A stretch of DNA of 64,000 nt. Source: Anadara kagoshimensis (taxonomy: Eukaryota; Mollusca; Bivalvia; Arcoida; Arcidae). Of the stretch, positions 1 through 64,000 are shown piece by piece. The first letter of the stretch is position 1. Each line of letters begins with the position of its first letter. The stretch spans positions 69,357,260-69,421,259 of the forward strand of contig CM037870.1 of assembly GCA_021292105.1 (NCBI GenBank), in the 5' to 3' direction. Both the position numbers and the translations under genes were made by a program. A model generated the notes under the pieces. The model searched no databases. It was not told where the DNA came from and saw only the letters and a list, made by a program, of their open reading frames with translations.

Positions 1-640
1 TGTAAATAGAAAATAAGTTTCTGGGTATTTATAGACCAACTGTGCATGTTGTTGAATTCAGATTTGGTCCACTGATTGCTTGTGACAAGATATTGCATAT
101 ATGGTCTTCTGACCTTTCTTTGTTCCATTACTCTGGTATTTGATATACAAATTGTCTACTATGACTATGTCTAGTATTTTTTCAATTCTTCTTTGAAAAG
201 CCAAGGTGAGGGCCATTAATGTTGCACCAACATAATCCTTGTAAATCTTTTGGTTTAAAATATATAATTTAATTAGCAGGATCAACTAATAAGCAAAAAA
301 AGAAAGTACGTAAAGACATTCAAAAGAAAAAGTCTCCAAAAAGACCAAATCAAAGGAGCAGGAGGACTCTGACCAATCAGAATATGATTCTGGTAAAAAT
401 AATTTTGACTTGTGTCGATGTAATATGGTAGAACTCGGGTCCAAAATTAAGTGCAGAATACATATAAAAAATGGGTCATCAAACTTAATATCTAATTACA
501 CGTTGAGTACCACACCATTAGGGCCAAAGTCACTAATGACATTTTTTTGTATGATTCACTTTAGTTAGACTTTGCATTTCGGTCCATTTCCCAGACAGGG
601 GCATATGCATGTTTCACAAACATTCTCTAGTTAAATATAA
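1..640. other. No clear gene; possible degraded exon near 333-391
   Basis: No confident gene is seen. On the plus strand, 333-391 reads as a short acidic and lysine-rich segment (KEQEDSDQSEYDSG) followed by GTAAAA. It resembles the acidic linkers of the zinc-finger/recombinase family found further along the window. The same frame has a stop just upstream and no good acceptor is visible, so at most this is a decayed exon. Confidence 0.25.
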
Positions 641-1480
641 ATCATAACAAAAGGCCCATGCAAGAGGCCCATGGGCCTTAACGCTCACCTGTGACCTTTG
701 AACCCATGAGCTTCATTCAAATATCAAAATGATAATTAGGCCAATATTCTAATATACATCCCTATACAAAAAGTTTATAGTTTTTGAGATAAATAATCAT
801 CTCAGTACTTGTTTGTATCTGTGATCTTGACATTTAAACTCATGCTCTTCATTCGTATATCAAAATGACCACTGTGCCAGTACCAACAATATTCTAATAT
901 ACATGCCTATACAAAAAGTTAATAGTTTTCAAGATATTTAACCATTTAGGTATTCATTTGCATCTGTGACCTTGACCTTTGAACCCATGACCTTCATTCA
1001 TATATCAAAATGATCATTAGGATAATACCTAAATATTCTAATATACATGCCTATACAAAAGGTTTATAGTTTTTGAGATAAATAATCATTTCAGAACTTG
1101 TTCACATCTGTGACCTAGACCTTTGAACTCATGACCTTTATTCATATATCAAAATGACCATTGGGCCATTACCTACAATATTCTAATATACATGCCTATA
1201 CAAAAAGTCTATAGTTTTTGAGATAATTAATCATTTCAGTACTTGTTTACATCTGTGACCTTGACCTTTGAACTCATGGCCTTTATTTATATATCAAAAT
1301 GACCATTGGGCCATTACCTACAATATTCTAATATATACATGCCTATACAAAAAGTTCATAGTTTTGCAGATAATTAACTTGGTAAACTTGTACATCTGTG
1401 ACCTTGATCTTTGAACCCATGACCTTAATCGATATATCAAAATGATCGTCATGTCAATACCTACAATTAACCAAAAATCC
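640..1480. repeat. ~143-bp tandem array, about six copies
   Basis: A unit of about 143-146 bp is repeated roughly six times with divergence. Each copy carries TGACCTTTGAACCCATGACC, then TTCATATATCAAAATGA, then ATATACATGCCTATACAAAA. Spacing between successive TGACCTTTGAAC blocks at about 968, 1112, 1258 and 1400 is 143-146 bp. No open frame runs through it. It looks like a satellite-type array. Confidence 0.85.
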
Positions 1481-1846
1481 TACATCATTATCACCAGAAA
1501 TGTTTAAATCAAAGTACTGAAGGTACCGAAGCATCAGCTAAACTGAGCAATTTGATAAAAAAAAATGTGCACTTGAAACTGAGATTTGTCTAATGAATCA
1601 GTAACAAATAAAAATCATGCAAATAATAGATACTGTGATCAGGAAGCTTCTAACAACAAGTCTGCTTTTTATGAAAGTTGTTAGGTTCTAACATATAAAT
1701 ATGTTACAATGGTCAAAATGGACATGCCACGCAATGTTTTTCCTCTTGTTACTTTAACCACTTGCTTCTTAAACTTTTAATTAAAAGGGTTACTTTTATT
1801 GATGTTATTTTTAAATTATAATTTAGTCAATTTCTATTAGTTTCAG

Positions 1847-3485
1847 CCTAAAAGATGTCAAACCCCAGATGATATTGCTAGAAGATGGATGGAATGTAAT
1901 GTGGATTCAGATGGTTTTTCAGTTCAGTTTATAAATGACATGAAAGGTGATATTGCATGCATTGGAAGTTTGCAACATGTTTTTAGTGTGCCCCTGCAAT
2001 GACTAGTCGGGGGGCATTCTGTTTTGCACCTATCCATCACTCTGCCATTGTCACTCCAACTGTTCGTCCATCCGCATTTGGGTACTTATTTTGTGTAATC
2101 AACTCCTCTTACAGTTTCTTTTTGATCTTTCTGAAACTTGGCATGTTTGTAGTATACAAATTTATTAGACCTTTATTAAGTGTCATTGGACTCTTAAGTC
2201 GAAAATGGATGTAATTATGACAAAATCATGAGAACTTCCTGTATGGAAGCGAGGCTGGATGCTCAAGAAGAGTGAGCGCCTCCTTGCTCGCTAATGACAC
2301 CTGCAACATGTGTATCTAAAATTTAACAACAAAGTCATCTGAAACTATGAGGTGTCAAACATACTGATGGATGATAACACTGTATATTTTGCCTTTTTCT
2401 CCAGAACTTTACTTTTGTGATATCTGCAGATTTTTTATATACATGTAATTCATGAAAACAAATTAAGATACAATTCATGTTGCAGTCTTGAACAGACACA
2501 AAACTTTTAGCTTAAGAATAGAATATATTTTGATTAATTTTAATAATAAGTTTCACTCCTGATGTTTCATATTTGTAGGTAAGTTGCGATTTGTCATTTT
2601 TGGTGGTGTTAAACATATGTACCCCTGCATGTACCACTGTCATTGTTGTGGTCAACATGTCCAAATCCGATTAACTGAGTACATAAATATTAATTTTCAT
2701 TCCACAATTGTATTTATTTCTCTGAACTTCCCAGGGTTACAACTCTTGTTCACATTATCCAAACCTGTATTAAGAGACCATCTGTCTATAACAACCACTT
2801 TTGTCCTTTCCCATAGGTGGTCGCTTAATGACTATTTTTATTTTGACTTGACTCCAATTCATTGAACTATAATAAATGTGCACTTTTCGTGATCTATTAT
2901 TAAGTAATATATTTTCTCATTGTGTAGTATTGATGCCACACATGATAGTAAAAGTAGAATGGGAAGAATGGTAAATCATAGTGATATAGCACAAAAGGAT
3001 TCAATAATAATAGCTCTTGGAGAGTCTTGGTTGAAAAGAAATATAAGTAACTTATTGAAGAAAAAGTATTTTGCATCACAGAGAATGAGACTTAATGCTA
3101 GGTTTTTATTAGAATTGAGAGTGAATCAGATGACATAGAAAACAATGACAATGACACCAACAAAGAAAATAAGAAAAGTATTTATGAATTTTTAGCATCA
3201 AAATATTTTGATAAACTTGCTGAAGATGCATTGAAGGTTGCAGTTCCACTAATGGATGACATTGAAGAACTGAAATCGCCCTCAAATGCCATCAAACTGA
3301 AATATGACCTGATACGCATGATAAATATTAAGTGGGCATTCCTTGTAAAAGAAAGCAGTGAAAAAAATAAAGAAGAAAGAAAAAATTGTAAATATCTTTT
3401 ACAGCTAGTAAAAAATGATTGGGCAGAAAAAGTAACGAGAAAAGCAAGGTCAATTCTGATTGATCGTAGGCATAACTCTTTTTAA
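1847..3485 (+). pseudogene. SET-domain / tyrosine-recombinase-like gene remnant
   Basis: Three pieces survive. Exon 1847-1946 (acceptor TTTCAG, donor GTGATA) reads CQTPDDIARRWMECN..FINDMKG, like the start of KMT5A-type SET domains. From about 2923 the frame reads SIDATHDSKSRMGRMVNHSD, the SET signature that contains NHS. It then passes without a break into a different domain (KDSIIIALGESWL..SQRMRLNARFLLEL). That second domain continues after a frameshift near 3115 as far as LVKNDWAEKVTRKARSIL at 3485. It matches the recombinase-family segment at 54932-55345. The middle and end of the SET domain are missing. A SET domain fused to a recombinase-like domain is inferred; a deletion may have joined two exons. 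Confidence 0.6.
1947..2915. other. Intron-like stretch, no gene seen
   Basis: No coding segment is supported here. Around 1985-2300 there is sequence resembling a dispersed repeat, with a run of GGGGGG and a C/T-rich block. The missing second SET exon was looked for and not found. Confidence 0.4.
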
Positions 3486-4123
3486 CAGAAGAAGAATATT
3501 TAAAGTAGATGAACTTCGCATACAAGATTTTGTGAAATGATGCAACAGGTTTTTAGGTTACTTTTTTGATTTAGGTGTTATGAGCCGAACATAAGAATTA
3601 GATGGTAAATTTACCTCTACTAAGAACGAAGGACCCCCTCAGTTACAAACCATTTATGTTACTGAATTTACCATTACGTTTTACAGATTGCATTTAAACG
3701 TCCATATTTGCATTGTCTCATCACATTACAAAATTATTCATGTATTGTTTGGCTTGTCAGTAAAGGAGATGTAATCATGCCATTTTCAAATTTGCTACAT
3801 GTATTTTTTGTATTGTGCCCCAGTTTTGACACTAGACAGGTTGGCTGCATTGGGAAAAGTAAGAAATAAAGTAGATTCTTAAATAATAAATTTGACTTAA
3901 AAATATTTTGTTTTGTTTTGTTTTGCTTTAGATCAAGTAAACAACCTTTTCCTGCGGAGCAGAAGCCATGAAGTAAAAACCTGGGGGAAAAAAAAGTTTA
4001 CAAGATGAATGATAGGAGGAATTAGGAATGGAAAATACAAGTCTAAAATAGAATAATTAATTACAATAAACTGAATTGTAGGACATTTCCTTAACCCTTA
4101 AGCGGCTGCGCGCGACAATAGTC
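3486..4123. other. Intergenic, nothing recognised
   Basis: The stretch is AT-rich with no supported exon. It contains a short (TTTTG)n run near 3907-3925. Confidence 0.4.
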
Positions 4124-4181
4124 GTGCTGGAAAAACGGGCTAGTAATGCTGAGCAAAACAATAGTCGTCTTTATTTCAGTA

Positions 4182-4762
4182 CATTGTATATTCATCATTA
4201 TTCAAGTGTATTGTATATTCATCATTATTCAAGTCCATTGGATATTCATCATTATTCAAGTCCATTGTATATTCATCATTATTCAAGTACATTGTATATT
4301 CATCACAATTCAAGTGCATTGTATATTCATCATTATTCAAGTACATTGTATATTCATCATTATTCAAGTGTATTATATATTCATCATTATTCAAGTGCAT
4401 TATATATTCATCATTATTCAAGTGTATTGTATATTCATCATTATTCAAGTGCATTGTATATTCATCATTATTCAAGTCAATTGTATATTCATCATTATTC
4501 AAGTGCATTGTATATTCATCATTATTCAAGTGCATTGTATATTCATCATTATTCAAGTCAATTGTATATTCATCATTATTCAAGTGCATTATATATTCAT
4601 CATTATTCAAGTGTATTGTATATTCATCATTATTCAAGTGCATTGTATATTCATCATTATTCAAGTGCATTGTATATTCATCATTATTCAAGTCAATTGT
4701 ATATTCATCATTATTCAAGTGCATTGTATATTCATCATTATTCAAGTACATTGTATATTGAC
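4182..4762. repeat. 27-bp minisatellite, ~21 copies
   Basis: A 27-bp unit, ATTGTATATTCATC followed by ATTATTCAAGTGC, is repeated about 21 times with few changes, mostly at the GC/TA/CA positions before ATT. Because 27 is a multiple of three and the unit lacks stops in several frames, both strands show long open frames of nine-residue repeats (for example HLNNDEYTM on the minus strand). There is no start context, splice context or known domain, so these frames are not called as genes. Confidence 0.95.
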
Positions 4763-4866
4763 TATTTAATGCTTATTTGGCTTTTATAAATGACTGAAAA
4801 AATAATTCAAAATTGGCCACCTGTTTTGTGTTATGCCATTTTTTGAATAATTTTACATGTTTTACA

Positions 4867-6131
4867 GAGGATAATCCCCTGTCCATGCTACCAGAAGTAA
4901 AGTTCAACGATCTCTTGAAAAGATTGAAAAAGGTTCACAAATTGAGAAAAAATTGCTTCCTGTGGAATCAAAGATTGATTTAAAGAACAATGTGGAGAAT
5001 GTAAAGAGTCCAGAAAATATGGACATAACTCTTCATAAAGACAATGTATCCAAGATAAAAGGGTTGACTTTAACTATCTGTATTGAATGTTCATTGTTGT
5101 TCTTGTCATGTTAAGATATTAGTTTTATTCTAATATTGTTAATACAGTGTGTGAATTCCAAAGAAAACATTTCGTTTCTTTGTTTATTTAATGTATGTAA
5201 TTTTTCCTCTCAATCAAATACAGTGTGAGGATATTGAAATTAGAACTTGATAAAGTACTGATAAAAATAATATAACATACACTATATATGTCACACTAAA
5301 TTAATACATGCACTGATATAAATTTATGATTATTATGTAGTGAGAACAAAGTACAGTGGTACTTTACATATACAAGTGCAAAATATATGCTTTTGTCTAA
5401 TTACACAACTCTTTACATATGGTTATACTTTATAAAATTGGTACAAGTTGGGTTTAGTGTTCCCCATTGAGTTTATACTTTACTTTTTAAGGATGCAAAC
5501 AATGGTCACATTGGTATTTACATGTAAACCGTAGATTATCAAAATTGGAAAATAACTTTTTCACATTACTCTGCATTTTGAAAAGTTGAAAGATTGCTGA
5601 TGCATCATAAAAGACTATTTACCCCTTTCACATTTCTGCATCATTTTATGAAATTTAAAGTATTTGGTTAATGCATTTTGAGAAGATTAAATAATATGCA
5701 TCTTTTTGTGTCTTTTTTATTTAATACCAGTGGTATTTGTATTTTTAGACCATCTTTGTTTGTATTGTGGACTTGTATATAGAAGAAAAACGAATCTTGA
5801 CAGACATCTGAAAACTGATCACAAAAGTGAGTTATCATTAATGCACTATATTATGTTTAAAGTTTCCATTAATCTTTAGTTTTGTAATATTGGTTAAGGT
5901 TTTCTCAACTTGTATATTCAGTTTAAAACCATGAAAATACATTTTATATCCATTTCATGCAAAGATTTGTATGAACTGCATGAATGATGACTTAGAATAA
6001 AACTTCATTGAAATGTGGAAAGATTGAAACTGATGTATGTTGATTAATTTACAGATGTGAATGACAACAAGGATGGTCTCTGTAGTGAAGACTTTGATGA
6101 TGATAGATACCAGATGATGATTATCAGTCAG
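4867..6131 (+). pseudogene. C2H2 zinc-finger exons of the recombinase-like family
   Basis: Two adjacent exons are convincing. Exon 5749-5826 follows ATTTTTAG, ends at GTGAGT, and encodes one C2H2 finger: CLYCGLVYRRKTNLDRH, then LKTDH. Exon 6055-6131 follows TTTACAG, ends at GTATAC, is in phase with it, and encodes an acidic tail (CSEDFDDDRYQ). A possible earlier exon at about 4895-5060 is rich in Lys, Glu and Asn but has no clean acceptor. The last donor is in phase 0, as is the acceptor of the BEN-like exon at 33406. The gene may therefore once have continued there before Elements 3 and 1 inserted. No complete product is visible. Confidence 0.6.
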
Positions 6132-6961
6132 GTATACATCAATGTTTTTATTCTCACCAAGACAGAAGTGAAAGTGAAACATTACTTTTCTATATTCATC
6201 AGCTGTGCTTTCTGCATTGGTATCAAGTTCAAGTTTTTACAAAAATGCTTAGTTTTCATGAAGGGGTTTAAAGTTTTTTTATGGTATTAAAACATTTTGA
6301 TGATGATTCATGAATAATTGTAGTTAAATCAGAGAACTTGTAATCTCTACAAAGTCTTGGTATTTTCACAAAAAATAATGTGCAGAGATTAATGCCCTAC
6401 ATTTACCTCCGATTTGAATTCACATTTTATGGATTTGCTCGTTTATCTCAACTGTCAGTATTAATTCTTGTCATATCAAAATTGTAATCAATTGACCTAA
6501 ATAAGCAAAAATTTAAGTATTCATGGAGTCTGTCAGTATTGTGCAGTAATTCAGTTTATTTTGTGTCTTTACTATAACTTAAGAGTCCTTAATGAGACAA
6601 GATAGTCTGGGTTTGAATTCATGTGATAATACAGAAGACATGGTTTTTTCCTTAATGTGCTTGACAAAATGTACTGTGTGGCAAGCCTGTCTTGCATTCA
6701 ATAATTTTTAAAATCTGTTTGCATGTCGGCAATTCTGATGCATTTTCTCAATTCCAAATAAATTATTGTCATTACATAGTGATTAATCTCAGCCAAATAT
6801 GAAGGCACTGTACTTGCAAGACAATACTATTGTAGCACAGTTCCCGAAGGATTACGTAATAAAGTATTCAGTATGTCACATGATGTTGCCTAGCTATCAT
6901 GAGAGTATAGTACCTGTCTGGAAAAACAATATAGTGCTGTCTATGTAAGGATGAATATAAA
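6132..6961. other. Intergenic, nothing recognised
   Basis: The sequence is AT-rich and non-coding between the last zinc-finger exon and the dispersed repeat at 6962. No feature was recognised. Confidence 0.4.
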
Positions 6962-7074
6962 CCAGAGGCTCAGTGTGGCTGAGCCTGTATCGCTCACCTG
7001 CTTTTAAAGCAAATTTGTATATATGCTTTTCCCATAGGGTCCAATGTGAAACAATGTTCTCCGCTGGCAGCCAT
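6962..7074 (+). repeat. Left part of a dispersed repeat interrupted by Element 3
   Basis: It begins AGAGGCTCAGTGTGG and runs through CTGTATCGCTCACCTG into the unit CCCATAGGGTCCAATG, then CGCTGGCAGCCAT, where it stops at the Element 3 tip. The same unit continues at 30933 with ATGTTTTATGGC, then ATCAGAAAAATTTTGG. The repeat was therefore one piece before the insertion. Confidence 0.85.
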
Positions 7075-7089
7075 CCCTTACCAAATAAA

Positions 7090-7375
7090 TTTTCCGGAAA
7101 TAGTCCGTTTTTTGTCCGTGTTCAGTCTGGTTATGGTCCGTAAATGGTCTGGGGTACATTATTCATGTCCGTAAACAGTCTGGGTGACCAAATGCATATT
7201 CCGGGTTTGGTCTGGGTAAATCCGTTTTTGGTCCGGGTTATCATAATACATGCTGGGAATGGTCCGGGCAGTCCGTAAACAGTCTGGGTAATTCCGGGTT
7301 TGGTCTGGGTATTTTAATTTTCAATAAAGGGTTATTCCGGATTTAGTCTGGGTATTATAATTTTCAATAGAGGAG
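7090..7375. repeat. Element 3 left subterminal repeat array
   Basis: Many copies of GTCCGT, GGTCTGGG and GTCCGGGTTTGG alternate, with cores such as GTCCGTAAACAGTCTGGG. The same motifs recur inverted at the right end. They probably serve as binding sites for element-encoded protein, by analogy with plant CACTA subterminal repeats. Confidence 0.85.
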
Positions 7376-7601
7376 ATTCTAAGCTTCAGTCTAGGAATAT
7401 TGTGCTTTCACCAAAGTTTTTTTTTTCTTTTCAGGCCTAACCATCCTTATTTTTTTGACATCCAACATTTAAACACAAAAATAAAAAACATTTTTTTTCA
7501 CCCATTTATATCTGGTACAGTTTTTGACTTGACAAAAATACAACATGTTTATATTTCATTTCTTTAATCTTTCTCTATATGATTAAATATTCGCTGCCTA
7601 C

Positions 7602-7991
7602 CTCGTCCGTCGGCTCCGACATTTCAATATTAATATCGTCAAATTCAAATGATGACACATTATCGAGCAAAAATTCGTTTGCATTCATTTCCAATTCTTC
7701 ATCTTCTCCATGGAAAAAAGTTATTTCTTCCAGAAGTCCTAAAACGGTATCCTCTCTGTCGTCACCCATTGGCGGGACCACATGTTCAGGATGGTCTTCG
7801 TTTCTTTCAGTGAACTCAACATCACTTGTAACGCTTACCAAAGTTTCATATATATTGCACACTTCGTCTGGTAGAGTTATATTTTCATTTTGCTGCGATC
7901 TTTGCTTGTATCTATTTAAACTTGAGCGTGGAATCTTAGCAGATGCACCTGCTAAATAATCGAGATATGATCGTTTTTTGGGGGACGCCAT
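7602..7991 (-). pseudogene. Truncated tnp2-like transposase, first exon only (Element 3)
   Basis: The exon starts at ATG 7991 and ends at the donor GAG/GTAGGC, exactly 130 codons. It begins MASPKKRSYLDYLAG..AKIPRSSLNRYKQR and continues with an acidic stretch (EDTVLGLLEEI, FHGEDEELEMN, FEFDDINIEM). The start aligns with SPLKRVYKAY..IPIPKRT of the Element 1 transposase and GPVKKRYKLY..IPVPKRT of Element 2. It is therefore the same protein without the finger exons. Beyond the donor only about 530 bp remain before the element tip, all subterminal repeat. The catalytic exons have been lost by internal deletion. Its start codon lies 181 bp from the divergent partner gene. Confidence 0.7.
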
Positions 7992-8172
7992 CACAAGATT
8001 ACCATACGACGGAAGTACTATTAACCCGAAAATATAGCCGTTAATATTTAAACTTCGGATAGAGAATGTATAAGGTATAATCAAGGGACATAATCGGCGA
8101 CCGGAAATAGTCTGAAAAAGGCGCCAAAAACAATATATCCCTGTGAAATCTGCAAGTACGACTAGGATAATT
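7992..8172. promoter_or_regulatory. Likely bidirectional promoter of Element 3
   Basis: Only 181 bp separate the two divergent start codons (7991 minus, 8173 plus), so both transcripts must start in or near this interval. TATA-like sequences (GTATAAGGTATAATC near 8068-8082, and AATATAG near 8030) are present. Elements 1 and 2 keep the same divergent layout with longer gaps. Confidence 0.6.
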
Positions 8173-8365
8173 ATGGCTATGGAACAGCGGCAATATGCTA
8201 TTATGGAGTGGACAACCGATGGTAATCGATTGTCGGTCCATCATTTAAAATATATTACGGATCCTATAAAGTCATGGAATGATTACGAACCAGGAGATCG
8301 GGGGAAAGCTAAATACCCTGGTGCTGGCGAAGAGCCTTGGGATTTCGTCATCCATGCCGTTGGAG

Positions 8366-9800
8366 GTAGGTCTTATGAAATAAATAGATACATGTATCAA
8401 TATAATTTTAATAACAAAATATTTTTCTAGATAAATAACATGATTAAATTCTTGAATAAAGGTGGATCTATATAACGCTTCAGACTTTAACTAAACCTGG
8501 TTTTCCTCAACTCTGAACATATTTTCTTCCATTCTGTGACCAAAAATAATGAACATCAACTTATTTCAGCCAAATCGCCATACATTAATTACAAGTTCCT
8601 GTGGTTGCTATTAAAATAACCCAGGTTATCTTGGATCTAAACTACCGATAAAAAATGGAATAATTCAAATTAAAATATGTACTGGAAATACTTGGGCAGT
8701 TTCAACTTGAAATTTACATACAATATAGTACAACTATACCATGTAGCTATGATGCTACATATTGCACCCTTCCCTCCTCCAATTTCTGAGAACCGAACCT
8801 GGGTCACCCATTTGTAAAGAAAGCGCTCTTATGGTTTTGCCACTATTAATTTGGGAAAGGCCCCTGCTAGGTTTGTTCCAACTTTGATGTTGCATTTTCC
8901 CTTTTCTTGTTACACATTGCCTATAATGTTTAGCTTTGCTCAGTTCCATTATTTTCATTGTAATTTATTTCAGTATCAAGAAAAGATTTATCAGAGCCCT
9001 TAAAGATCCTAATAGACAATAGGATGAAAAGTCAAGGTGATTATATATATATATACTGTTGGAAATGTTTAAAATTGCTTAGTGCATAGTTGTGCTAGTT
9101 AGAAATTGAATGTTGGTCAGTTGACATATTCCCAGGGGTATCGGGTCAATTCCCTGAGATATGCCTAATTAACTACACACAAATTATTTGAGCAATGTTT
9201 TTTCACGTATTCATATCAAAAGTTCTTTGTAAGATTATGATATAATCATAACTGTAGGTACAGTGAAAAAGAAAATACTTGACATTTATTAAATAATAAG
9301 GTTTTTGGTAGATTAAATGTGTATATTTTTCAGAGAAATCATTAAATTATATTTTTCTACATACCAGACACTCCTTACAAAACAATTTCTCTGTTCTGTG
9401 TAACATCATAGGCATTGTTCACTTGAACGCTTCTACTATGTCGGTATTTTTTAAATAAAAATTATTTTATCAAAAGCAACATTGACTATGTTTAATAATA
9501 TGTTTAAACATAAAAGTTAAATCCATTTTTAAATGGATGCTCTGATATATTTCATTTCTAAAGTAGCATTATTTTTATTTAAGTCTTTATAAAAAAAAAT
9601 TGAAAATATAAAAAAATATTTGTTATATATGGTTATTGGAAAAATGGGGGTGAATTTGTAAGAAGTGGGGGGCGAATTTGTCAAAAACGGGGACGAATTG
9701 ACTTGAATTCTTCCAAGGGTTTCGATTATTCACTCGTCCTGACGAGTGAAATGAGTAATCAGATTTTGAAATGTACCATTATTTCTTTTTTCTGTTACAG
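8366..9800. other. Intron 1 of the Element 3 partner gene
   Basis: This is a non-coding intron. It is AT-rich with a short (TA)n at about 9041-9056, and no inserted element is recognised. Confidence 0.5.
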
Positions 9801-10496
9801 CAAAGGAAACCTCACCTCCATCCAGAAAAAGAAAGAAGGAAACAAATACATCAGGGGCTTTAACAGGTTAATATTTTATGCTTGTTAATAAATTAATACA
9901 TTATAAATCATAATGTAGAAATAACAATGTATACACAAGCCTACATTCAGTTCTGTAAATTCCACTATAACATTTTTAAAGTTAAACAAAATGTGGTATT
10001 GTATTTGTGTTTACCAATTACATAAGGCGATGTGTCATTAACAATGATTTGTAATATTGGCTTATGATATGATGTCAAATTGTTACTGTAAGGATAGGAG
10101 TACTACCGAAAGCCTTGTTTCAACTTCAACATTTAATTGTATTTAATTTAGGTGATAAGAAGACAAAAGAGAACTCTAAAAAAAAGAAGGAAGAAGAAAC
10201 TTCAAAAAAGAAGGCGGAGAAGCAAACCATAGTATTGGCCATGAAAGAACAGGCCAAAAATATGGAATTTGCCAAATCTGTAAGTCTCTGCAAAGATTTT
10301 TTTTATTTAATCTATCTTGACATGCAGAATTATTTTATTTTGTAAATGTTCAGTTGTCAGCATATCAAAATTTATTAAAAGAAAAAAAATTGCTATTAAA
10401 ACTTGCTCAAATGTCCATCGTAAAAATACAGGTAATATTTAAAATCTGTCGCTCCAATTGTTAAAGTCAGTTTAAAACTGTATGGTTACTACTAGG

Positions 10497-10672
10497 TTTC
10501 CATAAATTTAAAATAATTAGTAGCCAAATTTCCAAAATTTGTGAAAATATAGGTTTTTGTTTTTTTAAAGTGTATTTTTCCACAAATTTGCTAAAATAGG
10601 TTACTTTTTGAAAGAATACCTCAAAAATTAGTAACCAATGGCGATTTTGGCTACCAGGAATGGAAACATAGT
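10497..10672. mobile_element. Small MITE-like insertion in an Element 3 intron
   Basis: The ends GTTTCCATAAATT and AGGAATGGAAAC are inverted. Internal motifs TTAGTAGCCAAAT and TTAGTAACCAATG recur in both orientations. It lies in the intron between 10279 and 10795. The target duplication is ambiguous (TAG or CTA), so the exact ends are uncertain. Confidence 0.5.
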
Positions 10673-11084
10673 GACTATAGGGGTTAGGTAAGACACTCTA
10701 ATTCTGTAGTATTTTGATTTTGTTTTTGTATTCAATATTTTTAGCTGTTGTTCATGTGTAATATGTATGTAATATTGATCATTCTATTTTATAGAAAGCA
10801 GTTACTTTGTCCTCAACAAGTTCAGTTGTGGCTGATGAAGTTGATGAGGAAACAGTTACTGATACAATGGAAGATTGTGATATGGTAAGTTACATAAAAT
10901 ACTAAAATACTTCTTTACAATCACTTAAAAAAATATCTCAAAACACAAATTTAATATTGAGTTTTAGACTTTTAGTGAACAGCAAATCTGACAAATTAAA
11001 CAATAGAATTAGTACACATTGTTGTTCGATTTAATTATTGATTTGGATTTAATTAATCTTGGTTGAATAATTTCACTCTTTTTG

Positions 11085-11155
11085 TTTAACAGGGGTTTAA
11101 TGTTCCAGTCAAGAATATTTCATCTATATCAAGACATCACTTGCTATAGGCAAAG
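11085..11155. repeat. SINE tail fragment
   Basis: The block TTCCAGTCAAGAATATTTCA followed by TATATCAAGACATCAC matches tails of the tRNA-headed SINEs at 44970, 50815 and 55565. No tRNA-like head is present here. Confidence 0.55.
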
Positions 11156-11454
11156 TACTGAATTTTTTACTTATGATTTGCTTGGGTGACATTTTCAGAT
11201 AAGTCAAACTATTTTAACTTACCTGTGGAGTTTGAGATACAAGATTCAACATTATTTTGATATGCCATAGTCATTTTAGTCTTTTAAAGATTTTCTTCTT
11301 TTGGTTACAGCTAGCCGATTTGTAAGTTGTGTTTGTGGTGGTGGTGGTGGGTGTTTGGTTACTGATAGTATACAATATACATGTATATATTTTGAAGTGC
11401 TTCAACAAAAACCTATATACAGTGTACACGCACATCTATTGCTGCCCAGACGAA

Positions 11455-11820
11455 ATGATGACCATGGTCACCATAGTATTTCATGGTCAATGATGGTTGA
11501 CCATGAACTATCATGGTCAGCAATGATTGACCATGATCTTGACCATGGTCATCCATGAATTTGACCATGGTCAAAGCTGATCAGCATGGTCAACCAATCT
11601 TGACCATGGTCAAATAGAATTGATCGTGGTTGACCATGGTCAACCACCTGTTGACCATGGTCTTCTATGAACTGACCATGGTTTGCCAATAAATTATCAT
11701 TACTGGATCGTGCTTGACCATGGTCCACCAAGAACTGACCATGGTTGATCATGGTAAAAAATTGCCATCATGGTTCATGGTCAACAAGTTCTGACCATGG
11801 TTGAAAATGGTCAAAGAGTG
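11455..11820. repeat. Element 1 left subterminal palindrome array
   Basis: About ten copies of GACCATGGT and several degenerate ones are packed into 365 bp. The best copies are the full palindrome TTGACCATGGTCAA. The same motif fills the opposite end and both ends of Element 2. Confidence 0.9.
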
Positions 11821-12595
11821 CCAATCATAGTTATGTCAACTGCAAAACAGACAACTCCACCAGGGAGAGAAAAAACAACCGAAAGTACTTCATGTACCAG
11901 TTCAAGCTGATAGCAATTGTCTAAATTAATCATTACAAAAAACTCTGATATATCAAGTTCCATTTTAAGCTAATCTTATTATTTACCCAATACACAATGA
12001 TCAGAAAACCTCATATGACTATAATGAAGAAATTATCAGTTTGCTGTTCAGTATAATTATCTGAGGCTAATATTGCTCATATGTGCATTTGGTAAACAAT
12101 ACGATAAGCTTGACACATGTAACAGGGAGTAGATATTTGAATTCTGCTAATTGCTGTGAATGGTGTGGTACAATTTGTATAAAATAATGAACAATTAATA
12201 TTCCAGCATGAAAAATGAACATTTATTAATATATGTACACTGAAAATTTAATATTCTGATACTTCCTTTACCTATGACCTTGAAAACTGGTAGCTTTAAA
12301 TATCTTGAAAGAACTAACAACGTATCAAGTTTTGTCATAATCCATTTGACAATGTTGATTCTAGAATGTTCTCTAGTTTTTCATATTACTAAAAAGATCA
12401 AAGATCTTGAAAATCAGTATTAAATAAAAGAATGCATACAAGATTCTCACAGTAACCAAAGTTAAGTAAATCCCTATATTACCAAAGTTTTAAATCAATG
12501 AACATGAACAATGTCTTTCTTATACATTATGTACACTAATGTTTATCATGCAAAGATAAATCCTTACCATCACACTTAAATTTTAATTTGTCACT
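11821..12595. other. Non-coding, downstream of the Element 1 transposase
   Basis: This 3' flank of the transposase gene lies inside Element 1. It is AT-rich and no gene is seen. An isolated GACCATGG-like copy near 11800 marks the end of the array. Confidence 0.5.
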
Positions 12596-15500
12596 TCACT
12601 TAAACACACTATGTCCTATTTTATTTGGAATGAATGCAATGTAAGACCTTCCTTCAATCTGCATCAAGAAAACTTTATCAACAATGCATTCTACTGGAAT
12701 CACATGTGTTTCAGGATCCATAGCTTCAATGACTCTGATAATGTGTCTTGGAATGCTGTCACAAAGAAAACTTTGACCATGAATTTCAAGTTTTTCAGTG
12801 TATGCAAAAACTTTTTGTGTAATAGTATCAACAACAAAATAAAGAACCTTCCTGATTTCTCCATTTTCAGTTCTGACTACATGACAAATACGTTTCTTCA
12901 TTCTTTTGTATTCTTGACAGTAAAATTTCTCTCCCTTCGATTTGATTCGCAGTCCAATTTTGACATTTTCAATTGATTGAACATCAGTGGACTCAAGAAT
13001 TAATTCCTTAGCATCTTCTGGTAGATCTGAAGATGCTGTTAAACGGCCTGCAACAAAAACATTCCCAAATGTTTTACCACATGACCACAATTTAGCTTGC
13101 GTTTTTGATTTGCCAAGATGTTCCCTTAGTTGTGATTCTCGAATACAATTGAGATCTATCTTATTCAACTTCAATTCAATCTCTCGAAGACGTAAACACT
13201 GTTTGGTAACATCACCTGTACCGTGCACTGAACGTAAAATTACAGAGTTTAAATCTTCAAACGGGAAACAGCTCCAGGACCAGAGTGGTCCCCATAACTG
13301 AACGTAAAACACCAGGTGAGCACCTATTATGAACATTAAGACCTGTGCTACCTTTTCCATACAGGACTTGGAATTGTTTATAAAAAGTATCCAAACAGGA
13401 TTCTGCCATCTTTAAATCTTCAGAAGATATTGAATCTCCCAACAGTAAATGCAAACCTCGACTTAAATTTGCCAGATGTTTCAAATATACCTCGTCTAAT
13501 ATACCTTGTAAACAAGGTATTGCATAGAAAAGCAACCATGCTTGTAACTCTGTAGCTTTGAAATTGTTGTAGTGCTTTTCAATATCACGAGGCATTCGTT
13601 CAATGTAATCTGGTGGTTTGATGCTCTGAAGTCTTTTAGATATGGTTTTTAAGCTTTTACCAACAAAATATGGTTTTCCACTATTAGTAGAGGAGAAGAA
13701 TTTATACAAGAGGGCTTTTGTAGTGCCCATGAGGACACAATGCATATAATCTGGAACAACTCCAATGACTACATCAAACCATGGCATTGATGATAAACCT
13801 GTTTGTCCACAAATCCCTTTAATTCTATTAGCTTGTGATGCATTTGGTCCTAAGTTGTCTTTAATATCTGTAGAATTTCTTAACCTTGGTTTTTGATTTG
13901 GTGGTCTATGTGGGTAATACCTTGCAGTTCCCTTTCCTTGCTTCACACTTTCTCCTTCTTCCTCACATGTGCAGCAACCATATTTGCCATTATGCATAGT
14001 CATATTAAGCACGTATGCTTTTGCCTGAAGATCCATTGTTGCCAAAAATATTCCCATTCGTACATTTATTGTCTCTGATGCATCTTCAATTTTCAATGGA
14101 AAACCATCAACATATAGCCTATGCATTTCTTCACCAAATGAAGATATATATTCATAGAAAGGAGGTTTGTTTTTCCCCTGCCAGATAGCTGCAAAAATCA
14201 TATTGTCTCTACAAAAACGTGTAATAGGAGGTATTTCGTTTATAGCCAAGAAGATTGGCCACAGTTTCACGTTAGATGAACTATAAAGGGGTATGCCATC
14301 AGTATTCATAATGGCACTTAATGCATATGCATCATGCAAAAACTGACCCTCTTCACACAGTGAACGATAAAAGCTTCCATCAGTAATATCATGTAAAAAA
14401 TTGTTATTTTGATGTTTAATTTTGTCTTTGGTACTTTGCACACTTTGCCATACATCTTTTTTTCCTAAGATGTATTGTAATTGTTTTTGAATATCAGCAA
14501 TGATGAAGCAATTTCTTGGTTGACGATTGGTACTTTTTTGTGATGCTAATGAACCTTTGTACCTAAAAGTATTACAGTTTTCAGCTTGACATCTGTACTC
14601 ATCTGGATCACTAGGAAATTTTCTTTCACAAGATGAACAGTAATCAACAGTTTTGAATGAAGTTTCTCCACATATAGCAATGATCTTTTCATAAGATAGT
14701 TTTTCATATTTATTGTAGCTAGGTGCCAGAACATGTAAGAGCTTCAACAAATCTGCAGCTGCAACCCCTGTCAAATTATGCCTTAATATGTGAGACATGA
14801 TACACATAGCCTGTGCTTCAGTTTCAGAGTACTTTGAAATATTTGGCCTTGCACATGAATCTGTATTGCTTTCAACTATCTGGGCACATGAATCTGTATC
14901 ACTGTCAACCTCAGATGACATTTCTGAACTACTACTGCTGTCATGATATTCACTTTCCATTTCTGAAAATGAATCATAACTTTCATCACACGAATCAGTT
15001 GAAATCGTTATGTCAGAAGCATTATTTTCAATGGTGTTGCAACTGCTTTCACTACATTCACTACTTGCATGATTTTCACTCAGACAATCATCTGAACCTG
15101 TTAAGGCATTATTAAACTCAATTCCTTGTTGGCATTCTTCTTCACTGACTGTTGAAGATGCATTTAATTCACTGTCTTGAAAAACATTCTTTAGAGCTTG
15201 ATGTCGAAATGCCGTGCGTTTTGGTATTGGTATGGTAGGATCATCTTCATATGCTTTATACACCCTTTTTAAAGGACCTGAAAGATAAAAGATTAAGTTT
15301 AAAGTTTAAAAATGTAGCTGCGCACAGTGCAGCATGACTGCAGCATATTAAATAGGGATATTTGTGGGCAAGTGTTGACCAAAATGGAAAGTGGACATAC
15401 ACAGTTATATAAATTTCATTGGCAATTATATAAAACATCATATGGAAACAAGAGGCTCTCAAGAGTCTGTATCGCTCACCTGACACCTGGGTCTTTAATG

Positions 15501-17036
15501 TTTTTTTAAAATGGCAGTCAACGAACAATTTTCAACACTGGTTTTGAAGTCACAACATCAATATCTATTTGGAAACCAAATTTCATTGAAATCGGACAAT
15601 GTTGAATTTTCTCACCCTTTTTGGCAGCCATTTTGAAATTGGCAGTCAGCGAACAATTTTCAATACAAGTTTTGAAGTCGCAACATCAATGTCTATTTGG
15701 AAACCAAATTTCATTGAAATCGGACAATGTGGAATTTTCCTGCCTTTTTGGTGGCCATTTTGAAAATGGCGGACAACAACAAATTTTCAACATTGGTCAT
15801 GAAGTCGCTACATTATGGCAAACATTTTTTCAATTTACACTTGACCTCTATCTGTTACATTTTTTGAAATAAAAAATAAAAAATGTAAAAATTTTGAAAA
15901 TTTTACAGAAAAAGGGCAATAACTCCAACATGGGTTGTCAGATTTTTGTAAAAATTGGACAGCAGGTAGATCTCATCATGTTGATCATTTTTACCCTCGT
16001 CAGATTTTTGATATCTGTGACGGTTTTTGAGTTATTCCCCAAAAACAGCAATTTACCCCTATGTTCTATTTTTAGCAACGGCGGCCATGTTGGTTGACGG
16101 ATCAACTAATCGAACACAATTTTTAAACACCATACCCTAGTAATAATTCAGGCCAAGTTTGGTTACATTTGGCCCAGTGGTTTCAGAGGAGAAGATTTTT
16201 GAAAAAAAGTTTACGGACGGACGGATGACGGACGCCGGACGCAAAGTGATGACAAAAGCTCACCCTGGCATAGCCAGGTGAGCTAAAAACAAAATATTGA
16301 ATATCCAAAGAATGTGTGCCAAAATACAAGTTTCAGTACTTTGGGATTTTTGCAAAGTATAGAAGTGTCAGAGTATAAAGTACCTAAGTGTGTGTCAATG
16401 TAAACTGTAAATTTGATATGCTGCATGTGCACAGTTTTTGAAAATTTGAAAGATGTCTGATACCCTATCCACATAATTTTTTTTTTCATTTAATAACAAG
16501 CGCAATTTTTGGGGGATGGGTGGGTGTTAAAAAAAAAAAAGGTACAAACTTAGTAAGGGATGCCCAAAGGAACAATTGTGCAAGTGAAGGATGCCCAAAG
16601 GAACAATTGTGCAAGTGAAGGATACCCAAAAGAACAATCAAGCAATTGTTTATCATTTGTTTCACAAATTATACCAGGTAGATGCAGTGCAGAAAGTTTT
16701 TTACCATTTAATAATGACGACTACATACAAGGGAAGCATTAAATTATTTGACACTTATTTAGGTGAAAAAGTTTGGGCAACATGAAGGACAAGTGAGAGT
16801 TTTACATCTATGTCTTACTTTTGACCACTTGGCCAGTTGGATCAGGAAGCCTTTAAATAACAGCAACTTACTTTTGTCATGCTTGCTTGTCAGATGAAGA
16901 AGCACTCTCTGTTTTGAACTAAGAGTTTGTCCACATATCTTGCATTCATATCTTTTCCTACCATCTATGTCAACTGCCATATAACAATCATCTTTTCCAC
17001 CAATAATATCATAATCATAACCTTGATTCCAACTCC
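12596..17036 (-). CDS. C2H2 + tnp2-like transposase of Element 1 (one frameshift)
   Basis: The 5' exon at about 17036-16872 encodes a C2H2 finger (YECKICGQTLSSKQR, then LHLTSKH) and ends at AAAA/GTAAGT. It joins in phase to the large exon 15277-12596. That exon starts SPLKRVYKAYEDDP, has a Ser/Glu/Asp-rich region, a CSSC..C..C cluster, and then the tnp2 core: DGIPLYSSSNVKLWPIFLA, MDLQAKAYVLNMTMHNGKYG, CCTCEEEG, VPDYMHCVLMGTTK, WGPLWSWSCFPFEDLN, HGTGDVTKQ. These motifs fit Pfam Transposase_21, a DDE-type nuclease that acts on element ends in the nucleus. A frameshift near 13325-13332 (loss of two bases after LNVHN) breaks the frame. Otherwise it is open for about 890 residues. The first exon upstream of 17036 was not found. 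A dispersed repeat fills the intron. Confidence 0.8.
15448..16287 (+). repeat. Dispersed AGAGGCTC...AGGTGAGCT repeat in the transposase intron
   Basis: It begins AGAGGCTCTCAAGAGTCTG, with ATCGCTCACCTG after it. It contains ATTGAAATCGGACAATGT units with GGCGGCCATTTT-like blocks, then GACGGACGGATGACGGACG, and ends CACCCTGGCATAGCCAGGTG followed by AGCT. It lies entirely within the intron between exons 15277 and 16872. The same architecture recurs at 6962/30933 and 37028/52459. Confidence 0.8.
16558..16645 (+). repeat. 31-bp tandem repeat, 2.5 copies
   Basis: The unit GGATGCCCAAAGGAAC followed by AATTGTGCAAGTGAA occurs twice exactly and once in diverged form. It lies in the transposase intron. 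Confidence 0.85.
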
Positions 17037-19497
17037 TTTAAAAAAAAAAGAAAGAGACATAATATACATGTATTTAACATCATATACCTTTCTAGAACAA
17101 TATACATTCATTAAATGGCAAAGCATTTTGTTCTGTTAAGGATTATAGGTAACTAGTGGCAAAAATCACTAAAGCCAAAAGGGTGAAAAAGGAATTTACT
17201 TTCTCAGGATCAATACAAGTGATTAAAATTGCATATCCAAATTTTCCGGGGAGGGGGGGGGGGGGAGGGAGGAATGTCATTTGGGACCATTAGCTGATGT
17301 AGCATACATAATATCAAGTGGTTCTGATCAGTAGTTACAGATGGACAGACAGAGCTAAAACTGTATATACCCCCACTTCCTTGAAGCAGGGATATAAAAC
17401 AAATTTTGAATTTCCTGCATACTTTTATAATGCAAGTCTATATGAATAAAATTTAACTGTTGGCCAGTGGTGAGGAAAAAAAATTTTTGTCAGGTCCAGT
17501 CCATCAGTAAATTTAACTACTTAGGTATTTAGACCTACCATGAGTAGCTATATTTAGCTCATTTTAAACATATTGCTATTTTGTCACTTGTATGTACAAA
17601 AAGTCGCAGGTTAACTAGTAGCCAGTCTCCAAGTTTATATTACTTAATACAGTATCAATTAAGGTGGTTAATACCTTTAGTGAAAAGTAATGTCATTTTT
17701 TTCATACTTCTCATAAAATAGTTGAGGAAAAGTACCAAAATTTTTTGTAAAAAAAAAAATATGTCGATGAATGCTTGTTTTCAAGATATATTGGCTCAAA
17801 AATGGTGCTTTTCTGGAAAAATGCCAAAATTATCTTAAAATTGTGTGTTGGCATATGAGACATCATACCGCTTTCAAATTTGATATTCTTTCTCCCAGAT
17901 TTGTCATATCCATCAATAATGGAGTAGTAGATATTTTTATGTACAAAAATATATAAATTTATATTAGTGGATTTAACACTGTTTTTGTATTTCAAACAAC
18001 ATATTTTTGTTAAAAAGGCAAAAATTGTATTTTTTAAAACATTTTACCTTAGATTATCACCATCACTTTAGAGTATTTTCAATTTCCTGAAACTCGTCAT
18101 ACATAATTTTCAAGCCATTCTGAAGAGATTAAGAAAAATAAAAATCATATGCTTGCGATCTTCTTTTTTCGCTACAAGAGTTTGAAAATGGTACAGCTTG
18201 CATAAAAATGATGTTTTTGTGAGAAAAATACCCAAAACTAAAAATAAAAAAAAAAAAAAAACATTTACCTTAAAGATTAGTATTTTTATGTAAAATTTTA
18301 GTAATTTACTGCCAAATTGTCAATAATTATATTATACTATCTGTGTGTTTTGACCAAAGCGAAAATAAATGTAAAATCTGGATTTCAAACGTGTATATGT
18401 ACAACTTTGTAAAACGTTTGTACACCAAGTCATTGTGATGTCAGTATTTTCAAGACGTCATAATCCATGTCCAGATAGTTCATTTGTAAAAGGGTTCTAC
18501 CACTTTAAGTTAAAATTCTCTCAACTTATTGCATTCAAAAGAAATCCAGAGTCAAAAAATATAGAAGACTTAAGCTAGTTAAAGGTAGTCATGTTGTTTA
18601 CTGGCAGTTACTCCATGACTCTACATGTATGGTCAACAAGATGATCAAGTGAAAATCATTCACAACAATACAAGGAAATCATGCTTATTCATGCCTCATC
18701 GCACACAGGTAAATAACTGCACTTCAAACAAAAGAAACTCTATTATGTCTGAATGTGTTTTTAAAATGGCAGCAGTATTTGTACAGATTGGATATTAAGT
18801 AAAAGATTAGGTAACTGTCATCATGTGACTTTTGTTAATATGCGGGTGTCTGATGAAGTAGCTAAATATAGGTACTTTTGGTAGTTTTAAATATCGAGGT
18901 AGGAAAATATAGCTACGAAGGTAAATTTACTGATTGGACTACACCTGTCTGTTCTTGTCCAAAAACAAAAAAAAAAATCTCACCAGATAAAACATCACAT
19001 TCCCTCCCTCATAAAAAAGGCTGCTGCCTTAATAAACCTTGGTCGAGTTAAACTATGGATTAAACGTTCTTTGGCTGAAGTTTGAAGGACGAGGTGACTC
19101 GAAATATTAAACGTGAAAAAAATATCAATATTTTTAAATTAGTGATTCGGACAGGTCCAAATCACCTTTGCACAACTCCCCTATCAGAATCAAATGGCTA
19201 TGTTCAAATACGTCTAGTATCTAGTTTGAAATAACATCGTAATCTTTTAAATACGTCTAGTATCTACTTTGAAATTACATCGTAATCTTTTAACATTTTC
19301 TGTAGCAAGATCGTGTATCATATATCAGTCGCCATGTTGCTGATGCTGTCGAGATATCTTTTGAAACGCTTCGCATGATTGGTCGAAAAAAAGAGGAAAA
19401 TTACAAAATCGCAATACGATTGGATTAAATGAAATTTCATCCTTCGAAAGTTTAACGGTGATTGGTAATTGCAAAGTGCGCCAAATTACAGAGAAAG
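17037..19497. promoter_or_regulatory. Divergent control region between the Element 1 genes
   Basis: About 2.5 kb separates the finger exon (minus) from the BEN-gene ATG at 19498 (plus), and promoters for both should lie here. It holds a G-rich run at 17247-17271 and an A-rich tract near 18247. A roughly 53-bp direct duplication at about 19205-19295 (AAATACGTCTAGTATCTA...CATCGTAATCTTTTAA) lies about 200 bp upstream of the BEN ATG and could be regulatory. A first transposase exon may also be hidden here. Confidence 0.4.
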
Positions 19498-22400
19498 ATG
19501 TCTGGTAAAATGTTCGCATTGATACAGTGGTCCGATCTTTTTACGAGCGTAATAGATTTGAACAACGTGTGTAGTCCGAAAAAAGAAGTAAGCCAGTATG
19601 AGGAAGGGGAATACATCGAAGCAAAGTACCAAGGCAAGGTGTACAGGGCGGTGATCTCGCATATAAATGGTAGGTGACAGGTATTTGCAGAGAAAACAAA
19701 TATACAAACAATATATATTCGTATATCATCATGACCATGCCTAATCCTAATAACGTATTAGGGACCGTCCATTTTTATAACAGGGAAGGGGGTGCTGGGA
19801 TTTAAAAAAAAAATATTGGCCTTCATTTACTTTAGGGGTCCCAATCCACCTCCCAAAAATTACAATACACATTCCCGGGGTTTCCTCCGTGCGCATGCGC
19901 ATTGCGTCCAATAATGGCGACTTCCATGAATAACAATCTAGTGGGGGTCTAAAAATCGTCAAAAACACTTACAAACATGACAAATGGGAATTTTAACACT
20001 TGAAAACATGATAAAATAGCATCTGGTAGGTAAAATGAACAAAACGATTTTAAAAATCAGACAATGCTGAAAAAAAGGTTGCATGTACACCGTATAAGGA
20101 ATATGCTTTAGATAGAATGATCTATCTTAAATTTGACATGGGGTTTGAACCCATTTAACGATAGAATTCGATACATGCCCCTGTATCGTAGTAAACATTT
20201 TTCTGTGAATTTGCCGGCTGCATCATACACAATGACTCAAACTATTATATCTTATAATCGTGATAATATGCGAGATTTCATATTGTTTTGCCGTCTGCTA
20301 CCCCGTCTGACACCCGAAATTTTTCATGTCTATTTTCGAAACCATGTCACATTCTGCCATATGCCAGAGGTCAAGCAAAGAGTGCATGTGCAAGCAAACT
20401 GTGTTAAAAAGATGTTGCTAGATCTATCACATTCTAGTTTGTATCCATGGTTATATTTAAACAGACGTGTAATAATTATGATTCTAACCAATTTCTGGTA
20501 TATTTTCCATAGATAAAGCTTTTTTAACATTTTAAATTGCATTTCAAATGATACTCGACTTTTCCAGTAAGGGTGACCTAACATGCGTAGAGTTGAAAAC
20601 GGCAGCATTTAAAATGCAGACGAAACGTTGGAAATTATTTTTCAGTGAGATTTTTATTTTATTCTTGGATGTATTGGCTTTTTGAAAGTACAAACATATC
20701 AAGGTTTGTTTATTTTAATCATCCGTTATAAAAAAACGGAGCTGGATTGTTTTGTATCTTCAAAATCAATAAGGACCCCATCCGGTCCATTTCTGCTACA
20801 CAGAGAGCTAATGAGATATTCTAACTGTAGTAGGGGGTAGCCCCATACACAGAACATTCAAACTACGTTTAAATATATATTTTAAAAATATATTTTAACT
20901 TTTATAACACTTTTAGAAAAAAATTACTCTTGTGCTACATGTTTGGAAATAAAGGGAGCAACATTTGATTTTTATGGGGGGGGGGGGGGGGGAGGAAGAC
21001 TTTGCCAAAAAAAAAAAAATTACCAGCTTGGATTTTTTTGGAAAAAATAACGGAAATCCTGGTTCAACAAGTGTTACAGGAGGTATGGGACTTTGTTGAA
21101 TTTGTACATGATACACTATAGGAACACTTTGTTGAACAACTCACCCCTTAGAGACCGATGTACAGATTTTGTTGAAATTTTGTAGGATTGTAAGTCACAA
21201 TACATAGTTGATCAAATTGCGTTATACAAACTTTACAGGACTTGTTGGACTTTTGGTCTTTAACTTTTTTGTGGCGGCAGGGGACATACGGCTACATGTA
21301 GCATTTTATTATCTTGTTCACATGCACATTATTTGTTGTATTTATAGCTACTGAAAGAAGTATTTATTTTCAGATGATCGAAAGAAACTCAAGGGTCTGC
21401 CCCTGCAATTTACATTCAAAAAGCGTAAATGTGGTAAGTAATTTTTATTAGACCACAAAAAGTGGGAGTCACATTATAATATTGGTCAGCGTCTGTTTAC
21501 ATAAATCTTATCTGAAAGCAAACAACGGATTGGAATCAAACTTTGTATGATGTTACCTTAGGGCATCCTGCACAGAACTGATGTGGCGATTTTTGATTGG
21601 TTAACAAATGTGGCTGGTTGCTAAAAATAGAACATAGGGGTAAATTGCAGTTTTTTTGACAAACTCAAAAACAGTAACAGCTATTAAAAATATGATGAAG
21701 TGAAATTGTTCAAAATTGCAAGATCTACCCAGTACCGGTAATTTTGGAAATTGACTAAAAGTTTTTTTTTGGGGGGGGGGGGAATCTGGCCAACATTTAA
21801 GCAAGAAAAGTTACATTTCTGTACCAGCCCGAATCCAGCACAAGTTACAATTCTGTACCAGCCCAAATCCAGCACAAGCTTCTGTTTCGGGGAAAATCAA
21901 ATGGCCCACAACTTGCTAAAATACAGAACAATTATATATTTCTTTATTTATGGTTAATTTAATAATTAATATATATTCATGATGTACTTACCTAAATATC
22001 AATGAACCAATTCATATTTGCAGATGAAGATGAAAGCAGTCAGTCTGGTGAAGATCAGTCTGGTGAACATTTAGTAAGCAGCTCAACAACAAAAGGTATT
22101 GTGTTCTTTTAACATCTTTTGATTCCGTAAATGGGCAAAAGTTTTTCAGAACGGTGTCTGTAGCCATTACCACCAGCATAAGTTTTCTAATGTGATTTAT
22201 GCTTGTTATAATAAAAATCATCTGACCATGCAATATATACAGGTATTTACTGGCTACAAGTTTGTTCGAATAGCCAGTAAATGATTGTTTTAGGCCTAAA
22301 TTAAAAATAAGTTTGTTTGCCGTTCACCGACCAACCTGATAAGTGATTGGAAGGGCCAGACCAAACTATTTGATTGCCATTTTCTCAATTTTTTTTTTGT

Positions 22401-25400
22401 AACTTCCGGTCTTTTGACTTTCGAATACCCTCGGACATTTGGTAAAATAACGCCCCTTCCGACCAACCCAACCTAACCATTGGGTCTTGGAACAGCAGGC
22501 ATATTTTTATGTTTGGCCTTATTGTACAGAATAAATCTCAAGTAGTAAGTAATGCAAAAAATGTGACCTCATCGGTCAAAGGTTGGTAGAAACTACTGAT
22601 CTGTCAATAGAATAGTCTACAGTCTGAATCGATATACATGTATATATATGGAAAATAGCTGTTTTAATTCAACAAAACATAAAGGTACAACAATTTACAG
22701 TTTTTATTATGAGGACAACAGAAAGTTTTGTACCAGTCAGTATTTTTTAAATCAAATTTAAATATAGTTTTTTATTTAAACAAAACTTTATATATAAAAA
22801 AATCTCTATAGAGGTATAATAACGTCTGTTAAATGATCAAATTCCAGAAAAGAAGAATTGTGCCAAGTATTGAATAAGAATGGTCCAAAATAATGGAATG
22901 TTTACCATGTTAAAGATGGCTACATTCGCAAACATTCAACCAAAAACTTTTACCAACAACACTTGTTGAACTGTTGGAAATAAATGAAACATTTTATGCT
23001 TCTTCATATATTCTACAAATATTGAAGATTTTAGTAACCATGGTCAGTGCATGATATACATTTGAGGCATTATGCTATAAGCAGATATAATTTTAATTAT
23101 TATTTTTTTATTATTATTATTATCATTCAACTCTGATTGTATCATAGTTACAGAGAATGGCATTGATAATAGAAAGGGGAACCAAAGAGATATGGCCATT
23201 GAGGTATTGAAAATGACAGGTGTCATACAAGGCACAGAAAAGAAAACTGAGTAAGTACCAAAGATCATAAATTGAACATAGAAACAACTAAAACTAATAA
23301 TCAAATGTCATTTTGCATCCATCCTGTCAGTTTTACATTTTTGAAATTTGGCATTCATTCCCGCTGAGATTTGGGGTCAGAGCTAATGAAAAGTGTCAGT
23401 CCGAATGATTTTGCTGACAAAAATCTTGCCGGACAGATTAGATTTGTTACCCAGAGAGTCTGAAGTCCGATACAAATTTTGGAATTTGGCATTGCAATGA
23501 TACTATTGTCTGATATAAATGTGGCTTGGACTTACAAACTTTTTGAGTTTGTCAGTCCAAATGTTTGACATGAATATGTTCAAAATCTCTGTAAGCGACT
23601 TAAATAATCCAAAAATAGTCTGTAAGAAGTCCTCATTACCAAAATGGAAATAGAGGCCAAAGCCAAACCCAGTATTAAGGAGATCTACCATACACTTAAC
23701 TGGCTTTCACATTGACATTTAATGGGGGCAGGGAGGAGGATAAAGAATAAAAACTATTTATTCTTTGACTTTTTCAATTATTGTCAATCAGAACTCATGG
23801 AATTGCAGATCATAATGAGTATAATAAACTTATATGCGTATTTAGTTAAAACTCCAAAAAGATGGAAAAAAAACCTTATTATTTCATTCTAGGGAAAAAA
23901 CTTTGGTTAATAAAGTGACTGAGAAAGCAGCAGCAAGTTCAAATAAAGAGCCAGAGAAAGCAACAGTAGCAGGGAATTTAAATAAAGAGCCTGAGAATTC
24001 GAAAGCAACAGCAATTTCAAATAACAGGTAAGTTATGTATAATTTTTCAGTAGAATGTGCCCAAAAATATTTTGTAGCATTTGGTATTTAAATTGATTTG
24101 CCAGTGTCCATTTTAAACATCCACCAATACATGGGATTGTATTTATGGTATGTGATGTTGTCATTGTTGCCGTCTGTAAACATTTGTTTTCCTACTATAA
24201 CTTTTGTTCAAGTTGACTAAACCTTGTGAAACTTTTAAGGCAGTATAATCCTTGCCTCAAAAGGAAGGCTATGATTGGTTTTTACGGTCGGTATTATGGT
24301 ATGGGTATGGCGTCCACGTCTGTGGACACCATAACTTTGGTTCTAGAGGAGGGATCCTTTTTATGGTTCTTGGACACAACGGAATCGGACGTTTTTTATA
24401 CAACCGCAAAAAATTTTTGAGGTCGTATTATGCTATGGCGCAGTTGTTGTCCGTGTCCGCGTTGTCTGTGCACATTCGATTTTTGTTGAATAACTTTTGT
24501 TATAATGTAGGGATCATTATGAAATTTTAACACAATGTTCCCTGGCACAAATGGAAGCCTTCTAGTGAATAAGGAAATTAGGGGCCCACCAGTTCCAAAA
24601 AGGGCCAATTTTGATGTTTTCGCATATATGGTTGCAGAACTTTATTTTGCCTCTGAATACCGGCTGTTTCCCTTGGTAGATTTATTTAAAAATCATGCCA
24701 AATTCCCAAAATCATCAGTTTAACACCCTATTTTTGTTCCCAAATACCTATTTTTTGCAATATTTCTTCCCAAAACATGCAGGAGGGGGCTGTTTTGAAA
24801 AAGGGCAACAAAAACACTGGATTTTGATGGCGTTTTTTTAAATACTCATGATTTTTCATTAGATTTAAGCAGGATTTCTTGCTTTGCATTCATTTTAAAC
24901 AGCTTTTAGTGGTACACCTGCAGATTTAGCTTATTATAATGGAATTCAAGTAATAAGAGTCCAAAGGTTTTTCAAATTGATTTTTTTCATTTCAGCAACT
25001 TAGTAAATCCATATTATGAAAAGCTAGCACCTTAGTAGGTCCACACTTACTGTGAGTCCAGCAGTCACTGTATGTCAACACTTGCCCAAATGAACCCCTG
25101 ATTCGGTCATATCCTGCTACGCTTTGAGGGGCCCAATTTTTGAAAAATGAAAAATAATGGATAACTTATTATGGTCTAACGAAATGTGATTAAATTTAAT
25201 AGTTTAGGGCGTTGGTATAAACAGACTATTCATATATGAAAAATTTATTCTAGGGAAGATGCTTCGGTCAATAAAGAGTTAGAGAAGGCTTTAGGAAGTC
25301 CCAATGAGAAGGCTACAGGAAGTTCCAATAATAAGTAAGTTGTGTATTTGTTTTCTAATAAAGTTCTGCGCCACTTTTTCAATGACTAGTCCGATAGCCA

Positions 25401-27779
25401 CTTTCCAAAGTTTTTTCCTAGATATCAATACAAATTTTGATAAGTTTCACTGGTCTTTACAATTTTTACTAATCTTCGGCACCGGGCTAGTGACTGAATT
25501 TCGCAAACTCACATGAAACTGCAGAAATTAGCCATTTGGCATATTTGTTGATTTACCCATATGTATAACCATCACAGCAATTCCAAATATTAGAATTGAA
25601 CAGGAGATACTTTTAACACCAAAACTGATTATAAATTCTGATCCTGATTTCTGTGTTCTAAAATAACTAAATATTGAAGTTGTCATTCATACAACTTGCG
25701 TGTCTTCAGTGCAGATCAAATCAACACATTTGTATGACCTAAAACCAAAAGATGTACGAAGATTGATTGAAACAAATAAGGGCTGTTCCAGAAATAATTG
25801 TAATGGGGGGAGGGTGGTTCGGGAGTCACTTTAATTAAAATTTTATGGGTTGTGGGTATTTTGGACTCTGGCACTGAAGAAATGCATTGAAAAGGTTAAA
25901 AAAAAACGAGAAAAAGAAAATAAGAATTTTATGCATGGTTGTTTTGTTTTGTAAGTGTCCCCTCCCCCCCACACACACATTTATTTCTGGAATAGCCCTA
26001 ACCAAAATGAATAGGAAAAAGGAAATATTATCATTAATTCAAACTGCAACTTAGTACATAGAGATATTACCCCTTGCAGGGACCATGTTTAACATTGGTC
26101 CCTATAGGGAACACATTCAAAAATCTCTGAAACCACTAAAAAAATAGGTGTGGTTCCGTGGTAACAGGTCAACTGGCCCCACGGAAAAATCGCCCCACTT
26201 TGCAAACTTGCCCCTGCAACAGAAAAGAAACAGAAATATGGGTCGCCCCAGTTTTGTCAAAATCACCCCAAAATGATGACAAATTCAAATCTGTTGACAT
26301 ACTACTGAAAGCTCATGTTAAGAGGAATCCAAAGAAAGAAACCCCATCAAAATGTGATGAAAATTAAAAAAAAGAGCTACTTTGTGAAAATGCGTTTTTG
26401 GCTCCCTTAGGCCCCTTATAGCTCAGAAATGGTAAGAGCTACGCAAAATCTGTCAACATACTACCGAAAGCTCATGTTAAGAGGAAACCAAAGAAAGAAA
26501 CCCCATCAAAATCCGATGAAAAATAAAAATTTAAGGTACTTTGTAAAAGTGCAATTTTGGCCCCTTACAGCTTGGAAACAGGAAGAGATATCCAAAATCT
26601 GATAGTTGTGCTCTATGTTTATTTTTCATAAGGAATCCATAATGGAAAAAACTGCATCAAAATCCGACTAGAATTAAGAAGAATAAAAATTCTGGGCTTG
26701 CCCCTTTTTGGGCCCTATTTATCTTGTAAACGGTAAACGTGAGGTTAAATGCGATGGCATACTACTGGTGCGTAATACTTTAAGCAACAAAATGAAGAAA
26801 CCCCCATTAAAATCTGATAAGAAATAAACATACTGCAGCAATATATGCGAAAAACACCCAAAATGCCCCTTTTTGGCCCCCTTTTTCTAAAATGGGTGGG
26901 ATCACAAATCCCTTTTTTGCTGAACAGCTTCCTTTTATGCTAAGGAACCTTGTGTTAAAATTTCATAATGATCCTTCAACTACAACTGGAGTTATAGGTG
27001 TACACGGACGACGATGATGAGGACTGCGCCATAGCATAATACGACCGCAAAATTTTGCGGTCGTATAAAAAGTAAAGAAAACAATGTCAGATATTATATG
27101 TATATTTATATAAGTAAATTCAATGTTTGTCAAAGTGAAGTATACACATACTGTTCACTTTGACAGACGCTGCCTATTTTGATACCTTACAAAGTTTGTA
27201 TCCAGTGCATCAAGAATTTAGGTGTTGTTGCTTTGTTTTCTGATGTTTTGATTATATATCTTTAGGTATGTAACAAGAAAGGAATTTGACGAGTTAAAAG
27301 AAGATGTAAGAAGACTAAAGAAAAAGCTAAGAGAATTTAAAGATGAACTAAAGTCAGAGAATCAGAAACAGAGGGAAGAAAAGATAGTGAAGGAAATTAA
27401 AGAGGAGGAAGATGTGAAATTGGAAGAGGATATTAGAACACCTATGAAAAATTGTGATGCTTCTCTATACAATGGGCATTCAATGTCAGCTTTGACTGAT
27501 TCAATATGTCACTTTGACAAGTTATACGATACAGTGAATTGTCTGTTGCTGAAACTATTTCCAAAAGATTACATCATAACACACAGCGTTTCTGGAAAAG
27601 CAGGGAATTCCAAGCTAGAAAAAAAAATGCCCTTTGACTCTAGACTTTATAGTGCTTTTCTCAGCATTGTGAAAGCAAAATTTCCAAATATAAACACTAA
27701 AGAAATCACAGAAAAAGTCCATTCTGTTCAAAAAAAAATTAAAAGAGAAAAAGATGAAAAAAGTGGAGAAAATAAATAA
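19498..27779 (+). CDS. BEN-domain partner protein of Element 1, intact over seven exons
   Basis: Exons are 19498-19669, 21374-21433, 22024-22095, 23148-23250, 23893-24027, 25254-25334 and 27266-27779. All have AG acceptors and GT donors and matching phases, giving 1137 bp or 378 residues with no internal stop. Residues 1-57 form an SH3/tudor-like module (MFALIQWSD..YEEGEYIEAKYQGKVYRAVI). The middle is charged and low-complexity, with NKEPEKAT-like repeats. About 212-265 is a Lys/Glu coiled coil. About 280-366 is a BEN domain (LTDSICHFDKLYDTVN, LFPKDYIITHSVSGK, FLSIVKAKFP, then ITEKVHSVQKK). BEN domains bind short palindromic DNA in known animal proteins. Binding to the element's own GACCATGGTC arrays is an inference. 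A host origin by capture is possible, but the same gene recurs in Element 2. Confidence 0.85.
24393..27068. repeat. Inverted repeat arms flanking exon 6 of the BEN gene
   Basis: The left arm (from 24393) has ACAACCGCAAAAAATTT, then GGTCGTATTATGCTATGGCG. The right arm (to 27068) carries its inverse, ATAGCATAATACGACCGC and AATTTTGCGGTCGTAT. Further in, GGATCATTATGAAATTTTAA occurs on both sides in inverted orientation (near 24510 and 26950), so the arms reach about 150 bp. Exon 25254-25334 lies between them, so this is not a simple insertion. About 26285-26600 also holds two copies of a roughly 160-bp unit. Confidence 0.65.
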
Positions 27780-27994
27780 AAACATGTAACATGAAAGAGC
27801 AAATAAATGAAATGAAATGTTAATTTTCTTTTGAGCAGATAAATAAAATGCAATGTTTTCTTCTTTCTTTTTCTAGTTTTTAAGACCACCTAGTGTGGTT
27901 CTGAAAGGAGTTCAGTTGTAAAAGGAGAGGCTGGTTTGTCTACATCCAGATTGCATTTGAAAGTGGGGTTATTTAGTGAAATTGCAGTAGTATC

Positions 27995-28320
27995 AACTTT
28001 GACCATGGTTGTCTATGGATTACCATGTTCACTTTACCTGAGGGTTTTTTCTGTTATGAACCATGGTAAATGACCATGATCAACCATGGTTGACCATTTC
28101 AGTCCATGGTCAACCATGGATATGGTTGACCATTTCAGTCCATGGTCAACCATGGATATGGATGACCATGGTCAACCATGGATATGGATGACCATGGTCA
28201 ACCATGTCATAATACCATGATGCCATTTAACAAAACATGGTCAACCATGGTTTACCATGGTCCAGGGATCATGAAAATTCATGGACAACCATGGTCTACC
28301 ATGGTCAATGACCATGATTT
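27995..28320. repeat. Element 1 right subterminal palindrome array
   Basis: There are repeated GACCATGGT and AACCATGGTC blocks, including GGTCAACCATGGATATGG in three near-identical copies between 28085 and 28200. The array ends just inside the right tip at 28335. Confidence 0.9.
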
Positions 28321-28739
28321 TTTCGTCTGGGTAGCATTAGACACATATATGTTTTTAAAAATGAAAAGTAGATATAATTGAGTTCAGTTCCTTTTTTAAA
28401 GCAAATTAAACAAAAGAAACCTTATAATTTTTGATTATTGAGTGACAATATCAGATTTTATGATAATAAGTTCTTAAATTCATTAAGCACTATCAGCTTA
28501 AATTTCCACAGCAAACATGTATACAAAAACAATTTTATACGATTTAGATTTGGAGGAAATTGTAATAATGGCTTAAATTAACATACACTGTATGAAATTG
28601 AAAAAACTTTTTAGTGCTTAAACCTTTGACTGTCTTCTTTTTTGTTTTTTCTTAATTTACACACACACTAGATTCTTGCTAGATTAACCATTTGCTTTAC
28701 TAGGCACCCATCATGCATTATGGCATTACAGCATCTACC

Positions 28740-28860
28740 CCTAATTATATTATTATATTATATATATATATATATTATATTATATTATTATATTATATTA
28801 TATTATATTATATTATATATATTATATTATTATATTATATATATTGTATTATATTATTGC
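28740..28860. repeat. (TATAT)n microsatellite flanked by a direct duplication
   Basis: Pure A/T tandem repeat. On each side lies TTGCTAGATTAACCA, with TTTACTAGGCACCC or TTAACTAGGCACCC after it, so a short segment was duplicated around the AT tract. Confidence 0.85.
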
Positions 28861-29087
28861 TAGATTAACCACTTGCTTAACTAGGCACCCATTATGGCAT
28901 TTCAACATCAATACTGACTCAATATTAATGTTGCATTTTCAGCCAGTCATGACATACCACAACAAAGCTAAAAGCCCAGGAAGAAAACAGGAACTATATT
29001 GAAAAAGAATTTGTTCATTCCTTCAGGCACATCGGAGGTATTTTATGTTATATATTTTTCTAAGAATAATTCATCTGTTTGAAGGAA

Positions 29088-29420
29088 TCACTGCGGTAGC
29101 TCAGATGGTAGAGTGCTCGTTCCGTAAGTGGGAGGTTGTGGGTTTGAACCACAGCCAGTTCTGTGCCAAGACTTGAAACTGGGTAGTGACTGTTCTTTCA
29201 CCAAGCACTCAGCATTACGAAATGAAAGTCACGGTTTGGGATGGGAAATTAAAATAAATGAGGTCCTGTGTCACGATGGACATGGCATGCTAAAGAACCC
29301 TGCTGTATAATGCCTTCAGTGCAACAGACAGGCAAAACTTCTGCACTTTCGCCTATAGCTGGAAATGTCTCAATATAGGTGAACTATTCTTGACTGGGAC
29401 GTTAAACACCATTACTCCCA
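29088..29420 (+). mobile_element. tRNA-derived SINE
   Basis: The head resembles a tRNA, with box A TAGCTCAGATGGTAGAG and box B GGTTTGAACCAC. It is followed by a non-tRNA body with AAGCACTCAGCATTACGAAA and the tail GACTGGGACGTTAAACACC. It lies in the intron between exons 29037 and 29551 of the Element 3 partner gene. There is no sign of a functional tRNA acceptor stem. Confidence 0.75.
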
Positions 29421-29699
29421 CCCCACCAACACCCATCTCTGTCTGTAGGCCATATGGCTCTGCACTGATTCACTTTAAACACAGTTAATTCAAGTCAATC
29501 AAATTTTAGTAAAATGGTTTGTTTTTTAATGTTTCTTTTTTTAATTTCAGAAAACAACCAACACCAAAAAAAATTGTGCGCAGATTAGACTATGAAGAGG
29601 ATTTGGATTACATGCAGTCTGAAATGGAAAGCAATGATGATGATGAAATTGAAAATGTAACAACATATTATTTAATGATGTGTGTGTGTCATTATTAGC

Positions 29700-30539
29700 A
29701 AAAGTAATGTACAAATTTATGGTTGCCTTTGCGAAAATGATGATATATCAAGCTCACCTCACTTAATATGACATCTGTGATTTAATATACATATATCAGT
29801 AAATAGTCTTCCTCTTGTAAAAAGTTTCTTGATGCAAATTTAATAAATTATTAAAGTTCATTTGGAGATTTGTTAATATCTACGTAAAAATTTCTGTATA
29901 TCTTTCTAATCTGAGTGGATCATTATAAATGGCAGCTATTCTTCTACATTTCATTTTCTTTTTCGGATTATTTTTGGAGGAGTTATGCCCCTTTTTTTAA
30001 CTTAGAAATTTTTGTATGTATGACCATGTTGTTTGTATTCCATTCAGTAGACAATACAAACATGGATTTAAATGAAATTTGTTATACAGTTACACCTTAA
30101 TCATGGTAATATCTCGTGCAAATTTAAATTACAACTTTTTGGGTACGAGTTATGGCCCGAACACGGAGTTGGTAATATATTTTACATGCATATATCTAGT
30201 TGTACTTATACTTCTCAGTAAATAATACTACTTGATCAATATAACACGGGCGTATAATGCTCCGCTCGGCGGTGCTCTTGTTCTGTAATGTTTTTAGATT
30301 ACCTAATATAGTGAATCTATACTTTAGTTTCAGTTTGTATTGAATTCACTGATGTTCACCACTGCAGGGGGATAGTGTTCTCTGAACACCTTGTTGTTAT
30401 ATACTTGGATATTTTCAGGAATAAATATTAAAATGGCTTTTGTTTGTTTTACGTTAAATAATTCAGTGCTAAATCCAGCCAGGATGAGGTGCACATAATT
30501 AGTCATTTTTAAGTCAAGGTCAGGTAAGGGCATGTCCAT
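29700..30539. other. Non-coding part of Element 3
   Basis: No exon is recognised between the last partner-gene exon and the right subterminal array. The donor after 29656 reads on to a stop at about 29697 if unspliced. The BEN exon expected here, by comparison with Elements 1 and 2, is absent. Confidence 0.5.
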
Positions 30540-30925
30540 TTGATTCAGTCCCGGTTTGGTGTGGGATTCAGTTCAATTCGGGCATCCATACTTTTGCCAA
30601 ATTCATGATGAAATGTCCGTAATCCATCCGTTTTTGGTCTAGTTTCAAGTCTGGGCAAATCCGTTTTATTTTGTCCGGGTTTGGTCCGGGATTCCGGTTT
30701 CAGTCCGGTTCACAGTCCGGGTTTTTGTCCCAATTCACGATGAAGTGTCCGTAAATGGTCCGTAAACAGTCCGTTTATAGTCCGGGTTTCAATGATATTG
30801 ATAAACAATAAGTTAACCCGGACTGAAAACGGAACAAAACACGGACTTAATCCAGACCATTCCCAGACTTAAAAAACGGACTATTTACGGAATAATATAC
30901 GGACTAATTACGGACCCTTAATTTC
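30540..30925. repeat. Element 3 right subterminal repeat array
   Basis: Dense GTCCGGGTTTGGTCCGGG and GTCCGTAAACAGTCCG motifs run forward to about 30790. They then run inverted (AACCCGGACTGAAAACGG, ACGGACTATTTACGG) to the tip. The inverted part aligns with the left end of the element over more than 100 bp. Confidence 0.85.
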
Positions 30926-30932
30926 GTAGGGG

Positions 30933-33073
30933 ATGTTTTATGGCATATCAGAAAAATTTTGGCAATCTATGTAAAGGACCTTCTATACTTTATTCCTGTA
31001 AAGTTTGGTTCAATTTGCTTTAGTCATTTCTGAGGACATAGTCAAAATGTGTTTTTCCCATAGGGTCCAATGTTAAACTATGTTCCCTGCTGGCAGCCAT
31101 GTTTTTAGGTGGATCAGAAAAATTTTGGCAATCTTTGCAAAAGACCTTCCATACATCATTCCTATAAAGTGTAATTGAATTGGCTTCAGTCGTTTCAGAG
31201 GAGATAGCCAAAATGTGCGTTTTCCCATAGGGCCTAATGTTAAACTTTGTTTGGCCCTGGCGGCCATTTTTTTTGGCGGATCAGAAAAATTTGGGCAATC
31301 TTAGTAAATGACCTTACATACATTATTCGTGTAAAGTTTGGTTTAAATTGGCTCAGTGGTTTCAAAGAAGATAGCAAATATATGCTTTTCCCATAGGGTC
31401 TAATGTTAAACTATCTTCTGTGCTGGCGGCCATGTTTTTTGACGGATCAGAAAAATTTTGGCAATCTAAGTAAAGGACTTTTCTTACACCATTCCTGTAA
31501 AGTTTGGTTAAATTTGCTCTAGTCACTTCTGAGGAAATAGTCAAATATGCATTTTTCCCATAGGGTCCCATGTTAAACTATCTTCTGCGCTGGCAGCCAT
31601 GTTTTTTGGCGGATCAAAAAAATTTCGGCAATCTAAGTAAAGAACCTTCTATACATCATTCCTGTAAAGTTTGGTTAAGTTTGCTTCAGTAGTTTCAGAG
31701 GAGATAGCCAAAATGTGTTTTTCCCATAGGGTCCAATGTTAAACTATGTTCCCCGCTGGCAGTCATGTTTTTAGGCGGATCAGAAAAATTTCGGCAATCT
31801 TTGCAAAAGACCTTCCATACACCATTCCTGTAAAGTTTAATTGAATTGGCTTCAGTCGTTTCAGAGGAGATAGCCAAAATGTGCGTTTTCCCATAGGGCC
31901 TAATGTTAAACTTTGTTTGGCCCTGGCGGCCATTTTTTTTGGCGGATCAGAAAAATTTGGGCAATCTTAGTAAATGACCTTACATACATTATTCGTGTAA
32001 AGTTTGGTTTAAATTGGCTCAGTGGTTTCAAAGAAGATAGCAAATATATGCTTTTCCCATAGGCTCTAATGTTAAACTATCTTCTGTGCTGGCGGCCATG
32101 TTTTTTGACGGATCAGAAAAATTTTGGCAATCTAAGTAAAGGACTTTTCTTACACCATTCCTGTAAAGTTTGGTTAAATTTGCTCTAGTCACTTCTGAGG
32201 AAATAGTCAAATATGCATTTTTCCCATAGGGTCCCATGTTAAACTATCTTCTGCGCTGGCAGCCATGTTTTTTGGCGGATCAAAAAAATTTCGGCAATCT
32301 AAGTAAAGAACCTTCTATACATCATTCCTGTAAAGTTTGGTTAAGTTTGCTTCAGTAGTTTCAGAGGAGATAGCCAAAATGTGTTTTTCCCATAGGGTCC
32401 AATGTTAAACTATGTTCCCCGCTGGCAGTCATGTTTTTAGGCGGATCAGAAAAATTTCGGCAATCTTTGCAAAAGACCTTCCATACATCATTCCTGTAAA
32501 GTTTAATTGAATTGGCTTCAGTTTTCAGAGGAGATAGCCAAAATGTGCGTTTTCCCATAGGGCCTAATGTTAAACTTTGTTTGGCCCTGGCGGCCATTTT
32601 TTTGGCGGATCAGAAAAATTTGGGCAATCTTAGTAAATGACCTTACATACATTATTCGTGTAAAGTTTGGTTTAAATTGGCTCAGTGGTTTCAAAGAAGA
32701 TAGCAAATATATGCTTTTCCCATAGGCTCTAATGTTAAACTATCTTCTGTGCTGGCGGCCATGTTTTTTGACGGATCAGAAAAATTTTGGCAATCTAAGT
32801 AAAGGACCTTCCTTACACCATTCCTGTAAAGTTTGGTTAAATTTGCTCTAGTCACTTCTGAGGAAATAGTCAAAAATGCATTTTTCCCATAGGGTCCCAT
32901 GTTAAACTATCTTCTGCGCTGGCAGCCATGTTTTTAGGCGGATCAAAATAATTTCGGCAATCTTAGTAAAGGACCTTCTATACATCATTCCTGTAAAGTT
33001 TGGTTAAAATTGGTTCAGGGGTTTCAGAGGAGATAGTTAAAATGTGAAAAGTTTACAGACGGACGGACTGACT

Positions 33074-33104
<31 letters not shown>

Positions 33105-33165
33105 GGACGACGGACGCCGAGTGATGGCAAAAGCTCACATGGCCTTTAGGCCAGGTGAGCTAAAA
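30933..33165 (+). repeat. Dispersed repeat, right part, with 166-bp array and 666-bp higher-order period
   Basis: Units of about 166 bp contain CCCATAGGGTCCAATGTTAA, GGCGGCCATGTTTTTT, GGATCAGAAAAATTT and ATTCCTGTAAAGTTTGGTT. Four-unit blocks repeat almost exactly every 663-666 bp (for example near 31362, 32028 and 32691). The array ends with (GACT)n at 33065-33095, GACGGACGACGGACGCCG, and AGGCCAGGTGAGCT. Short minus-strand open frames in the array are by-products of the repeat. Confidence 0.9.
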
Positions 33166-33405
33166 ATGGTTATACCCTTTTTCGACTTGGGTTTACTTTG
33201 TCTAATATGCTAACCTTGTGACCTCAACTTCTAAAATTTTAAATGGAATTGTACAACATTTGAGGTGTGTCAGATTTCCTTAACTTCCCAGCAAGACTAA
33301 GGGGAGTTAAAAGTTAAAGTGCTTTCCCCTACATTTGCTGTACAGTGTGCTCTCACATTTCTTTCTTCATTTATAACCATTTTTCCAATTTGCTTTATTA
33401 AACAG

Positions 33406-33585
33406 GAACAGCTCAGCAGCATGATAAGCCACATACCAGATTTTTGTAAGGCAGCCAAGCTTTATTTAGAAGGCTATATAAAGAGGAGGAGTATGTAGGA
33501 CGATCAATTACAGGCAATCAAGCTAACTCCAAAGCTCAGAGAAAGCAAGCAATTGAGGACAAATCTAAACTGAGTCTAATATATG
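33406..33585 (+). pseudogene. BEN-like exon outside Element 3
   Basis: The acceptor AAACAG and donor ATG/GTACAT bound a 180-bp exon. It reads EQLSSMISHIPDFCKAAK in the first frame, then after a one-base shift LFRRLYKEEEYVGRSITGN followed by a Lys-rich stretch to DKSKLSLIY. The pattern (I.HI, then LF..L.., then S.TG, then L) matches BEN domains of the two partner genes. The acceptor is phase 0, like the donor of exon 29551-29656 and of exon 6055-6131. It could belong to either broken gene, or to a fourth BEN gene. Confidence 0.6.
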
Positions 33586-33594
33586 GTACATATT

Positions 33595-33660
33595 TGTTGT
33601 TTTTTTTTTTCTTTTTTTTCTTTCTTTCTTTCTTTTTTTTTTTTTTTCCATAGCGCTTAA
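33595..33660. repeat. T-rich / (TTTC)n tract
   Basis: This low-complexity pyrimidine tract lies next to the SINE-like sequence that follows. On the opposite strand it may be that SINE's A-rich tail. Confidence 0.8.
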
Positions 33661-33992
33661 CATTGCATTAGCAATTTTCAGGTAGTCGCTAGAACATTTA
33701 TTTTCTTCAAAAACACTTTTGTGAGTGTATGCAAGTATATGATATGCTTGTACTGGTCCAGCCATTAGCCATTTTTATAGTGCTAGCTCACTGAAGCAGC
33801 AGATGCTGCAGATTGATATTCATGCTCCTCTCAGACATATTATGATGACTTCAAACCAACCAGTAAGGGACCACAGCAAGTTACACTAACTTTCTCGCTT
33901 GCCCCACCTGGGATGTAAACCTGGGGCACCTTGGTGAGTGGCAAGTGTCTAATCCACTGGGCCACTGCTCCCCATATGGTACATATACATGT
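33661..33992 (-). mobile_element. tRNA-headed SINE (minus)
   Basis: On the minus strand from about 33978 it reads GGGGAGCAGTGGCCCAGTGG then ATTAGACAC (box A-like), and then GGTTTACATCCCAGG (box B-like). The body extends towards the poly-pyrimidine tract. Confidence 0.6.
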
Positions 33993-34019
33993 ATACATGG
34001 TAATAAACAAAACTGATAC

Positions 34020-34020
34020 A

Positions 34021-34054
<34 letters not shown>

Positions 34055-34055
34055 A
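34020..34055. repeat. (TA)n microsatellite
   Basis: Pure dinucleotide run. Confidence 0.9.
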
Positions 34056-34827
34056 TACACAGACTTTACTAAAAGATGTTTAGAAATTTTATCACCTGTA
34101 GGACAGTTTACTGGCATTGTTAATGACTCAAATTGCTTAGTAACCCTAGCCTAAGACAAGCAACACTTCTATTTGGCTCAATTTTTTTCCATAAGAAAAA
34201 ATTTGCTCTTTTGCAGAAAAGAATTGTGAATAAAATGTTGGTTTGTGAGCTTTTAAGCCACTGGTGCATTATTTTGTATGAACAGGTTTTTTTTCAAAGG
34301 ATGAAACTTTAAATATCAATATACTATTTTCCTCCTCAATTCTGTCTGTTAAGATTCATGACTTTTAATGGTTAACAATTCCACGATTTCTGCTTTCATT
34401 GACTAGGAAATCTGAGTGAATTCATGAGTTGGTGAGACAAAGGATCACATATTGTATTATGGGATAAGATTTATCTGAACCTTGGGCTCACTTGGGATGA
34501 GATTTCCACCCTCAGTAAGATCTATCACATTTCACAATATGGGTGGGATCCTTCTGTTTTGGCATCAGTAAAAAAGTTAGTATTTTGCATTCAGAATATT
34601 ATCGGCATTGCAGATTTTCAGAAATTGCAACCACAATCCAGATAAAGTTTAATTCAATCATTTAGACTGAAATAAGGCAATTTCTTTACCTAATGCTTAA
34701 ATTTCTGCTTTATTTGTAGGCATCAGTTTGTATGTATATAAATGTATAATTTTTTTCATTTCAATTTAAATACTACTCTTGCCACACCAGAATCTGTAAA
34801 TACTTTGACCAGATCTTTCTCATTCAG
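34056..34827. other. Non-coding stretch, nothing recognised
   Basis: No exon or element is recognised between the (TA)n run and the coiled-coil-like exon. Confidence 0.4.
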
Positions 34828-34963
34828 CTTTCTTAAATTTTTAAACAACTCGTGTGATGATTGCATGGCTAAGAAGGAAATATTGAGGGGTCTGCAATTG
34901 GAGAATTATAATCTGCGTGTTCAGAGGTGGAAAGATTGAAACAAGCCTCTATGAATAGAGACG
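34828..34963 (+). pseudogene. Coiled-coil pseudo-exon
   Basis: It reads CDDCMAKKEILRGLQLENYN and then, after a shift near 34925, EVERLKQASMNRD, ending at ACG/GTAAGC. Heptad-like Leu spacing suggests a coiled coil such as those preceding BEN domains. The acceptor choice (CATTCAG) is uncertain. Confidence 0.45.
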
Positions 34964-35125
34964 GTAAGCTATTTCATGGTCTGCTGATAATTAGCTGCAA
35001 TAAGGCAAAACATACCTCTGTGTTAATAGTTTATTTAATTTGCACATTTATCAGATAATATATGTCCTACAAAGATAACTAGGGATCATAATATTCTAAT
35101 AATAATATAGCTCTTTAGTCTTTAG

Positions 35126-35815
35126 TTGATGAAAATAAATAATGACAAGAGAATACACAAAGTTAATGGAAAGAGACAATATGACAAATTACTGGCATGT
35201 TATTTTTGTGGCAAACTTTTTCGCCATAGAATACAGAAACATCTTAAAAGCTGTCACTGCAATGAAACTATGGTTGCTTCAGCATGTTCTAAATCACTGA
35301 AGAGGAAAGGAAGAAATTATTTGATAGAATCATGAATTATGTGTCCTTTAAGCAAAACATGCAAGTTCTTATGGATAGTGAAAAGAAGACCAAGCAAGGG
35401 AACATTAACATTTGTTGATTACTTGCCATGTATTAATTGTTATGGATTTTTTGGAAAGAAAGAATTGTGGAGACATTCTAAAAAATGCAAATTTAACAAA
35501 AATCAGTCAGAGGTTCAGGAAGGCATAATTGCTAGATCAAAACTTCTTCTAGCAGGCGGATGAAGCCCATATTTAGAGGAAAAAGAGTTTGTTGTTCCAA
35601 AGGAACTAGAAGAAACTGTTTTTAAAAAAATGCTGAAAGACGAGGTATATGATTGCATTGTTGGGGACAGTCTAACTCTCCAGTTTTGAAAATTCATGAT
35701 AAACCAGCTTGGTTCTAGGAGAACCAACTATGTATCACAAAGGATGCGTCAGTTAGGAAGGTTGAAAATGAAATTAAATGGAAACAGTAATTTTAATGGA
35801 CAGCTTTAGAGAAAT
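35126..35815 (+). pseudogene. Zinc-finger / recombinase-like family N-terminal exon, broken
   Basis: It begins after CTTTAG with a C2H2-like knuckle (ACYFCGKLFRHRIQKHLKSC, then H). After a shift it reads FKQNMQVLMDSEKKTKQGN. After another it reads VKRRPSKGTLTFVDYLPC..CYGFFGKKELWRH and IIARSKLLLAGG, a TGA, then SPYLEEKEFVVPKELEETVF and IVGDSLTLQF. A final shift gives NYVSQRMRQLGRLKMKLN. This order (finger, second finger, acidic, RMR..R..) matches the copies at 59.5-62.3 kb. At least three frameshifts and one in-frame stop mean it is dead. Confidence 0.75.
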
Positions 35816-37027
35816 TATGTGTATGCGTGTGTTTTACAGAGGATGAAACTATTGTGTTATAATGAAGTCCTGACACATTTAAAAAAGCATAATACTAGCA
35901 ATTAAAGAGCAAATCTACATACATGTAGATGATCTGTATTAATTTTACAATTACCTGTCAACATTTCTTTTGCTTTATGCACACCTCTTAGAAATTATTT
36001 CCATACTAAAGTGGTCATTTTGTTTGTAATTTTAGATAAGAAAGAAGAAGTTCCACTCACAACAATTTTAAACAAGCATTCTGAGAGTATTGCAAAACAA
36101 TACATAGTCACCGGTCGCATATTTCACTAATCCCAAAGATTTATAGTTATAAATTATACCTGTTGTTCAAGATGTAAAGCAAAACTTGATCATAGTAAAA
36201 TCAAAAACCAGCGATGGAGTTCTCAAAAATTCATTATCTGCAAGCATGTAGAAAAAAGTGCAAAAAACTGAATTTTTAAAGAAGAGTCCACACAAAATGT
36301 TTTTACATAAAATTGTTCTCCAACATGTCCCTAATCAGAAACTGCATGATGCCACCCTGACAGCTTTGGGGAATTTAAGATATCCAAGATAACGGACAAA
36401 GATGGCTGCCAGAATAGTTTTCATTTTATTATGTTAATTTCTCCACATGTAATTGTGTTTTTTCCAGTATATAAATGAAAGTCTAACATTGATGCTTTAC
36501 TATAATAACAAATCAATAAAATAATAATTAAATAAGTTATTCTTACGAAAATGGTCTTAGTTTTGTCATTTCTAAGAGTGCAAAGCTAGGAAAGTCATAT
36601 AACATGCTTTGTTCAGATTTGTTTTTTAAAAGAGGTCAAAGCCCATTCTGCTTCCTTCTATGATAAAATGAATAACCTTATAATCAACACTGTGTGATGT
36701 TCATGCATTTTAAAAACAAATAACAGATGAGAAACAATTTATCTATAAAATTAGTTTGTTTATCATCTTAACTAGTGTGGAGACACCTTTAGGGTTTCGC
36801 GGGAAAGAATGGAACAATTTAGAGGATTTCTATTAGTAGAGCTGATCCACAGAACTTGCCACTCAAAAGTTTAACACAGACCTAACAGATAAGTGCCAAA
36901 CCTACCAATAATTTGGTAAAGAATTGGTTACTTTATTATGGGTACGAATTCAAAACGGTACGTTAAGTTAATTTTGGATGATAGGGTCGACTTTAAACAG
37001 TTATTGTGGATTTCATGTGCAAGATAG
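35816..37027. other. Intergenic, nothing recognised
   Basis: The sequence is AT-rich with no exon, repeat or element boundary recognised before the repeat start at 37028. Confidence 0.4.
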
Positions 37028-37239
37028 AAAAAATATAACTAGAGGCTCCCAGGAGCCTGTATAGCTCACCTAGGTAGAGATGTTGCAGAATGAAAATCAA
37101 CAGATTGTCTAATGTTTAAATAAATGCTTGAAATTTATTACACAATATTTATTTCTATCACAAAATTTCAATATTATTCCTTTAAACTAAACCATATTTC
37201 AAATTTTTGAGACAATACATACCAAGTATCATCGACTTT
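37028..37239 (+). repeat. Left part of a dispersed repeat interrupted by Element 2
   Basis: It begins AGAGGCTCCCAGGAGCCTG, with TATAGCTCACCT after it, and runs to CCAAGTATCATCGAC plus the duplicated TTT. It resumes at 52459 with TTTCATGTATAATACCGG. A related unit near 52580 reads CCAAATATCATTGAC followed by CTACCATGTG, showing the uninterrupted form. Confidence 0.85.
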
Positions 37240-37261
37240 CCCCTGCGAAATGGATCCATAA

Positions 37262-37555
37262 ATGACCATGGTTGACCATGCTTAACCATTGCCAAGCAAT
37301 GCCAACCATGGTTTAACCAAGGTCAACTGCACTTTCAGTCATAATTTCACCATGATTGACCATGGTTACCCAAGCCAGAAAAACTTGTACCATGGTCAAC
37401 CATGGTATGTATTCATTGAACCATGGTCGACCATGGTATGTATTCATTGAACCATGGTCGACCATGGTATGTATTCCTCGACCATGGTCCATGGTCAGCA
37501 ATAGATTTAATTTTTACCAGTCTGCATTAATTTAAAACCATGGTTGACCATGGTC
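37262..37555. repeat. Element 2 left subterminal palindrome array
   Basis: Copies of GACCATGGTTGACCATG and ACCATGGTCGACCATGGT include a tandem ACCATGGTATGTATTCATTG block. The motif is that of Element 1. Confidence 0.9.
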
Positions 37556-38370
37556 ACATTACTTAGATCTGATAACTGTAATATACAACAGCTGGTAAGA
37601 TCATTAACAAATGTATTTGATTTTGCGATAGATGCATAGTAATATTATTTTGTTTTTCTCTTTTCAGGAAACAGTTCTATTCATCAAAACAAAGCTACAA
37701 GCTAATTTGGGAATTTCAATTTTTAAAAAGATACCCCAGGAATTAAAAAAAAAATATCACCTGTCCATATTTCATACAAGAAAATATTTTATAACCAAGA
37801 TTTCCTACTTTTACTTACAACATGATAACTGGGCGTGGTTGTTCAAAGCTTGATTAGTTTAATCAATGATAATTGTGCAAATTGAAAATTCTAATTAAAA
37901 CATTTTTGTGTCATTTGAATAAATAGTTTTAAAATCATTGGATTCTGATGTTATACACTAACATTTCAACATGAATTTCTGAATGATCACATTAAATACA
38001 GGATACAAATTTTGACTAATCAACTGATTAAATTAATCCAGTTTTAAACAACCGGACCCTGATAACATGATCCATTAACTGCAATTTCATTGCTTTGCAC
38101 AAAAAAAATGAATGGGTTGTATTCTTTTCATTTAAAACTAATTATAACTTAAAATATTTGTTCTTTATGTTGTGAAATCCATTTCTTGTGTGTACACATG
38201 ATCAATAGTTACTTCAATACACTGTGCCCAATTACATTTGGCAGCAATGAAATACATTTCATCTCTCCAACAGTTATAAAAAAGACCTTTTCCTTGATTA
38301 GACTGGCAGAAAATACATGTAAATTGTTTTCATCGCCCTCTTTATTCTAAGTATGTGTCTGCCACTGGAC
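37556..38370. other. Non-coding, downstream of the Element 2 transposase
   Basis: An AT-rich 3' flank inside Element 2 with no gene recognised. Confidence 0.5.
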
Positions 38371-41134
38371 TCAAAAAAAAGCAATTGTGTTCAAGTTCAT
38401 ATTTTTGGCGACTGCAAACACCTCTTTTACCCTATTTATTACATAGTATTTAATTGCAAATATATCACCTGCTTTACTAACAACAAAATAGCAAACTCTC
38501 TTTTCATTCTTGAGTATTCTTCAGAATAAAACTTTTGACCACACAATTCAATCCTGACACATTTTCTAACTTCCGATAACTTTTCTGCATTAATTGAAAG
38601 GAGCAGGTTGTTCGGAGCCAAGTTTTCTGAGAGTTTTAAGAGTTTTCCTGCGACATTACAATTCTGCATGGGTTTTGTAGAAGTCCAGCATCTGCCTCTT
38701 TTTCTTATCTCATTTAAAAATGACTTTTCTCTGTCATTTCCAGTGCATGTTGTGATGTCCAATGCATTTAACTTCATCTCAAGTTGCTTTGTATGTATAT
38801 ACTGCCTTGTAACATCCCCCGTCCCATTAACAGCTTGCAAAATTGCAGCGTTTGCGTCCTCAAATGGGAAGCAACTCCATGCCCAAAGGGGACCCCAATT
38901 GTCCACAAAACTGACTAAATGCGCTCCAACATTGTGTAAATTTAGGGTACAACATTCAATTCCATATAAATTTTGATAGGCTTTGTAAAATTTGTTCAGT
39001 AAATCAGATGCTCTGTGAATATCAGCTCTTGTGATATTATCTCCCAAAAGAAGAAAAACGCTTTCAGAAAATGAGCAGAAATGCTCCAAATACACATCTG
39101 GTAAAATATGTCTCAAACAAGGAACTGCATAATAAAGCAACCAAGTTTGAAATTCAGTTGCTTTGTAGTTTACATAGTGTTTTTCTAAATTTCTAGGAAG
39201 TCGTTCAATGCAATCTGGAGGGGTCATCTTTTGAATCCTGCTTGAAATTTCATCTAGATAATTTCCAATGAAGAAAGGTTTAGCACTATTTTTGGAGAAA
39301 ACCACAACTGCATAAGAGATTTGGTTGTACCAAGCAACACACCATGCATATAATCTGGAACTAATCCATAAACCAAGTCAAAATCTGGTAGTGCAGACAA
39401 TCCAGACACGCCACATATACCTTTCACACGATTCTGTCGAGTTGCTTTTTGAGCTGCTTTGTTAATATCATCCGATTTTCTAATTTGAGGCTTATCTAAG
39501 GTTTCATGGTATGGATAACAACGGACATGTCCCTTTCCTTTTTTCACTACTTTTCCAGGCTCCTCACATGTTGTGCACCCATATTCTCCATTATGCATTG
39601 ACATATTAGCTATGTAAGCTTTTGCCTGTAGATCAACTGATGCACATATAACACCAAATTTAACTATGACCACACTTTGATCAGGAAGTGTAATGGAAAA
39701 TCCTTCATAATATAATTTCTCTACTGCAAGGGCAAAAGAGTACATGTAATGAATAAATGGTGGGTTATCTTTCCCTTGCCATATTCCTGCAAGTACAATG
39801 TTATTCTTGAAAATCTAGGAGATGGAGGGAGTTCATTAATTGCCAGAAATATTGGCCAGAGTTTTACTTTGGAAGATGAATAGAGTGGAATACCATCAGT
39901 ATTCATAAGACCACTGATATGAGTATTATGGCTCAAAAACTGGCCAGGTTCACAAAGTCTTTTATACAGTTTACCATCCATTATATCACGAATGCAGCCG
40001 TCAGTTGAAATTTCACCGACATATCTTCTTTTCATTTCTTGAATAAGTTCCCAATTATTTGATCTTTCCAGAATTAGTTTTAATTGGAACTCCATATTTG
40101 CAATAACATATGAACATTTGGGTTGACGATTTGGCTGTTTCTGAGCTGCAGTGTTACCTTTATATCGCTTTCCACCACATCCAGCAGTACCACAGACGAC
40201 TACATTTTGATCTTCTGGAAAAATTGCATTGCATTTTTCACAATAATGTACACATTTACAGTTGGAATTTTCATCGCTTTGCAATGACCCATGACCTATG
40301 CCAAATTCTGGAGACAGAACCGAAATTAATTTTATAAGATAACGAGTAGCTTCTCCTGAAAGATTAAAACGCCGGGCATAAGCTAAAACACAAAATTCCT
40401 CTAATGCAGTGGATGATTTTTCAGAATTTTGTGGATTTTTTTCATTTTGATCACTTTCATCATTACATGAACCTCCATTTTCATCACTTGAGCTGTTAGT
40501 GTCCCAAGTGCCCCAATCCTCATCATCTGTGCTTTCTCCTACCCAAAAATTATCACTTATGTTAGAATCCTGGCTGTAACAGGATAAATCACTTGCTGCG
40601 TCAGTATAATGTTTTCCATCTTCATCAATTAAGCTACATGTATCATCTTCCTCATCATCACTACCATCATCAATAAACATATCTTTTAAACTGTCATCAT
40701 CATCACAATCCTCCACAGTCAAGCTGAAGTTTTCACTGGCTATGTCTTCATCATGACCTGAACTAACAAAACTGTCATTCAATCCTGACCTGGCAGCCTT
40801 CCAAAAAAGTGTTCTTTTGGGAACAGGTATATTGCTATCAACTTCATATAGTTTATACCGCTTTTTAACAGGACCTAAAAATATGAAAATGTTTAACATT
40901 AATCAAAAGATATAATGTAACTTTTTCCTCTTACCTCTATGCTGTCACAAGTAATGTTTTCCATATCTACATGTATATAACAATAAGCCATTTACAGGAC
41001 CTATATCTCTCAATCTCTCAACTAGTACTTAATATATTTCATCAACAATAAGCAAATCATATGTTTTGTTTTATTATAAATCATGGTTACCATGTGATTT
41101 TAATTTCTAAATGCTGAGTGCTTGGGATTATGGA

Positions 41135-41370
41135 TTAATGGAGCTTTACGCTCCACCCCCAGTCAAGAGTATTTCACTTATGTCGAGGTGGTCGGTTCAG
41201 GGATGATGGAGGAAACCAGAGTCCCTGGAGAAAACCACCAACCTTCGGCAAGCGAACTGACAAATTTTCTCACACTAGGATCTGCCTGAGCAGGATTCGA
41301 ACCTAGGCAGTGAGAAGCACTGTGATCGGTTAGCATGCGCTTTAGACCACTCGGCCACCACCTCGAGACC
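41135..41370 (-). mobile_element. tRNA-derived SINE in the transposase intron
   Basis: The minus strand starts GTGGTGGCCGAGTGGTCTAA (box A) and has CTAGGTTCGAATCCTGCTC (box B). It ends in the shared tail with AAATACTCTTGACTGGG. It lies between exons 42700 and 40874. Confidence 0.8.
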
Positions 41371-42350
41371 CCTGCCAAGTGCTTGGAGAAGAAACAGTCA
41401 CTACTTTTTCAAGTCTGGTCAGGTCTGAACTCCAACCTCCCACATAGAGTGAGCACTCTACCAACTGAGAGCTTCCATAGTGGTTCACTGCCAAAAGTGG
41501 TTTCAAAGAAGATTTTCACAGAATTGCCTTTATCTGCACAATTTGCAAAAATGATGTCAGTGAAAAAATTCTCAGAAAAACCTATTACTTACGCTTTCTA
41601 TATAAACAAGGTGTTCAGAGAACACTATCCCCTTGCAATGGTGAACATAAATGAATTACATACAGAGTGAAATCAATTTTATGGACCACTGGAAGCTCAA
41701 TCTGATGAACAGTTTTCATTTATATGTGTGCAGGCCATGAAATGGTTGAAAAAGTCTGTATTTAGTAACAACAGCAACTACCTTGGATGCAAAATTAGGT
41801 TGTCAATCAGTCCCATACCAACACCTGCCATAACAAATATATTTAATAACAGCGTCAATCTAGGATACACAATTAGGCTGTCGATGTACAGTTTTCTTTA
41901 AACTGCAAGGAAACCATGAATTGGGTGGAAAAGTCTATTTTTAGTAACAGTGGTCATCTTGGATGCATGATTAGGCTGTCGAACAATCACCACCAGAACA
42001 AAATCAACCGACCAAGTTTCAGCTCAATCAGATGTACTAAATGTACAGAAAAGGAATCTGGTGAAAAAAGTCTATTTTTAGTAACAGTGGCCATCTTGGA
42101 TGCAGGATTAGGCTGTTGAGCAACCCCATACCAATCACCACCATAACAAATCAACTGATCAAGTTTCAGCCCAATAGTATGTACGGTTTTCTTTTAAATG
42201 CGCAGAAACCATGAATCAGGTGAAAAAGTCTATTTTTAGTAACAGTGGCCATCTTGGATGTACCATTAGGTTGTCAAGCAATTTCACACCAATCACTACC
42301 ATAACAAATCAACTGATAAGTTTCAGCTCTATCAGATGTAAGGCACAGAA
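41371..42350. repeat. SINE fragment and ~160-bp repeat array in the same intron
   Basis: About 41380-41500 resembles the SINE body at 50960 (minus: CTCAGTTGGTAGAGTGCTC). From about 41690 to 42350 there are roughly four copies of a unit containing GTGAAAAAGTCTATTTTTAG, TAACAGTGGCCATCTTGGAT, TTAGGCTGTC, and CAAGTTTCAGC. Confidence 0.65.
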
Positions 42351-42364
42351 ACCAATCCGGACGG

Positions 42365-42365
<1 letters not shown>

Positions 42366-42404
<39 letters not shown>

Positions 42405-42462
42405 AGAGCGGTATAACTATATCCCCCTCACCATCGGTGGCCAGGGGGGGGGGGGGGGGGGT
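42366..42462. repeat. (CA)n and G-run microsatellites
   Basis: The (AC)n run at about 42367-42400 and the G run at about 42445-42461 sit at the end of the intron repeat array. Confidence 0.9.
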
Positions 42463-43394
42463 TAATTACAGGTAAACTAATAATACTTTCTACACAAAAT
42501 CAATTGAAAAATAAATAAATGTTCTTTTTTGTGTTATTGCTATTAAAAGCCATCTTGGATGTTGGAGGGTTGTTTGGTACAAATTTAATTTAGCCCACCG
42601 CCTTCAATGTGGAAGTGGCCATAAAAAAATTGCCAGGTATCAGTTTTTGTTGCTATATTGAATAAATTTTATTATTATATTGTCAGAGATTGTACTTACT
42701 TTTGCCATGTTGTTTGTTCAAATGAAGCAAAATTCTTTGTTTTGAACTAAGAATCTTCTTGCATATTTTACACTGGTATCTAGATTTGTCAACAGAAGTG
42801 TAACAGTTCTCTTTACCATCATAGGTGTTTGCTTCTTGACATTCTAAAATACATAAAAGATTATAATGAATACATTGTGAAGTGTGTGTTTATATGACAG
42901 TTAGAAGTCTACTATCCATCTAAAATAGAATAGAAAGAAAAAATATTTAATTTTCTGCAGCTAATTTTTGCAACATATTTTATCTGGGATATCTAAGCCA
43001 GCTATTTCCTCACACTAACATAATGTATATACCAGTTGAACTGAGATTCAGAAGCATTTGAAAACAGATGGCTTTGAATTGAACCCTGTAGAAAACAATA
43101 TGTCAGTAAAAAGGGTTCAACTCCTGTATACCCGGCAGGTGGTGTTCATAGAAAATAAAAATGTACAAGAATTTCTAATTTGATCTTTATGCATGTAAAA
43201 AATTCCAATATTAGTAGATAATTGATCAAATTTGTATGTTTCTGTAAACACATTATTGTTTACTAACCTGAATGTTTAAGAAGAATATGACTTATGACTC
43301 GCTGTTTGGAAGAAAGTGTCCTGCCACAAGTTGTGCAAGTAAATGTTGTTACACCATTGTATGTCTGCACTTCAAATCCATCAGTCGTTGCCAT

Positions 43395-44521
43395 TATTTA
43401 AAATCTAAATTTAAAAAAGTTTTTTATATAATGTCTGTTTGGCAGCAAGACTGTTGAGATGTTTCTACACTACACATTTTACATCAAAACTTCTGAGTTA
43501 TTTCATACCTGCACACAAGGCTTTCAAGTTCCAGCAAATATTTTGACAGTAACCATAAGCTCCTATGGCCCCCTTGGAACCCTTGATTTGCCTTGATATA
43601 CAGAATATATGTTTGGCAATAATTCATGTGTTTGAGGGTCCATTCTGAATCTCCTCCAAAATTCCTTATTATGATAGTTATTAATAGTATCGTGATAGTT
43701 CATTACATGGGGAATATAATATTGCGTCTCCTTAATGCACAAACAGCCAAAAGCGATGTCTGCCTGTTCTTGCTAGCAAGTACAACAACATCTGTGTTAT
43801 CCTCATGATCATCATTCATCATTGCCATTAAAATTATTGTTTTAAGTTCAGGACTTGTTTGTTATCTGCCATTTTTTTCACTAAAGAAACTGATCATTTT
43901 TTCCAAACAAAACTAGTTTTGAAACTAGTTAGAAACCTAAAACTTAAACTAAAACTGGTTCAAGTGAAACAAATTCGCCCCTAATCTAAGCGATGTTCTG
44001 GAGATTGGATGAAGTTGTAACCATTTCCTCCTCCCTCCCGCCCGTGTGTGCCACAAACGATGTTCGGTTTACAAAATACAAATACATAAAATACATAGAA
44101 GTACATATGGTTTTACCTCGTCGTTTTGATATCTGTAATTCGACCGCCGTTTGCTGCTGTTGTTGTTTACCACACGTTATATTCAACCGCCATCAGAACA
44201 TGTCATACGATCTTGGTTAAACAGACGCTCTGACCAACGAACATTGTATCTGTTATTGAAAGCAGTCAGGTGATAGCGAATTCGATTTTTTAAAACTTTT
44301 TTAAATTCTCAATAAAGTATATTCTTAAGTGTCTAATCATAATTCTTAATTATCCAAAGATTTCCGTTAAAATAGTATATACATTTTATTTTTTCGGAAG
44401 TGATCCTTGTTGATTCAGCATCAGTTGCATGCGCGATTCGATCGTCTGCATCTCGAAAATTTGGCGGTTTTTGATTCAGATTGTGAAGACTTGACACTGA
44501 CCGTGTGATTGAAACTGAAGG
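43395..44521. promoter_or_regulatory. Divergent control region of Element 2
   Basis: An interval of 1127 bp lies between the transposase ATG (43394, minus) and the BEN-gene ATG (44522, plus). No core promoter motif stands out. A GC-richer patch with CTCCCTCCCGCCC near 44028 and ATGCGCGATTCGATCG near 44430 precedes the plus-strand gene. Confidence 0.45.
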
Positions 44522-44969
44522 ATGGAACTTCTTAAAGCAAAGTATTGTTTACTTTATTGGTACCATGAGGAACGGAATTGGTCTGTTCAGACAACTTCAG
44601 CCATAAAATGGCCTTTACGCGATCCTGAGTCTTATCAAAAGGGGATGCTGGTGATGGCGCGGTTTCAGGGTAAACTGTATCGCGCCGCCATTATTAGAGT
44701 GAAAGGTATGATGATAAGCGGCATAACCCTATACTTTTTGTTAAATCTGCAATTTATTTTACGTTTGCCTATACTATGGCTAAAAAACATTGCATCCCTG
44801 GTACATGACCAATTTCCTGGTGCTTTTTTATTGCATCGCCTAGCGATCTTCTCATACCTTCGATATGCCCGTGCAGGTCATTTCGGCACCTGTAAAAAAA
44901 ATGTCATTTCGGCACCCGGTCTTTATGAATGAATCAGATTTTTTTTTCTTTTATCTGTTTTATTGATTG

Positions 44970-45110
44970 AATGTCCCAGTCAAGATTATTTCACTTATTT
45001 CGAGACGTCACCAGTTTTAAGTGAAGTGACAGAAATGTCATTGCACTAAGGCCAATGTGCAAGTGATGGATCTTTTGCACGCCACGCCTATTCTTTGACC
45101 TGGAATAATA
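44970..45110. repeat. SINE tail fragment in BEN-gene intron 1
   Basis: It shares GTCCCAGTCAAGATTATTTC and CGAGACGTCACCAG with the SINE tails elsewhere. There is no tRNA-like head. Confidence 0.55.
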
Positions 45111-45244
45111 TATATTATATTTAAAGCTGCATTAAGGTTTCCAATTTATTGAAATTTTTTTGTTTCTCTAAAAATATTTTTTTATCAATCTGAATTGGTT
45201 TAAATTACCATCTCTGCTCTTCATTTTCCAAAATTCAATCTCTA

Positions 45245-45675
45245 TCACAGGAGCTCGTAGTTTTAAAAATCTATACATAAATAGGTAGGTCATGTAAACA
45301 AACACATATAAAACAACAAGGACAGACACTCGAAATGACATCTGCTTGTAGGTAGATACCTTCCGAGGCGATCCGAATGTACTTCCGGGTCAAGTGTCCA
45401 CCGTAGGTTTCCATCTCCGCTTCAACTGTCGTTTCTGGTTAAATTTCTGGCAAGAAATCAGCTGAACGATCATATTTTTGTTATCGGGTAGAAGAAAAAA
45501 TAGTTTTGTAATGGGAAACGAAAGCTTGTTCCAGAAATATAAGCGTTTATAGTTGAAAACAACGTTTGAAGCGAGAGGGGGTAGGATCGAGTGTCTGTCC
45601 TTGTTGTTTTATATGTGTTTGTTTACATGACCTACCTATTTATGTATAGATTTTTAAAACTACGAGCTCCTGTGA
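45245..45675. mobile_element. MITE with perfect 89-bp inverted repeats
   Basis: Arms 45245-45333 and 45587-45675 are identical inverted copies (outer end TCACAGGAGCTCGTAG). The 6-bp direct duplication TCTCTA lies outside them (45239-45244 and 45676-45681). The 253-bp centre has no coding frame. Total length is 431 bp. Identity of the arms implies a recent insertion or recent spread. The superfamily is not determined. Confidence 0.92.
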
Positions 45676-48600
45676 TCTCTATAAGCAATATTAAATGGGA
45701 ATTCTAAAAACTTGGGCCAACCAGATAATATGATAATTATTAGGTTGGAGCATGGGCAGAAGCGCGACATACATGCAAACAATGCCGTTGACTGTTCATT
45801 TGAGAACGGCAACAGATTCCGTCAAGAAACGAACAAGGGCCAATGTGGACAAACTGAATCCAAAGATTTGAATCGGTCATCCTCAGATGGAGAAATGGAT
45901 ACAAATAAAACAGGTGTTTAACTTATATATACACACGACAAAGTGGTCATCACTCCTGTGGACACAAATAGGTCATCAGTATTACATTAGAATCGTGATC
46001 ATTTTCTTAAAAAAAGACCTTTGGTAGATAATAAGGATGGGGGTTTTCAGCGATTTTAACATAATTAAAGGTTTTATCATGAAACAAAATATTACATTGT
46101 TCATTGGAATGCATTTTTAAAAAAAACGCGGTTTTATTTTATACATAGGAAACCTTAATTCAGCTTTAAGATATATACTATTTAACTCTAGTATAATCAA
46201 ATCGGGGACCTTCCCAAAACTGACTGAGCTACCCAGCAAACTATCAAGCCCATCCCGCCATATTCCTCCCTTAACTTGGTAAAACAACATTTATTTCCAT
46301 TGATTATTGCTACTAAACACATTTATGCCAAAATATTTATGCATACTGGTGATTCCGCCCGTCCGGTGATTCTGTGCCCCGTTTTTCCACTGTATCAAAA
46401 TGATGTCTAAATAAAAACAGATTTTGTCTTTCCAAACAAGTGTTTTGTTTTGGAGAAACATTATAAATATAATTGACAAATTATATACAGATAATATACA
46501 ATTTCACGAATTAAAATGAGTAAAATATTGGTTTTCAGATATGCACTACTTGATTGTACATTCATACAAGACAAAGAAAAAAGTGCAGCAGTGAGCTGTT
46601 TTTTCCACCGTGTTTTGTGTGTTTAAAATACTGATAATTCAATTCAAACAAAATGAAAGTCGCGCCATCATTGTAACAATATTATGGGTCACCGTAATAC
46701 AAAGTCAAACAAATCAGAACTGCACAGAATCACCGGACATGACATTTGAAGTGCACAGTGGCGAGTGCATGTTTTATACTGTAGAAATATAAATTATGAT
46801 TAAATTTAAAGATTTGCATTGTTTACATGACGGCAAAAAATTGATCTTTCAGTCGAAACAGAATAATTGTAATTTTTCATGTGGTTTGGTCATAATGTGG
46901 CGAGAATAATCCTTACTAGTGATGCACATAATCACCGGACAGCATCATATATGTGGGCAAAAATTATGTTGTCCTTGTTTACTAATTGTAAAAATATTTA
47001 TGTTTATATCAGACGAAAAAGATGATCTAATTGAAGATAAAATAAAGTTAGATGGTTTGTTAAAAGACTCTTCACTGACCCCAAAGATGGTATGTGAACA
47101 GATGGACATAAATGTGGATTTGGATGTAGATCCAATGGCAGTGAAAGGTAAAATTTAAATTATAAGTTTGTATTCTATGTAATGTTGTTGAGTTTTATTT
47201 CTAGTGCCGATACAATGCAGCTGGGTTTCAAGAACTGACTGCTTAACCTGTCAACCTCTAATTGCTTTTATGTAACTATGTATTAGTTTAATATCATCTA
47301 TAGGAATGAACTTGAAATACATTACACTTTCGATTTTCTTTGAGACAACTTGTAGCAATTCCATGGCTACATGAACTAGGTCACAATGACTGAGAGCTCC
47401 AAAACTGACAGTGTGATATTTGGCTTCTCTAGAGTCTTTAGCCTATAATTGTTCATTTATGATTTAGTGAAATTCAGTTGCATTTGATTTGGTACCAGCG
47501 CTCCAGATAATTTTTGAGGCATAATTCTTCATGAAGCACAGATTTTTGTTGCAATGCTGAATAAGTTTAAATCAGTACTTGGAAAACCATGATATTTATT
47601 TTAAATTAGAATTATGCAATCGTTAGTTTGGTTGACGAACTTGAACAATGATAACTGATGTTCATCATCAATGAATTTGGCATTTTTGCTTCTCCGTCCA
47701 CGTTGAGAAGTCATTATTCACCATAGACAGAATGTGTCAGTTCGATGTGCTTTGCTATGCACCATGTGCTCTACAGAAGAACAGTTATTAAATTATCTCC
47801 CTTTGACATACCTTAAACTAGTTTATCAATATCATAGACTGACTTTTTGGGTTGTCCATCTGGATGTTTATCGTGAATACGCACGACAGGGCATTCTAAT
47901 TCTTAACCAGCTTTTAGTTTTGCGTTCTATAACTCATGGATTTTTTGTTTAATACTTTTTCGCACTCTATCTGGAGCACTGTGGTAAATGTTTTTGCTGC
48001 GAGTTTTTCATAAAATGGCTAAACATTTAATCTTAACACAGAAATAAGTATATGCACATTCTTTCATGGGACCTAACAATTTGCTAGGCATCATCCCAAT
48101 CTTTATTAACAAACATTCCAGGACAAGGGTGTTTATTATGACACCATTGTTGATTCCTAATCTTTATTTCCTCTCAAACAATACTATACAAGAAATTCCA
48201 ACATATCATAAATACATACCATATGATCTTTTATTTAAATGAACATTTTCACTTGAGAGAACACAAAAACATGCTATTTCTGTCTTTCCTTGCCTTTGAA
48301 AATTCCACAAAAAACTGCTGAATCGAGTTTTAAGCAATTCACAAACATCATCTTGTTTCAAATTGAAAGTGAAAAGTGAGGATTTCAAGACAGCTTATAG
48401 AGTTGAAATGAACTATTAGTAATGATATGAAAATATCCAGATTAAATCTGATTTATCTCGCTTCCAGGTACATTGGCATTATCTCTTGTCAAACATGTCC
48501 ATGTGTGTCCATGGTGCATCTTGTTTTCCATTGCATCAGCAACTTTGGCTATTTGCAGCAAGACAAATTTTGTTAATCAGGAGGATTGATCCAAACACAA

Positions 48601-49487
48601 GTTCATGTGGTACTCAACTATGCATGCATTCCTGATCTGCTTTGTACAATAGGCATGGATGAGGTCATTTAGAGTGATGATTAATTTTTGGAAAAATTCA
48701 TGTTTAAACAGAGCTGTAAAATCTGATTTTGAGTAATGTTTGTTTGATTTATTTAGAAAAGGAGAAGGTGCCTCTTGAAGCTGCAGAAAGAAGAAAGAAG
48801 AATGATCAGGCTGAGAAGAAGAAAGATGATGATGAAATGAAAAGCAAAGATGATGCAGAGAAAAAGAGCAAAGATGGTGTAGAAAATAAAAAGAGAGATG
48901 ACATTGAGAAAAAGAAGAAAGAGAGACTGAAATTGAAAGATGAAGGTATACATATATTCATATACTGTATATTGGGAAAATTTTCGTGAATATTTAAATA
49001 GATATGATTCAGTTGCATTTGTACTAACTGTCATCCGATGACACGAAAATAAAAGTATGTGAATAACTTGACATGGCCCATCTCGTGAAAATTTCTCAAT
49101 TTACAGTACTAGTATAATATGAATAGTATTTGTATTTGTTTTGTTATTGTTAGTTTGCCATTTGGTTCATGTGTAAAAATAAAAATAGTCTTTGTGCTTC
49201 ATTGGGTGATGGAGATGTCAAAGTGAGAAGTCACCAATTTATTTCAAATTTTATATGGTGTAACATTCATTCCCCATGACTCAAACAAAAAAAATATTTA
49301 AAATAATAATAAAAAAAAAAAAATTAATGAAAATAATAAATAATAATAAAGGACGATAAAAATGAGAAAATTTGCTCTCACATGATCTATTTAATCCTTT
49401 AAGAGATCCTTAAAGAGAAGAGTCTAGCAAATATTGCAGAGAAATTATTAAAGAAACCAAAAGGTAAGACTTATGTTAACTTTTTAT

Positions 49488-49966
49488 CATTTTTAGCCCA
49501 ACTGGCTATATATAGCCAGCTGAGCTTATGTCATGGTGAAGCCTGCGTGCGTAAACTTTAATCTTCTCCTCTGAAACCACTGGGCCAATTGGACCCAAAT
49601 TTGGTGTAGAAGTTCCCTAGGATGGGTAGACTAAAGTTTGTACCAGGCGACCCCACTCGACATCTAAGATGGCCGCCATTACTATAAATAGTAAAAACGC
49701 ATAAATAGCCATTGTGGATTCAATTTTTAACCGATTTTGTTCAAATTTGAAATAAAGTACATTTCATTTAACATATATAAAGGGTTTTCCAAGAAATTTT
49801 TCAAATTTTTAAGCAATTCTTCGAAAATCTTTTCTTGAAACCGATGTTAGGCATGCTTCCATGCTGTATGATGCCATTTAACATAACATTTGCTTGTTAT
49901 TTATGAAATACATAAATTAAGTGCCAGTTGAGCATTACAGGTCTTATTGGGCCTCTTGTTTTTAAA
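49488..49966 (-). repeat. Dispersed repeat, inverted copy, in a BEN-gene intron
   Basis: It begins TTTAGCCCAACTGGCTAT and has CAGCTGAGCTTATGTCATG, then AAACTTTAATCTTCTCCTC, GGCCGCCATT, and ends CAGGTCTTATTGGGCCTCTTG. This is the AGAGGC...GAGCT family in reverse orientation. Confidence 0.7.
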
Positions 49967-50814
49967 ATAAAAATTGGAAATGGCACTTTTGTGCCAGGAA
50001 GCATAAAATTCATGTAACTGCTTTCACAATTTAAGAAAATTAACAAAAACAGAACTTTAAACCTTTACACCAAGGAACCACATGCCAAATTTCAAAACAA
50101 CATATCCCTGAACTCGTCTAAAGCGAGATCTTTATTTAAAAGTATTTTTTTGAGGATTTTTTTTTTTCTTTAATGGTTGAGTTTTTTTGTTTTTTGTTTT
50201 GGTCTTTCACTTAATGTTGCAATTTTTGTATTTTTAGTACAAGTACCTCAGTCATCCTGTAGTCAACAAACAGATGATATGGTGTGTCTTAGCGGTATGT
50301 AATTTCTAATTTTTTAGCTCACCTGAGCACAAAGTGCTGATGTTTTGGGAATTTTTAGTGGCAAATTTGGGAACATTAGCTAATTTTGGCGAGGGGAAAC
50401 TACCAATATTCGGTAGTCAATTGTGGCAAACAAAATCACTGATATTATGCTTTACCAATTCATTGAAAGTCAAACTGCTGTACCAGATACATGTAGTTGT
50501 CGTAAAATCTTGACTGAATTCAGCATCAAAGGGCCTTTTGTTTCCTTTAAAAGAAATTTCTTAGTTACGCAAATTGTAATTTTTTTCCTTATTTTTTCAG
50601 ATCTACCCGAGCTGTCTTCTACGAAAGTAAAGCAAACCATATTGGAGGTGTAAGTTTTAAAATTTGCATCATTTTTTGCAAACATTATTATAACAGGTTT
50701 TTCCATAGCTTTTCCATTCACCTGTAATTAGCAGAATATAATTTTTTTAACTGATTGCATTGGAGGACTTGAAACTTCAAAATATTTGTACAAATGAAAA
50801 AGGTGATGATTGAA

Positions 50815-51118
50815 TGTGGTTTTATGTCCCAGGCAAGAATATTTCACTTATATCAGGATGTCACCAGCTATCAGGATGTCACCAGCTATAGGTGAAGTGA
50901 CAGAAATTTTTACCTTTGGAGTGCACTTAGGGCGGGTTCCTATGTGACACGACGTGACATTGGCTTTTAACATATCTTCTAAATGCTGAGTGCTTGGCAA
51001 AAGAACAGCTACTACCTATTTTCAAGTCTTGGTTGGACCCTATGATGCTTAGAACACCAACTTCCCACATGATACAAAGGGAGAACTCAACCAACTGAGC
51101 TACCATAGTGGTCGTACA
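50815..51118 (-). mobile_element. tRNA-derived SINE in the last BEN-gene intron
   Basis: The minus strand begins at about 51115 with GACCACTATGGTAGCTCAGT, then TGGTTGAGTTCTCCC. It has the CACTCAGCATTTAGAAG body, and ends in TATTCTTGCCTGGGAC. GTCACCAGCTATCAG is duplicated locally at about 50865-50890. Confidence 0.7.
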
Positions 51119-52124
51119 AATGAAGGGTGAACAATTTAGCTTCATTTAAAGTCACTGATTTTATTGTTAGAAAATCGATCATATTTATCTTGGCAAGAAT
51201 TTGAAATGCATGTTAAAAATACTAGGACAACAGAAGTAGCCACAGTGAACAATACATGCCTCATTTTAAAAAAAGAAGACAAATTACATTATCCATAAAT
51301 GTTTTGGTGAAATTTTATAATGTGGAAATAATTGATGTAAAATGCTTTTTAAAAGAATCTTTATATTTTATTTTAGCCCAAATGGAATCCAGTGTAATTG
51401 TAGGAAGGAAATGATAGAATTCAAAGAAGAAATAAGAAGGTTGAAAAGACGTGTTAGAGATCTTGAAAAAGCTTCCACATCACTGGAAAATCCTTCAACA
51501 GAGGAAGCTCGATTGCCTCAACCTGATCCCCCCAAAAAAAGATGAAAGATGCAGAATGTGACAAATCAGGCAGTGTAGCAAGTACATGTACACTAAGCAG
51601 TGCTGCATCATCAGAGCAAACTGATAGTCAATCGGTGTACAAAGGTTACACTGAAAACGGTTTATTGGATGCTATAAGTCACATCGACTCCTTGTATGAA
51701 TGTGTTCATCATATCTTCTTCTGCTATTTCCATTAGAATATATTATAACTCATAGTGTAACTGGTCAGAAACCAAATTCTACTACTCCATCGAAGCCAAA
51801 ATTTGATGGACGTTTATATGGACTTTTTTTAAGGGTCATTAAAAATAAATTCAATAAAATAAAAGACACTGAAATTACCTCAAAGGTGCAAACAGTTCAG
51901 AAGAAATACCGAAAACAAAATTTAAAGAAACTTGAACAAACGTCCATTTAATTGTATGTATGCCTATATGGACTTGAAAAGTGTTTGATTTTCATTGTAA
52001 ATAAAGAAACTTCAACAGGTTTTTTTTTTTTTTCATTCACGGCAGCAAAATGTGTAGAATTAACACACACCTTTCTCTCTCTTTGATGAAGGCCAGGATG
52101 GATTTAAACCTCCTTGTAAACTTA

Positions 52125-52448
52125 TGATTGGCCTTGGTCTATCATGGTTAACCATGTGTGACCTTGGTCTATCATGGTTAACCATGTGTGACCTTGGTCT
52201 ATCCTGGTTAACTTGACCATACTGTCAACAATTTGATCATGGTCAGCAATGGTTTATGACCTTGACTGACCATGGTCAGTTATGGTATATGACAGTGGTT
52301 GACCATGGTCAACCATGGCCATCGTGACCATGGTTTTATGAACATGGTGCAATTTAACAAAAATGTTAAAACCATGGTTGACCATGGTAGTGTGACCATG
52401 GTTGAACTTGGGTCAACCACGGTGGATCATGGTTGACCATGGTTCCAT
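52125..52448. repeat. Element 2 right subterminal palindrome array
   Basis: GACCTTGGTCTATCATGGTT occurs in three tandem copies, followed by TGACCATGGTCA, TTGACCATGGTCAACCATGG and related palindromes up to the tip. Confidence 0.9.
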
Positions 52449-52458
52449 TTCGCAGGGG

Positions 52459-53775
52459 TTTCATGTATAATACCGGAGAAATTTTCCTTATCCAAAAACT
52501 GGTCAATGGAGCATGAAATTAAGGTCAAGGACAAAAGCCATAAGGCAGTCTGACTGATGTACTATCCAAGATCAAGCTATATACCAAATATCATTGACCT
52601 ACCATGTGTAGTATTCTAGATTTAGAGAAACTGACCTAATCCAAAAAGTTCAACATAGTCACTGGAGGGTTAAGTTTAGGTCAAAGACAAAAGTCATATG
52701 GCAGACTGACATGTACTCTCCAAGACTAAGATACATACCAAATATCATTGCAATTGGCCATGTGGTTTCACAGGAGTTGATTTTTAAATGCAGATGTTAT
52801 TTTAAAATACGAAATGTAAAGACCCAAATGACTATTGTGGCCGAGTTTTGTTCAAATTGACTCAGTAGTTTCAGAGAAAAATATGTTTGAACTTATTTTC
52901 CTATTGGGTCCAATGTTAAAATATGTTTTCCACTGACGGCCATCTTGGATTTTGTGTGGCCCTCAAAAACACCAATGTTGTAGGGGGCCACCCAAAGACT
53001 ATTGTGGCCAAGTTTGGTTTCAATTGGCTTAGGGGTTTTAGAGAAAAAGATCGTTGATATTGTTCCCATAGGGTCCAATGTTAACCTATGTTCCCGTTGG
53101 CGGCCATCTTGGATCAGGTGCAGACTTAAAAAAACACCAGTTTCAGAAGGTACCATCTAAGGACTACTATGACCAAGTTTGGTTCTAATTGGCTCTGTAG
53201 TTTTAGAGAAAAATATCTTTGAACATATTTTCCCATAAGGTCCAATGTTAAAATATGTTCTCCTCTGGCGGCCATCTTGAATTTGGTGCGGCCCTCAAAA
53301 ACACCAATGTTGTAGGGGGCCATTCAAAGACTATTGTGGCCAAGTTTGGTTCCCATTGGCTACAGGGCTTTAGAGAAAAAGATCTTTGATATTGTTCCCA
53401 TAGGGTCCAATGTTAACCTATGTTCCTTGCTGGCCGCCATCTTGGATTAGGTGCAGACTTAAAAAAACACTGGTTTCAGAAGGTACCATCTAAGGACTAC
53501 TGTGACAAGTTTGGTTTCAATTGGCTCAGTAGTTTCAGAGAAAAATATCTTTGAACATATTTTCCCATAGGGTCCAATGTTAATCTATGTTCCCAGCTGG
53601 CGGCCATCTTGGATTAGGTGCGGACATGTCGGACACAATTTTTAAAGTAGACCACCCAAGGACTGTTGTGACTAAGTTTGGTTGCAAATGGCCCACCGGT
53701 TTCTGAGGAGTTGATCTTTAACGACGGACGGACGACGCCGCCGCCGACGACGACGGACGCAAAGTGATGGCAAAA
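52459..53775 (+). repeat. Right part of the dispersed repeat entered by Element 2
   Basis: Units of 164-167 bp contain CCCATAGGGTCCAATGTTA, GGCGGCCATCTTGGAT, and CAAGTTTGGTT..ATTGGCTC. They repeat about five times between 52900 and 53630. The 3' end is GACGGACGGACGACGCC and CGCAAAGTGATGGCAAAAG, after which coding-like sequence resumes. The usual CTCACCTGGC...GAGCT end is missing. Confidence 0.85.
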
Positions 53776-54234
53776 GAGTTTGAAGACCTGAAAGCTTCTT
53801 CAAAATCCCTCAAAAGAAAATTAAATGAAAATTCAGAGTTGTTAGAAAACCAAGGCGCTGCAAGCAGCTCAGTTGATGCAGCATCCTAAACATCTGGTCC
53901 AGGAGTGGACAAGTTATTAGACAGTGTAAAACATTTGTCTGGAAACACAGCTGAAAAGGAAGTGACAGAATGTGTTTGTCGCATAGCCCTGTCTGTGTTC
54001 ACCAGGCAAGACCTGGTAAACTGTTCAAGGACAGGGAAAAAGACACATCACTCCGGTGAAACTGTAAGACCAGCCCTTGACACCAGCAAATTAAATCAGG
54101 TGGAACAAGCAGTTCTTATGAAATGTTCTGGTTTAACTGTGGATCAGTTCAAAAAGAAATTTGACAATCTTGTCAAAATGGAATGGAGGTCAGCAGCTGC
54201 TGACATTGCAAAATCTGTGCCACAAAAACAATAA
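53776..54234 (+). pseudogene. Fourth BEN-domain exon
   Basis: Reading from the repeat junction: EFEDLKASSKSLKRKLNENS (coil), ENQGAASSSVDAAS, an in-frame TAA at 53886-53888, then GVDKLLDSVKHLSG. The BEN-like part follows: CVCRIALSVFTRQDLVNCSR, TGKKTHHSGETVRPALDTSK, LTVDQFKKKFDNLVKMEWRS, stop at 54234. Organisation (coil followed by BEN and an immediate stop) is that of the last exon in Elements 1 and 2, with clear sequence differences. A single stop separates it from an open exon. Its upstream exons are not found; a dispersed repeat abuts it. Confidence 0.7.
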
Positions 54235-54444
54235 GTCATTATTATTCCAGAAACTCTAAAATCAATTTGAGCATTTTTTTCCATTTATAAAGGAATGTAT
54301 TAAATGATATTATTTAAATTTGGTTATTTTTTTTATTGCAGCATTGCAAGTGAAAAAAGAGTCATCTAAGAAAGGCCTATGATTCTTCAATGAGGACTCT
54401 CTAAACTAAAGAATCAGACTATATTCACATGTATAAATTCAAGT

Positions 54445-54742
54445 TCCTGTAACAGTTTATAGAATGGTTCTTGAACTGGAAAATTGTTCTAGAACAGTTC
54501 TTGAATAGTGAGAAGTTTTGAGGTCTAAATACTGTCATCAAGTTCTTGATTACTGTTCCGGAACTTTTCTTGAACAAATTGTTCTGGAACAGTTCTAGAA
54601 CTTGAAAGCTCAAGAACTTTGTCTCATTCAACGTTCAAGAACTGTTCAAGGACAGTTTAAGAACACTTCAAGAACAGTTCTTGCACTTTAATTCTATAAC
54701 AGTTCAAGAATAATTCTAGAACAGTTCTTGAAATTTTTACAG
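54445..54742. mobile_element. Small non-autonomous element with palindromic motif array
   Basis: The ends TCCTGTAACAGTTTAT and, inverted, TCCTGTAAAAATTTCA are flanked by the direct repeat AAGT. The interior is almost wholly copies of AGAACAGTTCTTGAA in both orientations. It is about 298 bp long with no coding. The design (short tips plus palindromic array) is that of the large elements in miniature. Confidence 0.7.
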
Positions 54743-54749
54743 GAAAGTT

Positions 54750-55562
54750 GATGAAGAAGAATGCACTAAAATTCCATCCTTAGGCCATTTAGGTGCAAGT
54801 CGCATTCTTGCAGAAACAATGAAATTAAATTCACCAAAAGCACAAACCTTATAGCTCTTTGGGTCAATGAGAAAGGATGATGTAACAATGGCAAGCCAAA
54901 TAATCTGATTATTTCATCTCTTGGTCATAATTTGTCATTGAAAAATGGAGTTGACCAGATTAATTATGTTCGGGCAAAAATGCGAGAAATTTCCAGACTA
55001 CTTCTGCAGGTAAGGAAGAATTGTAGTGATGCAGAACTGACACTTCAGGCCATTCTTGATCCTGCTAAATTTGATTCCATAATTAATGCAGTTTTTACAG
55101 AATGTAAATATGCTTTGCAGACAGATTTAGCAAGATTTGAAACTCCATCTTTGGCATTGAAACTTGGGCATAATCTAAGGAAATGTTGTTACATAAAGAT
55201 GGGAATGTGCATCAAAAATAAAGACACAGAAGGGGAAAAAGAAGCTGAACAGTTTCTTAAACTTATGTTGATGGAGTATGCTAACAAGGTCAGCTCAATT
55301 GCACTGAAAACAACAATAGACACAAACCAAAGCAATTGCCTTTGACAGAGGACATGGTCACATTCAGGACATTCATACAAGAGCAAATCTAGTCATTATC
55401 TCAAGATTTACAAGAGGAAAAGGATAATGGTGATCATGATGGGATATCAATTTTCTATGACTTAGCTAGAGCCACATTGTCAAAACTAATCACATTTAAT
55501 AAATGGCGTTCAGGAGAGGTTGCCATAATGTTGCTAATACTTTTGGACTCTTTTGATGGATA
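54750..55562 (+). pseudogene. Tyrosine-recombinase-like family, central part
   Basis: The main frame 54932-55345 reads NYVRAKMREISRLLLQVRK, ALKLGHNLRKCCYIKMG and EYANKVSSIALKT. After a shift near 55330 it continues QLPLTEDMVTFRTFIQEQI, a TAG, SLSQDLQEEKDN, and LARATLSKLITFNKWRSGEV. The RSGEV arginine is a candidate for the first catalytic Arg of tyrosine recombinases. Homologous segments occur at 2950-3485 and 35.7 kb. The frameshift and stops make this copy dead. The catalytic C-terminus continues at 58846. Confidence 0.65.
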
Positions 55563-55564
55563 GA

Positions 55565-55800
55565 TATATTAATGGTGTTTTATGCTCCAGTCAAGATTCT
55601 TTCACTTATATCAAGACACGTCAGTTCTGGGATGTTGGAGGGAATCAAAAGTGCCCATAGAGAACCATCGACTTTCTTCAAGTGAACTGACAGACTTTTT
55701 CACACTAAGATCTTTGAAGTGGGATTCCAACCTAGTCTGTAAGAGACACTGTGATCTGTAAGCCCATGTTTTAGACCACTTGGCCATTGGGGCTGTAAAC
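55565..55800 (-). mobile_element. tRNA-derived SINE
   Basis: On the minus strand it has TGGCCAAGTGGTCTAAAAC (box A), GACTAGGTTGGAATCCC (box B), and the tail TGAAAGAATCTTGACTGG then AGCATAAAAC. It separates the two halves of the recombinase-like gene. Confidence 0.75.
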
Positions 55801-58289
55801 TCCTTTGATGTCCAGGATAGAACACGGCATCAGTCATCTTAACATTTTGCTTCATTACTAAAAATATGCAAGATTTAACAAAAAGGTCCTCTAATACAAA
55901 AACACATTTCTATTATTATTAATCACCATAATGAAGTTTTTGTGTGCTGGAATTGCCTTGACCATCCATCTGTCTAGATGTAATTTTGTTCAAACCATTT
56001 GTTGGATTAAAGACTTTTTATTCAAAATTCAAATTCTGTATTAAGATCACATATATGGTTTTTATACCCCACAAAGTCATACAGACATAGGACCTCACAA
56101 ACATTTATGCAACCCTGATAAGAGAAGTGCATTAAAATAATGATGAAAAATCCAGCCAGAATACTGTTTCTGTTAAAAAAGTGAAACCAAAACAACTAAA
56201 ACATGAAATTACTGTGTCTTCAATAGGTGGGAACAAAACCACTCTAAAAACAAAAGAACAAAACTCCCAACTACTTCAGACTCTGGTACGGAGAATAGAA
56301 CAGACTCCTCCAACTACTTCAGACTCTGGTACGGAGGATAGAACAGACTCCTCCAACTATTCAGACTCTGGTACAGAGGATATACAAGTTCTATTCAGTA
56401 TTTGAATGGATAAGGTGAACTATATGTTGGCTTGTATGAATGAGTAAAAACACAGCATGTACAGTGTTACGAATTGTTTGAAAACCACTTGCAAAGATTA
56501 AAGATGGTGAACTTATTTTGCCTTCTAAAATTTTCAGTCCCAATAATCAAGCTTAATCAGAATGACACCCAGAAAGATCCAGACAATAATTACTGTGTTT
56601 TCAAGTCTGCAGAATATTGTTTAGACCCACTGTGTAAATATTTCAAAAATAAGGACGAGCACAAATTATGAAGCGATACATACTGCTTTGGGAAGTACAT
56701 GAAAACACTTACTTAGTTTAATTGGCAAGTCTCTTAACATGCTTAACCAATGAATTCAGGTGATAAATGCATGTTGTAGTTTGAAAAAAAAGCGTCATAT
56801 TGTTTGAAAATATAACAAAATTAAAACATTTTTTTTATGGTTGGAAAATATTGATTGTCTTGTAACTTGTTATCATGGCCTTGTACATGTATTTTAAGGT
56901 CACCCGAGTCAAAGGGCTTCGGGTGACTATTGTGATCGTTGTTTGTCCGTCGATGAGGCATTGTCAACAATTGCATGTTCCAATCTCTCCAGAAGCAGTG
57001 AGGCCAAAACCCTTTCACTTGCAAAATTGTGACTTTGAGCAACATTGAAGGTAACAGTGACCTTCAATAGTAAAAACTTTAAACATTTATCATACTGATA
57101 GAAGCTTGAACATTCATGCTCTACCAAGTTTGCGAAGCTGGTTGACCTTGACCTTATTCAAGGTCATGTTCTGGCAAGTCATAGTTAAAAGGCACATATG
57201 TATTACTATGGTTTATATATTGTTTACCTTTATCTTGTGAATATAATCTGTTCATCTTGTGACAATCTTCCATATTGTCACTAGTACTGAAATGTCAGAC
57301 CATAAAATACCAGTATATTGCATGATATATATATACTCAAGCTTAGTTATAATTCCTGTGAATTTGAACTAGATAAATAAGGTCATAAAATTATAAATAG
57401 TCTCCGATTAGTATCCATCTTCATTAGCAGATTATCCATTACACAAATGCTGTTCATAATAACAAATTTTCAGCTCCTTGTTTCGTGTTTTTACTGTCTT
57501 TACTCCGATTCATGATGTCAATTTCACCTTGCAAAGACTGCTTCAAGATGTAAACATTTTGAAATTTCCTGAATAAATTAAAACTCGCTGATATTTATCA
57601 GGTTCACATATGAATTTATATTATAAAACACACATGGATTTTTGAGTGGATGAATGTGTAGTATTGACCTTGATAGTAATGACCTTGCATATCAAGGTCA
57701 ATTTTTGCTTTTAACATAAATTGCCAAATTTATTAGGGGTGTAACAATACGCTCATAATGTACCACTATATATTGCAATATAAGAAGAGTGTATTGCAAT
57801 GTGTACCACAATATATTGTGTTTGGTCTGTTTCTATATTGTATTGTTGCTCAGTCATGTGTTTACTTGATGACATCACACTGACACTTATGTATATATAA
57901 TTTACTGTCTTACAAACATCCATGTGGCAGATACTTTTTTTGTTGTTGAGAAAACTGGTAAACATAAATGAATTTGATTTTGTACTTTTAAGTTATAAGA
58001 AGACGAGAAAATGTGGATGAAACTATTGATTTTTAAAAGCCGTGAAAATATTGTTAAAATTGCAATACAACAGTTTATCTGTATATCATTACGCCCCTAT
58101 TATTCATCCACTAGAAAGTCTATAATTGTATATTATTTCACATTATTTAGAAAAAAAGTTATCTAATTCTGACTCGGGCAAGTAGCTGAAAATTATTTAG
58201 AGGTTTTATTTTACCACTATAGTTTTTAATGTAAATATTTTGGTTTTAATCGAAATGTAATGAATTTAGTGTTATATTTTCATGTTAGT
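55801..58289. other. Intergenic or intronic, with short repeats
   Basis: At 56270-56370 a roughly 46-bp unit (CAACTACTTCAGACTCTGGT) is tandemly repeated three times. At 56895-57170 there is a dispersed-repeat start (AAGGTCACCCGAGTCAAAG, then CTTCGGGTGACTATTGTG). At 57737-57850 an AGGGGTGTAACAATACGC block is followed by CAATATATTGTG. No gene is supported. Confidence 0.45.
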
Positions 58290-58755
58290 GAATGGTATTT
58301 TGCATGGGCATGAAATTTTGCTCCTAAAAATGTTTTTCATTGCCATTAAATATGGGGAATAAAATTCATGGCCTTAAATTCTTGAAGTAAAATTTATGGC
58401 CCTGTGAATAATGCTCCCTTTCACAGGGTTTTCATGGCCATAGTTTTATTTCAAGGCCACCAATTTTCTTGGGGGCAAATTTATGGGGGGATAATGGGCA
58501 TTAAATATTAATGCTTTCATGGCCTTGAAATTTTTTTTTTTGGTTTTTAATTGGCATGTTTTCAGAGCATTTCATGGCCATGAAAGATACAGTGAATTTA
58601 TTTTTTCATGGTATGTAAATATGTTATATTCATGGTCTTTTAATAAAATTCATTCCCATTTATATTGTTCCCTTTCTTTGTTTTTCATGGTCTTTTTCAT
58701 GGGATTTTCATGGCAAATATTCATGGGTTGTGATTCGTGGTTAATTCATGGGGTG
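58290..58755. repeat. TTCATGGCCATGAA motif array, possible MITE end
   Basis: The palindrome TTCATGGCCATGAA and half-copies (TTCATGGTC, TTCATGGGG) recur at least 15 times over 465 bp. Inverted tips could not be fixed. It resembles the subterminal arrays of the large elements but with another motif. Confidence 0.6.
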
Positions 58756-58845
58756 GCATACAGTAGTGCAAGTCAGAAATATAAGCCCATTGGGCAACTT
58801 GTTCAGATTTGTATCAACAGACCATTTCATTCATTTATTTTAACA

Positions 58846-59426
58846 GGGTTACATCGTTTAAAAATATGCCAAACTGGAATGAAAATACCAGTTCTGAATT
58901 ATACAAAAGATTGACTGCAGTAGAGGAAATAAGAGGCAAGTGTGGCAGGAAAGTTCCTGTTTTGATAACAGATGAATGTAAAAAAGGATTAGAGATACTA
59001 GCTAAAACTCGACAAGAAATGGGAGTGTTAGATGTAAATCCATATATGTTTGCTCTGAAAGATAAAGAAAACAGCCATTTAAGGGCCCTAGATGTAGTTT
59101 CTAAAGCAGCGACTGATTGTGGTGCTGCACACCCAGAACTAATCAGATCAACAAAACTGAGAAAATATACTGCAACAATATGCCAAATCTTGAACAATGA
59201 AATGGAGTGGATAGCAAACCATCTAGGCCACAGTGTTCGTATTCACAGAGAATTTAATTTGTTTAAAGACAGTACTGCAGAATTGACCAAAGTTTCAAAA
59301 ATATTGGTTGTCATGGATGAGGGGAAAATTGTAGAGTATTCTGGGAAAACGTTATCAGAGATAGAGCTTAATGTTATGTTAATATACAGTTTTAAAATGG
59401 GTAGATTTATTCTTTGTAGTATTTAA
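58846..59426 (+). pseudogene. Tyrosine-recombinase-like family, catalytic C-terminus, Tyr replaced
   Basis: The exon follows TAACAG and is open to 59426. It reads LYKRLTAVEEIRGKCGRKVP, KKGLEILAKTRQEMGV, and NPYMFAL. Then come LIRSTKLRKYTATICQIL, WIANHLGHSVRIHREFN, and ELTKVSKILVVMDEGKIVEY. LRK and HLGH..R fit the second Arg and the His of the tyrosine-recombinase fold. In related family members the residue after HREF is a Tyr; here it is Asn (codon 59256-59258). If that Tyr is the nucleophile, this copy is inactive. The first half lies at 54932-55562. The link to known Cryptons is not established. Confidence 0.65.
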
Positions 59427-59483
59427 ATTTTAAAAAATTAAATTAAAGTCTGATACTAAAAAAGGTAACCATGGCATTGAATA

Positions 59484-60453
59484 AGAATATTCAGAATATG
59501 ATGATTCAGATAGAGATCCAGACTTTGTTCTGGACAGTGAAAATAGTGAGGATAGTGAAGATGAAATGGAAGAATTGATAAAAAATACAAATGTTATGCA
59601 AGATAATCCCACCAATGAATTTGTTCTTTACAGTAAAAATAGTGAGGATAGTGAAAATGAAGTGGAAGAATCGGTAAATGATACAAATGATGTGAAAGAC
59701 ATACATGTAGCTAACAGTGAAGACAGTGTGGAACACATGACACATATTGATGACACAGTGGAAGTATCAGTAAAAGATACTAAATGATAGTACAATGAAC
59801 ATACATGTAGCTAACATGTAAACAGTGTGGAACGCATGACAAATATTGATGACACAGTGGAAGTATCAGTAAAAGATACAAATGATGTGCAAGACATACA
59901 TGTAGCTAACAATGTAAACAGTGTGGAACACATGACATATATTGATGACACAGTGGAAGTATCAGTAAAAGATACAAATGATGTGCAAAACATACATGTA
60001 GCTAACAATGTAAACAGTGTGGAACGCATGACAAATATTGATGACACAGTGGAAATATCAGTAAAAGATACAAATGATGTGCAAAACATACATGTAGCTA
60101 ACAATGTAAACAGTGTGGAACGCATAACAAACATTGACAACACAGTGGAAGAATCGGTAAATGATACCATAAGCAACATTAAACCAAAAGAACGCACTGA
60201 AGATGTCAATTATCCAGGAATCTTCATCAAAATATATGCAAAGGGTGAGACTGAGCAGTCAAAGCATAAGAGGACTTATGACAGAAGACATGCTTGTGTT
60301 TTCTGTGGAAAACTCAATACAAATATTCAAACTCTCCTTGAACATGCACATAATTGCTGTGTAGAAGTAAAGAAAATGCATAAATTTAAAACACAAATTT
60401 GTGAAACGAAAGAAAATGGTGGAAGAAACTTTTCATCTGGAAGTTTCTGTTTG
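59484..60453 (+). pseudogene. Zinc-finger / recombinase-like family exon with 32-residue repeats
   Basis: It starts EYSEYDDSDRDPDFVLDSEN (acidic). It then carries about five copies of a 32-residue (96-bp) repeat with HVANNVNSVERMTNIDDTVE and VSVKDTNDVQ. Next come KRTYDRRHACVFCGKL and HAHNC, a C2H2-like knuckle. An inserted A near 59783 creates TGA TAG in the second repeat copy. A further in-frame stop precedes 59484. The zinc knuckle matches those at 35190 and 61850. The 96-bp repeats are an unusual lineage-specific expansion of the acidic linker. Confidence 0.65.
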
Positions 60454-60455
60454 TA

Positions 60456-60818
60456 ATGCCAAAGTTATTTGGAAACATTTTCAACCAGAAAAGAAACTTT
60501 ACTCTCAGAAGTTTCGCCTGTCGTTGATTTATGAAATGTTGCAAGGGTATGAAAGGCCTGTTAAGAAATTTGCCCGTCCAATCTCAAACCCACCTGCTAG
60601 AATTACAGAGAAACAATTCATCATATTGAATCCAAATATGACACCTAATGGTCGAAGATCAAATCCAGATTGCGAAGTTCGTTTGGACAGGAATACAAAA
60701 CGTCATCAGACTCAGTACTTGTGTCGCCAATGTAACACGCCTTTATGTGTTTATCCATGTTTTGAGAGATATACATTTTTAAATTACAAAATAATTTGTA
60801 TTCCAAATCTTCATAAGT
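60456..60818 (+). pseudogene. piggyBac transposase C-terminal fragment
   Basis: It reads QKFRLSLIYEMLQGYERPV, then RRSNPDCEVRLDRNTKRHQT, QYLCRQCNTPLCVYPCFERY and FLNYK. The terminal C..C..C...CF..Y cluster is the Cys-rich zinc-binding tail typical of piggyBac (PGBD-type) transposases. The catalytic DDD core is absent. The fragment follows directly on the zinc-knuckle exon in a shifted frame, so it has been joined to it by insertion or deletion. Confidence 0.75.
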
Positions 60819-61620
60819 GAATTTGGTGTTTGTTTTGAGAAGACATTATGATGGTAAGCAGAATTTTCAAAAATAAATATTTGAAATTGAATATTTAACC
60901 AATATTTTGAAATGAATAGATAACAATAATGCATAAATATATACTCATATTTTTCAATTATATGTACACAACTAACATGTAAAGTTTTAAAGCAACAAAT
61001 ATACAAATAAAAAAATGACGTTTTTTTTAATAAAACATGCATCTTTTTTACACAATTCATTCAATAATTACACAGTGGCTGGGTCTAAGGGGAGATAATT
61101 TGTTACATAGCAGGATAAGAGTTAATAAAATCCGAGTAAAATCACATTATTCTTAAAATTATGGGCTTTGGTGGGCTTTGACTATCCATTTGGCATGGAT
61201 TGGTTTGATTACAGATAATTGGAGATATCCTTGTTTTTCTTTGACGTTTCGTGGTTTCTCTACGACTTGGTCAGAGTACCACATTTTGATATATATGTAT
61301 ACATGTACACAATTACAAAGAGTAAATGTATGGCTTAATTTACTTATTAATACTATTCATCAGCTGGTCACAGGTGATTATGCTATCTATATATACAGGT
61401 AGCTTAATTAAGATTTATTATATAGTCGGGTACAGGTGTAAATTTGGGTGTCCAAAACAGGGTAATTACTGACGCTAAAATGAAACTGTGCTAATACAAC
61501 TGGCATTTTGAAATCACTAAAATTTCTATGTGCTAATATTAAGCGGTTTACAGTATTGCTGAAAAATATGCTCAATTTTCAGAACATAGCTGATTATGTT
61601 GATTGTGTTTATTTATTTAG
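60819..61620. other. Intergenic, nothing recognised
   Basis: The sequence is AT-rich and non-coding with no exon or element recognised. Confidence 0.4.
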
Positions 61621-62343
61621 ATTATTCATGTGAAGAAAGTAATGATTTTGATGATGAACCATTACATGTACATCTTCTGAAAAAAGGAAGAAGATCATTG
61701 AAACAGATAGTGAGGATGATGAAAATGATGATTGTGCAGACTGATTCTAACATGTCTGAGGTAATTTCTGAAAATGAATTGAAAAATACAAAGAAAGTGT
61801 ATGTATGCACAGCTAAAAAAAGGCAACAGAAAAGAGTCTATGACAAGAGAAGCATGTCTTTATTGCCATAATTTATATACTGATGTAAGAAAACATTATG
61901 GAGGTGAAATTGAGGTAGCCAGTGTTCTTGCAAAGCCAGTTGGGTCAGCTGAAAGAAAAAGACAGCTTGAACTCTTAAGACGGAAAGGCAATTTTTACCA
62001 CAATAAAGAAGTCCTGGATTGTGGTAGTGGACTTGTTATACTTGTAAGACAGCTACCTGAAGAAAAGGAAACTGACTTGGCCAACTATGGGCCTTGTAGT
62101 TTGTGTCTTGTTTTTTTAAAAAATAAATGAATTGTATCATCATCAAGCAGCTTGTCCTGCTAGGGAAGCAGAAGTACACATTGCCTCAAGAGATATAATA
62201 CACAGTAGTGATATGCTTATATATATCACCCAACACTTCTATTATGGAGCAAGAAGTTTTTCCAACTATGATAAAGATGGAATAACCGCATTGGTCAAGG
62301 GTGATCCTTTAATTTGTGAAATGGGACTAATGTGGTATATGTA
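61621..62343 (+). pseudogene. Zinc-finger / recombinase-like family N-terminal exon, broken copy
   Basis: It follows TTTATTTAG and reads DYSCEESNDFDDEPLHVHLL, then an acidic region split by a shift (ETDSEDDENDDCAD). Next come KKRQQKRVYDKR, two missing bases near 61850, and EACLYCHNLYTDVRKH. It then reads ERKRQLELLRRKGNFYHN and LANYGPCSLCLVF. After a further shift near 62118 it reads NELYHHQAACPAREAE and LVKGDPLICEMG, with a stop at 62341. The order of two zinc knuckles and the GDPLI motif matches 35126-35815. Several shifts show it is not functional. Confidence 0.7.
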
Positions 62344-64000
62344 AACATCAGCAATAGATCCCATGAAAAGGAACAACCACTCATCACAAAAGATGAGGGA
62401 AGTATCTCGTTTTTTACAATATCTGCATAATTATACAAAAACATGCTAACCTATAACTGAATTTTTATCACCAGGTCTAGTTTTAAGCTTTCTTGTATAT
62501 TGTGTAAAAGATTGAGCTCTATTGGTATTTCATATTTATTTATATAAATTTATCTTCAATTCTTGCCTTGGTTTATTTAAGCACCTAGTTACGATACTGT
62601 CTTTATGTCAGATCTGAAACAGAAACTTTCGTCCCGAAAGCCGATATGTTTGTCTAGTGTTTTGTAAGCCAAGACCATGCATTAACACAATATGTTTTTA
62701 AGAAATGTGATTAATTATCAACTAACTCTTACAGGTGTTGTTTAAAACAGTATATTTTTAAAATACCCCACAATGCCTTTTATTGCTTATCTGTACCCCA
62801 CAAGCATTTTACTATCAAAAAATGTTTGTTTAGTTATTTTTTAAAGTTTAAACATATCATTTTAAAAAACAGAAACGTTTTCCTTAAATCTGCGTTAATC
62901 TGAGTTTTAAAAGTAAAGTACCCCACAAAATAGACTTACAAAGTATCGCTCTACTTACACGAACCATACCCAACAATGTGCCCTAGGCGCGTATGTGTGT
63001 GTGTGTGTGTGTACATTTCCTCCAACAGGAGGTCCATAATATGGTTGTGCACCAAAATTAAAGGTCCAAATTGAAATAGAGGTCCAATTGTTGGACTTCG
63101 AAATTACAAAGCTGTAATTATGAGTACCGGAGCTCTTTCTGAACACACACAAGTATTTCCCGTGACGAAAAGTTCGGACCTCTAATGCGGGTGTGTTTTC
63201 ATATTCAGTGTGCTAGTAGTTCAGTATATCACTACCAAGTGGTGCTTCTACTTAAAACTTCCGAAAAGCAACACACACATTTCTTCATTTCAGAACGCCT
63301 CTGCATTCTGGTTAATCCGAATGAGTTGGACGATATATCTTGACCTGAATCAACTACACTACATAGGAAGGCAGTCAGGAACGATAATACTTTGGCTTTT
63401 TTTTTTGCGTCATGTCGTGTGAAAAAGCGGGTAGTGATCAGGTAGGTTAAAACAAGTTATTTTATCTTTTTTGTGGATAAAAGGAGATGTTGGACCTCAG
63501 AAAACAAACCCAGAGGACACTATGGCATAATCAATGCGAAGTGTAGGATACATATTCTTTGCAGATTACTAGTCTCGATCATTGCATTCATTATTGTTTG
63601 TCACATGAAATTGACTCGCATGTGGACATACGCAAGAATTCTCAGCCTAGATTGTATTGGTTTTCTGTAAATTCATTCAGTAATGTCGCAACATTTTGTT
63701 ACAGATTGGGTTTGAATAAGACCATATTGTGAATATTATCGACAACGGTACATCCATATTGTCAAACGGATACGGATGCTGGAGGTTTCATAATTGCAAC
63801 AATGCCGGTAAATATATTATCGCCAGCAGTAACCGAACATGATTTTAAAAACAAGAAACACACCACCCTCTTTCAAATAATAATAATTTTCTCCAATAAT
63901 AATTGACATATCTTAGTGTCACCATATTCTTCAAAAAAGGTCTTATCTTATGAATAATACTACTGAAAATAGTTCCTTATAGGTCCAAATAGGGGTGGCA
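62344..64000. other. No gene recognised to the window end
   Basis: A (GT)n run lies at 62994-63012. Between about 63025 and 63190, AGGTCC and GGACCT motifs recur in both orientations, and AGGTCCAAATAGGGGTGGC stands at the very end of the window. This could be the start of another motif-array element, but no tips are identified. Confidence 0.4.

Follow-up and report, generated by a model that had tools for sequence, protein, structure and literature searches.

Introduction

Plant CACTA elements have CACTA tips and 3-bp target duplications, and in En/Spm the subterminal repeats are bound by TNPA, a protein that, to our knowledge, has no BEN domain. In these elements a tnp2-type transposase is accompanied by this second DNA-binding protein, which is spliced from the same transcription unit, and TNPD interacts with TNPA and stabilises its DNA binding (PMC1636069). 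The animal TRC elements, SmTRC1 of Schistosoma mansoni and its relatives, have a Transposase_21 transposase, tips that start with CCC and 2-bp duplications (PMC1636069, DeMarco et al. 2006). SmTRC1 itself, 4.5 kb long, carries one large ORF plus the short spliced ORFs PrA and PrB, which have no recognisable relatives, and shows 2-bp duplications in 7 of 14 copies; an Aedes TRC element is 9.2 kb long and starts with CCCAG (PMC1636069). The available text of that paper mentions neither a BEN gene nor the word subterminal.

Two more distant systems offer partial parallels. The DBD1 domain of the Tn3-family transposase TnpA has a BEN-like fold and recognises the transposon ends sequence-specifically, but it sits inside a bacterial transposase, and the available text describes no palindromic arrays for it (PMC9579193). 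Nuwa, of the PIF/Harbinger lineage, also has two genes, a transposase and a separate DNA-binding partner of the Myb/SANT type, but both the transposase superfamily and the DNA-binding domain differ from those described below (PMC12730594). Among the open-access matches listed, no title or abstract describes a eukaryotic DNA transposon that carries a BEN gene, and in the available parts of PMC5704228, PMC9579193, PMC9233729, PMC11075544 and PMC11732705 only the Tn3 paper, PMC9579193, links a BEN-like fold to transposition. Here we compare these systems with a locus of the bivalve Anadara kagoshimensis, contained in a stretch of 64,000 nucleotides (the window).

Results

The element, named family A, occupies positions 37240..52458 of the window (15,219 bp; no strand is assigned to elements or arrays) and is bounded by perfect 14-bp inverted repeats, CCCCTGCGAAATGG, at 37240..37253 (+) and 52445..52458 (-); over 48 bp, the ends of the window copy match at 75%. 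The palindrome ACCATGGT forms a subterminal array next to each tip, with 12 units on the left (37260..37560) and 7 on the right (52120..52444), and occurs neither in the interior of family A nor in the window outside elements A and B. The tips and arrays reported in a preliminary description of this DNA are thus confirmed, and the search for other copies that it had proposed returned 23 exact and 3 one-mismatch tips in the assembly, which define 13 elements, the window copy and 12 more; transposase loci at 99-100% identity to family A also number 13. A BEN-protein match lies between the tips in all 13 copies, as expected if the gene pair belongs together, and the BEN-domain exon is present in 12, the copy on C11 showing only the first exon.

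Eight other fully fetched copies measure 15,750-15,768 bp, and a ninth, with an insert, 17.6 kb. In an alignment of nine copies, 0-7 substitutions separate them over about 15.2-15.8 kb. Between the window copy and the copy on C3 there are 0 substitutions over 15,212 aligned bases, which rules out that the window copy is an old relic; the two differ by 17 indel events, one deletion of 544 bp and 16 events of 1-2 bp, about nine of which sit in homopolymers or a CA repeat. Family A is apparently a very young animal transposon of 15 kb with intact copies.

Gene models for family A, built from splice signals and reading frame and therefore predicted from DNA alone, contain two multi-exon genes placed head-to-head, in agreement with the divergent tnp2-like and BEN genes first proposed for this locus. 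On the - strand, a 980-aa tnp2-type transposase would be encoded by exon 1 (43268..43394; start codon and first C2H2 finger), exon 2 (42700..42843; second finger) and exon 3 (38209..40874; acidic stretch, tnp2/DDE core and C-terminus), with Pfam matches to both fingers below cut-off. On the + strand, a 479-aa BEN protein is predicted from exon 1 (44522..44705), whose N-terminal region also finds matches beside other transposases, exons 2-7 (45725-45913, 47013-47147, 48757-48945, 49404-49463, 50238-50294 and 50601-50649), backed by splice signals and phases, and exon 8 (51377..51951), with a stretch that by eye resembles a coiled coil and the C-terminal BEN domain; its first 100 residues have no Pfam match. 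Small indels break the frames of both genes in the window copy (exon 3 of the transposase and exon 8 of the BEN gene), and the frame is intact in 9 of the 11 copies examined for BEN and in 4 of the 10 examined for the transposase (C3, C8a, C8b and C18b; 980 aa).

The intact family A transposase scores 34.9 bits against DUF1258 (cut-off 33.1) and 26.8 bits against Transposase_21, just under the cut-off of 28.6; it is, however, 43% identical (885 columns) to the family B transposase described below, which passes with 35.0 bits. The CACTA/EnSpm (CMC) signature, a D, D, E triad whose second D and E enclose C(2)C and H(3-4)H motifs (PMC12730594), is present, since the residues D417, D505, C524/C527, H738/H743 and E763, assigned by motif, are kept in A and B. 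With the transposase core as query, the best PDB match had an E-value of 0.071 and was unrelated by name, and no relative was found in the viral contigs searched.

The window copy is flanked by TTT, which had been taken for the target duplication. This was rejected, since an exact 2-bp flank match was found in 7 of the 10 family A copies with both flanks examined and a 3-bp match only in the window copy. Exact 2-bp duplications also flank 8 of 13 family B copies, one of the eight (contig C24) sharing its flanks with two other copies, and the family D copy (1/1), while the family G copy has TT/TA (0/1); a matching duplication is absent in 3/10 A and 5/13 B copies. Satellites surround the G copy and one family A copy; read by eye, their uninterrupted unit is compatible with a 2-bp duplication in which a single base has changed. 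The term CACTA-like thus stands for the tnp2 transposon itself and does not extend to the ends, where in place of CACTA or CAC tips with 3-bp duplications we found CCCCTGCG, CCCAGACG and CCCTGTCG, and a 3-bp match in 1/10 A copies. A CCC core is present at the tips of families A, B, D and G, and both this core and the 2-bp duplication are traits of TRC elements. The data support a CACTA-type (tnp2), TRC-like DNA transposon with its own BEN gene; its CCC tips and 2-bp duplication match those of animal TRC-type CACTA elements, so the lineage is already known, and the BEN partner within such a lineage appears to be new. The earlier remark that no described animal CACTA family was known to have this partner holds insofar as the available text on TRC describes no BEN gene, but the tip and duplication traits are shared with TRC (PMC1636069).

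A second element of the same layout, family B, occupies 11445..28331 of the window, with tips CCCAGACGAAA that start with CCCAG like the Aedes TRC element. Its exact left tip occurs 13 times in the genome, and in 13/13 cases a right tip, the transposase and a match to the BEN exon accompany it. The transposase main exon (12599..15305, -) is broken in the window copy and forms a 903-aa open frame in the C9 copy, the BEN exon lies at 27252..27779 (+), and the subterminal arrays contain ACCATGGT 10 times on the left (11445..11840) and 9 times on the right (27990..28331). The BEN proteins of A and B are 39% identical over the exon match; their introns have diverged, and codon differences at positions 1/2/3 (40/28/58 over 91 codons) follow the pattern of coding constraint. 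A third BEN exon (53911..54231, +), 40% identical to the family G BEN, is the relic of another element, accompanied by a subterminal-type array of six GTTCNNGAAC units (54440..54760). Apart from A and B, the window yielded no transposase remnant at E 0.05, although this is a weak test, as the family A BEN query of that search also missed the relic BEN exon.

The Pfam BEN profile (PF10523, cut-off 23.2 bits) recognises the proteins of families B (36.1), C (34.0), D (47.6) and F (42.3) and the window relic (23.4). Families A (16.0-19.1) and G (17.8) score below it and were placed through their relatives and a profile; the Pfam check proposed for both proteins fell short in family A, for Transposase_21 as for BEN, and succeeded in family B. 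A profile of five families matched the solved BEN domains of BEND6 (9.8e-10) and 4ix7 (5.9e-5; listed as RE55538p, which we take to be fly Insensitive), and the single family B sequence matched BEND6 at 0.016. By profile match these proteins share the domain with BEND6, 4ix7/RE55538p and NACC1, whose target has a CATG core; the latter three, however, are host chromatin or transcription factors and are not transposon-borne.

The association extends beyond families A and B. Of the 86 transposase loci found in the genome, 43 are paired head-to-head, at up to 25 kb, with a match to the BEN protein (5 of them by the N-terminal region only), and no fewer than six transposase families (A, B, C, D, G and H) show the pairing. 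The match is absent at the other 43, which include 25 of 26 loci below 36% identity and 8 of 32 at 45-90%. Conversely, 16 of the 23 Pfam BEN matches in the genome stand head-to-head within 25 kb of a transposase, where roughly 0.02 would be expected, so the BEN gene is not a chance neighbour; the remaining 7 lack a transposase match.

Arrays are present at both ends in families A, B, D and G, and their unit differs by family: ACCATGGT in A and B, GTTCATGAAC in D, and GTTC(TA/TT)GAAC in G, H and the window relic. The ACCATGGT class goes with the BEN domains of A and B (50% identity between the two, 24-32% with all others), and the GTTCNNGAAC class with those of D, G and the relic (29-40% among themselves); since these groups overlap in identity (D-relic 29%, A-relic 30%, B-F 32%) and few families were sampled, the link between array and BEN type rests on few families. 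No array was seen in the 1.2 kb fetched beyond the BEN exon of family C, and the H left and G right arrays, with 4 and 6 perfect 8-bp palindromes, show no excess over 500 single-base shuffles, which reached as many as 8 and 7. A CATG core is present in ACCATGGT and GTTCATGAAC and absent from GTTCTAGAAC; the BEN domain of NACC1 binds palindromes with such a core (PMC11472053, PMC7764960).

Discussion

The gene pair, its layout, its recurrence across families and the family-specific arrays are all observed in this genome. By homology, the transposase would cut at the CCC tips and insert with a 2-bp stagger, in a cut-and-paste reaction for which the motifs, tips and duplications are in place. The BEN protein, with its N-terminal region, its charged and coiled-coil-like middle and its C-terminal BEN domain, could bind as an oligomer to the palindromes near both ends of its own element, and thereby mark and pair the ends for the transposase; it would probably also control the divergent promoters of the element. 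It would then work as TNPA does with TNPD in plants, through a different DNA-binding domain, a comparison that we regard as a sound inference by analogy. Taken as a whole, a BEN protein that binds the array of its own element in a TNPA-like role, alongside a CACTA-type transposase, is the reading that we consider likely.

Given that those eukaryotic BEN proteins that have been characterised act in chromatin and transcription (PMC11472053), and that two divergent genes could share their control, the BEN protein might bind the arrays only as an insulator, repressor or anti-silencing factor, outside the cutting complex. The arrays, however, lie close to the two tips, and some 7 kb or more separates them from where the BEN gene starts, which is what end recognition predicts; in Tn3 TnpA, moreover, it is a BEN-like domain that recognises the transposon ends (PMC9579193). 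We think a purely chromatin or promoter role unlikely, and since plant TNPA does both jobs it overlaps with end binding. The arrays could also be read by the two C2H2 fingers at the N-terminus of the transposase, leaving another function to BEN; A and B, both with the ACCATGGT array, indeed have 56% identity in the region of finger 2. However, in the sampled families the array class goes with the BEN type (the fingers compared were those of A and B), and CATG palindromes are a known BEN target, which makes array reading by the fingers quite unlikely.

A BEN gene captured from the host and carried as a passenger, without a role in transposition, would agree with the 7 of 23 Pfam BEN matches that stand apart from any transposase match, but we hold it to be highly improbable, given the head-to-head place kept in at least six families and, between A and B, the diverged introns and the coding constraint. 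A different doubt concerns the age of family A: the differences between copies are mostly short indels, and some copies share one flank and not the other with another copy and may be misjoins, so that their near-identity could come from assembly or polishing. Yet the copies lie at different places with mostly different flanks and their own 2-bp duplication (7/10 in A, 8/13 in B), and although polishing might mask a few substitutions, it would not produce new sites of insertion; we therefore see an artefact as decidedly unlikely in comparison with recent movement.

The available text of the SmTRC1 paper leaves open what plays the role of TNPA in the animal relatives of CACTA (PMC1636069), and the BEN protein is a concrete candidate for it. 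Several natural pairs of BEN protein and array coexist in one genome, so that exchanging partners in vitro would give a direct test of specificity, and family A, a large animal DNA transposon that is apparently very young, offers intact copies for study. If our reading is true, eukaryotic BEN domains, which have mostly been described in chromatin factors, would gain a mobile-element role, in parallel to the BEN-like end-binding domain of the Tn3 transposase. Tentatively, and with somewhat more doubt than belief, we suggest an animal CACTA/TRC clade in which BEN is the standard second gene and its domain has coevolved with the palindromic array of each family, and whose elements may repeatedly have given BEN proteins to their hosts or taken them from them.

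Family A: gene structure, termini and copies

Family A is a two-gene CACTA-type (tnp2) transposon, whose copy in the window (37240-52458) carries a transposase gene and a BEN gene arranged head-to-head. Its terminal inverted repeats (CCCCTGCGAAATGG, at 37240 and 52458) are perfect over 14 bp, and dense palindromic arrays lie immediately internal to both tips. The end zones (321 and 339 bp) contain 12 and 7 occurrences of ACCATGGT, respectively; the 14.6-kb interior has none, and neither does the window outside this element and that of the related family B. CATG density is 44-47 per kb in the end zones versus 5 per kb in the interior, and CATG spacings in the arrays are often 10, 20 and 30 bp.

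The transposase (minus strand, three exons, 980 aa) combines a tnp2 core with two C2H2 fingers, and the BEN protein (plus strand, eight exons, 479 aa) has a C-terminal BEN domain. Among the copies tested, 4 of 10 retain an open transposase frame and 9 of 11 an open BEN frame; the window copy retains neither. Intact transposase scored above the Pfam cut-off with DUF1258 (34.9 bits; cut-off 33.1) and below it with Transposase_21 (26.8; 28.6), while the intact BEN protein (BEN, 16.0 bits; 23.2) and the C2H2 fingers matched below cut-off. Intron 1 of the BEN gene also holds a perfect 90-bp inverted repeat (45244-45333 and 45587-45676, 253 bp between arms), probably a nested foldback element, and three pieces of a SINE-like short repeat, 83-93% alike, lie in introns of both genes (41158-41187, 44975-45004 and 50828-50857).

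In the genome (1.115 Gb, 36 contigs) we detected 23 exact family A tips and three with one mismatch, which pair into 13 elements; matches at up to two mismatches were at control level (713/733 versus 707/691) and are uninformative as a whole. Ten of the 12 other copies were retrieved, that on C19 incompletely, and those at C9:28.48 Mb and on C11 were read at one end each. We aligned nine full-length elements including the window copy, leaving out C9a and C19, which have large inserts. Over 15.2-15.8 kb, 23 of the 36 pairs show zero substitutions and the maximum is 7; the C3 and C8b copies are identical across 15,768 bases. All other differences are indels: the window copy has one of 544 bp and 16 short ones (1-2 bp), of which about nine fall within homopolymers or a CA repeat. 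Many of these indels may be assembly errors, and a few substitutions may have been lost to polishing. Since flanks mostly differ from copy to copy, the copies represent separate insertions, apparently very recent ones.

A 2-bp flank match, expected by chance one time in sixteen, was found in 7/10 A copies with both flanks examined (TT, TA, TA, TC, TG, CA, TA; none in C3, C14b and C18b) and in 8/13 B copies. The 3-bp match, described preliminarily as a TTT duplication, is confined to the window copy among these 10. C18b and an element of another family, G, lie in satellites; judged by eye, the satellite units that are not interrupted are consistent with a 2-bp duplication in which a single base has changed. 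Some copies share one flank only: C14b and C18a (L015 and L020; C14:66.47 and C18:10.88 Mb) the right (1.5 kb, 99.3%), and the B copies at C18:16672193 and C9:42152409 the left, while contig C24 has its left flank from one B copy and its right from another. Such sharing points to misjoins at identical repeats or to recombination as possible sources.

Related families and their BEN genes

About 9 kb to the left of A, a full family B element (11445-28331) has tips CCCAGACGAAA and shares with A the head-to-head gene layout and the ACCATGGT arrays. Both its proteins exceed the Pfam cut-offs (Transposase_21, 35.0 bits; BEN, 36.1); identity to A is 43% for the transposase and 39% for the BEN exon. 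In their nucleotide sequences, A and B are alignable in the transposase exons, finger exon, end zones and one short repeat, whereas introns and even the BEN exon show no match. D417, D505, C524xxC527, H738(4)H743 and E763 are common to both transposases and fit the signature that PMC12730594 presents for EnSpm, Mirage, Chapaev and Transib. Thirteen exact left tips of B occur in the genome, each accompanied by a right tip and by a BEN-exon match, which is identical in 10 of them and degraded in 3. Between the window and C9:28.42-Mb copies there are 23 indel events and, over 16,865 bases, 3 substitutions.

Searching the genome with the transposase core gave 113 matches at 86 loci. Of the 23 Pfam BEN hits over cut-off, 16 have a head-to-head transposase no more than 25 kb away, against an expectation of roughly 0.02. 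When searches with the A, B, D and G BEN proteins were added, such a match was present at 43/86 loci, five through the N-terminal region only. By transposase identity, paired loci were 13/13 for A, 24/32 at 45-90%, 5/15 at 36-45% and 1/26 below 36%; in these counts only best candidates were scored, so misses may hide matches, and dense clusters may credit a neighbour's BEN. In one distant transposase family (34% identical), none of eight equal-score matches had a detected BEN match (C1:18905211, C3:41078341, C4:25576088, C8:44824104, C8:46795039, C12:14884718, C12:14898278, C13:6790577). Conversely, 14 of 61 pooled BEN entries have no head-to-head transposase within 25 kb, and four of them, with open frames of 195-838 aa, may be host genes. 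Elements of different BEN/transposase families also appear to cluster, at distances of tens to hundreds of kb (C9:14.00/14.04, C9:28.42/28.48, C14:66.47-66.67, C14:69.22-69.41 and C18:42.75-42.79 Mb), which may reflect shared landing zones or local hopping.

Arrays recur in other families. In family D (C8), whose tips are CCCTGTCGA and whose duplication is TA, the two ends bear GTTCATGAAC arrays with 4 and 11 perfect decamers. Arrays of GTTCTAGAAC and GTTCTTGAAC occur at both ends of family G (C5), which has tips CCCCTGCGA. For family C, no array was seen in 1.2 kb beyond its BEN exon. As predicted, a G-type BEN query revealed BEN genes, missing in earlier searches, in family H (tips CCCCTGCGAAATAG). 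These are 39% identical and head-to-head, and occur in three of four tip-bearing elements with a transposase match (C3:64.86, C9:22.28 and C16:28.46), this query giving no BEN match at C9:14.04. The left end at C3:64862440, the sole H member whose array was read, has a GTTCTTGAAC array. The same query also detected a BEN exon at 53911-54231, the third of the window, with an in-frame stop a short distance upstream and a GTTCNNGAAC array directly after it. The stretch 53911-54760 is the relic of a third element; a weak test found no transposase remnant for it in the window.

The BEN domains of A and B, whose families both carry ACCATGGT arrays, are 50% identical. Identity is 29-47% within the set formed by C, D, F, G and the relic, and 24-32% between this set and A or B; the two groups thus touch. 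Weak Pfam matches to DUF4806, a subtype of the BEN domain (PMC11075544), were seen in C, D and G (E 0.005-0.011).

Discussion

In En/Spm, TNPA binds the subterminal repeats. We propose that each BEN protein would likewise bind its own element's array, that the 10-, 20- and 30-bp CATG spacings may favour binding along one face, and that the bound protein could assist the transposase in locating the ends and bringing them together, much as TNPA acts with TNPD (PMC1636069). A profile built from five of the BEN families matches two solved BEN domains, BEND6 and 4ix7, and in NACC1 the last helix of BEN recognises palindromes with a CATG core (PMC11472053, PMC7764960). This core is present in ACCATGGT and GTTCATGAAC and absent from GTTCTAGAAC, so recognition in family G would have to differ. 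A BEN-like domain is also a key determinant of end recognition in TnpA of the Tn3 family (PMC9579193).

The CCC tips and 2-bp duplications of these elements match those of the TRC elements, animal CACTA relatives (PMC1636069). That paper proposes short ORFs without detectable relatives as TNPA analogues, and its covered sections make no mention of BEN; nor did we find a BEN gene described in a eukaryotic DNA transposon in the open-access literature, mostly judged by title and abstract. While the tips and duplications were thus already known from TRC, the BEN partner appears to be new.
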